Positions 1 through 64,000 of a stretch of DNA of 64,000 bases are shown in pieces. Each line of letters begins with the position of its first letter. The first letter of the stretch is position 1. The position numbers and the translations under genes are program-made. The DNA is taken from assembly GCF_000003815.2 (NCBI RefSeq), contig NC_049991.1:18002300-18066299 (forward strand). Direction: 5' to 3'. The notes under the pieces were generated by a model. It was not told the origin of the DNA. It made no database searches and saw only the letters and a program-made list of their open reading frames with translations. Source of the stretch: Branchiostoma floridae (Eukaryota > Chordata > Leptocardii > Amphioxiformes > Branchiostomatidae).

Positions 1-310
1 TGAATGCTTTCGGACATACCACCAATTAGTACTCCCAAAGGACACGCAATGCTTTGTCTGCCCTGAATAATTCGCAACTGATCGCCATCAGTCTCTCCAA
101 AGATTTGAAAAGTACATGACCAGCGTTTTCAAAAGGATCGATCCCAATTTGTTGTTTTTTATCAAAATGATCCAGATTTCTATTTTGTAAACATCGAGAG
201 ACCAAATAAGTCCATTTTTAGCTTGAGATCTATCATAAATAGCTCTAAGGCCTCAATGTAGCTGGATTGGCACCCCATGTTTTGAGTTCGTCGATCGAGC
301 TTAAGAAATG
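1..310. repeat. Segmental duplication, intact copy
   Basis: Sequence 1-310 is found again in diverged form at 2518-2690 and 3577-3735. Shared landmarks include ATTCGCAACTGATCGCCATC (68-87 and 2602-2621), a GTAAACATCGA-AGACCAAAT block (about 187-206 and 3596-3615) and AAGGCCTCAATGT (248-260 and 3660-3672). A shorter third relative lies at about 3767-3861. No coding potential is seen. The left edge is cut by the window start. Confidence 0.8.
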
Positions 311-464
311 ACTCAATGTGTTAGCATGTTTCTATTTTAGGCAGAAATCATTGCCATGTTTAGTTCTACGAGACAAAATACAATTATCAGAAGCCCTTTA
401 TTGACACAACAAAAGTACGGCGACTTTCGTAAACCCTGCTACAAACACATATGTTAACAAACAA

Positions 465-654
465 GTGTATACAATGAATTACCTGCATGAATGTCTTTGA
501 ATAAGTAACATTATATACATATGTTAAGACTATAAGCTATGGCAATTATAAGCATTGCTGTTTGTGTATACAATGAATTACCTGCATTAATTTTATGAAT
601 AAGTACCATTGTATAGATATGTTAAGACTACAAGCTATGGCATTAGCATTGATA
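465..654. repeat. Two-unit tandem repeat, period about 99 bp
   Basis: Two adjacent units begin with GTGTATACAATGAATTACCT at 465 and 564. They continue in parallel through ATGTTAAGACTA and AAGCTATGGCA with small indels. The rest of 311-1267 is AT-rich, with no gene-like ORF beyond an uninformative 84-codon frame at 704-958. Confidence 0.85.
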
Positions 655-1267
655 TTTACAGAAACGAATAACTAAGGCTTATTCCAATTAATATGCACAA
701 GGTATGCTATTGAATTTTTTTTGTCCCGCCTTGTGTTTTGTTGTCTTTTATATCGTAATTATTCCGCCAACCTGCCCGGTCGGGTCCTTTGCGAAATGTG
801 TCGTTAGCCCTAATAGGCATATTGGTCAAAGTCTGATTTCGCAATACACAAGGTACGCTAACCATATACACCAAGCTTATAATTATACTAAAAACAAATA
901 CGTCACAATATCGTCACACAACTTGAGCTATCCACTTACACTTCGCTTACAAAAGTAGAAACAAAGAAGTTAATTGAGTCTTTAGTGCAGCAGATTCACC
1001 TGGTCTTGGTCGAGCGGCAACTGCTTGTCAAGAAACGCTGATGATCGGGTGGCATCAACAATGTCCGTGTACCCCACAAATAATGCGTCCTTCCTTAACA
1101 AGGACTGGGCTACCAAAAAGGTCGTATAAACCCAGGGAACTGAACTACCTGCTGTTCTTTGTGTGTGGCACTGCTAAATAAAGTGCCACATTGTCCTTGC
1201 CTGTCTAGAATTAAACTTTAAAAAAATCCTGTGGGTATGATCCATACGTACGTTTGATCGCCTAGGC

Positions 1268-1711
1268 CTATAGTCGTGACTTCATCTGTTGACATTGAGG
1301 AGGTTGGATCATTACAATTAAGTGCTCATGTTGCAGCATGGTGACGACAGTAGGTTCGTGGCTGGCTGTTGTGGTCAGTGGTGATGTCGCTGTAGGTTCG
1401 AACTCGTCGATGATGTCACTCTCCGTGGTGTAGTCGTTGTCGGCATGGTCGTCTTTCCACTGTCGGTTATAGAACCACAGACGGACTCCTAAAGGCACAG
1501 CCCCGACGCCGAGAACACAGGCACCCACAGCTAACCCTACGCTACCCGAGGCAATAAACATAGCGGTGACCAAGGTGCCGATAACGAACGTGCAAAATGC
1601 CGAGAAGAACAGACGGATGGCAAGAATGGTCCTGTGATAAGATGGCCGCTCGGACCCTCTGCGGCGCTTCCAGGCCCTTCGTCTTGCACGCCGCCCCTGC
1701 CCTTTCCCCAT
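1268..1711 (-). CDS. Small basic two-pass membrane protein, family unknown
   Basis: The open frame on the minus strand encodes 147 aa from the ATG at 1711-1709. The frame is open a little further upstream but only through a GTG, so the ATG, or a 3' splice site just upstream (TTCAG at about 1731), should decide the start. Residues 4-27 are very basic (GRRARRRAWKRRR). Two hydrophobic segments follow at about 29-52 and 57-80, joined by a short glycine/serine turn. The C-terminal tail is acidic and then Thr/Ser-rich, without cysteine motifs. The layout (Arg-rich block, hairpin of two TM helices, acidic tail) resembles the larger gene at 24920-26203, but sequence similarity is too weak to call them paralogs. 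Function unknown. It could be the last exon of a longer gene. Confidence 0.6.
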   Translation of the reverse strand: MGKGQGRRARRRAWKRRRGSERPSYHRTILAIRLFFSAFCTFVIGTLVTAMFIASGSVGLAVGACVLGVGAVPLGVRLWFYNRQWKDDHADNDYTTESDIIDEFEPTATSPLTTTASHEPTVVTMLQHEHLIVMIQPPQCQQMKSRL

Positions 1712-1729
1712 CACTGCATCAGAAAGCAC

Positions 1730-2517
1730 TGAATAGAGTTAAAATTGTTGCACTTGTCGCGGACCTCAGCTCTAGCTTTGCAACAGTCGATGTCGTGATG
1801 ACAAACCCTCCCTGCTTCTTAAAAGCTTACGGCAATCTCTTCGTCGAGTCACACTAAGCTCAGTTACTTCAGTTGAGGCTGCCAGAACTTGACCTCATCG
1901 CTACTCATGATCGCCAGGAGTGGATCAAATCCCACAGACTTCACCACATTCTCCGCGAACCATCTGGATCAGTCTCGTAGAACTTACTTTACACGAAGGA
2001 GCCATTCGGCACACTTGTTGTGCTGCAAGACTGCCACGTCATCCGTAAAGTCCCTGTCACAATTAAAGACGTTTCCCCGACTTAATTGTGCTTCTTACCA
2101 AGCTTAATTAGAACAATTTCGTCGTTGAGTTACACCCATAAACCAGCAGTCTCAGTCCTGGTCCCCTCAACACCAAATTGTCCATGTTTTTCAGGCATAG
2201 GTTAAATCCATAAAGACAGTTGTCCTTTGGTCCTACATTGTATAACACCGGTACGGAATGATCTGTATCAATCACATAGAAAGTCCAGTGCCACGTCAGC
2301 AGTAAACTGTACGACGATTCGTTGTCACGTCTTTAGGACGGCTTCCCCGACCTAGTGTCATCGAACCGTGACCACCCGATTCCCATCCAAGGCTCGCGGT
2401 AGGTTGCGAGAAGTCAGAATTTTAGACCAAATCCATCTTTCGAGTCTACCATATTCTACCACCATTATCTTCACAACAAGTTCCCAACCTTTACATGACT
2501 TCATTCCAACCGAGTTC
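1730..2517. other. No gene seen
   Basis: Upstream flank of the 1268-1711 ORF. Only short unrelated frames occur. No repeat copy could be assigned. Confidence 0.6.
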
Positions 2518-3735
2518 TGAATACTTTCGGACTTACTCCCAACTTCTCCCTACTATCCCGACACCTTGCTACACAATATATGCCGTGTCCACCCTGACTG
2601 ATTCGCAACTGATCGCCATCTCTTAAACGAATTGAAAAGTATATGGCCAGCGCTTTTAATAGTATTTTCCATTTGCCTCTTTAATCAAAATTTGTTTATT
2701 TGTTTATTTGTTTCGCACTTTGAAAACGATATCAGTAAGTACATATAGTGAATTGTGAAACATAAACAGTGCTAGGGAGGCCGGAAGCAAAAGCTTATTA
2801 AAAGGCCTTCCTATACTAACTTATTACATTCATATAAATTTAACCAAAAAATAAGTATGAACCTAAATAAGTATGGATAATAATTAACGGAAATCATGGA
2901 ATGAAAAACAAATTACACAAAATAATTAAACGTAACTTAGGAAACAATAAATGAATATAACTATAGATTGAAAGTTAACGTTACCAGAACTATACAACGA
3001 AGTACATAAAAAAAACCAGTATGGATAATGCATGACGGAATCAATAGAATGAAAACACATTGCACTGAATAATAAATGGATATAGAGAAATTGAAAGCTA
3101 CCAGAAGGAAACAAGGAAGTGTAAAACCAACTAACAGAAAGTAGGGTTATTTATAAATTCAGCTTTAATGTGGCATTTGAATATAGCAAAGGTGGGACTT
3201 AACTTTAATGTATTAGTCAAGCTGTTCCAAACTGTGGGACCTCTGAACATAAAGGAGAATTGCCGTTGGTTAGTTTTTGCATTAATAGGCCTGCGATTTC
3301 TTGTATGATGGCTGTGGATATCTGAGTTTGATAAAAAAATATATTAAAGTAGATATTAGGAAGGCAGGGACATTTTCATAAATTATCTTATACATCAAAA
3401 AACTAGTTTGAATTCTATTTATGTCATATACTGTTAAGATCTTTAACTTTGCAAACAGCGGGGCACTGTGGAACGTAAAGGGAACATTTGATGCTATCCT
3501 GATGAATCGTTTCTGAAGTAAAAAGAGTGGTCTAAGTGGTGTAGTGTAGGTACTTGCCCATACAATGTTGCAAAATGAACTATACTTCTCGGTTGTAAAC
3601 ATCGAAAGACCAAATTGGGTCTTATCTAGCTTCGAGCCACCTTATTTACATATAGCTTTAAGGCCTCAATGTGGCAGAATTCGTACTCTATGTGTTTACA
3701 CCAGGTGTTTAGATCGTCGATATAAAAACAGAATT
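2518..3735. repeat. Segmental duplication, second copy, split by a LINE
   Basis: Diverged copy of 1-310. The homology is interrupted between 2691 and 3571 by a LINE fragment and resumes at CAAAATGA (3571), which matches TCAAAATGA of the first copy. This gives the order: duplication first, LINE insertion second. Confidence 0.8.
2692..3570 (-). mobile_element. 5'-truncated non-LTR retrotransposon (LINE) fragment
   Basis: The minus-strand frame 3570-3282 matches the conserved C-terminal region of jockey/CR1-like LINE reverse transcriptase proteins. It has an IVWASTY start, a PLFLLQKRFIRI block, an H-x-APLF-x-x-LKIL block and a D-x-x-R segment, ending at a stop near 3282. The 3' UTR follows to a TTTGTTTA-type microsatellite tail at about 2690-2712, as often seen for CR1/L2-like elements. 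CAAAAT at 2686-2691 and 3571-3576 is a plausible target-site duplication. The frame upstream of 3570 belongs to host sequence, so the element lacks everything 5' of the RT C-terminus. Confidence 0.8.
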
Positions 3736-3980
3736 CTTAAAACAGCTTAGTGAAAAGAGAAAAGTATAGTTAGCTTCATGCCACCCATACTTTTAGATAT
3801 AGACCTCAATGTAACAGCGTTAGTATGCCGGGCATTCAGATCGTCAATCAAAAGAATGACAAAAGATCTCATTGTCGCCGCTGGGGCTCCGTGACATGTT
3901 TTTACGGGGCGTTGTCTGCAAAACTCTGCATACTTGCGCACGCGTTTATTTTTTTCAGCCTGAACTCACTAACGCTGGAC

Positions 3981-4622
3981 CTGTGGGAAAAAATGAAGAG
4001 CTGTCACCACATGTGAAGTTTCGATCTTCGCAAACGTGGTTTTGTTTTGTATATATAACCCCAATACATTTTTCAATGAGGTTTTTTTTAGAATTATCTC
4101 TCCCCGCCATTTTGTAGTATTAGCAGCGCCTCTTGCGGTTGACCTTACACTGCAAGCTGCAGAAAGTCTGACTGGCCCTGGAGGCTCAATTATCTCAGTT
4201 TCTGACTGGCAATAATCTATAAGGTCATCGTTCTGTCCCAAAATCATCGGGGAGGCTTTGGGGGTTTCAGAGCGTACTATTTGAAATGAATACACATGGC
4301 AAACAGCCTTACTCGGGGAAAAAATGAAGATCTGTCACCTCATGCTCGTGAAGGTCTTCGGAAACGTGGTTCTATTTTGGATATATAACACCAATTGTAT
4401 GAAAATTAAGATTTTTTTTTCAAATTCAAATTCAGCCCTCTCCACCATTTTGTAGTATGAGCAGCTCCTCTTGCGGTTGACCTTAAACTGCAAGCTGCAG
4501 AAAGTCTGACTGGCACTGGAGGCTCAATTATCTCATTTTCTGACTGGCAATAATCTAAAAGGTCATCAGTCTGTCCCAAAGTCATCGAGGAGACTTTGGG
4601 GATTTCTGAGCGTCCTGTTTGT
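3981..4622. repeat. Diverged tandem duplication, unit about 325 bp
   Basis: Units at about 3981-4287 and 4314-4622 share long blocks, including CTCTTGCGGTTGACCTTA, CTGCAAGCTGCAGAAAGTCT and TTCTGACTGGCAATAATCTA. Overall divergence is perhaps 12-15 percent by eye. The short frames crossing it are not gene-like. The remainder to 5716 holds a GT-rich patch (4842-4868) and one dispersed repeat copy (5478-5552), and no gene. Confidence 0.85.
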
Positions 4623-5477
4623 TTCGAAAATACGTGGACAACGACGTTCTATATGACCAAGCAACTTAACCGTCATACATAGTTTCTTCTTTAAAATTAT
4701 TTCATCGATGTTTTACTAAAATGTTTTTTACAGTCCCTACTTTGAAACAAAGGCATGCTCGCTTAACCACATGTATAGCCGCATGCAACTGATAAGTCCA
4801 CTTTAAATATTCATCCAAGCAAGGCGGCCACTAGTAGAACGTGTGCGTGTGTGTGCATGCGTGTGTACTCTGGAGATATACTGTCAAGGCCATTTGTGAC
4901 ACTGGAGCTTAAGGTAAAGATGAATCGATAGGTTTGATTTGATTCATAACACTGCTTTATTGACGTAAATCTCAGCTCGAGCCTGGTGGACTTTAACGAT
5001 TAAAGGGCGGCTCACTTGGTCAATTAAAACATGACCCAGGGGCCAGTTAAGGTTATGGGTTGCGTCACCAGGACTCAGTGGACAATATGTCTTCGTCCTG
5101 GGTTAGTAACACCATGCCTGACCATCAAAATGTTACAATCTCTGCTCGGGAAATTCCCTGCCCCATTTTAGCCGAAATAGTTTTGGTCCACCTACCAAGT
5201 GTAAGGACTGCACTCTTTTCTCAGTTAAACGTGCTCGATGTGTGTCTGTCCTTAAACAAGGGAATGTTACTATATCTTAGTGTATAGAGGAAACTTGCGT
5301 CGAACCGAAACACTCTTACCATTGCGCCACATAAACGTACCTTTTGTAACATGGTTGCTTCGTGATTACTGTGTGTAGGGCCTTTGTGTGCACCCTGGTG
5401 CCTGTTGGAGGGAGTGTATCACAGTTATTGTCAATTCGCTGAACATATCGGATGTTAATTGAAAAGTTGTGCATGTT

Positions 5478-5552
5478 GTATCTGTATCTGCATATATAGA
5501 CATCTCTAGCAGGCATAACCGCCCTTCGGCGTAACACACCGGCATTTGGTAG
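5478..5552. repeat. Dispersed repeat 'GTATCTGTAT...CTTCGGCGTAACAC', copy 1
   Basis: One of five copies of a short family built from a TCTGTATCTG run, a TATAnCCGGTATAACC-like core and CCTTCGGCGTAACACACC. The others are at 6396-6450, 13763-13818, 44894-44976 (reverse) and 55199-55243 (reverse). Confidence 0.7.
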
Positions 5553-5716
5553 ACTTGTTGGACGACTGGTGTTGAAACTTAATTTTGCCGTGTTAAATTT
5601 CAGTAGGGGGAACTCAAGAAGCACAGGTGAAGAAGGCTCATTATTTTCTTATCAGTTGACTTCTTTGCTCCTTGTCACATTTCTGTATCGTTGATTTGGA
5701 AGGATGATTCCTTATA

Positions 5717-5957
5717 CCCCCTTTTCACTAGGACGGCACTCTCACCGCGCTCTCTATGCGACCTGAAATTTGACATATCGTTCAACGAATTGTATAAATA
5801 AGAAACGAATCTTTTTAAACTTTGTGTGTTTTGTTGTCTTCTCGGTCGCAATTCTACATTTTGTATGATATACCCAGTGTGAAAGCGAAGGCTACACATA
5901 TCCTATTTAGGTCGCAGTGAGAACGCAGCGCGATCGCAGTCTAGCGGAAAGGGGGCC
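5717..5957. mobile_element. MITE family 1, copy 1
   Basis: Non-autonomous element of about 240 bp. It starts with TACCCCCTTTTCACTAG and ends with CTAGCGGAAAGGGGGCC. Internal landmarks are GAAACGAATCTTTTTA, TGTGTTTTGTTGTCTTCTCG and ATGATATACCCAGTGTG. The subterminal arms (GCGCTCTC...GAGAACGC) are inverted and imperfect. It lies about 60 bp upstream of the first coding exon of NXPE-A. Four more copies occur at 29568-29814, 49863-50082, 51594-51819 and 52513-52754. Confidence 0.85.
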
Positions 5958-6017
5958 TTTTGTGTATGAGTTGTTTGAAACAAATGTTTGTAAAGTATGT
6001 TGTCTTGTTTTGCAGCC

Positions 6018-9000
6018 ATGATGGCCATGCGATTCCGCCGTCTGACGGCAGCGTTCGGCACTCTGTCCCTGGTGGTGCTGTTGGCAGTGGTGGGTTATTA
6101 TAATCACTCCCAGACTCATTCGGAGGTAATACTCCCCTCACATGTAGCGACAATCGATCGGACGACGAGTCTGCGAGCTCTAAATTACGAGGAGGCATGA
6201 CCATGATGCCGACGAAGAAAGAAATGGCAGAGTTCCACCCTTCCCGTTAGGGTCATGCCTCCTCGTAATTTAGAGCTCGCAGACTCGTCGTCCGATTGAG
6301 TTTCGCTACTTGTGAGGGGGGTATAAACAATGAATGGTAGAAATTGGCCAAATTGTATGCATAATTTGCCAGGGCCGGCCAACTCCCCAGGCAAATTCTG
6401 TATCTGTGTTTCTATAACCGGTATATCCACTTCTCTGCGCAACACACCAACTCAAAAGTACCCACCCTATTTGGTGGCAAATCTCTACTATTCACTTCTA
6501 TGGCTGGTTTTCCATAAAACGTTAAGTTGGAATATCCAGACAGTGATAATCATTGAAATTAGATTTGTTTTTCCGATTGTCGCGCAATAAAGTTCTTCTA
6601 TAGATCACGAAGAGGTAAATATAACAACAGGCCTCGTGCTTAGCTTGGAGGCCAGTAGATCTTAGTAGAAATCTTAAAAAGAGAGCTGAACTCTATAGAC
6701 TGATAGAACCCATGTTCCTCCACTTCATACAGCTAAGTAGCATAGACAAATTTATATTCCTTATGTTCAATGTTCAATGTTTTTTTATGAATTTAGACAA
6801 ACCTTTACTTATAAAGCATATCTGTTTCTATATTTTCAATATCACAAAGAAACGAGAAGAAGTCAAATTCACGTAGTAGAATACGATTCTTGGGTATTGC
6901 AGATTCATTCATTCTACATATTCCATGTATACCTTGTTACGACCTGTACTGAACCCATTGGGTATGTATGTACAATAAAGGTGAAGCACGGTGTAACTGC
7001 ACATTCCAACAAAGGGGGGGGGGGGGGGAGGGGGGGGGGTTGATAGGCCCACAGTTTCAACCTGACAGCACCAGCTGTTGTCAGAGAATGAACTTCTGAC
7101 CTCATTGACATTTCTTTGACGTCTGTGAACTTCTGACATTTCTGTGACGTCATGTACTGTGTTGGAATTTGCACTGCTCATGGGCGGCAGTGTGTGTTGA
7201 TAATAACTATGTAGATTGTTTCTTATGAACGTTTTGTGTTTTCAGTTTGTTATAATGTAAACATGTGCGAACATGTGTGATCACGTCAACCGATGATGAT
7301 GATGTTATAATTACGAAATACCCTTAATCAATATACCTCAAGAAGTATGTATTGCATCATCACCAGACATCATTATCCATAGCCCACTTGGTCGGACTTA
7401 GCTTCGCAGACTTGACTCCACGTGGTTCTGTCTGGCTTATCAAAAGTGTTACATAAATTAAACATGGGGTATGTCACAGATATTATATAATGCATTACCC
7501 TTTTAAAAGATAGTCGCAAATGAAAAAAAAATATAAAGCGACCTGCAGGCCGATTTAAACTTCTAATCGCTAGAATAAGCCTCTATTAGTGTCCACATGT
7601 CGCTGAAAAATAGTTAAAATTTAAATACTAGTAGAAATTGGCCAAACAGACAGAGAACACACCAGAGGAGTTGGCCGGCCCAAAACTACAGTTTGAAACT
7701 TCAAAGGGTATAAATTAAAAGTAATCGCCAACAAAAGAATTACCTGAGCGCTGAAGGTTATTTAAGAATTAAATCAGTCGTCTAATGTGCTATTGATCCC
7801 TTGACAAAGACTGGTGCTGTTTAGTCGAAAATTTTTGTGAGTCCATTTTTGTGTGTTGGAAATTACAGTTAAATTCCTTCAATAATGACTTCTAGCAACA
7901 CAGGATGAACTATCTAATTAATGTGCTAACTATTTTAGCTTGTTAATGTGCTATCAGTTTATTTGGCCGATTTCTACTACTTTTCCAGCGATATATGGAG
8001 CCTGGTAGAGGCTAGACTTTGCCGCTAACGTAGTGGAAGTAAGTGCGTGCCTGCAGAAGTTGTCTGATGATGCTCTGGCCTTTCGCTGTCCATAATGTGA
8101 AACAAATCGGAGCAAAGGTCGTTTGCTTAGACAAAGCTTTCTTTCCAGGCGGATCGACGACATTACCGTATTGTTTCCAGCACAGTGGGTATCTCCAAGC
8201 AGATACCATTCTAAAGCCCGAGGGGTTAAGGGGATAGGCCGATATGTTTTTTTTTTATTTGGCTCGCGAGGGAGGACATAAAGATATAGCCCACAGGGCT
8301 GAAGACTTTATCAATGAAGACATCGTTGATGCATGGCAGATATGAGTTATAAGATAATATGTCGATAATGGTTAGACTAGGTAATATGATAGATAGGGGC
8401 ATATTTTTTGGTGTAGGCTTGCTTTTGAATAGAGGGATGTACGTCACTGTAAAATTGGTAATTGTATATGAATTTGTGACCTTTTGGAAGTGTAATTTCT
8501 TCAGTATACAGTTCTGATTTAAGGACTTGACCCTGTTGAAACAAAGAACACCAGTATTGCAATTATGAGGGAGAAACATGAGAAGAATACTCCGAAATAC
8601 TGTCGAGCTGATATAAACTGGATATTTTTATGACCTTATCATACGTATCTTGATGTTTACAAAATGTTTGCAATTTAAGGTCTTAAATGCACAACTTAAT
8701 TGTCCTTTGAAAGTAAAAATGGAAACTTTCGAATGTTTTAAAAGATATAAATAATCTAAAATATGCTGTGCGTTTTTTTCGTCCCGTTTATTCAGAATGG
8801 TACATTCTACTATACAAGGATGCAAAATGATACGCACAACTCTCGTCAACCTTTGAGGCTTCCGGCATTCCGGGAAAACGAGCTTCAGGAAAATGAGCCG
8901 ATGGAAGAAGAGACGAGCCCCCTGGAGGCCGAGGCCATATATCCAGACATCCCGGCACACGAGAAGCAAAGCCCTACCGAACAAGACACCCGCGAGCAAG

Positions 9001-11585
9001 TCACGCACCCCCACTTCACCAAGTTCGCTGTGCTGAACACACAGCGGGGGTACCGCCAAGGAGACGTTCTTACTGCAGTCATACAGGCGAGAGACGCCAG
9101 TGGAAGACCGAAGACGTACGGTGGAGACTTTTTCCGCGCGAAGCTTGTCAGTGTCCGGCCTAGAGAGGCCAGTAGCGCTGGGCACGTGACCGACCATGGG
9201 AACGGTACCTACACGGTGCAGTTCCCACTGTACTGGACAGGGGAGGCCAGGGTGAGTGTTCATCTAATAAGCTCTTTCATAGAGTTCACTACGCATGCGT
9301 AGGTGACAGGAATTATGGGTAATATGTCAAAGTTGAAAGCCCCATACGTAAACATTCCCCCATTTTGCAGGCGCCATTGCGTTCACGACATTGCCAAGCA
9401 AATAAAAAACAATGGTGTTTCTACTGTGCTTGTTGATTACAAATTTCACTATACGATAGTTCTTGGAAATAAGAATGGTGTAAAGTCCATAAAGCAGCTC
9501 ACGATGCTGCAAATATTTAAGCTCAAATGTCTGGAAATACCTTTTGATGTTTTTATGCCATTTCCCAGGTATCGGTGCAGCTCGTCCATCCAAGCGAAGC
9601 TGTGAAGGTTCTGCGGCGCGTGCGGGATGTTCCCGCCAAGAGATCCTTCACCTGCATGTTCATCGATGCCAAGAGCGGCGACAGGGAGAAGCGGCCGTGT
9701 TTTACCGCCCAACCTCCGGAACTGCCGCCTGAGCGACTCTGCGATTTCTCCAGACACGAAGCCAACGGGACTTGGTTCTGCGAGAAGCCCGAATCTCTGC
9801 CCTGTGATGCCATCGTCGCTTGTCGACGCGAGGTCAGCCTGAAGACCGACCAGCCGACAATTCTGGTGTCAGAGGATGAATGGAAACTCTTTCTCAGGTA
9901 GCAAAGTGCCCTACTTTTTATTTTCACTATCCTAATGAAACTTCATGACATTATTGTTAGGCTTTGGGTTATTTCAACTTGATAAGGATCTGAGGACTGA
10001 TCGAAAGCTTGTTGATAAGGGTTCTATTTTGTGCATGGATACAAGGTTTGAAATTGTAACATAACTATGGAAACCAAGGTTAATGAAGATTGAAGAATAG
10101 AGATGATATAAAAGGCATGGCCAAAGCTGTAGTGTTGATAAAAATTAGGTGTTAACAATAGTCAATACTGACACAAGTTGGCCATGAAAGTTGTAGAAAG
10201 TTCTCTCAAAGCTGATAGATACTGGGACGTCTAAGATTTGTCTTTTAGAAAACTTTTTTCCTGTCCTTACAGTCCGTATGTAGACACGGAGCTGGAACAA
10301 GACGACCCAGTTGTGATAAACGTGAAGGAATCGGAACAGCCCCTGACCGACCGTCTTCCCGAATGTTCTGGACAAGCACCCGACGCCATGACCAACGGCT
10401 ACTGGTCCGGCAACGGCTGGAACTCGACGGTCTGCAATGTGCGACAGTTTACCAGAACGGACATGCGCCGATGTGTTGCCAATAAGACGCTCTACCTACA
10501 AGGCGATTCCACCATCAGGAAATGGTTCCAATGGTTCGCCGGGAAGGAGCAGAGCAGGCATAAGGGAAGCCTGAAAGGAGGTGGGTCAGTCAGTTAGAAA
10601 AATAGACCATATGTGTTGTTTAAAACTGTACGACTGCTAGGCAACCTTGTAAACAAAGATCTCTGTATTCAAGGTATCCGTATCTTGCGTTGCCTGTATA
10701 ACCTAGTTCGAAAAGCAAACCTCATATATCGGTAGACATGATGCTGTTCTTGTATATTGTATTGTTGCCAGGGCTAGCCCCTGATAATAGTCTCCGGCTA
10801 GTTGGGTAGCCCTGGCTGTATTTCTGTCTATACAGCCGTATGAATAAAAGAAAATCAAACAAAACTGTTACCTAACACAAAAATAGTTAGTGGAAAACAA
10901 TCAAATCGGTCTTTGTCTTGGTTTATGGCCATTTTTATTTGCCCAAAATTGTCTTCGATTAAAATTTTGATACATTAGTATAAGTTAAAGTTTATCACAT
11001 TTCCTAGAGAGAATGATTGTGCGTCAATGAAGTATTTATTAGCTACCATTTATGTTTTTCGTTCCAGGCCCAGCAATCTTATCGGACAAAGATAGTAACA
11101 GCGTGGTGACCTACCGTGCTCACGGCCTGCCCGTACTGGGGTCGGAGTGGATGAACATCTCCAAAATCAGGTACATCGCGGACGAGCTGGACTCGATCAA
11201 AGGCGGTCCAGATACGCTCATAGTTCTGGGCCTGGGGGCACAGTTCACTACCGAGCCTATAGAGATGTTTCGGGCTCGGCTCTACGCCATACAGAACGCC
11301 ATACGCCGTCTTCTCCAGCGCAGTCCCGGCACGCGGGTGTTCGTGAGAACTGGAACGACGCGAGACCACAAAAGTCAGCGACTCTACCTTCGCGGAAGCG
11401 ACTGGCTGGCGTATCAGATCGTGCAAGAAATCAGACAGATCTTCGGGCCTGACAGGAACGCCGTGGTTCTGGACACGTGGGACATGAGCGTGTGCCAGTG
11501 GGAGGTGGAAAATCTTCACAACGGAACCGCTATGATGGATGCTCAGATGAACATGTTTCTGTCTCACATATGTCCTAAAGCCTAA
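6018..11585 (+). CDS. NXPE family protein, copy A (neurexophilin-like + PC-esterase), five coding exons
   Basis: Coding exons are 6018-6089, 8796-9251, 9569-9897, 10273-10580 and 11068-11585 (phases 0, 0, 2, 1), giving 560 aa. NXPE1-4 of vertebrates are about 540-560 aa. All introns have GT-AG ends. The first exon begins 2 nt after a TTTTGCAG acceptor, so a non-coding 5' exon is expected upstream. Residues 1-24 form an uncleaved signal anchor (RRL then a hydrophobic run), making it a type II Golgi/secretory protein. Exons 2-3 carry the neurexophilin-like Ig-type region (GDVLTAVIQARD, NGTYTV, cysteine-paired exon 3). Exons 4-5 carry the PC-esterase (SGNH-like) domain with G363-D364-S365-T. At the canonical C-terminal DxxH, this copy reads E536-N-L-H539. 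AATAAA lies at 11637. The family acts as, or is proposed to act as, glycan O-acyltransferases/esterases; the substrate here is unknown. Confidence 0.93.
6130..6322. repeat. Imperfect inverted repeat with about 70-bp arms in NXPE-A intron 1
   Basis: The left arm (about 6130-6201) and right arm (about 6250-6322) are reverse complements across CGACGAGTCTGCGAGCTC, TAAATTACGAGGAGGCATGA and, more loosely, CTCACATGTAGCGA. The loop is about 48 bp. It starts 40 bp after the splice donor of the signal-anchor exon. It could be a foldback element or a local inverted duplication. Confidence 0.85.
7014..7039 (+). repeat. Poly-G tract
   Basis: Fifteen G, one A, then ten G, inside NXPE-A intron 1. It could form G-quadruplexes and is a likely spot for length errors. 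A perfect CRE octamer TGACGTCA follows at 7145-7152. The rest of this 2.7-kb intron (6090-8795) shows no other coding signal. Confidence 0.9.
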
Positions 11586-11945
11586 CAAAATCTTTTTTCC
11601 CTAAACCCTACCCGAATCCTTTTTCTCTAAACCCTAAATAAATGTATAAATGTAATTTCTCTCAAAATATTTTCCTGGTAACAAATGGCACCTGCTACAA
11701 AAAAATTATGTCAAGAAAAAGAAATACAAAACAGCAAAATTGAACGTTCTGCTGGGCAACAGAACCGCTATGACGAATGTCCAGACGAATATGCTTTTGT
11801 CTTACATATGTCCAAAGTAGAAAACGTCCACAACGGAACATATGTCCTAAACCCTTACCAAAATATTTTTTCCTGCCATCAAATCCCATCTGCTACAAAA
11901 AATTGCCACATCATGCCCATAAAAAGAAATACAAAAAGCCATCTG
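11586..11945. repeat. Degenerate tandem copies of the 3' end of NXPE-A
   Basis: Segment 11664-11740 (3' flank, AAAATATTTTCCTGG...CTACAAAAAAATTATG...AAGAAATACAAAA) is repeated at about 11860-11940. Just before it, the last coding codons are echoed twice. Positions 11759-11818 resemble 11520-11581 (AACAGAACCGCTATGA ... CATATGTCC). Positions 11822-11855 resemble 11507-11525 fused to the stop region (GAAAACGTCCACAACGGAAC, then CATATGTCCTAAACCC). These echoes contain stops and are not exons of the main gene. A further trace is at about 12213-12246. Confidence 0.75.
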
Positions 11946-11964
11946 CTGCACAGCGGAATCGCTA

Positions 11965-12211
11965 AAGGCCCCCTCTCACTTGACGTGCGGCACGCTTGCG
12001 GCATTGCTGCGTTCGCAAGATGCTCAACGAATTTCAGAGATAAAGAACGAATTTTCTACTTGTTGTGTATTTTGTGGTCTTCTATGTCACACTTTTACGT
12101 ATTGCGCAATATCTGAATTATAACAAATCGGAGAAAATAACAAAACAGTACCGCAGTGAACGAACGCAGCAATGCCGCAAGCGTGCCGCACGTCAAGTGA
12201 GAGGGGGCCTT
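11965..12211. mobile_element. MITE family 2, copy 1
   Basis: Palindromic element of about 247 bp. Near-perfect terminal inverted repeats of about 50 bp run inward from AAGGCCCCCTCTCACTTGAC (left) and end with AAGTGAGAGGGGGCCTT (right). The interior has ACACTTTTACGTATTGCGCA. It lies inside the degenerate 3' echo of NXPE-A. The second copy sits in NXPE-C intron 3 (22110-22357). Ends and interior motifs resemble MITE family 1, suggesting a common transposase source. Confidence 0.9.
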
Positions 12212-12424
12212 AAGATGCCCATATGAATATGCTTTTGTATCACATTTGTCCCAAGTAGGCTATTATGTCAACCCGTAAGTTTCAACAAAGTTTCAACACG
12301 CAATGTTTCAACACCCCAAGAAATATTACAGAACCACTCCGCTATTAATGATGTAGGTATATTTGGGAGAAACCAGACTTATGAGTATGGTAGAAGAAAA
12401 GCGTATCCTGGAAAAAGAACTTTG

Positions 12425-12573
12425 CGACAGACCTGAGTCAGCTAACTGATGTACCCTATGTGACGGAGACTGTCATGTTCGTATAGAACTGTTTGCCACA
12501 GCCGACGCTGTAGGGCTGATATCAATTAGGATTTTACCATCATGGTCAATATTGACCGAAGGGGGTCATGTAT
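12425..12573. repeat. Dispersed 150-bp repeat, copy 1
   Basis: Shares CGACGCTGTAGGGCTGATAT, CAATTAG-ATTTTACCAT and AATATTGACCGAAGG with 27119-27272. Internal short inverted motifs (GGTCAATATTGACC) are present. No coding potential. Confidence 0.8.
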
Positions 12574-14823
12574 AAAAAATCAGGTTCAAATGACCAATTT
12601 TATGCAGAATTGCCGGCCGAATTTGCCGGAAGGTTATAACCCACCTTCTCTACTTGTCTTTAGTTATGTTCGAATTGTTTTTGTAATATGATCTCACAAT
12701 GATCATCTTAAATCTTTATTGGCAAACTCCCACAAAGGACATTAAAAGTGGAGGCATAGATAAGATAACGTAAAAGAAAGTTTATCAACGTAAAAAAGAT
12801 ATCTTTCACAGATAGTCTATGGTCAATAATCGGTGTCACAACGATGACTAGTTATGTTTATTTTAATCGACTTGTGGCAGAATAAGATAAAAAGATATGA
12901 CAATCTTAGAAGAATTTTAATCTTAGAAATGGCTCCAAAATTATAGGAGGATAAATGAAAGTGCTACGTATATATGGGTACTAAGAATGTGTACAAATTT
13001 GCTGCTGGTTTGCCTATTGGGTTATGGTTTAATATGGATTGTTCCTGGTCAGGCAACTAGATTATGATATCATAATTATAGTAAATAATTGGTTATGGTC
13101 GACCAGTCGGATTGTGGCTTGATATTGATACATGATTTTTGAAAATTCTCAATAAAGATTCCTGTTGAGAAATTCATGCCCCGAAGACGAGTTCTGAGAC
13201 CTTGCAGAAGGTCTTTGATTAGCGTTATTTATTCTCTAGCCAAATGAAATGTATTTTGCATGCCCCAAATCATAAGAATCTAGTTTTCCCTTGTCAAATT
13301 ATCCTCTTTCAAAGATTTTAGTGAATAGAAATACCCCTGCAGTTCTAGTATAAAAAAAATCGGATATCAAAACAAAAGCCATCTTTAAAAAAAAAGATCA
13401 AGAGAAAAATATGTCCAGGACAAACAATACAAACAAGCATAAATTCTGTTTCCGTACCAAGGAAAGCCAATCCCAAGACCCACACACATACCAGTCACAT
13501 TGCAGTCCATCCAGAACTTCTTACTTTATGCAACAAACATGTGAAAATTTGAAAACATACACACACAAATACACAGACACATCCACTCACGGGTTTAGTT
13601 ATACATTCTTTGTCATCGAGGTGATAAACCATTTGACCTGTCACAATATTCTTCGGGAGATTAAGATGTTAAACTGGTTTTTGCTCCAGGCCAAAAATGC
13701 CACCGAGGGTGAAAGGGCAAGGTTTAAAGTAGTCAGAGCGGTCGGTAATGAAAGAGTGTTAACTATCTGTATCTGTATAGCCGGTATAACCAACCTTCGG
13801 CGTAACACGCAAGTTTCGTAGGTGTGCCACCAGCTGGTTATATTACGCTGAGCGACGTACGCGTGTCACACCTAACCTTTGCACATTTGACTGCAAATGT
13901 GTAAAGCTATATCTAGTGAGGATGCCTCTACTGTACTTGATGGCGACGAGTTCCACTGTACGATTGCTTTTGGACAGTAAAAATATCTTATACAACACCT
14001 CTGTATGATGGACCTCTGAGGATATATAATGTTAATCTGACAAGTTCAATTTTCAAACTGAAGGCTCCAGTTTTATATCGGAAATTCCCGTCGTAAGCAC
14101 GTCATGTCATCACGTCACCACTTTATTTGATACGCACGGCTGCACCAGTTAATTTGTGCAGCACGTTGCTCCACAGGTTTCTCATGGCCAGGTTAATTAC
14201 TAGGTGACCTCTGATTATCTGTAAAGGTCGGGAAACAATGGGGCTGCTTAAGGAGTTAACAGTATGTTTAACCTTACAAAACCTGTTTAAAAACACACAA
14301 TTTACAATTTCAATTGGAACTCCATGCGTAATATATCATTTCAAATTATTGTATGGATGCATGAACTGAATATTATTCATTAGGATCCAGATTTCTCAAT
14401 GAAGACGTCTTCGATTAACCTCATATTTAGCCTTTTGCAGAAAATATACCTACTTTGAACATTTTATCACAGGACATGTTGTTAGCAACAGAAGCATACA
14501 CGTGTGTGGACAACGTTTTGTGCCAACTTTCATGACCATTCATGACACTAGAGCGTAAGGTATGGATACACTGGTTACCTTTAATCTCTGTTACGTTACC
14601 ATACTGTAATTTACATGTATCAATACAGCAGTGAGTTGTCACTATTATGTGCGTTTTGACTTTATGACTATGTTAAATATGCTGTTCAAAGGTTTCAGAA
14701 GGCAAATACGTGTATCTAATTATTCCAAGATGCTAACAGATGGTATGTATGTATATGTCTGATGTTAACGTAGCAGAACAATTTATATTCTTATGTAACC
14801 ACGTCTGTTGTTGACAGGTAGAG
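12574..14823. other. A-B intergenic region, no gene seen
   Basis: AT-rich sequence between NXPE-A and NXPE-B. It includes one copy of the GTATCTGTAT repeat at 13763-13818. The 136-codon frame at 13411-13821 overlaps that repeat and a CA-rich stretch and is not convincing. The 5' UTR exon of NXPE-B probably lies here but could not be placed. Confidence 0.55.
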
Positions 14824-17801
14824 ATGACCTACTCTCGAAGGCTGGGAGCGTTTGTAGTGCTCATCGCCTTCAACATTGTTGTGTTTCTAGCATTGGTAAG
14901 TTATTTCAAACGTTCGTGAGTGAATATGTAAAAATCTGCTGATAGCTCTTCTTGGTATTAATGATTTTAATAAGCGGACGGGTTTTTTAGTAGTCTGTTT
15001 CAAAATATATTTATTCATGATATTAAAAGATCTATAAAACACAAGTTTGCAATGTAGTCAAAGTATAGTTACAATATATTAAACATTATAAGATAGTCTG
15101 TGAATAAAACTGTGAATAAAATGTGTTTTTCCTCCTGTTCATACAGCATGTGACCTTCTACTCTTCGAGTCGAGCACATTTTCTGACACAAAAGCGAGGT
15201 CACTTAATTGGACGGGTTAATAGCCGCCTGGCCCTGGAGCGAGTTACACACACAAACAGCACCACGTTTGTAGTGCTCGGCAGAGAGCGGGAGTACCGCC
15301 AAGGGGACGTTCTTACTGCAGTCATACAGGCGAGAGACGCCGGTGGAAGACCGAAGACGTACGGAGGAGACTTTTTCCGCGCGAAGCTCGTCAGTGTCCG
15401 GCCCAGGGAGGCGAGTAGCGCTGGGCACGTGACCGACCATGGGAACGGTACCTACACGGTGCAGTTCCCACTGTACTTCGTAGGGGGCGTCAAGGTAAGT
15501 GTTAAGCAACCTCATTTCTAACTTCTTGAAACTGACGAATGGTAGTGACTATCGTTTGTTGATAACGGAGAGGTCTGTCAGCATATGATAACTAGAAAAC
15601 GCTATGGTGGATTGTTATGACATTTTATGTTTGGGTAGGACTTCATAGGTTCTTGAAATGATCGGATTATAAGCCCCATAGCGGCTTGTTATGGTACTGC
15701 AGCATAACGTCCGGTTTCATATTTTGTATCTTCCATGAATCTGTCATACTGTTGGGTCGGCTCAAAGGTCATTTTTGCTTGTCACTGATAATCATAAGCT
15801 GCTATAAATATTTAAAAAAAACTGTCCTGCACATACTGTGTATGTATACGGTCATACTATTTGAGTCTCGCATCTAATCAGCCGATATGCCCGATGTCAA
15901 ATGACATCACAATGACGTCACTTGGCTGTATCTATAATAAAAAGAAATGTCATTCATCGAAGGTGTCGATCGAACTCGTGCACCCTAGCGAGGCAGTGAA
16001 GATACTGCGGTGCATACGAGAGGTCCCTGCAAAGAGAGGGTACGAATGTATCTTCATAGACTTCCAGCGGGGCACCCGAGAGGAACGACCATGTTTCACC
16101 TCTCAACCTCCGGGACGGCCACCGCACCAACTGTGCGATCTGTCCAGAAAGGAGGCGAACGGGACTTGGTTCTGCGAGAGACCGGACTCTTTGCCGTGCT
16201 CTGCTATCGCAGCATGTCGTCGAAACGTGACCGAGAAGGGAAAGGGGTCATCGACAAGACTTGATGTAGCGTCAGAAGACGAAATGAAACTCTTTCGAAA
16301 GTAAGAAAAACTCTATTCATTCTGATTTCTGCTGCATGCATAAATCAACACTAAATATATGATATTGTTATTAGACGTTTTCACTAACGAAATAAAAAAA
16401 TGACAAGAAACTAGCTGCTAGCCTGGGTAAGATTTTTCGTTGTAACCGTTGACTCAATCGGTCCGTCGCTGGCAAGCGAAAGGATTGAGCCAGCGGTTAC
16501 AACGATGGTACCCATGCTAACTAGCTTCAACGCCGTTCAGAATAACAAAGTCAAATGACAGTTTTATGATTTCACAAAGTTATCTTGATGTAAGAAATAA
16601 GTTTATGCCTTTTAATAGACTTTTTTATCTTCTTACAGACCGTATGTAGAATCAGAGCCTCTGAAACAGGACAGCCCAAGACCCATAGATGTCAAGGAAT
16701 CAGTATCGCCCATCTTCCACAGTCTTCCCGCATGTTCTGGGAACTCACGCGAAGTTTTCGGTCATGGTTACTGGTCCGGCAACGTCTGGAAATCCTCAAT
16801 CTGTAGAGTTAGACAGTTTACAAGGACGGACGCGCGAAATTGTCTCGTCAATAGGACAATTTACATACAAGGGGATTCAACCATCAGACAGTGGTTCTTA
16901 TGGTTGGCGGCGGGACACAGCAAGGGAAGCCTCAAACCAGGTAAAGTAATATATATAACGTTACATATACACTCCAAAATTAAAAAAGAACATGATCCTA
17001 GTTTTCTGCCTTTGTTATGTTCCGGCGCACTAACGCGTGAGTTTTCAGCACAGTGACACAAAGTCGTTTTAATGTACTCAAAGTCTGTATCCCGCTCCAC
17101 GTCACAGGAGTTGATAGGCCTTTGTGTAGAAGGTCTCCCCCACCCTTCGCAACGAAATACTAACTGTAAACTCGGTATGCGGATGTTTTTTTCCTTGTGT
17201 CCAACAAATCTTAGCCGACAACATGTTATCTATGATCAAAAATGAGTTATTGTTTTAGGTCTCGCTCGTATGCTTTGTTGTTCCAGGCCCTGCAATTGCT
17301 GTCAACAAAGAACTGAACGTCGCTGTTCACTACCGTTCTCACGGCCTCCCCGTATTGGGATCGCAGTGGATGAACATCTCCCGAATCAGATACGTTGTAG
17401 ACGAGGTAGACTCCATCCATGGCGGCCCAAACACGGTCATAGTTCTGGGTCTATGGGCTCACTTTACGGCTGAACCTCTAGAGATGTTTCGGGCTCGACT
17501 CTACGCCATCCAGAACGCCATACGTCGTCTTCTCCAGCGCAGTCCCGGCACGCGGGTGTTCGTGAGGACTGGAACGACGCGAGAACACAAAGGCATGTCC
17601 TTCTACCTGCGCGGAAGCGACTGGCTGGCGTATCAGATCACACAAGAAATCAGAAAGATCTTCGGGCCTGATAGGAGCGTGGTTGTGTTGGACACGTGGG
17701 ACATGAGCGTGTGCCAGTGGGAAGCTGATGATGTTCACCCGGGACCTGCTATGGTAGACAGTCAGATGAACATGCTACTGTCTCATATATGCCCCGAGTA
17801 G
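14824..17801 (+). CDS. NXPE family protein, copy B, five coding exons
   Basis: Coding exons are 14824-14895, 15147-15494, 15963-16300, 16639-16940 and 17287-17801, with phases 0, 0, 2, 1 identical to copies A and C, giving 524 aa. Exon 1 encodes a 24-residue signal anchor (SRRLG then a hydrophobic run), placing the enzyme as a type II protein of the secretory pathway. The ATG follows a TTGTTGACAG acceptor by 7 nt, as in copy C. The neurexophilin-like region spans about residues 60-250. The PC-esterase domain carries G331-D332-S333-T and the canonical C-terminal D501-D-V-H504. The exon 3 acceptor (TCATCGAAG) has a poor pyrimidine tract compared with TTTCCCAG and AATTCCAG in the other copies. 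The rest of the model is intact, so B appears functional. Stop TAG. No AATAAA close behind. Confidence 0.93.
16416..16525. repeat. Hairpin in NXPE-B intron 3
   Basis: Arms 16438-16459 (CGTTGTAACCGTTGACTCAA...) and 16483-16504 (...GAGCCAGCGGTTACAACG) pair with few mismatches around a 23-nt loop. Pairing resumes weakly outside (TAGCCTGGGTA / TACCCATGCTA). It is probably a small foldback insertion. Confidence 0.8.
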
Positions 17802-19440
17802 GGAAATCTAATATCAAATATATATTAAGCAAGCACAATCAGACACTACGTTACCTCTCATAGCAAAGAGTTGATAAGTGATTTAAAAACACGAAGAAGA
17901 CTCGATGAATGTTCCATGTCCATGGTTTAGCCCTCTTCAGGTTTGGATGACCAATCCCTTAGAGCACGTGACCTCGCGTGACGTCAGGAATTGGTGAAGG
18001 TGCAGGGATGTTTTACCCACCCGGTACCCCCGTCTCTGTTTGGCAATGCCTGTGTTTTTGTTATACTCTGAAAAATCACTGTTTGATGGTGAATCATTAC
18101 GATATTCTTATTGTTTATGTTGACAGTTTGAGATTAAAGAAAACAGACTACTTGCTGCTTGGAAGCAGATGATATTTGTTTGATATATCGTTCAGCTCTA
18201 CAGAAGATTGTGAGGCCTATGACGTCGCATATAGGGTATGGCTTTTCGTAATAAGAAGACCGATAGTATGTTTTCCCAATCACCGAAGTCTTTTGACCGG
18301 AGCGCCACCGTCAGGGAAATCATACCGCCTAAATCGTTTTTGTTGTTGTTTTCGCCCACCTTCCATTAGGCTTTAAAATCCCACCTGATCTTCCTGACTA
18401 TCTCTAAACAAACTCATACACTTACTCCAAATGTTCTTCAAGCAATGACTGTTATAAAAGTAAGGTACATACCTACATATTTTCGGCGGCTAACAGTCCA
18501 TCTTGCTCAGGAGAGTGACCTAGTCTCGATCTCGCGAGAGAGCACGAGACTAGGTCAGGCTTGCGTAGATATACTATACAAGTATTGTGCACAGCTTTGG
18601 TATAGTCACAGTCAAACTCAAACTCATTTATTTATTTAGCCAGGTGACGGAGAATAACGGAGAGAGAGATGGAAAATTACGTCACGTATAACAACATACC
18701 CATCCATATGCCTTCCAAATCCTGACATACCAGGCAAGTTTTGATTGCAACAGCTTAACGTTACTCTCCGTACAGTCACGTATCGAAGCCTGTGGCGCTA
18801 GGTGGCGAAAGCTAGCTAACGCACACGGTCAACACGTGCCTTCGAGCCTGAGCCAAACAATATCAACATGCATATGAAGGGGGCACTGAGAACTTCTCTT
18901 TTCCTTAATTTATGTGTCTATCGCAGTTTTAATGAGATGTTCATCAGAGGAGAGGGTTTTGCGTTGAGAATCCCAGTTATTTACGATCATGGCTGCTGAT
19001 TACATATTCTGCCAAGGGAGGCTACAATAACCTTCTTGATTTCTGGTTGCCTAATAACCTTGCCCCAGTCACCTGATACGACCCTCCAAAATGGGGGGAT
19101 CTTTCGCAATCAGATGGCTTTTATTATTACATGTAAAATAGAACATTTTTTTAGTTCAGAGCTGCAGGTCCCACGTGAATAAAAGAGATGTACAATCATG
19201 TGTATTGTTTTACCTGCGTGACATAATCTCCCCCACTGTGACGGAAGGTAGGTCACCCTGTGTGAACAGCTTCACACTCCCAGTCACCCATGGAGTCAGG
19301 TGTTGGGCTGGGGTGTAACCTAATCTGTCTGTTACACACAAGAACGACTTGAAACGTCAACAGCTCCCTCCGCGACGTGTGTACTCCATGGACATTTTCA
19401 CGTTGATTTACCTGTACGCACGTAGAACAAGGCGGTGTAA
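17802..19440. other. B-C intergenic region, no gene seen
   Basis: No gene-like frame or recognised repeat. A short palindrome around CTAGTCTCG...CGAGACTAG sits at 18521-18553, and hydrophobic short frames are scattered. Confidence 0.55.
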
Positions 19441-19449
19441 TTCGGGCTC

Positions 19450-19497
19450 AGTCATTCGAAAGACATGCAGGCGTGGCCGGCTAAGGAAGAAAATGCG
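19450..19497 (+). other. Candidate non-coding 5' exon of NXPE-C
   Basis: A consensus donor (GCG|GTAAGT at 19498) follows a CTCAGTC initiator-like motif at 19447-19453. The NXPE-C ATG exon has a good acceptor (TTGTTGACAG at 20157-20166), so an upstream donor is required. This is the best candidate seen. There is no TATA box at the expected distance. Confidence 0.35.
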
Positions 19498-20168
19498 GTA
19501 AGTCGTCCTTTTTCTGTTTAGAGCAAACCCTAAATGTAGGTACACGATTGAAACAGTAAAAGACTAATCATGTACAAATACATCTGTTACAATTGTTTTA
19601 AGAGGAGGGAGGCATGTAAACGATAGATTTACTGGTACATAGCAAATCTGTAGTTGTTCTGTTGCTCCAATAATTAAATGACAGCACTACAAGTAGTGGT
19701 ATTCTACGTTTAGTGTCTAACGGCAACGTAATAGTATAAATACTGCATTTAGTCCATGTAAGCAAAACATGCATATAAAATTATTGTTGGAAATACTGTA
19801 TGTTAGTCATGGGGAACACTTGACTCTCTGACTGTTAGAAATTTAAAAAAAGAATAGCTTTGGTTGGGGTTAGGTTAAACATTGTTATATGTAAGAAAAT
19901 CCTTCGACAGACAGTGAAGCAAGATCCATTTCTGCGAAGCAATACAGCGCTCATCATGTTACCAACTTGTTCCCGATCCTTGATGCTAATCAACATAGGT
20001 GAACCAAATTTTAAAACAGGCATAATGTTCTTGTTCTCAATAATACTTTACTGCTTCTCGTATGTTTTAGATTCATTGTTTTGTCCTTGGCCCCTGGCTT
20101 TTTCGTGACCCTACATGACCTCTGGTTACCTCTCTGTTATTTGTCCTTTTATTTTTTTGTTGACAGTA

Positions 20169-23100
20169 ATGCGATCTTCTCGGATGGCGACGGTGTTGGG
20201 GACGCTCACTACTGTGATGCTTGTGTCCCTCATGGTAACGTTTTTATTGTTTCTATCAATGCTTGTCTAAGTGTTACTAATGTTGTTTCTTGACCAACAT
20301 GCGAAGAGTCTTTATCCTTGTCGCTTACTTAAAATCGTTGCCGTACTTCTGAAAGACAGCCCACTACTTAATACCTTCTGTCCTGTTTCTAAACAGAGCT
20401 AATAGCAGTCGGAATCTAATCTACGAACTCACATTCAATAGTTCAGGGTTTTACCATGAGTAAATAATCAGCATAGTCCTTTGTTTTAACCAAGAAGGTT
20501 GCAAACCTCCTTGCTTTGACACACATCTCTACGTTACGCCTCGCGTATTTATTAACCAAATATTCCGGGTAACCTTCGACAAGTATGTTGAGTTCTTTAA
20601 TGCTTCCTGTGGTATTTATCAGTAATATTTACTTTATTTCAATTCGTGCCATGCAGAGTTTGGAACTATTCTACTCTACCGATCAACTGGATCTTCCGCC
20701 GTCACACAGGTGGATTCACCTGTTTGAGCAGGTCACGCACCCCAACTACACCACGTTTGTGCTGAACAGAGAGCGGGAGTACCGCCAAGGAGACGTTCTT
20801 ACTGCAGTAATACAGGCGAGAGACGCCAGCGGAAGACCGAAGACGTACGGAGGAGACTTTTTCCGCGCGAAGGTCGTCAGTGTCCAGCCCAGAGAGGCGA
20901 GTAGCGCTGGGCACGTGACCGACCATGGGAACGGTACCTACACGGTGCAGTTCCCGCTGTACTGGACAGGGGGCGTGATGGTGAGTGCGCTTTCCATTGA
21001 CGTCATACTAATAATAATTTGAACCTCCCAATGTCCATATTGGCGGGTGATTGTTTTAACTTTATCAAAGACATCTTTGTGTGATTTTACCGGCGTACAC
21101 TGTAATCCAACAAGGCGCAGATGACGTTAAATAAATAGCATGTTTATAAGCTAGTTCACGATTTGGATTGCGCATGTGCAGCGTAATGTATTGTGGGTAA
21201 TAGGTCAAAGGCCATGGCCATTGGCATTCAACTTTGACCTATGACCCACAATGTATCACAATGCATGCGCACGTTAAACCATGCTTACTGTCGACTTTGC
21301 CGGGTCCTCTACAAAAACAATCTACATAAATTTTGACGGTTTAAGAAAAACGAATACCAAACATTTTCATTTACGTGTTTATGTGTTTAATTCCAGGTGT
21401 CGGTGCAACTTGTCCATCCAAGCGAAGCAGTGATGGTACTACAGCGTGTGAGAGAGATCCCGAATAAGAGGATCTTCTTCTGCTCATTCGTTGACGTTAA
21501 AGCGAACATCGTTGCAGTTCAGCGGTGTTTTAGTTCTAAGCCTACGAATCTACCCTCTAACCGACTGTGTGGTGTGACAAAACACGACACGAACTTCCAG
21601 TGGTTTTGTAAACGACCTGCCAGACTGCCTTGCTCTAGTATGTTAAAGTGCTGGTGGAAACAGAATGAGACATACGACCAGGTCACGACTCTCGTGTCTC
21701 CAACTGAAAGAAAACTCTTTGAAAGGTATCATTCTCGATTTTCCTCATTTGTCCAATGTCTTTTGCTACATCTAGGTATGGGGGTATAACTTTCCATTAA
21801 CTAGTTACATTCAAAAACTAGTTAACAAAAATGAATTAAACCTTTAGAATAATAAAGTTCCATCAAAAGGTTTGTCTTTACTCATAACTCATACTTTGTC
21901 TCCAAGATATTTCTGTTTTTTTTTTTCAAGATTTCGGTCTTTTCTTTTCTCAAAGTTTTGTATTTGCTATCTATTCACTGATATATATATGACATGACTA
22001 CGTGTCTGAATTGTATTCTTGTTCTTGTTTTGTTACTGGTTAACACCCCTTGTGTTTGTTAGGGCAATCCACCCAGGGCGCGGTACTGCTGTTTTATTGG
22101 CCGTTCCTTAAGGCCCCCTCTCACTTGACGTGCGGCACGCTTGCGGCATTGCTGCGTTCGGAAGATGCTCAACGAATTTCAGAGATAAAGAACGAATTTT
22201 CTTACTTGTTGTATATTTTGTCGTCTTTTATGTTATACTTTTACGTATTGCGCAATATCTGAATCATAAAAAATCGAAGAAAATAACAAAACAGTGACGC
22301 AGTGAACGAACGCAGCAATGCCGCAAGCGTGCCGCACGTCAAGTGAGAGGGGGCCTTTAGGTGTTGTAACACCTCTTCCTTGAACTTGACGGGGTCTGTA
22401 TTCTGACATACCACCTTCCTTCCAACAGTCCTTACTTAGAGGCAGAGCTGGAAGAAGACACCCCAATTGCAAGACAACCTATTCATGTCATGGTGCCGAG
22501 ACAGTCTGCTGCTAAACGTCTTCCCGAGTGTTCTAATAAGACCACGCCTGACGCCCCACACCAAGGGTACTGGTCCGGAAATGTCTGGAAGTCCTCAGTT
22601 TGTAGTGTCAGGATATTCAAGAAGCAGGAGATGTCGAGGTGCCTTGCCAAGAAAACGGTTTACCTTCACGGCGACTCCACCCTCCGACAGTGGTATCTTC
22701 GGCTGGTCAGGGTTATACCGACGCGCAGGCGTGGAAACGATCATGCAGGTCGGACTATGTTTCCTTTTTCTTTTGATTGACTGATCGATCAATTGATTCA
22801 TTGATTCTTTTTTCATCCAATCAGCAGTCGCATTAATCAATCAGTGGAATAATAAATCAAATGGCGTTTATTGATTATGAAATGCATCCCTATTGTACGG
22901 TTGTTTCGTACGTTAACAAGACATATTATGCAAACGGTTTCGTGATTTTCGTTCATACAAGCATTATACGACATATCCTCTCAAAATGCGGCTATCGGAA
23001 AACAGTTGTGTTGATTCTTAGTTTAAAACTGAATAGACCGTTTTCACACTTCCCATAATACATTGCGACAGGGTTCCGGATATGGATGTTGACTGGGATG

Positions 23101-24348
23101 TACCACCCTTGCCCAGGGTGCGAAACCAGGGTGAAACCAGCTAAAACCTTCAGTACGAGGGCGGCAAAGCATATAAACTTATGACTTGTCCGGGAAATAT
23201 AGTAAAACTATTATTAGGGCTGAGAATTTTCCAATTTTTGTGGTCAGAAGTATAAACTAGCAAGCCGGCACCACTGTGGCTGTTAGTTGGTTTCACCCGA
23301 TGACCTCATGGGTCACGACTTGCGTTTCGTCTCAGGCCTTTGTTCTTTGTTGTCAGAAAGTGATTTTTACCATGTCCCGTGCACTGTAACTATATTTGCT
23401 AGACAAATCATTAGTTTCATTAGTAATATATGCTTTGCCGCCCTCGTACTGAAGGTNNNNNNNNNNNNNNNNNNNNNNNNNNNNNNNNNNNNNNNNNNNN
23501 NNNNNNNNNNNNNNNNNNNNNNNNNNNNNNNNNNNNNNNNNNNNNNNNNNNNNNNNCCCTGGTTTCGCACCCTGGGCTGAGCTACAGAATATCCCAGTCA
23601 ACATCCATATCCGGAACCCTGTCTCAATGTATTATGGGAAGTGTGAAAAGGTCTATTGATTTTTTATCTTAATCATAGATTATCAATCTATATTTTACAA
23701 CATAACACACACGATGGTGGCTATCATCTGGAGGCTGTGATTGAGACTATTCTTACTCCCCCTATACATATACTATACATCCCCCTTCCGAGGGGCAAAC
23801 TAATAACAGAACTCTTTATCGTTACAGGCCCGGCAACAGCTGTGAACAACCGCTGGAACATCGCCATCCACTACCGCTTTCACGGATTTCCTATACAGGT
23901 CACGACAGTGCTGAATTTTCGGCAAATTCGTTATGTTGTTGACGAGCTCAACTCCATCCGTGGCGGCCCAAACACAACCATAGTTCTGGGTCTGTGGGCT
24001 CACTTTACGGCTGAACCTCTAGAGATGTTCCGGGCTCGAGTCTTCGCCATACAGAGCGCCATACGTCGTCTTCTCCAGCGCAGTCCCGGCACGCGGGTGT
24101 TCGTGAGAACTGGAACGACGCGAGAGCACAAACATTCCAAGTTAGAGTATTACCTGTTAGCAAGCGACTGGTTGGCATATCAAGTAACCCAGGAAATAAG
24201 GGAGATATTCAGGACAGAGAAGAACGTGGTTGTGTTGGACACGTGGGACATGAGCGTGTGTCAATGGGGACATGATAATGTTCACCCGGGACCCGCCATG
24301 GTAGACAGTCAACTCAACATGCTACTGTCTCATATATGCCCCAAGTAG
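20169..24348 (+). CDS. NXPE family protein, copy C, five coding exons
   Basis: Coding exons are 20169-20234, 20657-20980, 21397-21725, 22429-22748 and 23828-24348 (phases 0, 0, 2, 1), giving 519 aa, the shortest copy. Exon 1 has 22 codons against 24 in A and B, and the anchor is less hydrophobic (MRSSRMATVLGTLTTVMLVS). The juxtamembrane stem in exon 2 is also short. The PC-esterase domain has G321-D322-S323-T and D496-N-V-H499, so both catalytic motifs are canonical. The segment after GDST is arginine-rich (RVIPTRRRGNDHAG), unlike A and B. Intron 3 holds a family 2 MITE and intron 4 holds a 624-bp foldback element that contains an assembly gap; neither touches an exon. AATAAA lies near 24557. 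Substrate unknown; likely a Golgi glycan O-acyltransferase or esterase by family. Confidence 0.92.
21169..21272. repeat. Hairpin in NXPE-C intron 2, half-copy in NXPE-A intron 2
   Basis: Left arm 21169-21210 and right arm 21232-21272 pair through ATTGTGGGTAATAGGTCAAA and its complement TTTGACCTATGACCCACAAT. In the same intron of NXPE-A (about 9288-9345) a single arm persists (CGCATGCGTAGGTGA, TTATGGGTAATATGTCAAAG, TTGAAAGCC). This is the only non-exonic similarity seen between the introns of different copies. Confidence 0.75.
22110..22357. mobile_element. MITE family 2, copy 2, in NXPE-C intron 3
   Basis: Same orientation as, and over 90 percent identical by eye to, 11965-12211, with the same AAGGCCCCCTCTCACTTGAC / AAGTGAGAGGGGGCCTT termini. 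It ends 71 bp before exon 4 of NXPE-C. Target duplication unclear. Confidence 0.9.
23033..23656. mobile_element. Foldback element in NXPE-C intron 4
   Basis: Terminal inverted repeats start ATAGACCGTTTTCACACTTC at 23033 and end GAAGTGTGAAAAGGTCTAT at 23656. They pair over at least 150 bp, including GGTTCCGGATATGGATGTTG, CACCCTGG-type blocks and CCGCCCTCGTACTGAAGG. The centre (about 23210-23380) is unpaired and unrecognised. The 100-N gap lies in the right arm. Confidence 0.85.
23457..23556. other. Assembly gap (100 N)
   Basis: Fixed-length run of N inside the right arm of the foldback in NXPE-C intron 4. Comparison with the left arm suggests only about 14 bases are really missing. Confidence 0.95.
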
Positions 24349-24919
24349 CACAACTGTTTTAGCCACCAAATCAAGCTATCTGAGAGAGAGAGAAAAAACT
24401 CAGCATAAAGTTCTAAATTGCAGATTCTTTTAATGACATGGTTGTAAAATGCAACTTACCATATTAAAGGAGTTTATGTAAAATGCCAATGAAAAGAAAT
24501 TTATATAAAATGCTAATGATAAATTCAACTAATAGTTCTTTCAAATATTTGACTTGTAAATAAAAACATCATGACACTGACAACAAGCTTGCGTTAAATG
24601 CGAAACTTACACATATTCGATTAATATCTTCACACATCAGGTAGAGTGTTTGTGAACCGAGCAGTCCTTCATCTTACTTTATCGTTGTTTCCTAGTGTCC
24701 TATGAAAAACTTCCTCAGTCGAGATGAATTAGCCAAGCACCATGTTTCTTGGAGCTTACAAGAGTTTGTGCAAATCAAAGATTGTCCCTTCTAGAATTCA
24801 ACCAACTAAGGTCCGTTATGTTTAGTGCAGTATTTTGATTACACCGGACTAAGGTTCATTCTACTTTTCCAGGCGTCATTTTCCTTCATGATGTTCTGTT
24901 TAATATGTTCTGGTTTATT
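24349..24919. other. NXPE-C 3' flank
   Basis: AT-rich 3' UTR and flank of NXPE-C, with AATAAA at about 24557, converging on the 3' end of the minus-strand two-TM gene. No other feature seen. Confidence 0.6.
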
Positions 24920-26203
24920 TTACCTGTCTGCACAGTCTAGCCTGGAGTCCAGTCCTGTTCGCTGAGTAGCGACCTTGGGGAGCGGAACAAAGCGAACAGG
25001 ACTGGACTCCAGGCTAGCACAGTCTGCTTCGGAAGATGAAGAAGAACCGCTTCCTTCTGTTTCGTCAATAAAGCAGATGTCCTCAGCACTCACAGTACTC
25101 TCTGTGCTTTGGCTCGACGTGAGCGCCTCAACAATCAATGATCTTTGTGTCGTGTCGTCTTCTGTACTCGAATCAGAGTCATCATCTGTTGGTACTACTT
25201 CAACCTCTACAGGCGGTATGACAATGTTGTCAGTGAATGAATCACAGTCTTTATCCTCTATTGATGGAATTTCTATGGTAAGGACGTCCTCTTGGAGTTT
25301 TTCAGTCAGCAGCTCCTCTATGTTGACGTACGTTGCACCGTCGTCTTTAGAAGAGGCGCGCTGTTCTTGTATGGTTAAGATGATTTGCCGCGCCGCGCCG
25401 ACGACAATCATGAGAAAACAGAGGGAGACGAGGACCGGGCCGATGATGTTGAGCGGCACCAGGGGATGATCGTACAGCGTGAAGGCCAGGAGGGTCATGA
25501 GGATGCTGGGGATGAGGAGGACTGTACCGCAGATCAGCGGCCCCTGGCGACTGCACTGCAGCTTGCCGGCGTTGCCACACGTTTCAAGTTTCAAAGCGCG
25601 CCTCCTACGTTTGCGAAACGGGCTCCCCTCTCCTCCGTCGTCCTCCGAAGAACAGCCATTTGGGTAAGAGTCTCCGATCAAAACGTTCCGTTCTTCTTCC
25701 TCTCCATCTCCTTCTTGCAACCCTCTCACGTCTTCTTCTACAGTGCTACAAATTCCCTGTTGACTCTTTACTTCATTGTCCTCAGTAATATCCTCAATGA
25801 TCTTGCTCCTTTCATCCTGAAGACCCATTTGTGATTTCTCGCCACTTTTGCAGCCCGGACAGTGGACATGCCTTTCTTCAGAACCCCCGGCACGTCTACG
25901 ACAACAGCCCTTCTTAACTCTGCTTCTTTCTTGTAATTGTAAGTATTGCTGTATGTCTTGAGCGTTGTCGTCAAGACCGATTCTAATTCGACCCGTTCCT
26001 GTGTTATGTTTACCATGATGCCGACACGAAGGCTTGTGCTTGACGGACTTCTGCTGACGCTTGTTTCCCTTGGTCTTGTCTTTGCTGCGGGAACGGGAAC
26101 GTTTGCGACCGCTGTTCTTCGTCTTCCGCCGTCCGGTGTTCCGTTTCCGACGAGTCTTCGTCTTTGGTATGGCCTCGCGATGTCTGTAGCCAATCGGAGG
26201 CAT
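24920..26203 (-). CDS. Two-pass membrane protein with basic N-terminus and acidic Ser-rich tail
   Basis: A single open frame of 427 aa starts at ATG 26203, with an in-frame TGA upstream at about 26228. Residues 1-60 are Lys/Arg-rich (RKRSRSRSKDK). About 95-118 contain a cysteine cluster (KKGCCRRR...HCPGC). About 128-195 are acidic, followed by an FRKRRRRA block at 196-203. Two hydrophobic helices lie at about 221-244 and 251-277. The C-tail is acidic and Ser/Thr-rich, with repeated S-S-T-E type motifs. AATAAA begins immediately after the TAA stop, implying a very short 3' UTR. Residues 396-424 are encoded by a hairpin insertion; without it the protein would end at 398 aa. Family not recognised. 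Topology resembles the 1268-1711 ORF. Confidence 0.75.
   Translation of the reverse strand: MPPIGYRHREAIPKTKTRRKRNTGRRKTKNSGRKRSRSRSKDKTKGNKRQQKSVKHKPSCRHHGKHNTGTGRIRIGLDDNAQDIQQYLQLQERSRVKKGCCRRRAGGSEERHVHCPGCKSGEKSQMGLQDERSKIIEDITEDNEVKSQQGICSTVEEDVRGLQEGDGEEEERNVLIGDSYPNGCSSEDDGGEGSPFRKRRRRALKLETCGNAGKLQCSRQGPLICGTVLLIPSILMTLLAFTLYDHPLVPLNIIGPVLVSLCFLMIVVGAARQIILTIQEQRASSKDDGATYVNIEELLTEKLQEDVLTIEIPSIEDKDCDSFTDNIVIPPVEVEVVPTDDDSDSSTEDDTTQRSLIVEALTSSQSTESTVSAEDICFIDETEGSGSSSSSEADCASLESSPVRFVPLPKVATQRTGLDSRLDCADR
24931..25025. mobile_element. 87-bp hairpin MITE-like insertion inside a coding exon
   Basis: Perfect 27-bp arms at 24937-24963 and 24991-25017 (CTAGCCTGGAGTCCAGTCCT... and its complement) enclose a 27-nt loop. 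Direct 8-bp repeats CACAGTCT flank it at 24931-24938 and 25018-25025, the size typical of hAT elements. The insertion plus one copy of the duplication is 87 nt, so the frame of the two-TM gene is kept and 29 codons are added. Confidence 0.88.
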
Positions 26204-27069
26204 CTTCCGACGTAAACTTGCTGATCAATGAAGCTGAAGATTCTTCAGTTTCCTTCCTCAGACTCAAACAGGACAGATGGCCGCTCGACTGTCTAGTGTA
26301 ACACTCACAAAACATTCAGTGATAAAAAATAAAGACACCGGCCTTGAGGTTGACAGCATACACCGAGCGATGAGCGGCTGGGACACAAGACACGGTGCAA
26401 CGTAAAATGAACTTTTCCCCTGAAATCTTCATCGTAGTTCATGTGATTTACAATAAATATCTTGTAAATCTGTTTTAAAGAATTCAGCGACATCGACTCG
26501 TTATTCTTTGGTGAGATAGAATACAAAGGTTTGTCCTTGTGTGACTGCCTTTCGATGATTAAACGCGTTGGATTGGAAACCTTGCTTTGTCGGTTATGTC
26601 TGAAGACAGTCCCCCGCTCACAAGCCTACTGTCTATGACATTGTTTCTAAAGGTCATCTCTGTCCGTTAGTATTCTATAGCAATATATAATCTACCAATC
26701 CATCCTTCCATCTTTATCCACAATGCGTTGTTATGCTCGTGGCTGATAGGTTTATATGGATAGCTTACCTCAACGATGTGTCAAGTATAGTGAGTCCCAT
26801 ATGATTTTGACCTTTTGCGTGACAATTTATGAGTTATGTATTAATGAATAAGGCCACAATAAGTTGATGTTATGGATGACATCCCTTGGTTATTTAAAAT
26901 TTAACATGCTGCAAGAGAGGAAAAGGGAAGGCAAGCAAAAACATAATAATAAATGATGAAAACACACACACACCCCTAATTTCACTAACGCTTGTCAGGT
27001 GTCCCTGATATTGTTTCTGAGTACAAATTATCAAGACACTTCTTATGGTCACTTATTATGTAGATAATT
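26204..27069. other. Upstream flank of the two-TM gene, no further gene seen
   Basis: No convincing TATA box or 5' exon could be assigned. The frame at 26315-26010 (minus) is a shadow of the two-TM gene. Confidence 0.5.
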
Positions 27070-27313
27070 ATCAGCATTAAACACAAAGATCAAGAACCTT
27101 GTGTATAGTAAGGGCTCTGCAACAGACTTGAGTCAGTCTACAGATGTGTACAGTCCCATGTGGCAGAGACTGTCATTCTCGTATAGGACTGTTTAGCAAC
27201 AGTCGACGCTGTAGGGCTGATATCAATTAGTATTTTACCATGGCCAATATTGACCGAAGGAGGCCATATATGTATCAGCATTAAACACAAAGACCAAGAA
27301 TCTTGTGTATAGT
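27070..27313. repeat. Dispersed 150-bp repeat, copy 2, between 40-bp direct repeats
   Basis: Copy of the 12425-12573 repeat at 27119-27272. It lies between near-identical direct repeats at 27070-27109 and 27274-27313 (ATCAGCATTAAACACAAAGA...). This looks like a tandem duplication or an element with long direct ends. Positions 27314-28200 hold no gene. Confidence 0.8.
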
Positions 27314-28109
27314 GATCACCTGCCCACATAGCCATAGACCAGATTTCAATAACCTCCTGCATGTGCGGTTTGTCTTTTTGTATAGACCGGGGCGTGGAGT
27401 AGTGTATAACACAAAGACTGTCTCCGACTTATTGTTGAATAATGATCATATACAATGTATAGCCAATCTATCTATCCATATACATATTATGTACTATATC
27501 TATACATAAAACATCAACAGAATGTTTCACACAAAACAAAAAGCAAAGTTTAATATCATCGTCACATCCCATACTAAGTCATAAGATTCAATATAATACA
27601 TACAAATATTATGTTTCATATAGTTTCGATGGATATTTCCACACGAATAAATACGCAACAAATTAAATCGTCACTATAAGCTTTTAAAAACATAAGATAT
27701 GCCCTACAGCGTCTCATTGCTAGGGGGCAGTGTTGTCTCTAATTCTAACACACAACTTAGGCCTTAAGATATTCATTAGAGCTTCAATCTTAGAATACTG
27801 CTCTAGCTACAAGAATTGAACGTTAGTAATCAATTCTTTGAGTTCCTAAATGACAGTAACGGCCGACAATACTGTAAAATGGCAATGCCATTATGTTATG
27901 GCGTAAGAAAGTCAAATAAGAATCCCTCTCACGAACAGTCTTTGATTAAAAACTCCTATTTATATCAAACATATCGTGGGTACTGCTAGCTACTTCTGAA
28001 GAATAATGTAGCTAACCTATGGTAAATGTACATCATAGTTAAAGCCGTGAATGCGTAGTCTGCTTCCGTGTGTGCGTTTTCACGCTTTTGGCCTCTTACT
28101 CGATGGAGA

Positions 28110-28681
28110 AGGAAGAAAATGCACGACTTAAGCTCTGTTCTAAAGCCTAACTTAGATTATTTGAACCAATCAGATACTTTGCCGTTGACCAGATATCTGT
28201 TTTATTCTGTTCGTCTGGCTGCCTGTCTGATTTTTTTTCGTGAAAACATTTGCCTACCGCTTATGACAGAATTTGACAATAAGAAAATTTCACTTTTTGA
28301 TGTTGGCCCAGTCTATCGTATCTGTTTGTTTCATCGTCTGTCTCTCTATATTTTTTTTCTGTCTGCAATGGTTATCTTTTCTTGAAAATATTCGCCTACC
28401 GCATCTAAAGCTTCTGAAGTTCTGACAATAAAAGAAATTACACTGTCTGAGGTTGGCCCAGTCTTTCCTATCTGTTTGTTTCACTGTCTGTCATGCTTTT
28501 CTTCTCTGTCATGTTTTTTCTTTTCTTGTAAATATTCGCCTACCGCATATAACACTTCTATAGGAAAATTACACTGTTTACTGTTGGCCCAGTCTTATCC
28601 TTGTTTCGCCGTCTGTTTCTCTGTGATGTTTTTCCTCTCATGTTCTTTTCGTCTGTCATGTTGTTTTTTCTCTTGACAACG
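28110..28681. repeat. Tandem array copied from the 3' end of the 108-aa gene
   Basis: Units of 142-147 bp carry GCCTACCGC at 28252, 28394 and 28538. The fourth occurrence, 28685, is the true stop-codon region of the gene at 28682-30728. Units also share TTGGCCCAGTCT, TCTGTTTGTTTCA and TTTTCTTG blocks. In the copies the stop codon is replaced (minus-strand GGCGAA or GGCAAA instead of GGCTAA). Confidence 0.85.
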
Positions 28682-30728
28682 TTAGCCTACCGCGGACGCC
28701 AGGACAGTTTCTATTCCCCGCTCGACGCCCTCGAGGTACTCTAGCATGGGCCTGTTGGTCTTGTGCTGGTAGTAGCGCGTGCGGAAGTGCTTGTCGTTGA
28801 TGGTCCTCCGCACGTCGTCCCGCACGCAGTCGGGCAGGTAGTACAGCACACGGCCCATGTCGGTCCCTAGCAGGATGCCCGCCTCCGTGTAGGTCCCGTC
28901 CTGAACCTCCTTGTACGTCTTCTCCATCTTCTCCGTCAGCAGGCTGTACATGAACTCGTACATCGCCACGTAGTCCTTGTGGGCCATCGCACCTGTTTGG
29001 GAGGGAGGGGGATAAGTCAGAGGGTGAACGAAAGAGCGAGTAGTACAAGGAAAAAGTAAGTCGAATTGTTTTCTGTCAATTACTGTACATGAACCAGAAT
29101 ATCACAACGTAGTCTTCCATTTGCTCTAATTATTGATAAGCATTTCGTTCTTAAGCAACGGATTTCTAAATAATCTTTTGATGAAAGTTGGAAAGAACGC
29201 CCACTGTATGACGTCATGTATTGACGTGTACCTTCCTCCTTCTTTGTGTAATTTTCTTTTCCCATACTTTCGGCGTAATGTTGTTTTTTCCACACATTCC
29301 CTTCTTCCTTACATTAAGTTACAATCCATCTTGAATCGCCCCTTGGGCTTTGCCAGCCTTCGTGCATCCCAAGTAAACACGGCTGTGCCGTTTCCGGCGC
29401 CTTTCACTTAAGTTCTGTGTTCTTTATGGCTCACACAAACACCGCGTAGCTGCCCGGGTAACCTTTACTCTCCTCACATCGTTTCTCACAGGCTGCGGGG
29501 CTCGCGTGTCTAAACAGTGCGCCCTGCCATCGTACATCAACCGTGCGAATTTCTGAAGACATTCGTAATACCCCAGTTCCACTAGACGGCGATCGCGCTG
29601 CGTTCTCACTGCGACATATATAGGATATGTGTAACCTTCACTTTCATATTGGGTGTATCACACAAAACGTAAAGGTGTGACTGAGAAGACAAAAAAAAAC
29701 ACGAAGTGTGAAAAGATTCGTTTTTTTTCTATACAATTCGTTGAGCGATCTGTCAATTTATAGGTCGCAGAGAGAGCGCAGTGAGAGCGCCGTCGTAGTT
29801 GGAAGGGGGTATTAAGCTAGAGAAATATATCCAACCCCGACGTGGAAAACAAATTACTTTCGGAAGCTAGAGAATTACATTCGTAAGCTATAGAAATATA
29901 TCCATCCCTGACTTTGAAAACAAATTGCATTCGTAAGCTAGAGAATTACATCTAGTAAGCAAGAAAAATATTTCCATCCCTGACTTGGAATACAAATTAA
30001 GTTCGGAAGCTAGAGAATTACATTAGTAAGCAAGAGAAATATAGTCATCCTTCACTTGGAAAACAACAACGCGAAAGAACGAAAATGGTGGAGTTATTCC
30101 CAAAAGTTGTGATTAAAAACATCTGGTGTAAGAGAATTTCTCTTCAATATGTATCATAAAGCAGTGAAGAACTAAATTTTCGAAAAGTTATGATTGTTGA
30201 CGAAAGATAATATAACATACATCCTACACTAGGTTCAAACTTCACATCATGATACATAGCATGTCACTTCTGAACAAACAACATGTGGCATGCCTTTCTA
30301 CATCAACTATGCATTTTCCAGTCATACATAAGGAGAACTAAGCTACAGTGAATTAAAAAAAAAAAAAATTTTAAGATTTTTTTTTCACATTATACCAAAT
30401 CACATGTGCACAATGATATAATTTAGCATGATACTTCGCATCAGGCTCATTAATATAAAGCAACATCATGTTTCTATTGAATTCATATATGCAATTTTTT
30501 TTCAACAATTACAAAACACACATATGAAAAACGCACTTATATGCATTATATATCAACATAGCACCACATATATTGCTGATTCCATCCACTCTTTTACTTA
30601 AGACAATCATATTTCAAAAGCAGTTGACGGAATTATATTGTAACAACAAAATAAAAAGAGAAAGAGAAAAATAAAAATAAAAATAAAAGTTGTGTGTGTG
30701 TGGCATGCTTACCCAGCGCATAATCCAT
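28682..30728 (-). CDS. Two-exon gene, 108-aa protein, family not recognised
   Basis: Exon 1 coding part is 30728-30713 (ATGGATTATGCGCTGG, then donor GTAAGC). Exon 2 is 28992-28682 after a CCCAAACAG acceptor. The junction is phase 1 and joins cleanly to give 108 aa ending in TAA. The protein begins MDYALGAMAHKDYVAMYEF and is mostly helical in appearance, with heptad-like spacing in the first half. It has one cysteine (near residue 63), no signal peptide and no TM segment, so it is probably cytosolic. Codon bias is GC-rich at third positions, unlike the surrounding AT-rich DNA, supporting a real exon. A further 5' UTR exon boundary (TTTGTCTGCAG) precedes exon 1 at about 30756. I do not recognise the family. 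Confidence 0.78.
29568..29814 (-). mobile_element. MITE family 1, copy 2, in the intron of the 108-aa gene
   Basis: Reverse-oriented copy. It starts TACCCCAGTTCCACTAGACG and ends GGAAGGGGGTA. Internal AAAAGATTCGTTT, ACAATTCGTTGAGCGATCTG and GGATATGTGTAACCTTCACT match the other copies in reverse complement. Confidence 0.85.
29815..30065. repeat. Tandem repeat, unit about 72 bp, 3.4 copies
   Basis: Units carry TAAGC(T/A)AGAGAAATAT, CCATCCCTGACTTGGAA and GGAAGCTAGAGAATTACAT at 29815, 29886, 29957 and 30029. The array directly abuts the MITE at 29568-29814. The rest of the intron (30066-30712) is AT-rich without other features. Confidence 0.85.
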
Positions 30729-31477
30729 TGTAACTGGTTGGTTGGTTCACACACACTGCAGACAAAGTAATGGTCAGACGTGCACAGCAACTCCACAGCC
30801 TAGTGCAAAGCAAGACGGTTAGCCGAGGGGCCGGCACAACACAACATGCACAGCTACGTACGGGAGTAGCAACTGCACAAGAAATATATATACGGGGAGG
30901 AAATATCTAGTGGGGGAAATAACGTCAAAAGTTATTTTCAACGGTTATCTTGAATAAACCTAGGCGTGTGCCCAAACCACCAGACGACCGCAGAAGTATT
31001 CCTTATAAGGCATGTGGTGCAAAAACAAGCCTGAAGACACCCCCATACATAACTTCACCCTGACTCTTGTGTGTTGCTTGTAAGTGGAATGTTCCATTAT
31101 ATCAAGGGGGAGGAGCAGTAGCATAAGATTTTAATACTGTTACAATAAGTCGCCAAGAATGTACTACATGTATATTAAAACTGTCATTTTGGGAAGATTA
31201 GATTACTAGTACAATGTGAAATGCCAAAGTTTTTTGAATCTTTGTAGTGCTTGTTTAAAGAAAATATTGGTGTTTATTTTCGTCGGTGGTATTGGACACC
31301 CCTCTAGCGGAATGTATTGGGCTGCACTTGTGAACCTAGCACATTCCAGAGCGCGGTGTCGGACGTTTTCCGCTGTGTGGGTCAGAGCGTACGTCAGCGG
31401 CAACCAGAAAATATATCATGATCAACAGCGCGATGCTTAAGGGGATAGCCTTAACACCGGGTTTCTCGGTGGGCGGC

Positions 31478-31578
31478 ATGGGTACCATCCTTTTTCTATC
31501 GGGGCTCCTTACAACCCTAGAAAATTGTTTTTAGGATAGTGAGTATAAGGAGCCCCGGTAGAATTAGGATGGTACCCA
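31478..31578. repeat. Hairpin with 33-bp arms
   Basis: Arms 31478-31511 (ATGGGTACCATCCTTTTTCT...GGGGCTCCTTA) and 31546-31578 (its near complement) flank a 34-nt loop. A small foldback element is likely. Other parts of 30760-32100 show no gene. Confidence 0.85.
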
Positions 31579-32109
31579 GAACTGCAACTTAAAGTAACGT
31601 TACAAAATAATGACTTTTTTGCATATGTAATCTAATTATTTCTAATTAATCCAATTAATTCCTTATTATTCCTTATTTTAGGCACCAACTGACACATAGT
31701 AAAACGAAAAGGAGAATATGTACGTACAAAATTCAAGAAAATATAACAAGATAGCAATTTATATACACAGACACCTCCATAGTTTTTTAAGAAGATGTTG
31801 CCATAGAGCGAAACATACTTTTTAATCTTTCTGATTTTTTTTATCAATTTAATGTTTGTACTGATGATAAGCAATTGATTTTTCCTAATCTTCAAGCAGT
31901 CAATAATTGGTACCATTGTGTACCTAAAACAACAGCAAGAACAACAACATATTCATCAAAATAGCATGAAACACACAGAGAAGTCTGCCGTCGAGGTTAT
32001 GACAGTAACGTGGGCGCAAGATGTGGCGTGTTTGTCGTCTGCGGTTCGATCGGACGTGACGTGCGCTATGCCGTGGGAACCTTGGGAAGCGTGCCGAGGG
32101 GCAAGTACG

Positions 32110-33240
32110 AGTCAGGGAGAAACCATTGTCAAAACACAAGTCGTTTCCTCTGATTGTTTTTGTCAGGATACGTCCCATTACGTCAGTATGAAAACATACG
32201 TCGGATAAAACGTCAGAGAATGACTAGGTTTGTGTCGTAATATAGTTCCTGTGGCTGTGAACCTTCAAGTAAAAAATGTGGCATATAATCTTTTGTTTGC
32301 AATGATAGCGGTTCTCAAGACATTTTGTGATCATAGACTACTTTCTGTTCTCGGATTTTAGGTTTCAGTTTTGTTGTTACTTATGTGTGTCTTTAGTTTG
32401 CATGTTTGTCATGATTTTCGCATTGTAACATTATGTTTTTTATCATCAATAAAAGAATGATAAAAAAACTGTGGGCCAATAGTCAGGGAGAAAACCTTTG
32501 CCAACATAAGTCATTTCCTTTGATTAAGAAGATTATCCATGTCAGGATACATCACGTTGCGTCAGTATGAAAGCATACGTCGGATACAACGTCAACGAAG
32601 GACTAGGTTTGTGTCCTAATATAGTGCCCGTGTCTGTGAACCTTCAAGACTCAGGGACAAAACCTTTGCCAACACAAACCTTTTCCTCTGATTAAAAACA
32701 AAATGATAGCTACCTGACAAGTACCAGCCAAGGACAAACTTTTACCAACACATGTGCAGGTCTTTTCCTCTCATTAACAAGACAATTCATGTCTAGGATA
32801 CGTCATATTACGTCAGTATCAAATATTCCGTGCGTGCATACACACAATGGATGATAGGATTTCTGTCGAATACTGTGAAAACCGCGGGAAAGGCTCAGGG
32901 ACAAAACTTTAGCCAATATATATGTCTTTTTCCATTAAATGCCAAATATAAGTCTTTTTCCACTAATTGATCATTGCAGCGTGAATGCATTGCGCTGTAC
33001 TTTACAGTTCTTGTACGTATATGTAAGCGTGCCGCAATACGTAAGTATGAGTCGGCGAACCTGAAAGTGATAGCCGCGGGATAAGTCAGGGCCAAAACCT
33101 GTGCCAGCAGACGTATTTTCCTCTGATTAAGAAGACGACTCTTGTCAGCACAGAGTGCGCGGTTGTTTGTGAACTTCGATATAATAGCTAGGGGCTGAAA
33201 CCGAGCCGGGGAAAACTGTGCCTGATATCTGATGAGTCCA
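32110..33240. repeat. Degenerate satellite-like repeat with TACGTCA motifs
   Basis: About five diverged units begin AGTCAGGGAGAAAACC or CTCAGGGACAAAAC (32115, 32482, 32651, 32894, 33085). They continue CTTTGCCAACACAAGT, TTTCCTCTGATTAA and GTCAGGATACGTC-ATTACGTCAGTATG, with GTGAACCTTCAAG at two unit ends. Unit length varies from about 110 to 370 bp. ACGTCA/GCGTCA (CRE-like half sites) recur in the better-kept units. Confidence 0.7.
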
Positions 33241-33379
33241 AGGACACAAATACCGGAGTGATGACGTCAAAACGATAACATATGTTTTCCTTATTTTTTT
33301 CTTAATCTTCCGGAATTGAATTTGAACTTCAATTAATTGATAAATTTAGATGGTCAATAGATCAACACATCAATATATC

Positions 33380-33745
33380 AATAAGTTTATTGCAAAATCT
33401 TGGCCGAAGGCTAATTGCAAGTAATAGACGAAAAGACAAACAGACAGTGAAAGCCATATAACTACTCTAGTTTAGATGCTGAGTCATGTTTCTAAATCCT
33501 AGCTTGTCAACATAAACTTTTTTCTGAAATAGTGAAAGATCAAAGATCGCACATTTTCTGAGATGTTCAAAGGAAAGTGGTTCTCTTTTTGTAAAAAAAA
33601 AACGTAGGATGAATAGACAAGTCATGATTACATTCTCTGGAAGATTCTGTAGCACGGAAAGCGAACATTTCAATTTCAAGAAACGTAATCTGGGTTTCTG
33701 TGAAAAATAAACACAACTTGAGAATGTCAACACGTCAGCCAACTA
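33380..33745 (-). repeat. Possible LINE 3' end fragment
   Basis: The start TTTATTGCAAAATCTTGGCC GAAGGCTAATTGCAAGTA is paralleled at 58485-58531. The 91-codon minus frame at 33742-33467 does not match RT motifs, so this may be 3' UTR only. Confidence 0.4.
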
Positions 33746-36700
33746 TAGGTATGACACATTAGCGGCGGGCCAGGAAGTAGGTAGGGGTTTAAATGTGGTA
33801 AATGACGTTATCACGAAGTCTATATTGGGTTATCTTGAAATATATATCGCTTACGTATAGAAAACAGCAAGGAATGTTTAGATGGAAAATACAGAATTTA
33901 TCTACTGTCTATGAAGCAATTCTTGGACCGTCACTTGTCTATGGGCTTCAGGGAGATGTTTTATAAGAGGCACAGAAGAAGAATGGCAAAAGTATTAGCC
34001 TGGTTTTCGTGTGCCTAGTAAAGAAATACAACTCTTTGAAGTTACTTTCTTTGCTCAAGGAAATACGCTGCCTCGATCTATTTTTTGTACCCGTGACGTG
34101 AGAGGATGTGCGTCACTGTGACGTCACTTGACATCCTTCATCCACAATGATAAGTAACTGGAGAGTCATTCCGGAACCATATCCAGTATATATGCTCCTT
34201 GGTGCACTTATTCGTCAAGACATGTTCCCATTAGGACTAACGAATAAAAGCATGGTGTCACTTGATGTCCTGTGCATCATAATATGCTTCTTTGGGTTGG
34301 TCACACGAGCGAAATACTGCTAAATGTTGGTTTGGAAATATCATATCTACAGTTCACACGTATATTATACAATAAAAATACATTCACGTCTTACATGCTC
34401 GGATAGATATTCTTCTTAATATTTTATCATCATTATTAACTTGATATTTTATATCGATATGCGTGCAAGCAGGGTTTACGATGACTGCCGTCGAGATGTA
34501 GATCATTATATACATGAAGATTTAGCGAGCTAGACCAAAGTAGCTAAAAGTGATAGATTCAAACACTCATAGTTTAAACGATTTTGTTCCAAAACTCTTT
34601 TTACCCATCACTTCAAAATCTAATTCAGAGTAATTATTGAACGTCTCATGGGGTATTGCAGGGCTTACACTAAGTTACAGTAACGAAAGTAATTACTAGA
34701 AATAATCCCAATGGATTATTTGACATCTTTGTCGATTTCTTTCCTTTTTTCTAACACACCTCGTGTGTACCCTGACTAAAATGGCGCTCCTAGCGGCAGG
34801 CCTTACAGTTGCCACGACCAGGGGGGAGGGGGTCATTAACCCCAGCCAGCGAGAGATTGTGCAAACACAGGCTAATCTTCTGTGTGCCTTGTCAAAAGGG
34901 TACATGAAAAGGTACAAGATGCAATGGTGAAAGCTGCAGCTGCTTGTATGAGTATCACTACCATATCTAGGGAAATTAAAACTGACAATGTCGAATACTA
35001 ATACAATAACAAACATTTATGGCTGTACAGTCCAAAATATACAACAAGGTCCTTGTATATTGTATTGTACAATTGAAGGAAAATGTAAGGACGCAAACTA
35101 GTTGTGGACCGCTATATGTATTAGCTGCAGTTCAGGCATCAAAGACATACACTATTTTCAAAATTGCCGACAAGGTCTGATTACTACGGTTATCATAAAC
35201 GTTATGAAGAAAAATCGTCCTCGTGATTATTATCATTATTTTTTCTCATGTTCTCTTTTGTGACATGCCGCTTTGTGATCCGTTCCTCTAAACGTCACGA
35301 AGGTCGCATGTTTACAAGAAAAAGAAAAAAAAAACTTCTAATGATCTTGGCACGATGCTGCATATGTAAAACTACGTTGGTGCATGATGACCAAACTCTG
35401 ATTTCGATGAGACAGAAGGAAATCATTTCTTCTTCATTAAAATGTTCCTGACCGCATTACGCTGCAAGGGCTCCGAGTATTGTACGTCAATAAGACGATC
35501 AGGTTTGGACTACTCGTGTTAGGAAGGACCCCTTGTCTTTTCGATACGTGTCATGGCATCGACGTGTAGCTCTACTCAAACACTGGACATTGGCATATCG
35601 TCACAGTTTTCACCTGGGTGAAGTGAGGTAATCCGTGTTAAGTGCCTTTCCTACAGGACAATCTTCAAAGGGTTGAAGAATAACCTCTTCGCAAACACTC
35701 TTAGTCTTACTATTACGTGACGCAATAAAGCTGGATTTTAGGATAGTGATGTCGCTAATAATGTAACTGCAGCGGATATATACCTACATACCTGGCCATA
35801 CCTACCTAGTCCCTTGACCTCCAGGTCGTTGGGGGGACACGGTAGTCATGAAGATGAGAGTATGTAGAATGACAGGTTATTCTCTACAGGCTCTGTTCTT
35901 CTAAAACCTCTGATCTAGATTTCCCTTTTTCACGATGGTCCAAAAGGGCATGAAAAATCCCCACTTGTGGGACATGAATATTGATGATAATTAGATGCCA
36001 GTAACTGTTGTCTCCATTGGAAACTGTCTGTGATTGGTTGAAAATTTAAAAGGCGGGCCGTAGTAATGTTTATGTTACGATATCTCCCCTGTGTCAACGT
36101 CGCTATTCATATGCGTTACCTGCCGCTGGTTCAATTGTTATTACATTAGCACGTTTTAACAATACCAATTCGTTGCCTGACACAAAACCAACAAGATTTT
36201 CAGTATAGTTTTGTCCATCTTATGATAGAAATACCCAAAGCAAGGAGCCTTGCCCAAAGCTATTCCATCATCAAAAAAATATCAGCTCGCCGCTGGTGAA
36301 GTTAGACGATTTATGCTGTGTTTCGACGGCAAAAGATACAATATGGCGCTAGTAGTAGTAAACTATTCCGAACTGAACGTATTTGTAATATAAACAGCTT
36401 TACCAAGCCACTTTTCAGCGACAAATTATTGACAGGATACGGTTTGAAAGTTCCTTCCGATAAAATAGAACAAGATAGCGCAACAGTTGGAACGAATTAG
36501 TTGCACCGAACGCCAGTGTGCTCAAATAGAAGACACCATTTATTGAACTGTCCATGGCCAGTCCCAGTTTGTACGTTTTTCTCTCCAATCATAGCCCAGG
36601 TTGTAGACCAACCTTAAAGTTTATTTGTAATCCTGAACTGGCATTTTAGACCTTTTCAAAATGGTGCTTTGTAAACTGTTACGAATGATAAAAGCTCCTT

Positions 36701-38929
36701 GGAATTACCGACGCCGTCAGTTTTTGACAACAATCATCCCGCTTGGGTAACATCATTTGTAGCAGCATGGGTGAGTTGTACATTAAAAAAACACAGGCAC
36801 CATTTATTTTGAGACCAATTATCTAATCGAGTCACATATTCTTTGAAATGTGTCCTGGTCATTTTGAAAAAAAAAAAGTCCTGCAATTAATTAACTTATG
36901 TTCTGTTTAGTTTAATGAAGAAAACAATCCGAAACCACACGCAACATTTCCCACCACAATACAGTAGACTATCCCATTGACCTGAGATGAACCGGCGGGC
37001 GCCATGTTTGATTTCCCAAGTCACGGAAACTCGACCCAAAAACAGAATAAAGAAGGAAAAATACACAAAACACACACAACTTAGGGGGATGAAAACTTAA
37101 GTCTGATTCACGTCAACGATGTCCAGAATATAGTTGCGTTTAATACACAATCAAATCAAATAACGGAACGATAGTGAAAAAAACGTGGTTCGTCCAAAAC
37201 TAGCTTGAAACAAGCAGCTTTGATCAAAACTCCTTGCTTGTAACTTACAGGGCAAAATAAATAATACTGGTTTATTGCATAATACAAGTCAAGAAATGGC
37301 AGCCGCGGCTGAATTGATTCCGGACTTTACAACCATTTTAAAAGTATAACATTTCAAGGGCACAAAAGGCCTGATACACACACCAAACTATTTCAGAGAC
37401 TTTGATTTACAGTTGAAAACCCCGCTCCCAGCACAGGCACAAAGAGATGATTTGCATGAAAGTGCCCGCGAAGACAAAGGGGCGCTAATAAGGCTCTGTC
37501 ATCTATGCCAACACCGCCTCATTATAGCTTCAAAACATCTCTTTTTCGGCGTGGAAACTCTGAATAAAGTGCACATTTCATATTTTGACCGATATCTTCC
37601 GATCCTACCGGTAAAATGAAACAAAAACTACTCCACTTGAAAGAGCAAAAGCCGCCCGCCGTCTTGATTTTCGTATTTATTTTTCTATCGGTGCGTTCAG
37701 GAATTATGGGAGAAAAAAGTATCGGTAGATAGGAACATAATTTTAAATGTATCAGACATAAAAAAACTACACAGTAGAAATTGATTTTAGAAAGTTTGAG
37801 CTTAGATAAGGGTATAAATGTTTGATTCCAACGTAAATGAGAAAAAAAAGTTGGTGGGGTTCAGAGTTCAGCGACCGAAAGTGACTTTTGCCACGTCCCG
37901 TGAAAGCCAGGATTTGAGCACTGTATTGCACTGACACTTTTTGAGTTTTACGTCGTTTCAATGCTGACATTTTCATTTTTCATGTATGTACTTTTGTTAA
38001 TTTATATCATAAACTAATCGATCGTAATCTTGGGAAATACTTCTGCTGCTTTCTGTATATATGCCTTGCGGCACTTCAGATCCGCCTGTGGGTGTGGCCT
38101 ATTAGCATAGCAACGAGAAGAATAGCCTAGCAACGGACCAGCGTGTTTCTGCGTCGTTTAGACAACACAATCAAATTCATAAGAATATGCTACTATTTTT
38201 TGTTTGATTAGTAATATGAGCACATTTAATATTTCTGTAATATTGTATTACAGAAATCTTACTTCAAATTATTTGTAATCCGTTTGTTTTCAGCTTCCCA
38301 GCCTTGTTAACGGCTCTTTCCTTCAGTTCTTTTGAAAAAAAAAGAATATTTCAACTCTCAGTGCATATTAACACAAAGCTTTGTACCTAATCCCAACCCC
38401 GAGGGACCTGCCTTGATAGGCTCCATTTCCACCAGACCACGAACGCTAGGGGGCGAAAATTGTCTTTTGTAATTGGAATATTTGTATGATACAAACGTCT
38501 GATACAAAAACAGCAAACTGCCAAAAGTTCTTCTTTCAAAGATTCGTTTATAACCAAAATCCTGTCGGGTCAGTGGTCAAAGCGTTAACGAGGCCTCTAG
38601 TGGAAAAGTCACAAATAGCACGAGGACATGAAAGTCCTTCCGGATCACATGCGCCCCCTCTCCATCCCTTTTGAACTATCTGAATACAACAGAATGCTGT
38701 TTAGAGCACAGCGCCCTAGCGAAGGCTTGTACCCTTTCAGGAAGTCCCTGAGGATGTTTTAACTGGTGCGACCTTCCCCAGCTTATTGTTAACATATTCA
38801 ATTGATGTACACATGAAGCATCTATCCGACAGGAAAAAGGAAACAACTGACGCATTCAGGCATCTTTCAGAAAGAAAAGAAAGGGTAGCGAACTCTTTTC
38901 CTTTTCCTGTACGATACACAAACATACAA
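33746..38929. other. Gene-poor stretch, nothing firm seen
   Basis: AT-rich non-coding sequence. Small points: a perfect CRE palindrome TGACGTCA at about 34119-34126, and poly-A and poly-T tracts. All open frames are short and show no recognisable domain, including 34696-35016 (minus) and 35248-35451 (plus). Confidence 0.5.
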
Positions 38930-39080
38930 CCCCTGACAATAGTACTCCGTCCCTTGGATAGGACGTTAAATGGAGGTCCCGTGTCTGGGGATAGCCATAC
39001 GTATACCCCAGGCACGTTAAAGAACCCGCCACATGTGCGATGGTGCGGTGCGAGTGGTTCAAAACCTACAGTACCTTGAC
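38930..39080. repeat. SINE-like dispersed repeat
   Basis: Contains TTGGATAGGACGTTAAATGG AGGTCCCGTGT and CCCCAGGCACGTTAAAGAAC CC, a pair of motifs I associate with widespread invertebrate SINE-type repeats. There is no second copy in this window to confirm it. Confidence 0.45.
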
Positions 39081-42000
39081 CGCACCTGGGGCAATTACTG
39101 TCGTATTATGGTCACCTGAGTGGCGCCGAATGGCAGCTCGCTCCAGACCCTTGCGATTTAGCCCCGCCAATTGTAAGCTCCTCGCAATTCAGCCCCTGGC
39201 TGCAAAGAGTGAGTAGTCGGCCCACCCAATAACCAATAACTCCGTTTTCACAAGAGACTGTGACAAAGAGCGACCAGCGATTTGTTGACGAACCGTGCTC
39301 AACGAGTTTCGTTGAAATACAATTTTATCTTACGTTTAGCATGTTTTTTTTGCGTTCCAATCAAAATGACATTCGGTTGAAATAAAATGTACAATTTAAT
39401 TATTAAGAAAATCGGTTTACAATAGCGTAGGAGTGGGACCGTTTTTTTCTTCCAATATGCCCACTTATTGTAATGGAACAAGCAGACAACAAGGGGATGT
39501 TCGTGTATTTTCATACCTTTCGTTCACTGTTTAATACACTGTACAGCGCTAGATGTTCTTCCAACACAAAGCTAGGGTACACACGAATTAATTTTTTAAG
39601 ACCACTGTCGCCTTTTTCAGGATCAATACTACTGATGACCAATCACCACCATACCTCCGTGCTGGAAGAAGTTTAGCATTGTACTATCATGGTAACTACC
39701 AACACAGATAAGGTTCCATAACAAATAAATCCAGTTGTTGTTGTGATTCTTATTAAGGCAATAATTTGTCTATTATTCGATATCATTTTAATCTTATCAA
39801 AATGGGATTAATAAGGTCCATGTTCCACTGGATGCAGACCATTTAAACCACCGTTAAGCGGCCCAAATTGTATTTGTATGACCTTGAACTTTCATCGATG
39901 TTCATGATCTAAAGGACAAGAAAACACACAAAAGATGCACTTTCCATCAATGGTATTGGTTGCTAATCTCAAAGCAGATCCTACGGTGCCATAAGATAGT
40001 ATCAAAGCTGGCCAGGGAGTATAGCCGGCTTAAAGGGAGTCAAACGGGCACCGGAGAAGTTTGATACTATACATTACGCACCGTGGATCTGGTTCGAGAT
40101 TAATTGGTTGCAGCTAGGTAAGGGATTGTTTATGGCAGCATAATAGACGATCAATGCTCGCCGCCTCGGTGGAAAGGGGTACAAGTGAATCACCAGTAGC
40201 CCCGTGCAATATGGCGCTGGAATGTCAACACGCTCCTCAAACAACGTATCTAAATTTAAAGTCTCCTCGCGGCCACGTGAAATGTTTGTCCGCACCAAAC
40301 CCGCCGCACGGACACCCTTGTTTTTCCTTACATGTTGAACATGACGAAGTTAAAGGTGCATATTTCTGGTACATGGTACATGTACATCGAACATGCCCCC
40401 CTCCCACGACTAATTTTCCACGGTTCATCTCTTACCATGTCATGAAACACACCCTTAAGCTTAAAGCTTGGTTACGAAATGAGGTTTGATGTTAAAAAGT
40501 TTCCGTCGATGTAATGTACGTATGAAATTCCTGGGAATATATTTGGATGTCGATTTTGGTCTCGTCAGGTTTATAGGAACAGTGAAATAAGAGGAGGTCA
40601 ATGGCCTCCTCTCCATGCCACCGCCCCCCTCCCCCTTCTCCTGATTCTGTCTAATTTTGTACTAATCTGTAGCGTGCGCGGATTACTGGAGCTGCAAAAA
40701 TAAACAAAGCTGTTTCACAAATTATCTTGTACTTTTTCGGCTCTCGCACAAACGTTCCAAATCAAAGCGGTACAACGAAGGCGTTCGCACATGTGACTGC
40801 CTTGTCAGGTTCTGGCTAGAGCCGGTTTAAGGCAGCCATAACAACGCTTACAACTCCGAAAACATCGCAAGTCGAGGCGTTATTGAAATGCTGCCCGGCC
40901 GTGTGCCAACCTAAACTTCAACTTCCTACCAAGGAACCCTTTCATTCGACCGAACTGGGGGAGTATGGCAACACGTTTAAGTTACAAAACATCCGCCATG
41001 ACTTTACTGGTTGTTTTCGTAGTTCTATAGCTTGCCGTTAGTGTGTTAGAGTCATTCAATTAGCTATATCCTAAATTCGCGTCTTGCGTTTAGATGAATA
41101 CTTGACGAGCCCAAAATCTGAAATATTGCATTCATTACTAACGTAATAGAACATTGTAACATGTTGCAATGGCGGCCATCTTGGGTTCTTGTAGTGTCAC
41201 TTTTCAAGGTCACCATCACGTAGATCAATTGTGCATGGGGAGGGTGGGAATTCAACTTTCCCGTTCAATACATAGGTACATTATTGTCAACGGGAGTTTC
41301 CATTTGTCACTGGGTGATCCATTTAAACTGTCATTTTTCGTTTAAAAACACAAACAAAATAAACTGGTTACGAACTACATGTGTGTTTCTAAATATGAAA
41401 CAGAGGATAGTTAACAAAATCTGACTAATTGACTCATCCACTGCACGTTTCACATACACGTTCATACGGTATTTAAGCCTTCTGATTTGCTCCTAAGTGA
41501 TGACGTAGGAATTTTGCAGAAGCCCTGGCCCCTAAAGCAACGCAATGTCAGAGGTCGTCGCGGCGGCTATTTTGGTCTGTCCTCTATCCACACGGGTTAT
41601 TAATGGCACCGAAAGATCAAGGGACGGACCGTCCTATAGCGGGATAGGGTACATGGCAGGGATGTCTCCAAGTTGAAATTTATTTTCCGTCCCACTTATT
41701 GTTTGAAAGCCCATGGTATTGATTTTCATGGTTGAAAATGTAATTTTAAGCTTATGAAAGTACATTTACAACAGTTTCATGTCATTTTGGGGACGGGTGG
41801 AGTAGAATTATTTTCCGTCCTTCGACCAAATTTCCATCATAGGACGAAGGGACGGGTCCTGGAAACAGCCCTAGTACATGGGCTTACTAGCCACATACAT
41901 GTACGTGTGGGTTTTCGCCAAATTTTACACGTAAACTATGTTGCTGTTCATAAATATTATTTTAGGAACGCAGGCGCGAAGAGTATATTGACAAAGCTAG

Positions 42001-43080
42001 AAGAATATCATATTAGCAACTGTTACGGTCTTGACATGTACAGGTCGTTCTGGAGTTCTTTCTGTCAGTTTTAGTCTATTATCTTTTAAATTAAGATGAA
42101 ATAAACCATTCTAAAGATGCGTTTTACCTCAAGTTTATGCTCAAGTTTTCTTATCTAAATTACAAGCTTACTACTATAATTCACTTAGGTTTACCGAGGG
42201 TCGGGATTTCATTGGCACTGCTGGTATAAGGCCTAGGGTTCAACGTTTTCGCAGGAAAACAATTTTAAATAAACAGGGGTCATTGGATATGCCTTACAAT
42301 ATCAATGTTTAACCATGACAGATGTTTTCTTGCGGACCTAGGACATCGGCTAAGGAGAATATCATTCTAGCCAAGATAATGACGTATCACAGGTGTATTT
42401 TAGCGTCTTTCCAAACGGATGACCTGGTCCGGTACAGTACGGTACTACCAACACATCATCTGTCTCCAATGGTTCAGGTTACGCGGTGGATATTCTCGGA
42501 ATGAAAATCTTTCCTATAGGAAACGATAACAAGTGCATCTGGACAAACCATCTCAAAACATGCTCAAGCTGTCCGCTTTGACAGAAAACTCCGGCTATTT
42601 CTAACAGCTCGCTTTTAAAACGTTGCCTGTTTATACGTACGAGGGGGAGAGAATTGCGATGCGAAGTTTAGAATGGCAGCTGCACGCACACATGTTACAC
42701 AGTTTTATATAGGCTGAGCTTTGGCATCCCGAGCTTGCCCTTTTCAAAATGTACACCGAGTTTTAGAAGCATTGGCGGCTTCCTGCTCGCACGTCGCCAC
42801 CTTACCTTGCGTCAGAGCGTCTTCTGAAGGGTAAATCCTTGGGGAACCGCTTCTTTGTGTCCCTCTGACGTGCAAAAACCTTCTGAGAAAACCACGGAAG
42901 GGTCGTCCTTTGGGAGTCGGCAGTGACGGAGTCCACTTTCCAGCACGCGGACTTATTTGGAAAGGGTGCAACAGCCGGGCGAGCACTATCAGCGCGGAAA
43001 GCGCGGCAGAAATGTCCCGTGCGCCCGCCCGCCTGAAACCGGTTTCGGGTGACAGTGTGTGTGTTTCTGGAAGGTCGCCC
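39081..43080. other. Gene-poor stretch
   Basis: Mostly non-coding. Positions 39969-40033 carry a copy of the AAGCAGATCC...GGTATCAAAGCTGGC repeat described at 43088. The 111-codon frame at 40154-40489 and the 106-codon frame at 41754-42074 show no domain and no flanking splice logic. Confidence 0.5.
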
Positions 43081-43087
43081 GTAATCT

Positions 43088-43508
43088 CCAAGCAGATCCG
43101 ACAATGGCACAAGACAGTACCAAACTGGCCAAGGAATGTAGTCAGCCAAAATGTGACCATTTGCCTGCAAGTAGATACTACGGTGGCATAAGGTGGTATC
43201 AAAAGCTGGCAGAGCAGTGTAGCTGGCTTAGTAGTGTTTTTTTTAGACGAATACGCTATAATATTGTAGTAAAGAATTGCTTGCAGAAGTTTATGTTGTT
43301 AAGTTTTTAATAGTGTGCCCAGATTTTACTACAGCTGCTTGTCCTATGTAATGATAGCCATCAGCCATCAGCTGCAATACCTTATGTGTTGCAATAAAAG
43401 TTGTAAAACTAAACTTGTGTTTTGGCAAATGGACAACTTTTGGCTGACTACACTCCTTGGCCAGTTTTGTACCGTCTTGTGCTATTGCAGGATCTGCTTG
43501 GAGATTGG
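43088..43508. repeat. Dispersed repeat rich in AAGCAGATC / CTGGCCA motifs
   Basis: Units of about 60-70 bp (AAGCAGATCCGACAATGGCA, AGTACCAAACTGGCCA, AGTCAGCCAAAATGTGACC) occur at 43088-43160, 43161-43215 and, inverted, 43417-43508. One more copy is at 39969-40033. The 152-codon minus frame at 42744-43202 runs through this repeat and is therefore doubtful. Confidence 0.7.
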
Positions 43509-43535
43509 GTTACCCGCGCAGGTTCCACCAACCAA

Positions 43536-43765
43536 GCCTCTACCAGGCTCCGTGGATCGGTAGAATCATTATCCTCACCACGAGGTGAGGAAACGTACTC
43601 TTCTGGCCGGCTAACTCCCCTAGCGCACTATAGATTCTATTTGTCCAATTTCTACAATTAGACCACCGATCCACGAAGCCTGGTAGAGTCTACCACCAAC
43701 CCTCCCGCCCGCCTGCCCTAGACTGAGGATAATGATTCTACCGATCCACGGAGCCTGGTAGAGGC
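43536..43765. mobile_element. Foldback element with 42-bp inverted ends
   Basis: Left arm 43536-43577 and right arm 43724-43765 are reverse complements (GCCTCTACCAGGCTCCGTGG ATCGGTAGAATC...). A third, diverged arm copy lies inside at 43664-43693. The interior contains CACCACGAGGTG and a purine/pyrimidine-mixed spacer. No ORF. Confidence 0.88.
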
Positions 43766-46054
43766 TACGCCTGCCCATCTATCTGCCCCACACAACGTCT
43801 ATTTACCCACCCCGCTAGCTAGAACCCCACGAATGTTCGCGATGTTCACAGTGTGTACATGTAACACCTAGGCGCGACGCGCGGTGTCCATGCTGTTCTT
43901 GTGCACTGCCGGTAAATACGATTTATCTGGGGCAGGGAATCTTTGGCAACTTTTGTATCCTGGTGCTTTCCGTCTTGTGGAGACATATAAAAGTAACAAA
44001 CTCTTTTTAGTATCATTTATCAGAGTTTCAGCATCCTATTAAGGCCTATAGCTACGCCACAAATCCAAACCACGGCCCGGTCGGACAGCTTTCGTAAACG
44101 AAATGTATGAAATTAAAGACACCAGACTACACAAGACGTAAAGTCTTGGGCATTATGTTTGTATGTTTTACGTATACATTTCTATTTCTTCGTTTCCACA
44201 ACCAGTCCGACCGGGCCCCGGTTTGGAAACGTGACGTTAGCTTTATAGAAAAAAAAAACGATTATTTTGGAATTTTCACTGTGTACTAGTCATTACAATT
44301 ATCATTATTTTGACTGGCATCCTTATTCCCGTCACATTAAAAGGGATAAATTGAAAGATCTTGATACAGGTATTTAATATTTTCGTAATGACTGATTCTG
44401 CATTAGTACCATCTTTTCCACAGTTACTTGCACATATCATTCAGACACTGAAATGAAAAGCTAAAAAACGAACAAGAAACAGTCATGACTCCAAGTACAA
44501 GAGTTACCAACCATTGATGTGTTCAAAAATTCGTATTTCCCCAGAACTATCGTAGTCGTGGAGTGGAATTAATTTGTTATCACCAAGCACAGTAGGGGCA
44601 TCTTCTCTGGATAGTTTAAAGAACGCTTGCAGATAGATGTGCAAAAGTTATGTGTGGCGGGTCCTTCGGTGTAATATAATGAATGATCTTTATTTGCATG
44701 TTCCTGCCCATGTGGGCTAAATGCAGCAAATCCCATGATGGGATACTAATTATAAAGACTAAGTACTATAACATGTAGTATTACAATTGAATAAACAATA
44801 CATCTGCAACTAAGCTATCACTATATCTAACGTTTACATGACTCTTCCCTTTTCTTAAAACATGTGTATACGAACTCACATATAACCAACTGCTGCCGCG
44901 CCGCGTGCCTGCGAAGCTGGTGTGTTACGCCGAAGGGCGGTTATACCGGCTATATAGATACAGATACAGATACAGAAAACCACAGAACAATGTACGATTT
45001 GATGAATTTATTCCGACTGATAGATTCTTTACCAAAAGCTCACCAAAACGATTCAAGCAACAAAAGTATCTTCCGTGTCTTTATCAGAGCAACGATATTG
45101 GCTGTAAACAAAATTCCTGGTCCAATATAAACGTGTAACTGTTTGGTCCAATATAAGCGTATAACTGTTCTGTACTGTAACATCTATACCAGCACTGTTA
45201 ATCATACATTTCCACTCAGAAAATAGTTCTAAATATTATCATCAAAAATTGCAATATGATTTGTTTGGCTTTAATGAGTATAATATGTGGGCGTGTAATT
45301 TTTCTATGAAGAAGGCTGGAGTTTCAGTAGCTATAGGAAAAGTTTAAGGTGATATACCGTACCCTGATTCCCGTCTTTTTTTTTACGTATTCCTTGTTGA
45401 TTGAACATTTTCATTTGCCACCAAACCCTCCTATATTGTCACACATGTGGATAAGTAATGCGGATTGTCATACTGAATTGTGGTATATCGTCAACTCTCA
45501 TAGTTATACCGGGACTTATGAATAAAAGAATAACAGTGTTATGCAGATAACCATGATCACTGCTAATACTCGTATCTGAAGTACATTTCCCTTGGAGGCA
45601 CAGATGATGCGTTAGGATGTTTCATTGTATGTATCTTTTTTCTTTCTTTTTAAAACCCTTAAACTGACAAGCCCGGATGTATCCAGCACACATATAAACA
45701 CCCGCATGCGGATATATCCGGGATAGCATATTGCCCCGAAATAGCAGCTTTGTGTGTATGTAGCGCACCAACCCCAGAAGCTAGGGACTTCGGCCTTGTT
45801 CTGGGGTTTCTTGTTGGAGGTCAGTGGCCAACTCTGACAACGCCAATGATAGCATTTTAGAGGGCTGAAACTCTGGCAGTTTAAGGGTTAAATGTAGCCA
45901 TCTGAAAGGGTAACTCAATTGAGCTGTGGTTCGTGGACGGTGTCGCTGCGTCGGAGTGATTTGACAGAGCGCCTAATAATAACGATTTATACGCTTTGAT
46001 GCCTTTTTAGTAATACTTGTTCTTTTTGCATAATATTTCTATTACAGCCGCTTA
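43766..46054. other. Gene-poor stretch
   Basis: No gene found. It contains the dispersed GTATCTGTAT repeat in reverse at 44894-44976 (CGCCGAAGGGCGGTTATACC then a GATACA run) and a TTTATTTGCATGTTCCTGCC segment at 44690-44709 similar to the LINE-like ends at 33380 and 58485. Confidence 0.5.
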
Positions 46055-46220
46055 ATTGCACACCCAATTTGCCAACGAATCCCGTGCAATTATCCGGCGT
46101 GTGCGATGATGCGAAGTTACCCAGTTGGACAGTTGGACCGCACCACCACGGGATTTTGGGATTCCGTGTAATTGACCGAAGTGTGCGTTTATCCGACGTT
46201 CAATTAATTGGCTTCCACTG
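46055..46220 (-). mobile_element. pogo/Tigger-like DNA transposon end
   Basis: Read on the minus strand the segment begins CAGTGGAAGCCAATTAATTG at 46220, close to the terminal repeats of pogo/Tigger elements. It continues with AACGTCGGATAAACGCAC. An inner block CGTGCAATTATCCGGCG at 46082-46098 recurs at about 56482-56497. No transposase frame is present, so this is a remnant. Confidence 0.5.
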
Positions 46221-47138
46221 CATTCCATTATTTTCGTTATTCAACACAAATCAAATTTAGAACATAGCGACACCGCCAACAAACCGAAGTCCAGTGATAT
46301 GATTTCTTTATGGTACTCGGCGGTATCATGAGAGTTGACATTATACACATTTCCTCAAAACCGATGTTTGTAATTAGTGATGCATATCTTAAACAGTCCT
46401 AAGAGCTTTCTATATACGGTGTTCAGTCAAATTAAAATTCGCACAAAGTTCGGCGATTGGTCAGGGCCAGGTCACGTGCCGGTGACGTCACAGTTAGGCG
46501 GTGGAGCGGCCCCCTCGTGCCTTTGCCTGCTTCTGGTTCCAGATAGGGTGGGGGAACAGCAGGTGGTATCTGTGTGCGGAAACATGGAGGGAGAGAGAGA
46601 ACATCAGTAAATAAATTCATCAGGTTGCTAAATGCTCGTCAAGCATTCCCATCCAACGTTTCGATGTCTGTCAGGCACCACCAGAGGGAAGAAGATCCGG
46701 ACATTCTAACCCTGATTTAATTTAATAATGGTTTATTTGGTCCATTAAAAGTGTACAGTATAGCAGGACTCAAAAATGGGCCCTGAATTAATATTGCTCT
46801 TGTACCCACATGATACTTAACGAGGACACTTAAAATCGTTTACAGTTATCAAACGTATTAAAATATATACATATTGGATTGACCGGTAAAATCGACAGAT
46901 AAGGTAAAAACATCACAGTTCATGATGATGGTGTCTGACAAAAATCGAATGTTGGATGTGAGTAGTTTCCTAGTTGCGTCTAAAATAACTTTACTATCTG
47001 TTTGAGAACATTGTTAGTCTATGGAAAGCGACATCATACCAAAAATCATACGATTTGTGTGCGTTTGTTTACACGTGTGGCACACATGCCGTTAAAAGAT
47101 AGATCTACATAAATCTGGGCATCTAAAAAATTGCTTCC
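46221..47138. other. No gene seen
   Basis: Non-coding sequence up to the second assembly gap. Short frames only. Confidence 0.5.
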
Positions 47139-47238
47139 NNNNNNNNNNNNNNNNNNNNNNNNNNNNNNNNNNNNNNNNNNNNNNNNNNNNNNNNNNNNNN
47201 NNNNNNNNNNNNNNNNNNNNNNNNNNNNNNNNNNNNNN
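47139..47238. other. Assembly gap (100 N)
   Basis: Fixed-length N run. A missing downstream exon of the peptide precursor gene (minus strand, 49005-53415) could lie here or further left. Confidence 0.95.
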
Positions 47239-47772
47239 ACAGTGTTTAACCGGAAGCTGTTGACTAGTGACAAGGAACGTTTTGCTTCTCGTGCAAATTA
47301 CACACCTGTGACATTGCTGGGTAAAGAAACTGGTCTTTGGAGGTCTACAACCTGCGTCATGGTGTGTCGTGAGGAGGAGCTAAAATTTATTTTTACCTCT
47401 CTTCAGATTTAAACGTTAGGCAGATCAGACGTGTCCAATTGCAGCGCTCTTACCCGTGCAAATTTAATGGATCCAACGCCATATGTCATTTACGTCTAAA
47501 ACATTAAAGGAAACGGAAAGGGCGCACACAGAGCGCAAACCTGTTTTCATGTTTTAGTGAATTACTATCATATATGATACCACATATTTAGCAATAATGA
47601 TAGGTCTCTTGCTGGCCTTCCGGTTGTCTTTTTTCATTTGCCATTCCTTTGCAATTTAACCTGCATTTATATGTTTATGTGTTTTTATGCCAAATGCACC
47701 AAACCTCACTCAATCCAGGAAGGCTACAGCTTCCTGCCCATGTAGGCTTGCTTGTGTGTAAATAAATAAAAA

Positions 47773-47855
47773 GTACAGCCGTCAGAAAACTCACCTAAAC
47801 CCAGAGCCGAAGTAGGCTCTCTTGGGCATGCTGTCCAGTCCAGCAGAGCCGGCCA
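47773..47855 (-). pseudogene. Partial duplicate of the peptide-precursor exon end
   Basis: About 80 bp are nearly identical to 48985-49065, covering the last 19 codons of the peptide exon, its AG|GTGAGT donor and about 20 nt of intron. One residue differs in the propeptide (Pro to Ser). Homology stops abruptly after GCCGGCCA. There is only a weak acceptor upstream (AATAAG at about 47856), so it is more likely a relic than an alternative exon. Confidence 0.75.
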
Positions 47856-48034
47856 ATCTTATTTTGATATTTTCTTTATTCTGATGTCTTTTATATGATA
47901 CTTTTCGCTCCCGAAAGCTGCCCGGTTTGGAAATGTGACCTAAGCCAAAGCAAGCAGCCTAAAGTACTGTTTCATTATATTAGAATAATTGTTGGATATT
48001 TGCAATAGTTTACAGTTCAACTCCCATGTATATA

Positions 48035-48914
48035 CGAGGGGGGTTCAATAAGTTCTTTGCCTCACCAAGAAATAACAAGCACAACTCAGATTTTCAGGCA
48101 CAACTTCATAGTATGAAGTCTTTTATCAATATCCTCCAAATTACAAATCATTGGAGTCATTACTTTCCAGGCATTCGTTTTTTCTAAATTAGAAGGTAAG
48201 TGGGGAGAAAAAGAAGGGTGAAGTGTGATCAGACAATTTGACCTCACACCTCAGGTTGCAGATCAATTGTCCACCTTTTTTTTCGTTATCCCTTACCTAA
48301 CGTTACTGGGTGTCGCCTGCAACATGATGATCACAATAATTTGAATTTTGGTACACATTTATATAAGACTTTATACATGTACGTGGGGTTATCAATAAGT
48401 CCCCGACTTTACCGAGAAAAAATAAGCACAGCTCAGATTTCGAAGCATAGATGTCAAGTATAAAGTCTTATATAAATATGTACCAAAATTCAAATTAGTG
48501 TGATCATTACTTTGCAGGCGACACCCAGTAACGTTAGGTGAGGGAGAGGGAAAAAAACGTGGACAATTGACCTGACCTGAGTATGTGGGTCAATTTGCGC
48601 TGCTGGAAGTTAGAAACCCAATTCTTTTTGCTTGAAATAGGAAGAGAATCATTATCAAACATTTTGACAACGTCTTTTGTTAATTTATGGCATGGGAAAC
48701 TAGACCCACACATGTCTGATCACAATTCACACAACTTTTTTCTCCCCACTTACCTTCTAATTTAGAAAAAACGAATGCCTGGAAAGTAATGACTCCAATG
48801 ATTTGTAATTTGGAGGATATTGATAAAAGACTTCATACTATGAAGTTGTGCCTGAAAATCTGAGTTGTGCTTGTTATTTCTTGGTGAGGCAAAGAACTTA
48901 TTGAACCCCCCTCG
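48035..48914. mobile_element. Mariner-like foldback element, composite
   Basis: Outer inverted repeats of about 190 bp start CGAGGGGGGTTCAATAAGTT at 48035 and end with the complement at 48914. TA dinucleotides flank both ends (48033-48034 and 48915-48916), as expected for Tc1/mariner insertion. Inside is a second inverted pair, 48291-48374 and 48459-48545. The segment 48375-48545 is itself a diverged direct copy of the outer terminus (GTGGGGTTATCAATAAGTCC ... AAGCACAGCTCAGATTT). No transposase frame remains. Confidence 0.88.
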
Positions 48915-49004
48915 TACAGATTGCCATACATTGTACCTGTCACAATTGTCGCGCAATAAATTTCCATGGAAAGTTCTATGTAGTAAAGCCGTCAGAAAAC
49001 TCAC

Positions 49005-52000
49005 CTAAACCCAGAGCCGAAGTAGGCTCTCTTGGGCATGCTGTCCAGTCCAGCAGGGCCGGCCAGCGGCTCCTGTTCCCTGTAGCTCTCCAGCCATGCC
49101 GGGGCGACCCCCACGTCCATGGCGCCGGTGTCGTCCTGCTCGAGCGGGCGGTTGCGGGGAGCCGACGGGCCGGCAGGGAGACTCCACACCGAGGCGGAGC
49201 ACACCAGCAGGACTAACAACACCGTCAGGGATGTCATGGCGGGAGCAGACAGAGTCGCTTGTGTCGACTAGAAGAGCTGTAGACGAGATTCCTTGCTGCA
49301 TGAAAAGCAGAGATTCAAATTCCATATTTAGCTTTGTAATGTAGTTGTCAGCAGGTCCCTAGCTATAGGCTACATGGCTGGATCAGGAAGAGAAGGTTAT
49401 GTCGATCAGAAGAGCTGTAGACGATAGTCCTTGCTGCAAAGGAAACAGTGACTCAAATTACTACTGAATAGTAGTAAAAACGTCTGACCGTTTCCAAAAC
49501 TCTATCCAGTTGCTTGAGTAACTACTTTTAGGCGCATCTTATTACCTGGACGTCTAACCTACATCGGCGTAGTGATTCAAATCATCTTTGTAGTGTTTTG
49601 CCTGCTTGTCCCTAGTGATAGGCTACTTGTTTAGAACGGGCTGGCAAAACCAAGAAGTAGCCAATGAAAAAATTGAATGGTCAAGAGAAAGACGTATATA
49701 CAGAAGGAGCCGGACTCGTATGTCGATCAGAAGAGCGGTAGACGAGAGTACTTGCTGCAATGAAAACAGAGGCTCAAATTATCTTTTTAATGTTTTTGTC
49801 TGCAGAGCTTGTCCCTAGCCATAGGCTACTTGTGTTGTACCAAGTTACGACATGTATCCGTAATACCCCCTTTCCACTAGGACGGCGCTCTCGCCGCGCT
49901 CTCTCTGCGACCTAAAATTTTACAGACCGTTCAACGATTTCTATAGAAAAGAAACGAATCTTTTTACACTTTGTGTGTTTTGTTGTCTTCTCGGTCACAC
50001 TTTTACATTCTGTATGATATACCCAGTGTGTAAGCGAAAGTTACACATATCCTATTCAGGTGTCTAGTGGAAAGGGGGCCTTAGCTGTACTCTTAAGATC
50101 TTGTTGCGTCATTGAAGCTTGTCTTTAATGTACTTCATACCACCTTGCATAATAGCTGATTATATACTGTATAACTTGTGCCCAAGGTTACGGTTAGAGT
50201 TCAGTTTTAGATCTGTCTTATCTAAAATATCACGGTGTCACGTGGAGGGCGCTCTACAGTTAGCCCATAGGCATACAGGGTTCCGTCACCGCAGGGAAGC
50301 TTATCCTACATTCGGCAAAAGTTTAAGACGTCACTACATAAAACATTTCGTAAGAATGGTGGCCGCCAGGTGTGCGAGCACGAGTAGTATCATCAGATAT
50401 CTTATCTTGTCTTATCATGTGAGTTCAGAGATTCAAGAAGACGATAATAAGGACGGGGAAACTATTCGCCAAGGGCAACGTTGTAGGGAAACTTACAGTC
50501 GTCCTCAATAGGGTGAAGCATGGTATCTTTTTAAGTAATTAAGGCTTAGCAGTAATGCAATGTCGGCTCCTGTCTTAAGCCAAGCACAGCGGGTCACCCT
50601 TACCGTTGCCGATAAGTGTTTCTAGTTATTTTACGTCCAGAGGTATAACGCCCGAAGATACACGCCACCGCAGACTTTACGTCCCCATCTCAAAAGGACT
50701 GTCAACAATCCCTTAATCTACGTCCTCTGGATTAGCAGAATATGAACCATAGGCTTTGGGTCATCATAAAGAGACTACTCTTACCTTTTCATTTTTACTT
50801 GATAGCCGGATGTTACCCATCTATAATGTAACGCACTGGGGCACGTTTTAACGTACTTCCGACCACGCGACATACGTATATACATTGAACATTTTTCGCG
50901 AGGATTTGATAACATTTATAGATGTGACCTTCATAGATCAATTAAGAGCACGTGGTACAGTTCGAGTGAAATGGATGGAAAGTATTGGTAAATGATGACA
51001 TCCGCATTCAAGCATAGCTCTGTACCACGTAGAGCAATCAAGCTAATATCAGTATTTTAGCCTTCTACATTTATAACTAAATACGTATGTGGGGGACTGA
51101 CGTCAATTCTTCATCCGTTGCGCTTCACGGCCTTGTTTTATTAAAATGAATGCATTTTTCTCGGTGCTATAAAAAGCGCTGTTGTGTTTATTTGCCAAAG
51201 AACCTATACAAAATCTTAATCAACGCCGGCGCCGTGAAATTATACTTAATAGGAAAACAGCATTACTTGTTAAAGACAGCCTCTGACGATGATATAATTG
51301 ATAGAAGAGGCATATTGAACTGTTTACTCTCACAGATTGAAAGTTTAAGCGCTACGGGAGGTACTTTTACTGCGTTTTACCACTTCGTACAGTGAACATT
51401 TGCAAGTTTTAGCCGGGCGGAAGGTACCTTGTACTTGTACTACTACATTTTACTACTTTGTACTGGGTGGCGTTGAATGGCAGTGTGATAAAGCTAGTGG
51501 ACACGAAATCAAGAGGCCACGGGGACAGGCACGATTCAAGCCTTTCTTCTATAGACGATGTGCCCCTGAGAAAGACACATTACAAGGCTTTCCTTATACC
51601 CCCTCTTCAATAGGACGACGCCTTCACCGCGCTCTCTCTGCTACATAGAATTTGACTGATCGGTGGATAAATTGTGTAGAAAAGAAAATATTTTTTTGTG
51701 GTTCTCTCAGTCACACTTTTACATGATATACCCAGTGTGAAATCAAAGGTTACACATATCCTATTTAGTTCGCAGTGAGAGCGCATTGCGATCGCCGTCT
51801 CGTGGAAAGGCGGCCTTACTCCACACATGTGTATCTGACGGGCCACCGAGGGGCTTTGGTTGGTATGTCAAAGTTGTTGAAAGGAGTGTGAATTGCCTTC
51901 CAACACTGTGTTCTAGACAGATGATTCACACTTTCCGCTTGCTCTAAAGAAGTTGCAACGTTCGAAAGATAAATTCAACTACATTCTGGAAGGCGATGAC

Positions 52001-53415
52001 CTTTACTGTGTACAAATATATAGGCAAATATATCAACGAATGCTTATACCGTAGAACCAATAGTGTAAATGACATGTCTGTCTAATAGCTGTTATAGACC
52101 TTACGAAAGTCGCTGTACTTTTGTCGTGTCTATAAAGATGTCTATGTTCAAGTCCGTTTTGAGGCCCGCATGGATTACTTACACACTGTCCCTTTAGCCC
52201 CAGGAGGGCCTTGTGACTACATGTATCTTCACCGGTACCTACTTTGGTGGGTGCTATCTTTTACGCCACCTGGCCTGGAGAAAACGCGTGGATACGCTTG
52301 ACGCAACTCGGCAGAGTGGACATTTCAAAACGTGTATTTTGCCGTAGAGATAGATGTCCAACATTGCTGCAAATATGTATCAATGCCAGTGATATCGGTT
52401 ACGGATACTACTATGGCGTCAGGCCAACGTTGTTAGTCATGTTTCTATGTCTGGTAGGATATGGCTCCGTCTAAAATGTATCATCCGTCATGTTTCGAAT
52501 TTTTATTCACGGTTATACCACCTTCCCGCTCTCGTCTCGCCGCGCTCTCTCTGCGAGTTAAAATTTGACATGTCGCTCAACGAATTGTATAGAAAAGAAA
52601 CGAATCTTTTTACACCTCGTGCGTTTTGTCGCTTCTCGGTCACACTTTTACGTTTTGTATGATATGGCTAGTATGAAAGTGATAGTTACAAATATCCTAT
52701 GTATATCGCAGTCATAGCGCAGCGCGATCGCCGTCTAGTTGAAAAGGGGCCTTAGGAAAGGTATGCCAGGTTGCAAGGGACAGCTCTCAAGGAAAATCTG
52801 ATTTTTCTTGGGTCACCGGACAGACGCTGCACTTTAACTGGTGTGAACCGAAAATTACGTTAGTCAGCCACGGTTTAACGTCCTGTCTGTAGCCAGGTGC
52901 GTAACTGAAGGGTTTCTGACTCGAAACCCAGTGGTCACGGGCTCTAATCCTGCCATGCTTTCGATGTTGTGCTGTTCGAAAGTATGGCTTTCCTCATTCC
53001 ATCCAGGGGGTAAAGGGTACCTGAGTTCAGTTGGGGAGTTTCTGAGGGCGGTGGAAGGAAAGGGATTGGCTCCGCTTTCCAATACCGTGCCCTAGAGACA
53101 GTAGATAACCCACTACTCCTACGGCCTCAAAATGGTCATGAGACTACCATTACTATTTTCTAAAACGTGTGACCAGTAGCGCACAGGGTTCGAACCCAGA
53201 CCTTCAAGCCCGGGGACATGGTTGCTACACAGGGCTACCGGCAAAGAAATCTAGGAAAGCAAGTTCCTATATAAAGCAAACCCAAGCTAGCCTTCCGGCC
53301 AAATTTACCTAAAATTATTCTTAAAAAAGACAAGGTACTAACAGACTTACCTGTGCGTGTCCGCTGTAGACAGGTAGACAGGTGATGTCGTTCAGGACGT
53401 TGTCGGCGCAGTGCT
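49005..53415 (-). CDS. Secreted peptide (neuropeptide/hormone-like) precursor, partial: 5' exons
   Basis: Exon 1 (53415-53351) is 5' UTR ending CACAG|GTAAGT. Exon 2 (49295-49005) follows a TTTCATGCAG acceptor, starts translation at ATG 49237 and ends with AG|GTGAGT in phase 2. The 77 codons seen encode a signal peptide (residues 1 to about 19, Leu/Val-rich, ending in SVWS), a spacer rich in Pro, Ala, Gly and acidic residues, then a dibasic KR at 69-70 followed by AYFGSGF plus Ser or Arg (split codon). This is the layout of a prohormone whose bioactive peptide begins at Ala71. The downstream exon(s) could not be found; the frame simply runs into the donor. No cysteine occurs after the signal peptide. 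The peptide family is not recognised; comparison with pedal-peptide/orcokinin types would be a first guess only. Confidence 0.7.
49398..49470 (-). repeat. Duplicate of the peptide gene's exon 2 acceptor region (copy 2)
   Basis: Resembles 49260-49325 across TCGA-(C/T)-AGAAGAGCTGTAGACGA and CCTTGCTGCA. On the minus strand it keeps a good acceptor (TTTCCTTTGCAG, exon would start at 49433). It could serve as an alternative 5' UTR acceptor. Confidence 0.7.
49718..49836 (-). repeat. Duplicate of the peptide gene's exon 2 acceptor region (copy 3)
   Basis: Third copy of the same block (AGAAGAGCGGTAGACGAGAG, ACTTGCTGCAATG) with an intact TTTTCATTGCAG acceptor; an exon would start at 49754. It continues with GCTTGTCCCTAGCCATAGGC TAC, shared with 49350-49372 and 49605-49627. 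Confidence 0.7.
49863..50082. mobile_element. MITE family 1, copy 3 (3' arm shortened)
   Basis: Starts TACCCCCTTTCCACTAGGAC and ends GGAAAGGGGGCC. It lacks the GCAGTGAGA...GCGATCGC part of the right arm seen in copies 1, 4 and 5. It sits in intron 1 of the peptide gene. Confidence 0.85.
51594..51819. mobile_element. MITE family 1, copy 4
   Basis: Starts TATACCCCCTCTTCAATAGG and ends CGTGGAAAGGCGGCCTTA. The interior is more diverged than in copies 1-3. Same orientation as copies 1, 3 and 5, in intron 1 of the peptide gene. Confidence 0.8.
52513..52754. mobile_element. MITE family 1, copy 5
   Basis: Starts TATACCACCTTCCCGCTCTC and ends GTTGAAAAGGGGCCTTA. Internal GAAACGAATCTTTTTACACC and TCGGTCACACTTTTACG are clear. 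The third family 1 copy within 3 kb in this intron. Confidence 0.82.
52864..53245 (-). repeat. tRNA-like/SINE-like segments
   Basis: Two B-box-like motifs occur: GGTTCGAACCC (53189-53199, palindromic) and, on the minus strand, GGGTTTCGAGTC at about 52915-52926. The 72-codon minus frame (52864-53082) has the EPVTTGFRVRNPSVTHLA look produced by tRNA-derived SINEs. No complete cloverleaf could be folded by eye. Confidence 0.4.
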
Positions 53416-53437
53416 GAGGCGTGAAGCTACCCCACGC

Positions 53438-53445
53438 CTTTTATA
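53438..53445 (-). promoter_or_regulatory. TATA box of the peptide precursor gene
   Basis: TATAAAAG on the minus strand, 30 bp upstream of the A of a CTCAGC initiator-like motif at 53418-53413. This fits a core promoter with +1 near 53415. A CRE-like ACGTAA / TTACGT (about 53466-53470) and an E-box-like CATGTG (53472-53477) lie just upstream. Confidence 0.75.
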
Positions 53446-53477
53446 GCCCTCTGCTTCGCGTCAGACGTAATCACATG

Positions 53478-56400
53478 GCTCAAACGTTCTTTACTTCAAA
53501 AGTTATTTGCATATCGAGCATCCGGTTGATGACGATAATGCAAATTTGAGAGGAGCGTAGGCGTAAGTTTCCCGTCAACTTTGCATTATCTTTATTTTTA
53601 GATGTTCCACGTATTTTACTCTTTGAAGAGTAAGAGCAAAGATGTAGGAAAAATGACCTGTTCAAGTAAAGACATGCTTTCAAAGTACGACCCCTGTGTG
53701 ATTTACGAATGGTCATGACAGTAGACAAATCGTAGTTGATGATATGCTGGCTTGGTGATACGGATCATATAGTTACTGAATTCTTTTGTGAAACGTGTCC
53801 AAGAGACCTTCACACAAACAAGACATACGGGTGCCTCAGTGCAGTACCTTTGATGTTCTGACGTGTGTTTCTTTATCAAAACATTAAAGAAAGTCTTTTT
53901 ACGTGTACACTGAATCCACCAGGATTGAAGAGGCCCTAGTCTCTGCAACCAGAAACCAGTAGGCGGGTAGGCCTGAGTAGCTCCAATGTCCATCTACTCG
54001 TCAATGAACTTCATGAAGCCATTGCTTGTACGCAGTCTGGTTGCTGTGCAGTCTTTAGTTGATTCCATGTTTACATAACTCACAAACTGATAAACTCTTT
54101 AAGCATATGTAAACTGCAGTTTGAATCGATGTCCTGTGGTGTAGTAGGGAGTGTGTACTGGCTTTAAAAGGTCTGTCATGTCGATTTCTTCCTTTCCATT
54201 TACAATTTGGTACACTTCAAGCAAACCCCCTCGAGACCGTACGTTTCTGACAGCTAAAGTCGATAGCCTCATTCTCTTCCGGTGCTTTTTGTATAGGACA
54301 GGCATTGGAGCTGTGAGTAATCTCCAAGCAAAGCCATTGAATACTATTTCGGGAAGTGAGGATACTTTGATTCTGTCTTGTCATCTCCTCTACACTAGCA
54401 TGGTCTAACACCCAAAGACAGTCTGCTAGTGCAATGGATGAACATTATTGCTCGACAATAGTACAGTGTATAATATGTATGGCAACACTAGACAACGGTA
54501 CATACAGATATAGAAAAACAGAATGTGAAGAGTGACCTCGCCGTTCGAATATGGAAGTGGTATTTTGCTGTCATCTCATCGGCACCATCAGAGTTCAGAT
54601 GTTATTTGTCTGACCTGATACGATGATGCTTTGATGCTAATAACAAACTTTGAACCACGCTCAACAGAGACGGGGGGCGGCATAAACTTTCTGATACTTA
54701 TGACCCCCTCCTGCAAAAGTGGCGTGTTCCTGACGTCACTGCTGGAGATAGAGAGGGTCATTCTGTGAACAAGGTCGACGGAGTTCGACCGAAAATTTAG
54801 GGTAAGTCCCTATATTAATTCAGTGTTGGAAAGAAAGTTTTGCTATTCTATAACAAACTTTGAGATGGCCAAAGCTAGGCCCAGGGCTCACGTTAGCTTA
54901 TGGATGTTATTACACTGGCAAAGCCTTGTGATGCTGGCTTGTATCCCTCCAGATCCTCTAATTACGTTCGTGTCAGACCTTACCAAGGGCAAAGAATGTC
55001 CCATACTCGTTTCCTTATTACCTCCATGAAAAAATGGAGGTATAGGTTATGGCGTGTCTGTTCGTGTGTCTCTATGTCCGGATATTTGTGGTCAGCATAA
55101 CTCTAGAACTCTGGAACTCTAGAATTCGTTGAGCAATCTTTCGAACCTCGCAGTGCCACATCGGCGCCCCTACTGCAGTGAGATACCACTTTTACCGCAT
55201 AGGGCGGTTATACCTGCTATATAGCGATACAGCTACAGTTACAGACTTCCGTTGGTCATCGCACGACTGAACATTTCCCATCTGTAAGACATGTCATTGA
55301 GTTCACTGAGCTATATAGATCTAAGAATAATTCATCGCGAAGTTCGCCCAGCTCACATTTAACATGAAAGAGAATGGAAAAATAGAGTAGAGAATTATTA
55401 TAATAGCATTTTGTCTAATCTATCCTAAAAGCTGACTGACAAATTCTAACGTATTGCATTTGACTTCGTTCTATGAGACCGTGAGAATATGAATATCCTG
55501 TATCTTCTGTAATGTGATGATTGTGTGATGTTAGGACGAAAGTAGTTGTTTTTCATCTCAAGGCAGATTTACTGGTGGCAAAAGGAGTTATGTCACTGGT
55601 AGATGTCACTGGTAGATGTACCTGGGTATTAGTTATTTTATCTGTATACGCGGAAACATTCGGATGGAATTTAGTGGCCACTTTTCTGGATCTGTGCGTG
55701 TCTCTTCCTGTCAGTATTACCACCATCTAGTCAGGTCCAACGGTATATTTTCTGTAATATGTGGGTTGTGTGATGTAAAGACGAGAGAAGTTATTTTGTC
55801 TGTATCATCAGTCACTGAGTTCTGCATCTATAGTCTTTCGAAAGTCCTATGTCTGCTGCATGCTTGAAATTAGGCTAGGGTGAAGGTGAAATTTAGTGGC
55901 CTCCTTTCCGGGTCTGAGCGTGTCGTGTCCTGTCTGTTTAATCACCATCTGGCCTAACGACCTGGGTCTTTGTTCTCCCCCGGCTTTTGTGATCTTTGTA
56001 AGCTCCACAACCATACAGAAGGCTTTGTGATGGAGAAAGATGAAGAAGACACGACGTCCAATTAAGAACAATCTCATCAGCAGAAGTGCGGAGGTCCGGC
56101 GGGATGATGTTATTCACCGTGCTCACCCGCGGGACTGTTGAAGCGGTCCCATTGCCGCCTCTCGGACATGAAGAGGACGGAGATGGGTCCTCACGGCGCT
56201 CTCGTGGCGTGGCGCGCAAGCGGGGATTCTTCAGCCATTCTTACCGTCTGCTAATTACCTACACGGCTTTCCGGTATGTGCAAAAGACGTGTACCATTAT
56301 GAGATACAAGTGGGTCTCTTCATGATGCCGACCCCACAATATCGCGATCCCAATAACAATTTCATACATGTTGTCAGTATAGCGCCTTTACAAAGGCAGT

Positions 56401-57545
56401 TATTGGCTTATTTGTACAGTGTCTGACGATTTTTAGCACGCATTTTCAGTCAATTTGTCGACGATGTTCAACAAATTTTCGTGCAATTATCCGGCGTTGG
56501 TGATCTTTTGTCGTGCAGATAAGCGAAGTCACTAACAATGGAGTGAATGGGAGAAGGTTTGGGATACGGGGATTTATATAACTCTTGTCTGCCCCCTCCT
56601 GTCCGAACCATGCACCAAATAAGATCTGGAAGCTCTGACCGTCAGAGGAAGGGAGTGTGTGGAGTACTGGAGCAGGAACGTGTAGTGATGACACGAAAGA
56701 AGAATACAACTTTTCAAACTTTCAAATCATCACAATCATTTAGCAGCCTTCACTTTCCTGCACTTTATACTATGTACTATGTAGAATTGTGCATAAGACT
56801 CATCAGGAGTTTAAATCATGTAAACTGTCTATACTTTTTCTGACCCTTCCCTCTTCCCTCATTACCTCAATGAATGCGCCTTGTAGGCCAATTTTAGCTT
56901 TCATGAATAAACGAAGGTTTAAACAAACAAAAAGACTTTCCTTCTTTACACCCCCTCCTCCTTATCATCAACATAATCTAACATGTTGTTTAGACACAGT
57001 GTATGAAAACAGCATATGACCTCAAAAAGACAATGGGACTAGATTATATACCGTTTTCTTGTCCATATTAAGACTTTAGTACGGCTTGTAACGACACCGG
57101 CAAGTGATGACCGGTAGCCGTTGACTTGTCTGGTGCTAGGTGGCAGGGTACCATATTGTTGATAGGTTGACATATACATGTATGTTACTTACCATAGATA
57201 AAGCAAGGAGGAAGTTCAAAGGTCATTCTTACCATCTGTATTGCATATCATACCCTCAAAGTATGGCTTAAAGATTTTTTCATCCAGCTATATTTTGTGT
57301 TATAGAAGTTTAGGCTGTATACGTAATGGGATAGTACGTTTCACATTGTTATGACACGGTTTCTTTTATTTTGCATTTTCTATGTCTATCTAACTATCTA
57401 TTAATCTGTTTACCCATTTTTCTAATTTACCTATCTATCTATACAAATAATAAATTTGAAAAAAAAGTGTTCTGCTACATATTTGAATCAACCATCTGAT
57501 GGTTTATCAGAAAATACTACTGTTAACACGTATTCTCATAATTCC
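53478..57545. other. Gene-poor stretch
   Basis: No gene found. It includes a reverse copy of the GTATCTGTAT repeat at 55199-55243 and a fragment related to the pogo/Tigger-like piece at about 56482-56530. Candidate frames around 55521-56325 have no domain or splice support. Confidence 0.5.
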
Positions 57546-57736
57546 ACCAGGTGCAATTATAACGCCACTCCAAAAACCGTTGCTATAGAGACCTTCTCAA
57601 GATTGTCTTCAACACCTTAATATCTGAATTGTACTACATTTAAGACATTTTACATTTGGTGTTCAAGACAATCATGGGAAGACCTCTTTACCAACGTTTT
57701 TTTTTTTTTTGAGGTGGCGGTATAATGGCACCTGGT
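57546..57736. mobile_element. Foldback MITE, about 190 bp
   Basis: The whole segment is an imperfect palindrome with ends ACCAGGTGC and GCACCTGGT. Inner pairs include ATTGTCTT-AACACC and AGAGACCTTCTC / GAAGACCTCTTT. The ATG of the 125-codon AT-rich frame 57725-58102 lies in its right end. Confidence 0.8.
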
Positions 57737-58474
57737 AGAATTATGATAGTCGATGTTAGATTGGAAACGTGTAAATCTTTAAAACTTTATCTAACGTTGA
57801 ATATTATATGGAAGTACATAGCAAGTTTGGTATTAGTGAAAAAGTTTAAACTTTGTTCTCGACCGAAAATTTATGGTGAGTTTCTTTTTGTGTTGGAAAA
57901 AAGTTTTAACCTTTTCACTATGGAATTTAACAACACAGGTGAACTATCATTCGATCGGATAAGTTTGATATTGTTCATTTCTCATATCGCTCATCTACTC
58001 TTACATCTGTTTTCGTACAGAAAAAAAATGTTGCAATATCTGGATGAATCCTCCATCGCCATTCTTGGGTCCTTCAGAACTGTTATAACACTGAAGTACT
58101 GATATCTAGTGCGTGGCCGAGCTCTTGGAGGCTACGTGTGAATGCCAGGCGGCGCCGGTAGTGGCCGCCAAGTACACGTACATCTCAACAAGAGTGGAGA
58201 AATTTTTGCTTTAACAGTCCTTGAAATGAAGCGTCCATTTTCCCGCATGTTACGTGTTGCCGGCTAACCTCGCCAAGGTCGCGGTTATCAGTATATCATC
58301 GTGCGATTCAAATCAGCAACTTTACTTCAACTTTCTTTGCAAAAGTCTCCAACTATCCTGCGCACTATGTCGATGACGGTTACGTCGATTGTGCAGGCTT
58401 CTGCAGAATTCAAATGACCTATCACATATGCTGTAAGAATCTAACTTAATATTGTCATAACATACAATGTTCGT

Positions 58475-58960
58475 GGATTAGATAGAAAAAGTTTATTTGC
58501 AAGTTCATGCCCGAGGCCTAATTGCAAGTACATGGTATAAACATAGTATATATACGAAAATGAACAGTTATGGACAACATTCTATTCTAATACTAGTGTA
58601 AGCTATTTCTAAACAGGTTGGGTTTGAATCTTTCTTTGGAAGCATATCAAAGTACAAAAACATTTCGACAGATATGCATTTGCAAACATCGTGGTAAAAG
58701 AAATAATATAAGCCATTTGAGGTCGAAGTTGATATAAAGGTACCCATATTTTTCACCTGCGTTAGGTGAGTTAAGTCGTGTAAATGCCATTTCCAAAATG
58801 AAAAAGGGGCTATTCAGGAATGGTAGTGTCCTCTTGATCTTTTGTTCTCTTATTCTCGACGCCTCCCAGGTTTGGAAACTATCTGCAAATTGACTTCTCC
58901 GCAATAGATGCTTTGTGTGTAGCCGCATAAAGAACTCTCTATGACTCAAGCTCATTGAAA
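58475..58960 (-). repeat. Possible LINE 3' fragment
   Basis: TTTATTTGCAAGTTCATGCC CGAGGCCTAATTGCAAGTA at about 58492-58530 parallels 33388-33424. The associated minus frames have no RT motif. Confidence 0.4.
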
Positions 58961-59107
58961 TGTGGATTGTAGCGCAACCATTGTTCGCGCACAGGTTTAG
59001 CGAAAACAGGCGCTTTCGGTCTCATTTGGCAAAACTAAATACCATCTCTGCTTTCTCAAGTAGTCAATCACTAGTTTCTGTGTATAGAACTTCTACGAAT
59101 CGAAAAC

Positions 59108-59310
59108 TCTCAAATCCACTCGTACGTGAAAGACGTGAGTTTGAATTGTGGGCATTTGCAGCTGTGTACTATTCATTATAAAAGAACACCAGGTTAGTCT
59201 TATTTCTTATAGTCTGGGAATCTAAAACTTTCTCTCAAACGTCATGAAAGACGTGAATTTTTATTGTGGGCATTTACAGTTGTGTATTGTTCTTTATAAA
59301 AAACATGGGT
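59108..59310. repeat. Two-unit tandem duplication, period about 128 bp
   Basis: CGTGAAAGACGTGAGTTTGA ATTGTGGGCATTTGCAG (from about 59125) recurs as CATGAAAGACGTGAATTTTT ATTGTGGGCATTTACAG (from about 59243), followed in both by TGTGTA-T-TTC-TTATAAAA. Confidence 0.75.
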
Positions 59311-60650
59311 CCTCTTATGCCAACAATGCGAAGAGACCTTGGTTGAAAGCTTGGAAAAATAACTTTAGGGACTTAAGGACGTAAGTTGTCGATCTGACTG
59401 AAGTCCGGTTTTCACTATAGACACACCTGTCTTGTGGCGGCTAATGGTCAAGCGGCTAGGCGAACGGAAGCGAGAACGAGAGGTCACTGGTTTGTTTCCT
59501 GCCATTTTTGCTAGACTTTTTGTCCTTGCGTAACCCTTTATTTCTTATTGTAATACGATACACGATTTAAAATTACGATTTAAAAGACAACTCAAAATAT
59601 TCGATCCTTGTATATGAAATTCGTCAAGCGAACCGTCAAACCTTTGGTAGCTCATATGTCATGTGCAGGGCGGCCCCATGCATCCAACTGCAGTGTCTAC
59701 GTACACCACGGGGAGTGAAGACTCAAAAGGATATCAGGAGGTATTTTGTTCTGAACCTACTAAGAAACAACTAAGACCATAATTAAGTATTAGAAACCCC
59801 CTACAAGAAAGCGTAATGGTGCAGAGCAAAGCCTCATTCTGAGAAAATGCCTGCTGGCATTCCATGTGTTGAGGAAGGAATCAAGCCATGTGTTACAAGC
59901 TCTGCAGTCTCTGTCGTCTGGCCCCATATTATCTGCATCAATGGCCTTAACATCGGTTTCATAACATATTTCCTTTTTTATTTTTTATTTACTCAGAGTT
60001 CACCGCAAAACAGGGCTCTTGGAGCCACTCAAACGTTTTGGGTTACAATGCTGTATTATGAAGGAAGATGTCTGTTAACCCTTGACTTAAACAGTTTCAG
60101 ATTGTATCCCATGGGGAAGGAGGTCCGTGGAAGCTTATTCCGATGCTTATAGCGATGTTGTTCTAGGAAAAAAGCTCTGAGCGTGGAACTTCCTTCTCTT
60201 AGGAGGATTGTGGAGGAAAAAGGATGATTTGCCTCCGTGGAAGTGGCTAAACGGGTTCTTGCAGTAAAGGTTCATATTGGAGGCACAAATGAATGAAGTT
60301 CTGCCGAGCATTTTCCTATCACATTTCGGACGTTTTGACAGTTTCCATGACTAGATAAATCTACTGATGAGAGTCTGCGTCAGATCCCACTTCTAGTGAC
60401 ATCTAATTGAACTCAAGTCTGATCTGAAGGAGTTCTAACCGTCCAAATGGACAGTCGTGTTGTCGTACGAGCTTACAAGTGGACCGTTAACAAGTGGACT
60501 TCGTGTTGGAGGACAGTTCTTGTTGGCTACTCAAAACTTCTAAACTTTGTAACGTTATGTAACAGATTAACTTTATAGGATGGAGCATCGTGGACATGCT
60601 GCTTGTCCTTGTCAATTTGTGCTTTTCATGTTGTTAGCGTAATCACACTC
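59311..60650. other. No gene seen
   Basis: Non-coding by inspection. The 101-codon frame 59847-60152 has no recognisable domain. Confidence 0.5.
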
Positions 60651-60654
60651 TCTC

Positions 60655-60794
60655 ATTCCCTCTCACTGACTCACTGACTCACTCATTCACTCACTGACTG
60701 ACTGACTGACTGACTGACTGACTGACTGACTGACTGACTGACTGACTCACTCACTCACTCACTCACTCAACCACTCACTCAACCACTCACTCAA

Positions 60795-60839
<45 letters not shown>

Positions 60840-60978
60840 CATTCACTATCACACGCACTCCCTCCCCCCCACACACATACGCGCACACACGCAGTTTACA
60901 AACACACATACGCAATCACTCCCTCATACACACATACTCTCACACCCACACACACAGTCACTCCCTCATTCATTTACA

Positions 60979-61028
<50 letters not shown>

Positions 61029-61045
61029 CAAACACACACACACGT
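60655..61045. repeat. Microsatellite block: (CTGA)n, (CTCA)n and (CA)n
   Basis: CTCACTGA units turn into a (CTGA) run of about 13 units (60692-60746), then (CTCA), then CAACCACT units. (CA)n runs follow at about 60796-60834 and 60975-61043, with degenerate CA-rich DNA between. Confidence 0.95.
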
Positions 61046-61970
61046 AACCTAGTCACTCACTACCTTTCATTCGCTCATTTCAGTTGCCAAGTGCTCAATG
61101 AAGTGTAAAGACTTCCGATCACCACTAAACCACATCCCGCTGCACGTTACAGATATGCACTCATAAGTACATGTACATATACTGGGTACAGTTTCGCCAT
61201 TTGGCACTCAGCCGACATATGGTCAGTAATGTGTGTAGAAACGGCGGCTACGTGAGGTTATGTTACAAATGGCTATGGTTGACAGTTCGGCCTCTTTTCG
61301 TAATGTGGCGCTTTTCAAGTAGGCAGCAACGTGGTAACAAAAAAACTCATAATTCCCAGGATGAAATGCAAAAATAAGATCCAACATATAAGAAAAATAC
61401 AATTCTAGATCTGGTGGCGTTTCAGTCACGGATGGTCACGCTCACAGAATGACGCGTACGGTGACGTCAGGACTACAAAGCTTTATGGGATCGTACAAGC
61501 GCGAAAGGCGTGGTTCTTACTCGCCAGCATTCCCTCCCTCACCGAGACGGGGGCTGATATAGATTTCCAGGCTACCAGCACCACTAGTTCGGTATGACGT
61601 CAGCAAGTCAATCAAAAAGTTGAAGGAGCTTTACTACAAACCTTTAAAACACTTAAATATGCACTCTACCGAAACGCGAATAGAGATAAATAGACTAAAG
61701 GAAGAAGAAAGGAAAGGAATGACTGGTTTATTTGATGATTATGATTAGATACAAAGTACATCGCAAACATTGGGAAGATTTATAATACAGCTTAACATTT
61801 AATACTAACTAATGACTATAATTTTGTTTCTAAACTCCAAAATTGTGTGTCGTCAGTTCAGACTTACCGTTGGATGTTAAATCTCGGTGACTGACTCCTA
61901 GCCTGATTAAATCTCGCTTATGGCAGCCCGCCCAACATCCGCCGGGGAGGGGCCAGTTACAGCCAATAGG
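61046..61970. other. No gene seen; CRE-like sites
   Basis: GTGACGTCA (61460-61468) and ATGACGTCA (about 61594-61602) are CRE-type octamers 134 bp apart. No adjacent coding exon was found. Confidence 0.45.
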
Positions 61971-62036
61971 GGTTGTACTAATAGCTCCATGGAGCCAGCT
62001 CCATGGAGCCAGCTCCATGGAGCTATTAGTACAACC
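61971..62036. repeat. 66-bp nested palindrome
   Basis: Perfect 25-bp arms (GGTTGTACTAATAGCTCCAT GGAGC and complement) enclose a 16-nt centre. GCTCCATGGAGC, itself a 12-bp palindrome with an NcoI site, occurs three times in the 66 bp, so several alternative hairpins are possible. Confidence 0.95.
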
Positions 62037-62077
62037 CTGCGCCCAACCTACCAGCTCCATAGCTGGTACTTTTAATA

Positions 62078-63035
62078 CATAGCCAGGTTTCACGTCACCT
62101 TCAAGAGAAATTAATAGTTCACTTTGAATGCATACAATTGGTTCACGTCACCTTCAAGAGAAATTTATAGTCTGCCTTGGAGACGCTCTGGTAACATAGT
62201 CTTTCGACTTTACGCACTTGGAATACATGGGTTTCATTTCACCTTCAACAGAAATTGATCGTTCGCTATTCTTTTTTGTAAATAATGACTATTACTATAT
62301 GAAAAAATAATGACAATGACTAAAATGATAATAATAAACAAGCCGGCACAGCCACGGCCCACATTCTTTCACCTCTACGCACAATACTATACATGTTTCA
62401 CGTCACTTTCAAGAGAATTGGTAGTTCGCTATACTTGTAAACAATAAACAAGCCCGCACAGCCACGGCCCGAATTCTTTCACCTCTACGCACTTTGAATA
62501 CTATACATGTTTCACGTCACCCTCAAGAGAATTGGTAGTTCGCTATACTTGTAAACAATAAAAAGCCCGCACAGCTGGGCCCACATTCTTTCACCTCTAC
62601 GCACTTTGAATACTATGCATGTTTCACGTCACCCTCAAGAGAATTGGTAGTTCGCTATACTTGTAAACAATAAACAAGCCCGCACAGCCACGGCCCACAT
62701 TCTTTCACCTCTACGCACTTTGAAATTGAATACTATACATGTTTCACGTCACCTTCGAGAGAATTGGTAGTTCGCTGTTCTTGTAAACAACAAACAAGCC
62801 CGCACAGCTGGGCCCAAATTCTTTCACCTCTACGCACTTTGAATACTATACATGTTTCACGTCACCCTCAAGAGAATTGGTAGTTCGCTGTTCTTGTAAA
62901 CAACAAACAAGCCCGCACAGCTGGGCCCAAATTCTTTCACCTCTACGCACTTTGAATACTATACATGTTTCACGTCACCTTCAAGAGAATTGGTACTTCG
63001 CTGTTCTTGTAAACAACAAACAAGCCCGCGCAGCT
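62078..63035. repeat. Tandem repeat, unit about 114 bp, six good copies plus degenerate ones
   Basis: Units start GTTTCACGTCACC-TCAAG at 62395, 62509, 62621, 62741, 62854 and 62968, with older, spaced relatives at 62088, 62150 and 62228. Two variants alternate: one has CACAGCCACGGCCC, the other CACAGCTGGGCCC. Each unit keeps GTAAACAA(T/C)AAACAAGCCC and TTCTTTCACCTCTACGCAC. Confidence 0.93.
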
Positions 63036-63309
63036 AGTCTCCAAGCAGAGCTTGGTGGAAAAATCGGGACCTTTTCCTTTCAACTGTTATTTTAACTGCG
63101 CTTTGGCTTTGGACATTTTGTCAAAAGTAATAAACTGGACTGAAATAGAATATCTCGTACCACCAGTTTGTGAGCACTTGGGCCCCCATAGCAGATCAAC
63201 AAGCTAGGATGATTGTTAATGATATATAACGTTATGTAAATATACGTTACTGTTTTCTATCTGTATGACATTTCTCATATCAATTGTGCACCAACATTGT
63301 TTAGTTCAG

Positions 63310-64000
63310 TTCAGTTCACTTTATTTATTTATCCAGGAAAATACATCGCCTACTGGCGTTTTTCAATACCTCCTGGGGGGCCGGGAGACCCCAACATAAA
63401 ATAACACAAAATCACAACAAATTGAAATCAAAGGTCAAACTAACATAAGTAATCGTCAGCTGTCAACTATTTACAATACAAATAACTCAAGATAACTTGA
63501 TATAATAATGGTAATAATAATAACAATGATAACACATTCAGGCAGTGGATCAACTTAAAATCAAAGTAATGAAAAGTGGAATGAAAAGTGGAATTTGCAT
63601 ATCAATGTGTCGCTGGTCGGGCACTGTTTGTTACAAAGTTGATTTGAAAATGAAAAATAACAGTCAGAAGAGAACATAAATGTCAGTCTTAGCGTCAAAA
63701 CATAATACAGAAATAAAAAAAAGGATCCACTGTGATATGACAGGTACTAAAGCTGAAATATATACAATCAGAATCCTTTAGTCCTGGTCATACAATCGTT
63801 TAAACTGTGACAGTGTCCTCGAAGATCTTAATTGGGACGAGAGGGAGTTCCAGAGCACCGCACCTGCGTGTGAAAAAGCTTTCTTTCTATATTCAGATTT
63901 AGCTTTAGGCAGCAGGAGTCCACCTTGTGATCTGAGACGGGTATTATGTGTGTGTATTTCTGAGAGTTGGGAGAACAATGCAGTAAGGTGGGGAGGGGTC
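63310..64000 (-). mobile_element. LINE 3' end, runs off the window
   Basis: The minus frame from the window edge to a stop at about 63778 matches the extreme C-terminus of jockey/CR1-like LINE ORF2 proteins: LFSQLSEIHTHNTRLRSQG, a K-S-E-Y-x-K-K-A-F-S-H-A-G-A-V-LWNSLS block, then an FKRLYDQD end. A 3' UTR of about 470 bp follows to TTTATTTATTTATCCAGG at about 63321-63338. It differs from the LINE at 2692-3570 in sequence. Confidence 0.8.

Follow-up and report, generated by a model that had tools for sequence, protein, structure and literature searches.

The window, i.e. the whole stretch of DNA analysed (64,000 nucleotides, C13:18002300-18066299), carries on its plus strand at least three NXPE-like genes in tandem, all sharing one exon order (8760-24348); the array ends tail-to-tail with the host gene described here. 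The last exon of one of these genes corresponds to Pfam NXPE4_C (E 5.7e-56), and the other genes share its peptides. The features of the host gene and of the insertion are as follows.

24920..26203, minus strand: host open reading frame, ATG to TAA, 427 aa predicted, with two hydrophobic stretches and an acidic Ser/Thr-rich tail, of no named family
24938..25016, minus strand: 79-bp miniature inverted-repeat element (MITE), one arm of 26 nt, the other arm being the full 53 nt as in longer family members
24930..24937, no strand: left target-site duplication GCACAGTC, with a 9-nt identity GCACAGTCT when the first T of the element is counted
25017..25024, no strand: right target-site duplication GCACAGTC
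24914..24919, minus strand: AATAAA directly behind the TAA, followed by ATTAAA at 24899-24904
24918..24926, minus strand: possible 5' splice donor CAG/GTAAAA, overlapping the stop; the exon would end at 24924

The open frame of the host occupies 24920-26224 of the minus strand (434 codons), with the ATG at 26203, and is longer than any run in 20 simulated 64-kb sequences, whose maxima ranged from 128 to 236 codons. The codon bias, with 1293 codons from the neighbouring NXPE exons as training set, was weak in four segments of the host (0.16, 0.07, 0.34 and -0.02 bits per codon), and frame 0 was the best of the six frames in every segment. Hydrophobic windows of 19 residues begin at residues 220-228 and 246-261 of the protein, suggesting two membrane spans, and residues 301-394 include 27 acidic, 3 basic and 27 Ser/Thr residues. 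Searches of the protein against Pfam and NCBIfam gave nothing above the cut-off (ICE2, TMEM100 and LrgA appeared below threshold only), and there were 0 matches to PDB sequences. Since no recognised family was found, the host is considered a gene from the length of its open frame and the weak codon bias only. In a protein search of its own genome (10 of 10 candidates scored) the host gene was found once, with no paralogue or second copy; the other two of the three matches were tails of the element (E 0.04 and 0.09). Kinship with another open reading frame with hydrophobic stretches, at 1268-1738, was rejected (best E 1.0).

A hairpin with perfect inverted arms of 27 bp had been described at this place in the initial annotation. 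The repeat finder located arms at 24937-24963 and 24991-25017 (27 nt, 100% complementary, spacer of 27 nt), and the complementarity thus stands over its full length, but the outermost pair, C24937/G25017, is part of the flanking repeats and lies outside the element, whose own perfect arms measure 26 nt (26/26). The ends are TAGCCTGGAGTCCAG...CTGGACTCCAGGCTA, i.e. TAGCC...GGCTA. A direct identity of 9 nt, GCACAGTCT, occurs at 24930 and 25017 with a spacing of 87; the element is symmetric if this is split with 8-bp repeats, GCACAGTC, perfect in 8/8 positions, around 79 bp. The 8-bp direct repeat annotated on each side, CACAGTCT, is the identical repeat shifted by 1, and the annotated total gain of 87 nt corresponds to the 79-bp element plus the 8-bp duplication. 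Recurrence of 8-mers at a distance of 87 was found at 3 of 63,691 positions of the window, two of them being the 9-nt identity itself. A search of the window for the 25-nt arm, allowing up to 3 mismatches, returned nothing but the two arms of the element itself (0.00 expected). A chance palindrome is ruled out by the arm search and by the 8-mer spacing counts. The element is 79 bp long, has terminal inverted repeats and contains no transposase gene; together with the flanking repeats and the multi-copy family described below, this bears out the annotation as an insertion of MITE type that duplicated its target. The annotated hairpin is real, was correctly located and represents the insertion of a transposon.

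The genome searched comprised 513,431,437 bases in 431 contigs. Other copies, whose absence had been named in the initial annotation as a point that would speak against the insertion, do exist: the 15-bp end has 378 exact copies genome-wide (0 for the reversed control), and a DNA search, with 40 of 165 candidates scored, gave at least 59 matches. Among the matches listed, the whole 161-bp query was matched by the focal site only. Forty loci were examined (L001-L040, the first being the focal one), and 30 with both ends, each with up to 4 mismatches, were kept; the ten dropped were L004, L007, L008, L018, L022, L023, L026, L030, L036 and L040. Where a locus had several end pairs, the outermost pair was taken. 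Exact duplications of 9 bp flanked 12 of the 30 copies and of 8 bp four (including the focal copy), with none of 7, 10 or 11 bp; with one mismatch, 9 bp was found at five more and 8 bp at two more, and seven had no duplication. Duplications of 8 or 9 bp with at most one mismatch are therefore present at 23/30 loci, 22 of them besides the focal one. In a control with flanks paired across different loci, exact agreement was 0/870 for either length (8 or 9 bp); with one mismatch allowed, it was 1/870 for 8 bp and 0 for 9 bp. Ten further copies, outside the 30, were picked for an exact 15-mer match at both ends; five showed 9 bp with one mismatch, one showed 9 bp with two, three showed no duplication and one showed an exact 8-bp duplication in a T-rich stretch, while exact 9-bp duplications numbered 0. 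An eleventh stretch, L046, was excluded, as its two ends face the wrong way. The duplication length of the family is mainly 9 bp, less cleanly so in the ten further copies.

Two of the loci, L016 and L017 (C17:11615872 and C17:11271711), lie 344 kb apart and hold 108-bp copies that are almost the same but oppositely oriented, which suggests an inverted segmental duplication on their contig; they are not independent, because they are near-identical reverse copies of each other.

Longer members of the family have two arms of about 50-53 nt. As the focal element retains 26 nt of one arm and the full 53 nt of the other, it is read as a palindrome that has lost part of its interior. The 25-nt inner core is found without a mismatch at four genomic places, its own among them, and the closest relative among the matches listed, at C17:14197093, has 98% identity over 58 bp. 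The identical arms and this close copy would suit a recent insertion, although 26 + 8 sites set a loose bound. The open frame around the focal copy has 434 codons; for the other 29 copies the surrounding stop-free run, within the stretches examined, measures 0-197 codons. In the relative at C17:14197093 (L004, from 1501) the outer part of the right arm is missing and yet, by eye, GTCCTATTG stands on both sides, as though an internal end had served the transposase. At another locus (L044, 209-647; C3:21451308) lies a 439-bp element that shares the outer end but differs inside and is flanked by a 9-bp duplication with one mismatch; it may be a bridge to an autonomous element. Exact end patterns gave 0 matches in the viral and prokaryotic collections. 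An earlier paper on an amphioxus MITE reportedly exists; a literature search for LanceleTn found no match, and a search with the end sequence returned no lead, the titles listed being on ATF4, FGF21 and fatty liver.

The element had been annotated as hAT-sized. The focal copy alone, small and with a duplication that reads as 8 bp (or a shifted 9 bp), resembles hAT elements, but its 8-bp repeat as a rule for the family was overturned by the genome copies. hAT membership is not supported, because the family duplications are mainly 9 bp (exact in 12/30 versus 4/30 for 8 bp); hAT elements seldom make 9-bp duplications, which are usual among Mutator-like ones. The ends differ as well, beginning with TAGCC and not with YARNG, the hAT-like end consensus. 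The genome has 33 places with hAT domains, and among 100 of the 378 ends, all on contigs C1-C5, none was seen by eye beside the 5 hAT places located there. The mainly 9-bp duplications and the inverted ends of about 50 nt recall miniature Mutator-like elements (MULEs), and a Mutator-like origin appears likelier than hAT, as a lead and not as an assignment of membership. In PMC13359793, an element with 9-bp duplications and long terminal inverted repeats is called most probably a MULE. No paired ends were found around the MULE-domain loci (27 of 27 listed; 20 with flanks of about 1.5 kb and 7 with up to 5 kb); one-end near-matches with 2 mismatches and no partner end in the stretches examined, beside a MULE locus (L057/L086) and beside a Merlin locus (L087), were read as chance. 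At L077, two matches in the same direction with 3 mismatches resemble a repeat within coding sequence. According to PMC8101967, Merlin elements make 8- or 9-bp duplications, as the family of the focal element does, and their ends carry a conserved terminal GG. Merlin was rejected, the ends here being TAGCC without terminal GG, and around the three Merlin-domain places of the genome no paired ends were found within about 1.5 kb.

In the host frame, 79 + 8 (or 78 + 9) gives 87, which is divisible by three. The insert constitutes residues 395-423 or, equivalently, 396-424 of the 427-aa protein, the numbering being ambiguous because of the target duplication; the 29 new codons of the initial annotation, placed at 396-424, are borne out, and 395-423 is equally valid. 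With the insert the protein ends EADC-ASLESSPVRFVPLPKVATQRTGLDSRL-DCADR. Deletion of the 87 nt leaves ...SSSSSEADCADR* in the same frame, so that the short C-terminus is restored as had been annotated. The distance from the element to the TAA is 15 nt, and the last residues, DCADR, stay terminal because the duplication re-creates them; as the native end is kept, the change is an internal addition near the C-terminus. That neither frame nor stop is shifted is true here, but it had been overstated as notable. In simulated insertions of the element with an 8-bp duplication, made in either orientation at each of 1177 positions along the host frame, the frame stayed open in 599/1177 placements in the observed orientation and in 0/1177 in the other (599/2354 overall). 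The frame is kept by arithmetic, 87 being divisible by three, and no adaptation is needed; the stop-free, in-frame outcome is unremarkable. The term "exonised" appears to be the wrong one, as the element fell into an existing uninterrupted open frame, and no new splice site is required for the same reason.

The reading preferred here, with a probability of about 0.83, is that a transposed palindromic MITE of about 80 bp lengthens the host reading frame in place by 29 residues. A non-autonomous palindromic DNA transposon of this size, with hundreds of end copies and presumably moved by a cut-and-paste transposase, would have landed in the 3'-most known coding exon of a gene for a putative membrane protein with two spans, 15 nt upstream of its stop. 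A staggered cut would have duplicated the target over 8 bp, or over 9 bp with the terminal T of the element lost or shared. Since the element with its duplication measures 87 nt and has no stop in this orientation and phase, translation should read through it. Provided that the host is expressed and the long protein is made, translation through the hairpin would give a protein longer by 29 residues, placed immediately ahead of the unaltered terminal ones. The addition, falling in an acidic, Ser/Thr-rich tail, would probably be tolerated, and the insertion may be young and near-neutral.

An alternative accepts the insertion as real but takes CAG/GTAAAA as a functional donor, with the gene or its 3' UTR continuing downstream on the minus strand. 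By sequence the site is a fair donor candidate, resembling by eye the donors of the neighbouring NXPE exons (e.g. CAG/GTAAAG); with a matrix from nine of these donors, 41 of the 8068 GT sites of the window scored as high. With another donor matrix it scored above 4/9 NXPE donors, although 166/8068 GT sites scored as high or higher. A 3' UTR terminating near AATAAA would be very short, and an acceptor-like site lies at 24380 on the minus strand, where the joined frame, AG/A TAG, would again end in Arg followed by a stop; this acceptor, however, is a CT-rich simple repeat. The TAA at 24920-24922 is directly followed by AATAAA (24914-24919), to which the initial annotation had also pointed, and then by ATTAAA, and the downstream space is filled by the convergent plus-strand NXPE gene, which has an AATAAA of its own at 24559. 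Continuation beyond the stop is judged unlikely; the donor may leave the exact 3' structure ambiguous, and the insertion itself is untouched by it.

Other rival readings concern the palindrome itself. The sense-strand RNA folds into a long stem (-64.7 kcal/mol, z -11.6, with 0/200 shuffles as good), and palindromic MITEs can seed small-RNA hairpins, so that the main effect of the insert in a transcript might lie at the RNA level, with Drosha/Dicer cutting or ADAR editing lowering or altering the expression of the host. Ribosomes, however, normally unwind such stems, and Rfam gave 0 matches at E up to 1 over 20000-30000, by which a known structured RNA was also rejected; an effect mainly at this level is judged very improbable. 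In a further proposal, rated as quite improbable, the insertion segregates and gives two protein forms in one population, with and without the 29 residues, and a 26-bp hairpin close upstream of the stop in the message of the long form tunes RNA processing or translation termination. A local origin of the palindrome by fold-back or template-switch duplication, with no transposition, would fit its perfection and the four places only at which its inner core is found. Against this stand the 22 other loci with matching ends and duplications of 8 or 9 bp (up to one mismatch) and the 378 exact ends genome-wide, which leave such an origin a next to negligible probability.

Taken as an insertion of a MITE into an open frame, the locus is a clean example of a tiny non-coding transposon which, its length and duplication together being a multiple of three, can lengthen a protein without breaking it. 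Pieces of transposons in coding exons are well known, and this kind of event is no new class of phenomenon. The signal of the family is corrected here from 8-bp to mainly 9-bp duplications, and the insertion, if polymorphic, would make it possible to test directly whether additions of this kind to a protein tail are neutral. In Branchiostoma, the genus also of the likely host here, the last exon of the opsin gene Bl_op16 is described in PMC5802833 as longer than in its orthologues in two other species, owing to palindromic repeats at its end. That case concerns another gene and compared orthologues, whereas the focal host is described here from one genome, and the portion of that article available names no target duplication or family for the repeat. 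A wheat gene (PMC6824096) likewise has a miniature transposon-like sequence within a coding exon, its exon 6, but that sequence differs in its length of 307 bp, its plant host and its family.

Further palindromic elements are present in the window. A large inverted-repeat element at 23041-23649, in an NXPE intron, contains about 100 consecutive N, which probably mark a break of the assembly within the palindrome. Another palindromic element, with arms of 54-55 nt (98% complementary), is present twice, at 11962-12214 and 22106-22361; the two copies are flanked by TAA/TTA, i.e. 3-bp repeats, and we take them to be Harbinger-like. At 48033-48916, arms of 180 nt are 100% complementary and enclose a nested palindrome at 48277-48557 (90%), so that the whole looks like a recent nested fold-back element.
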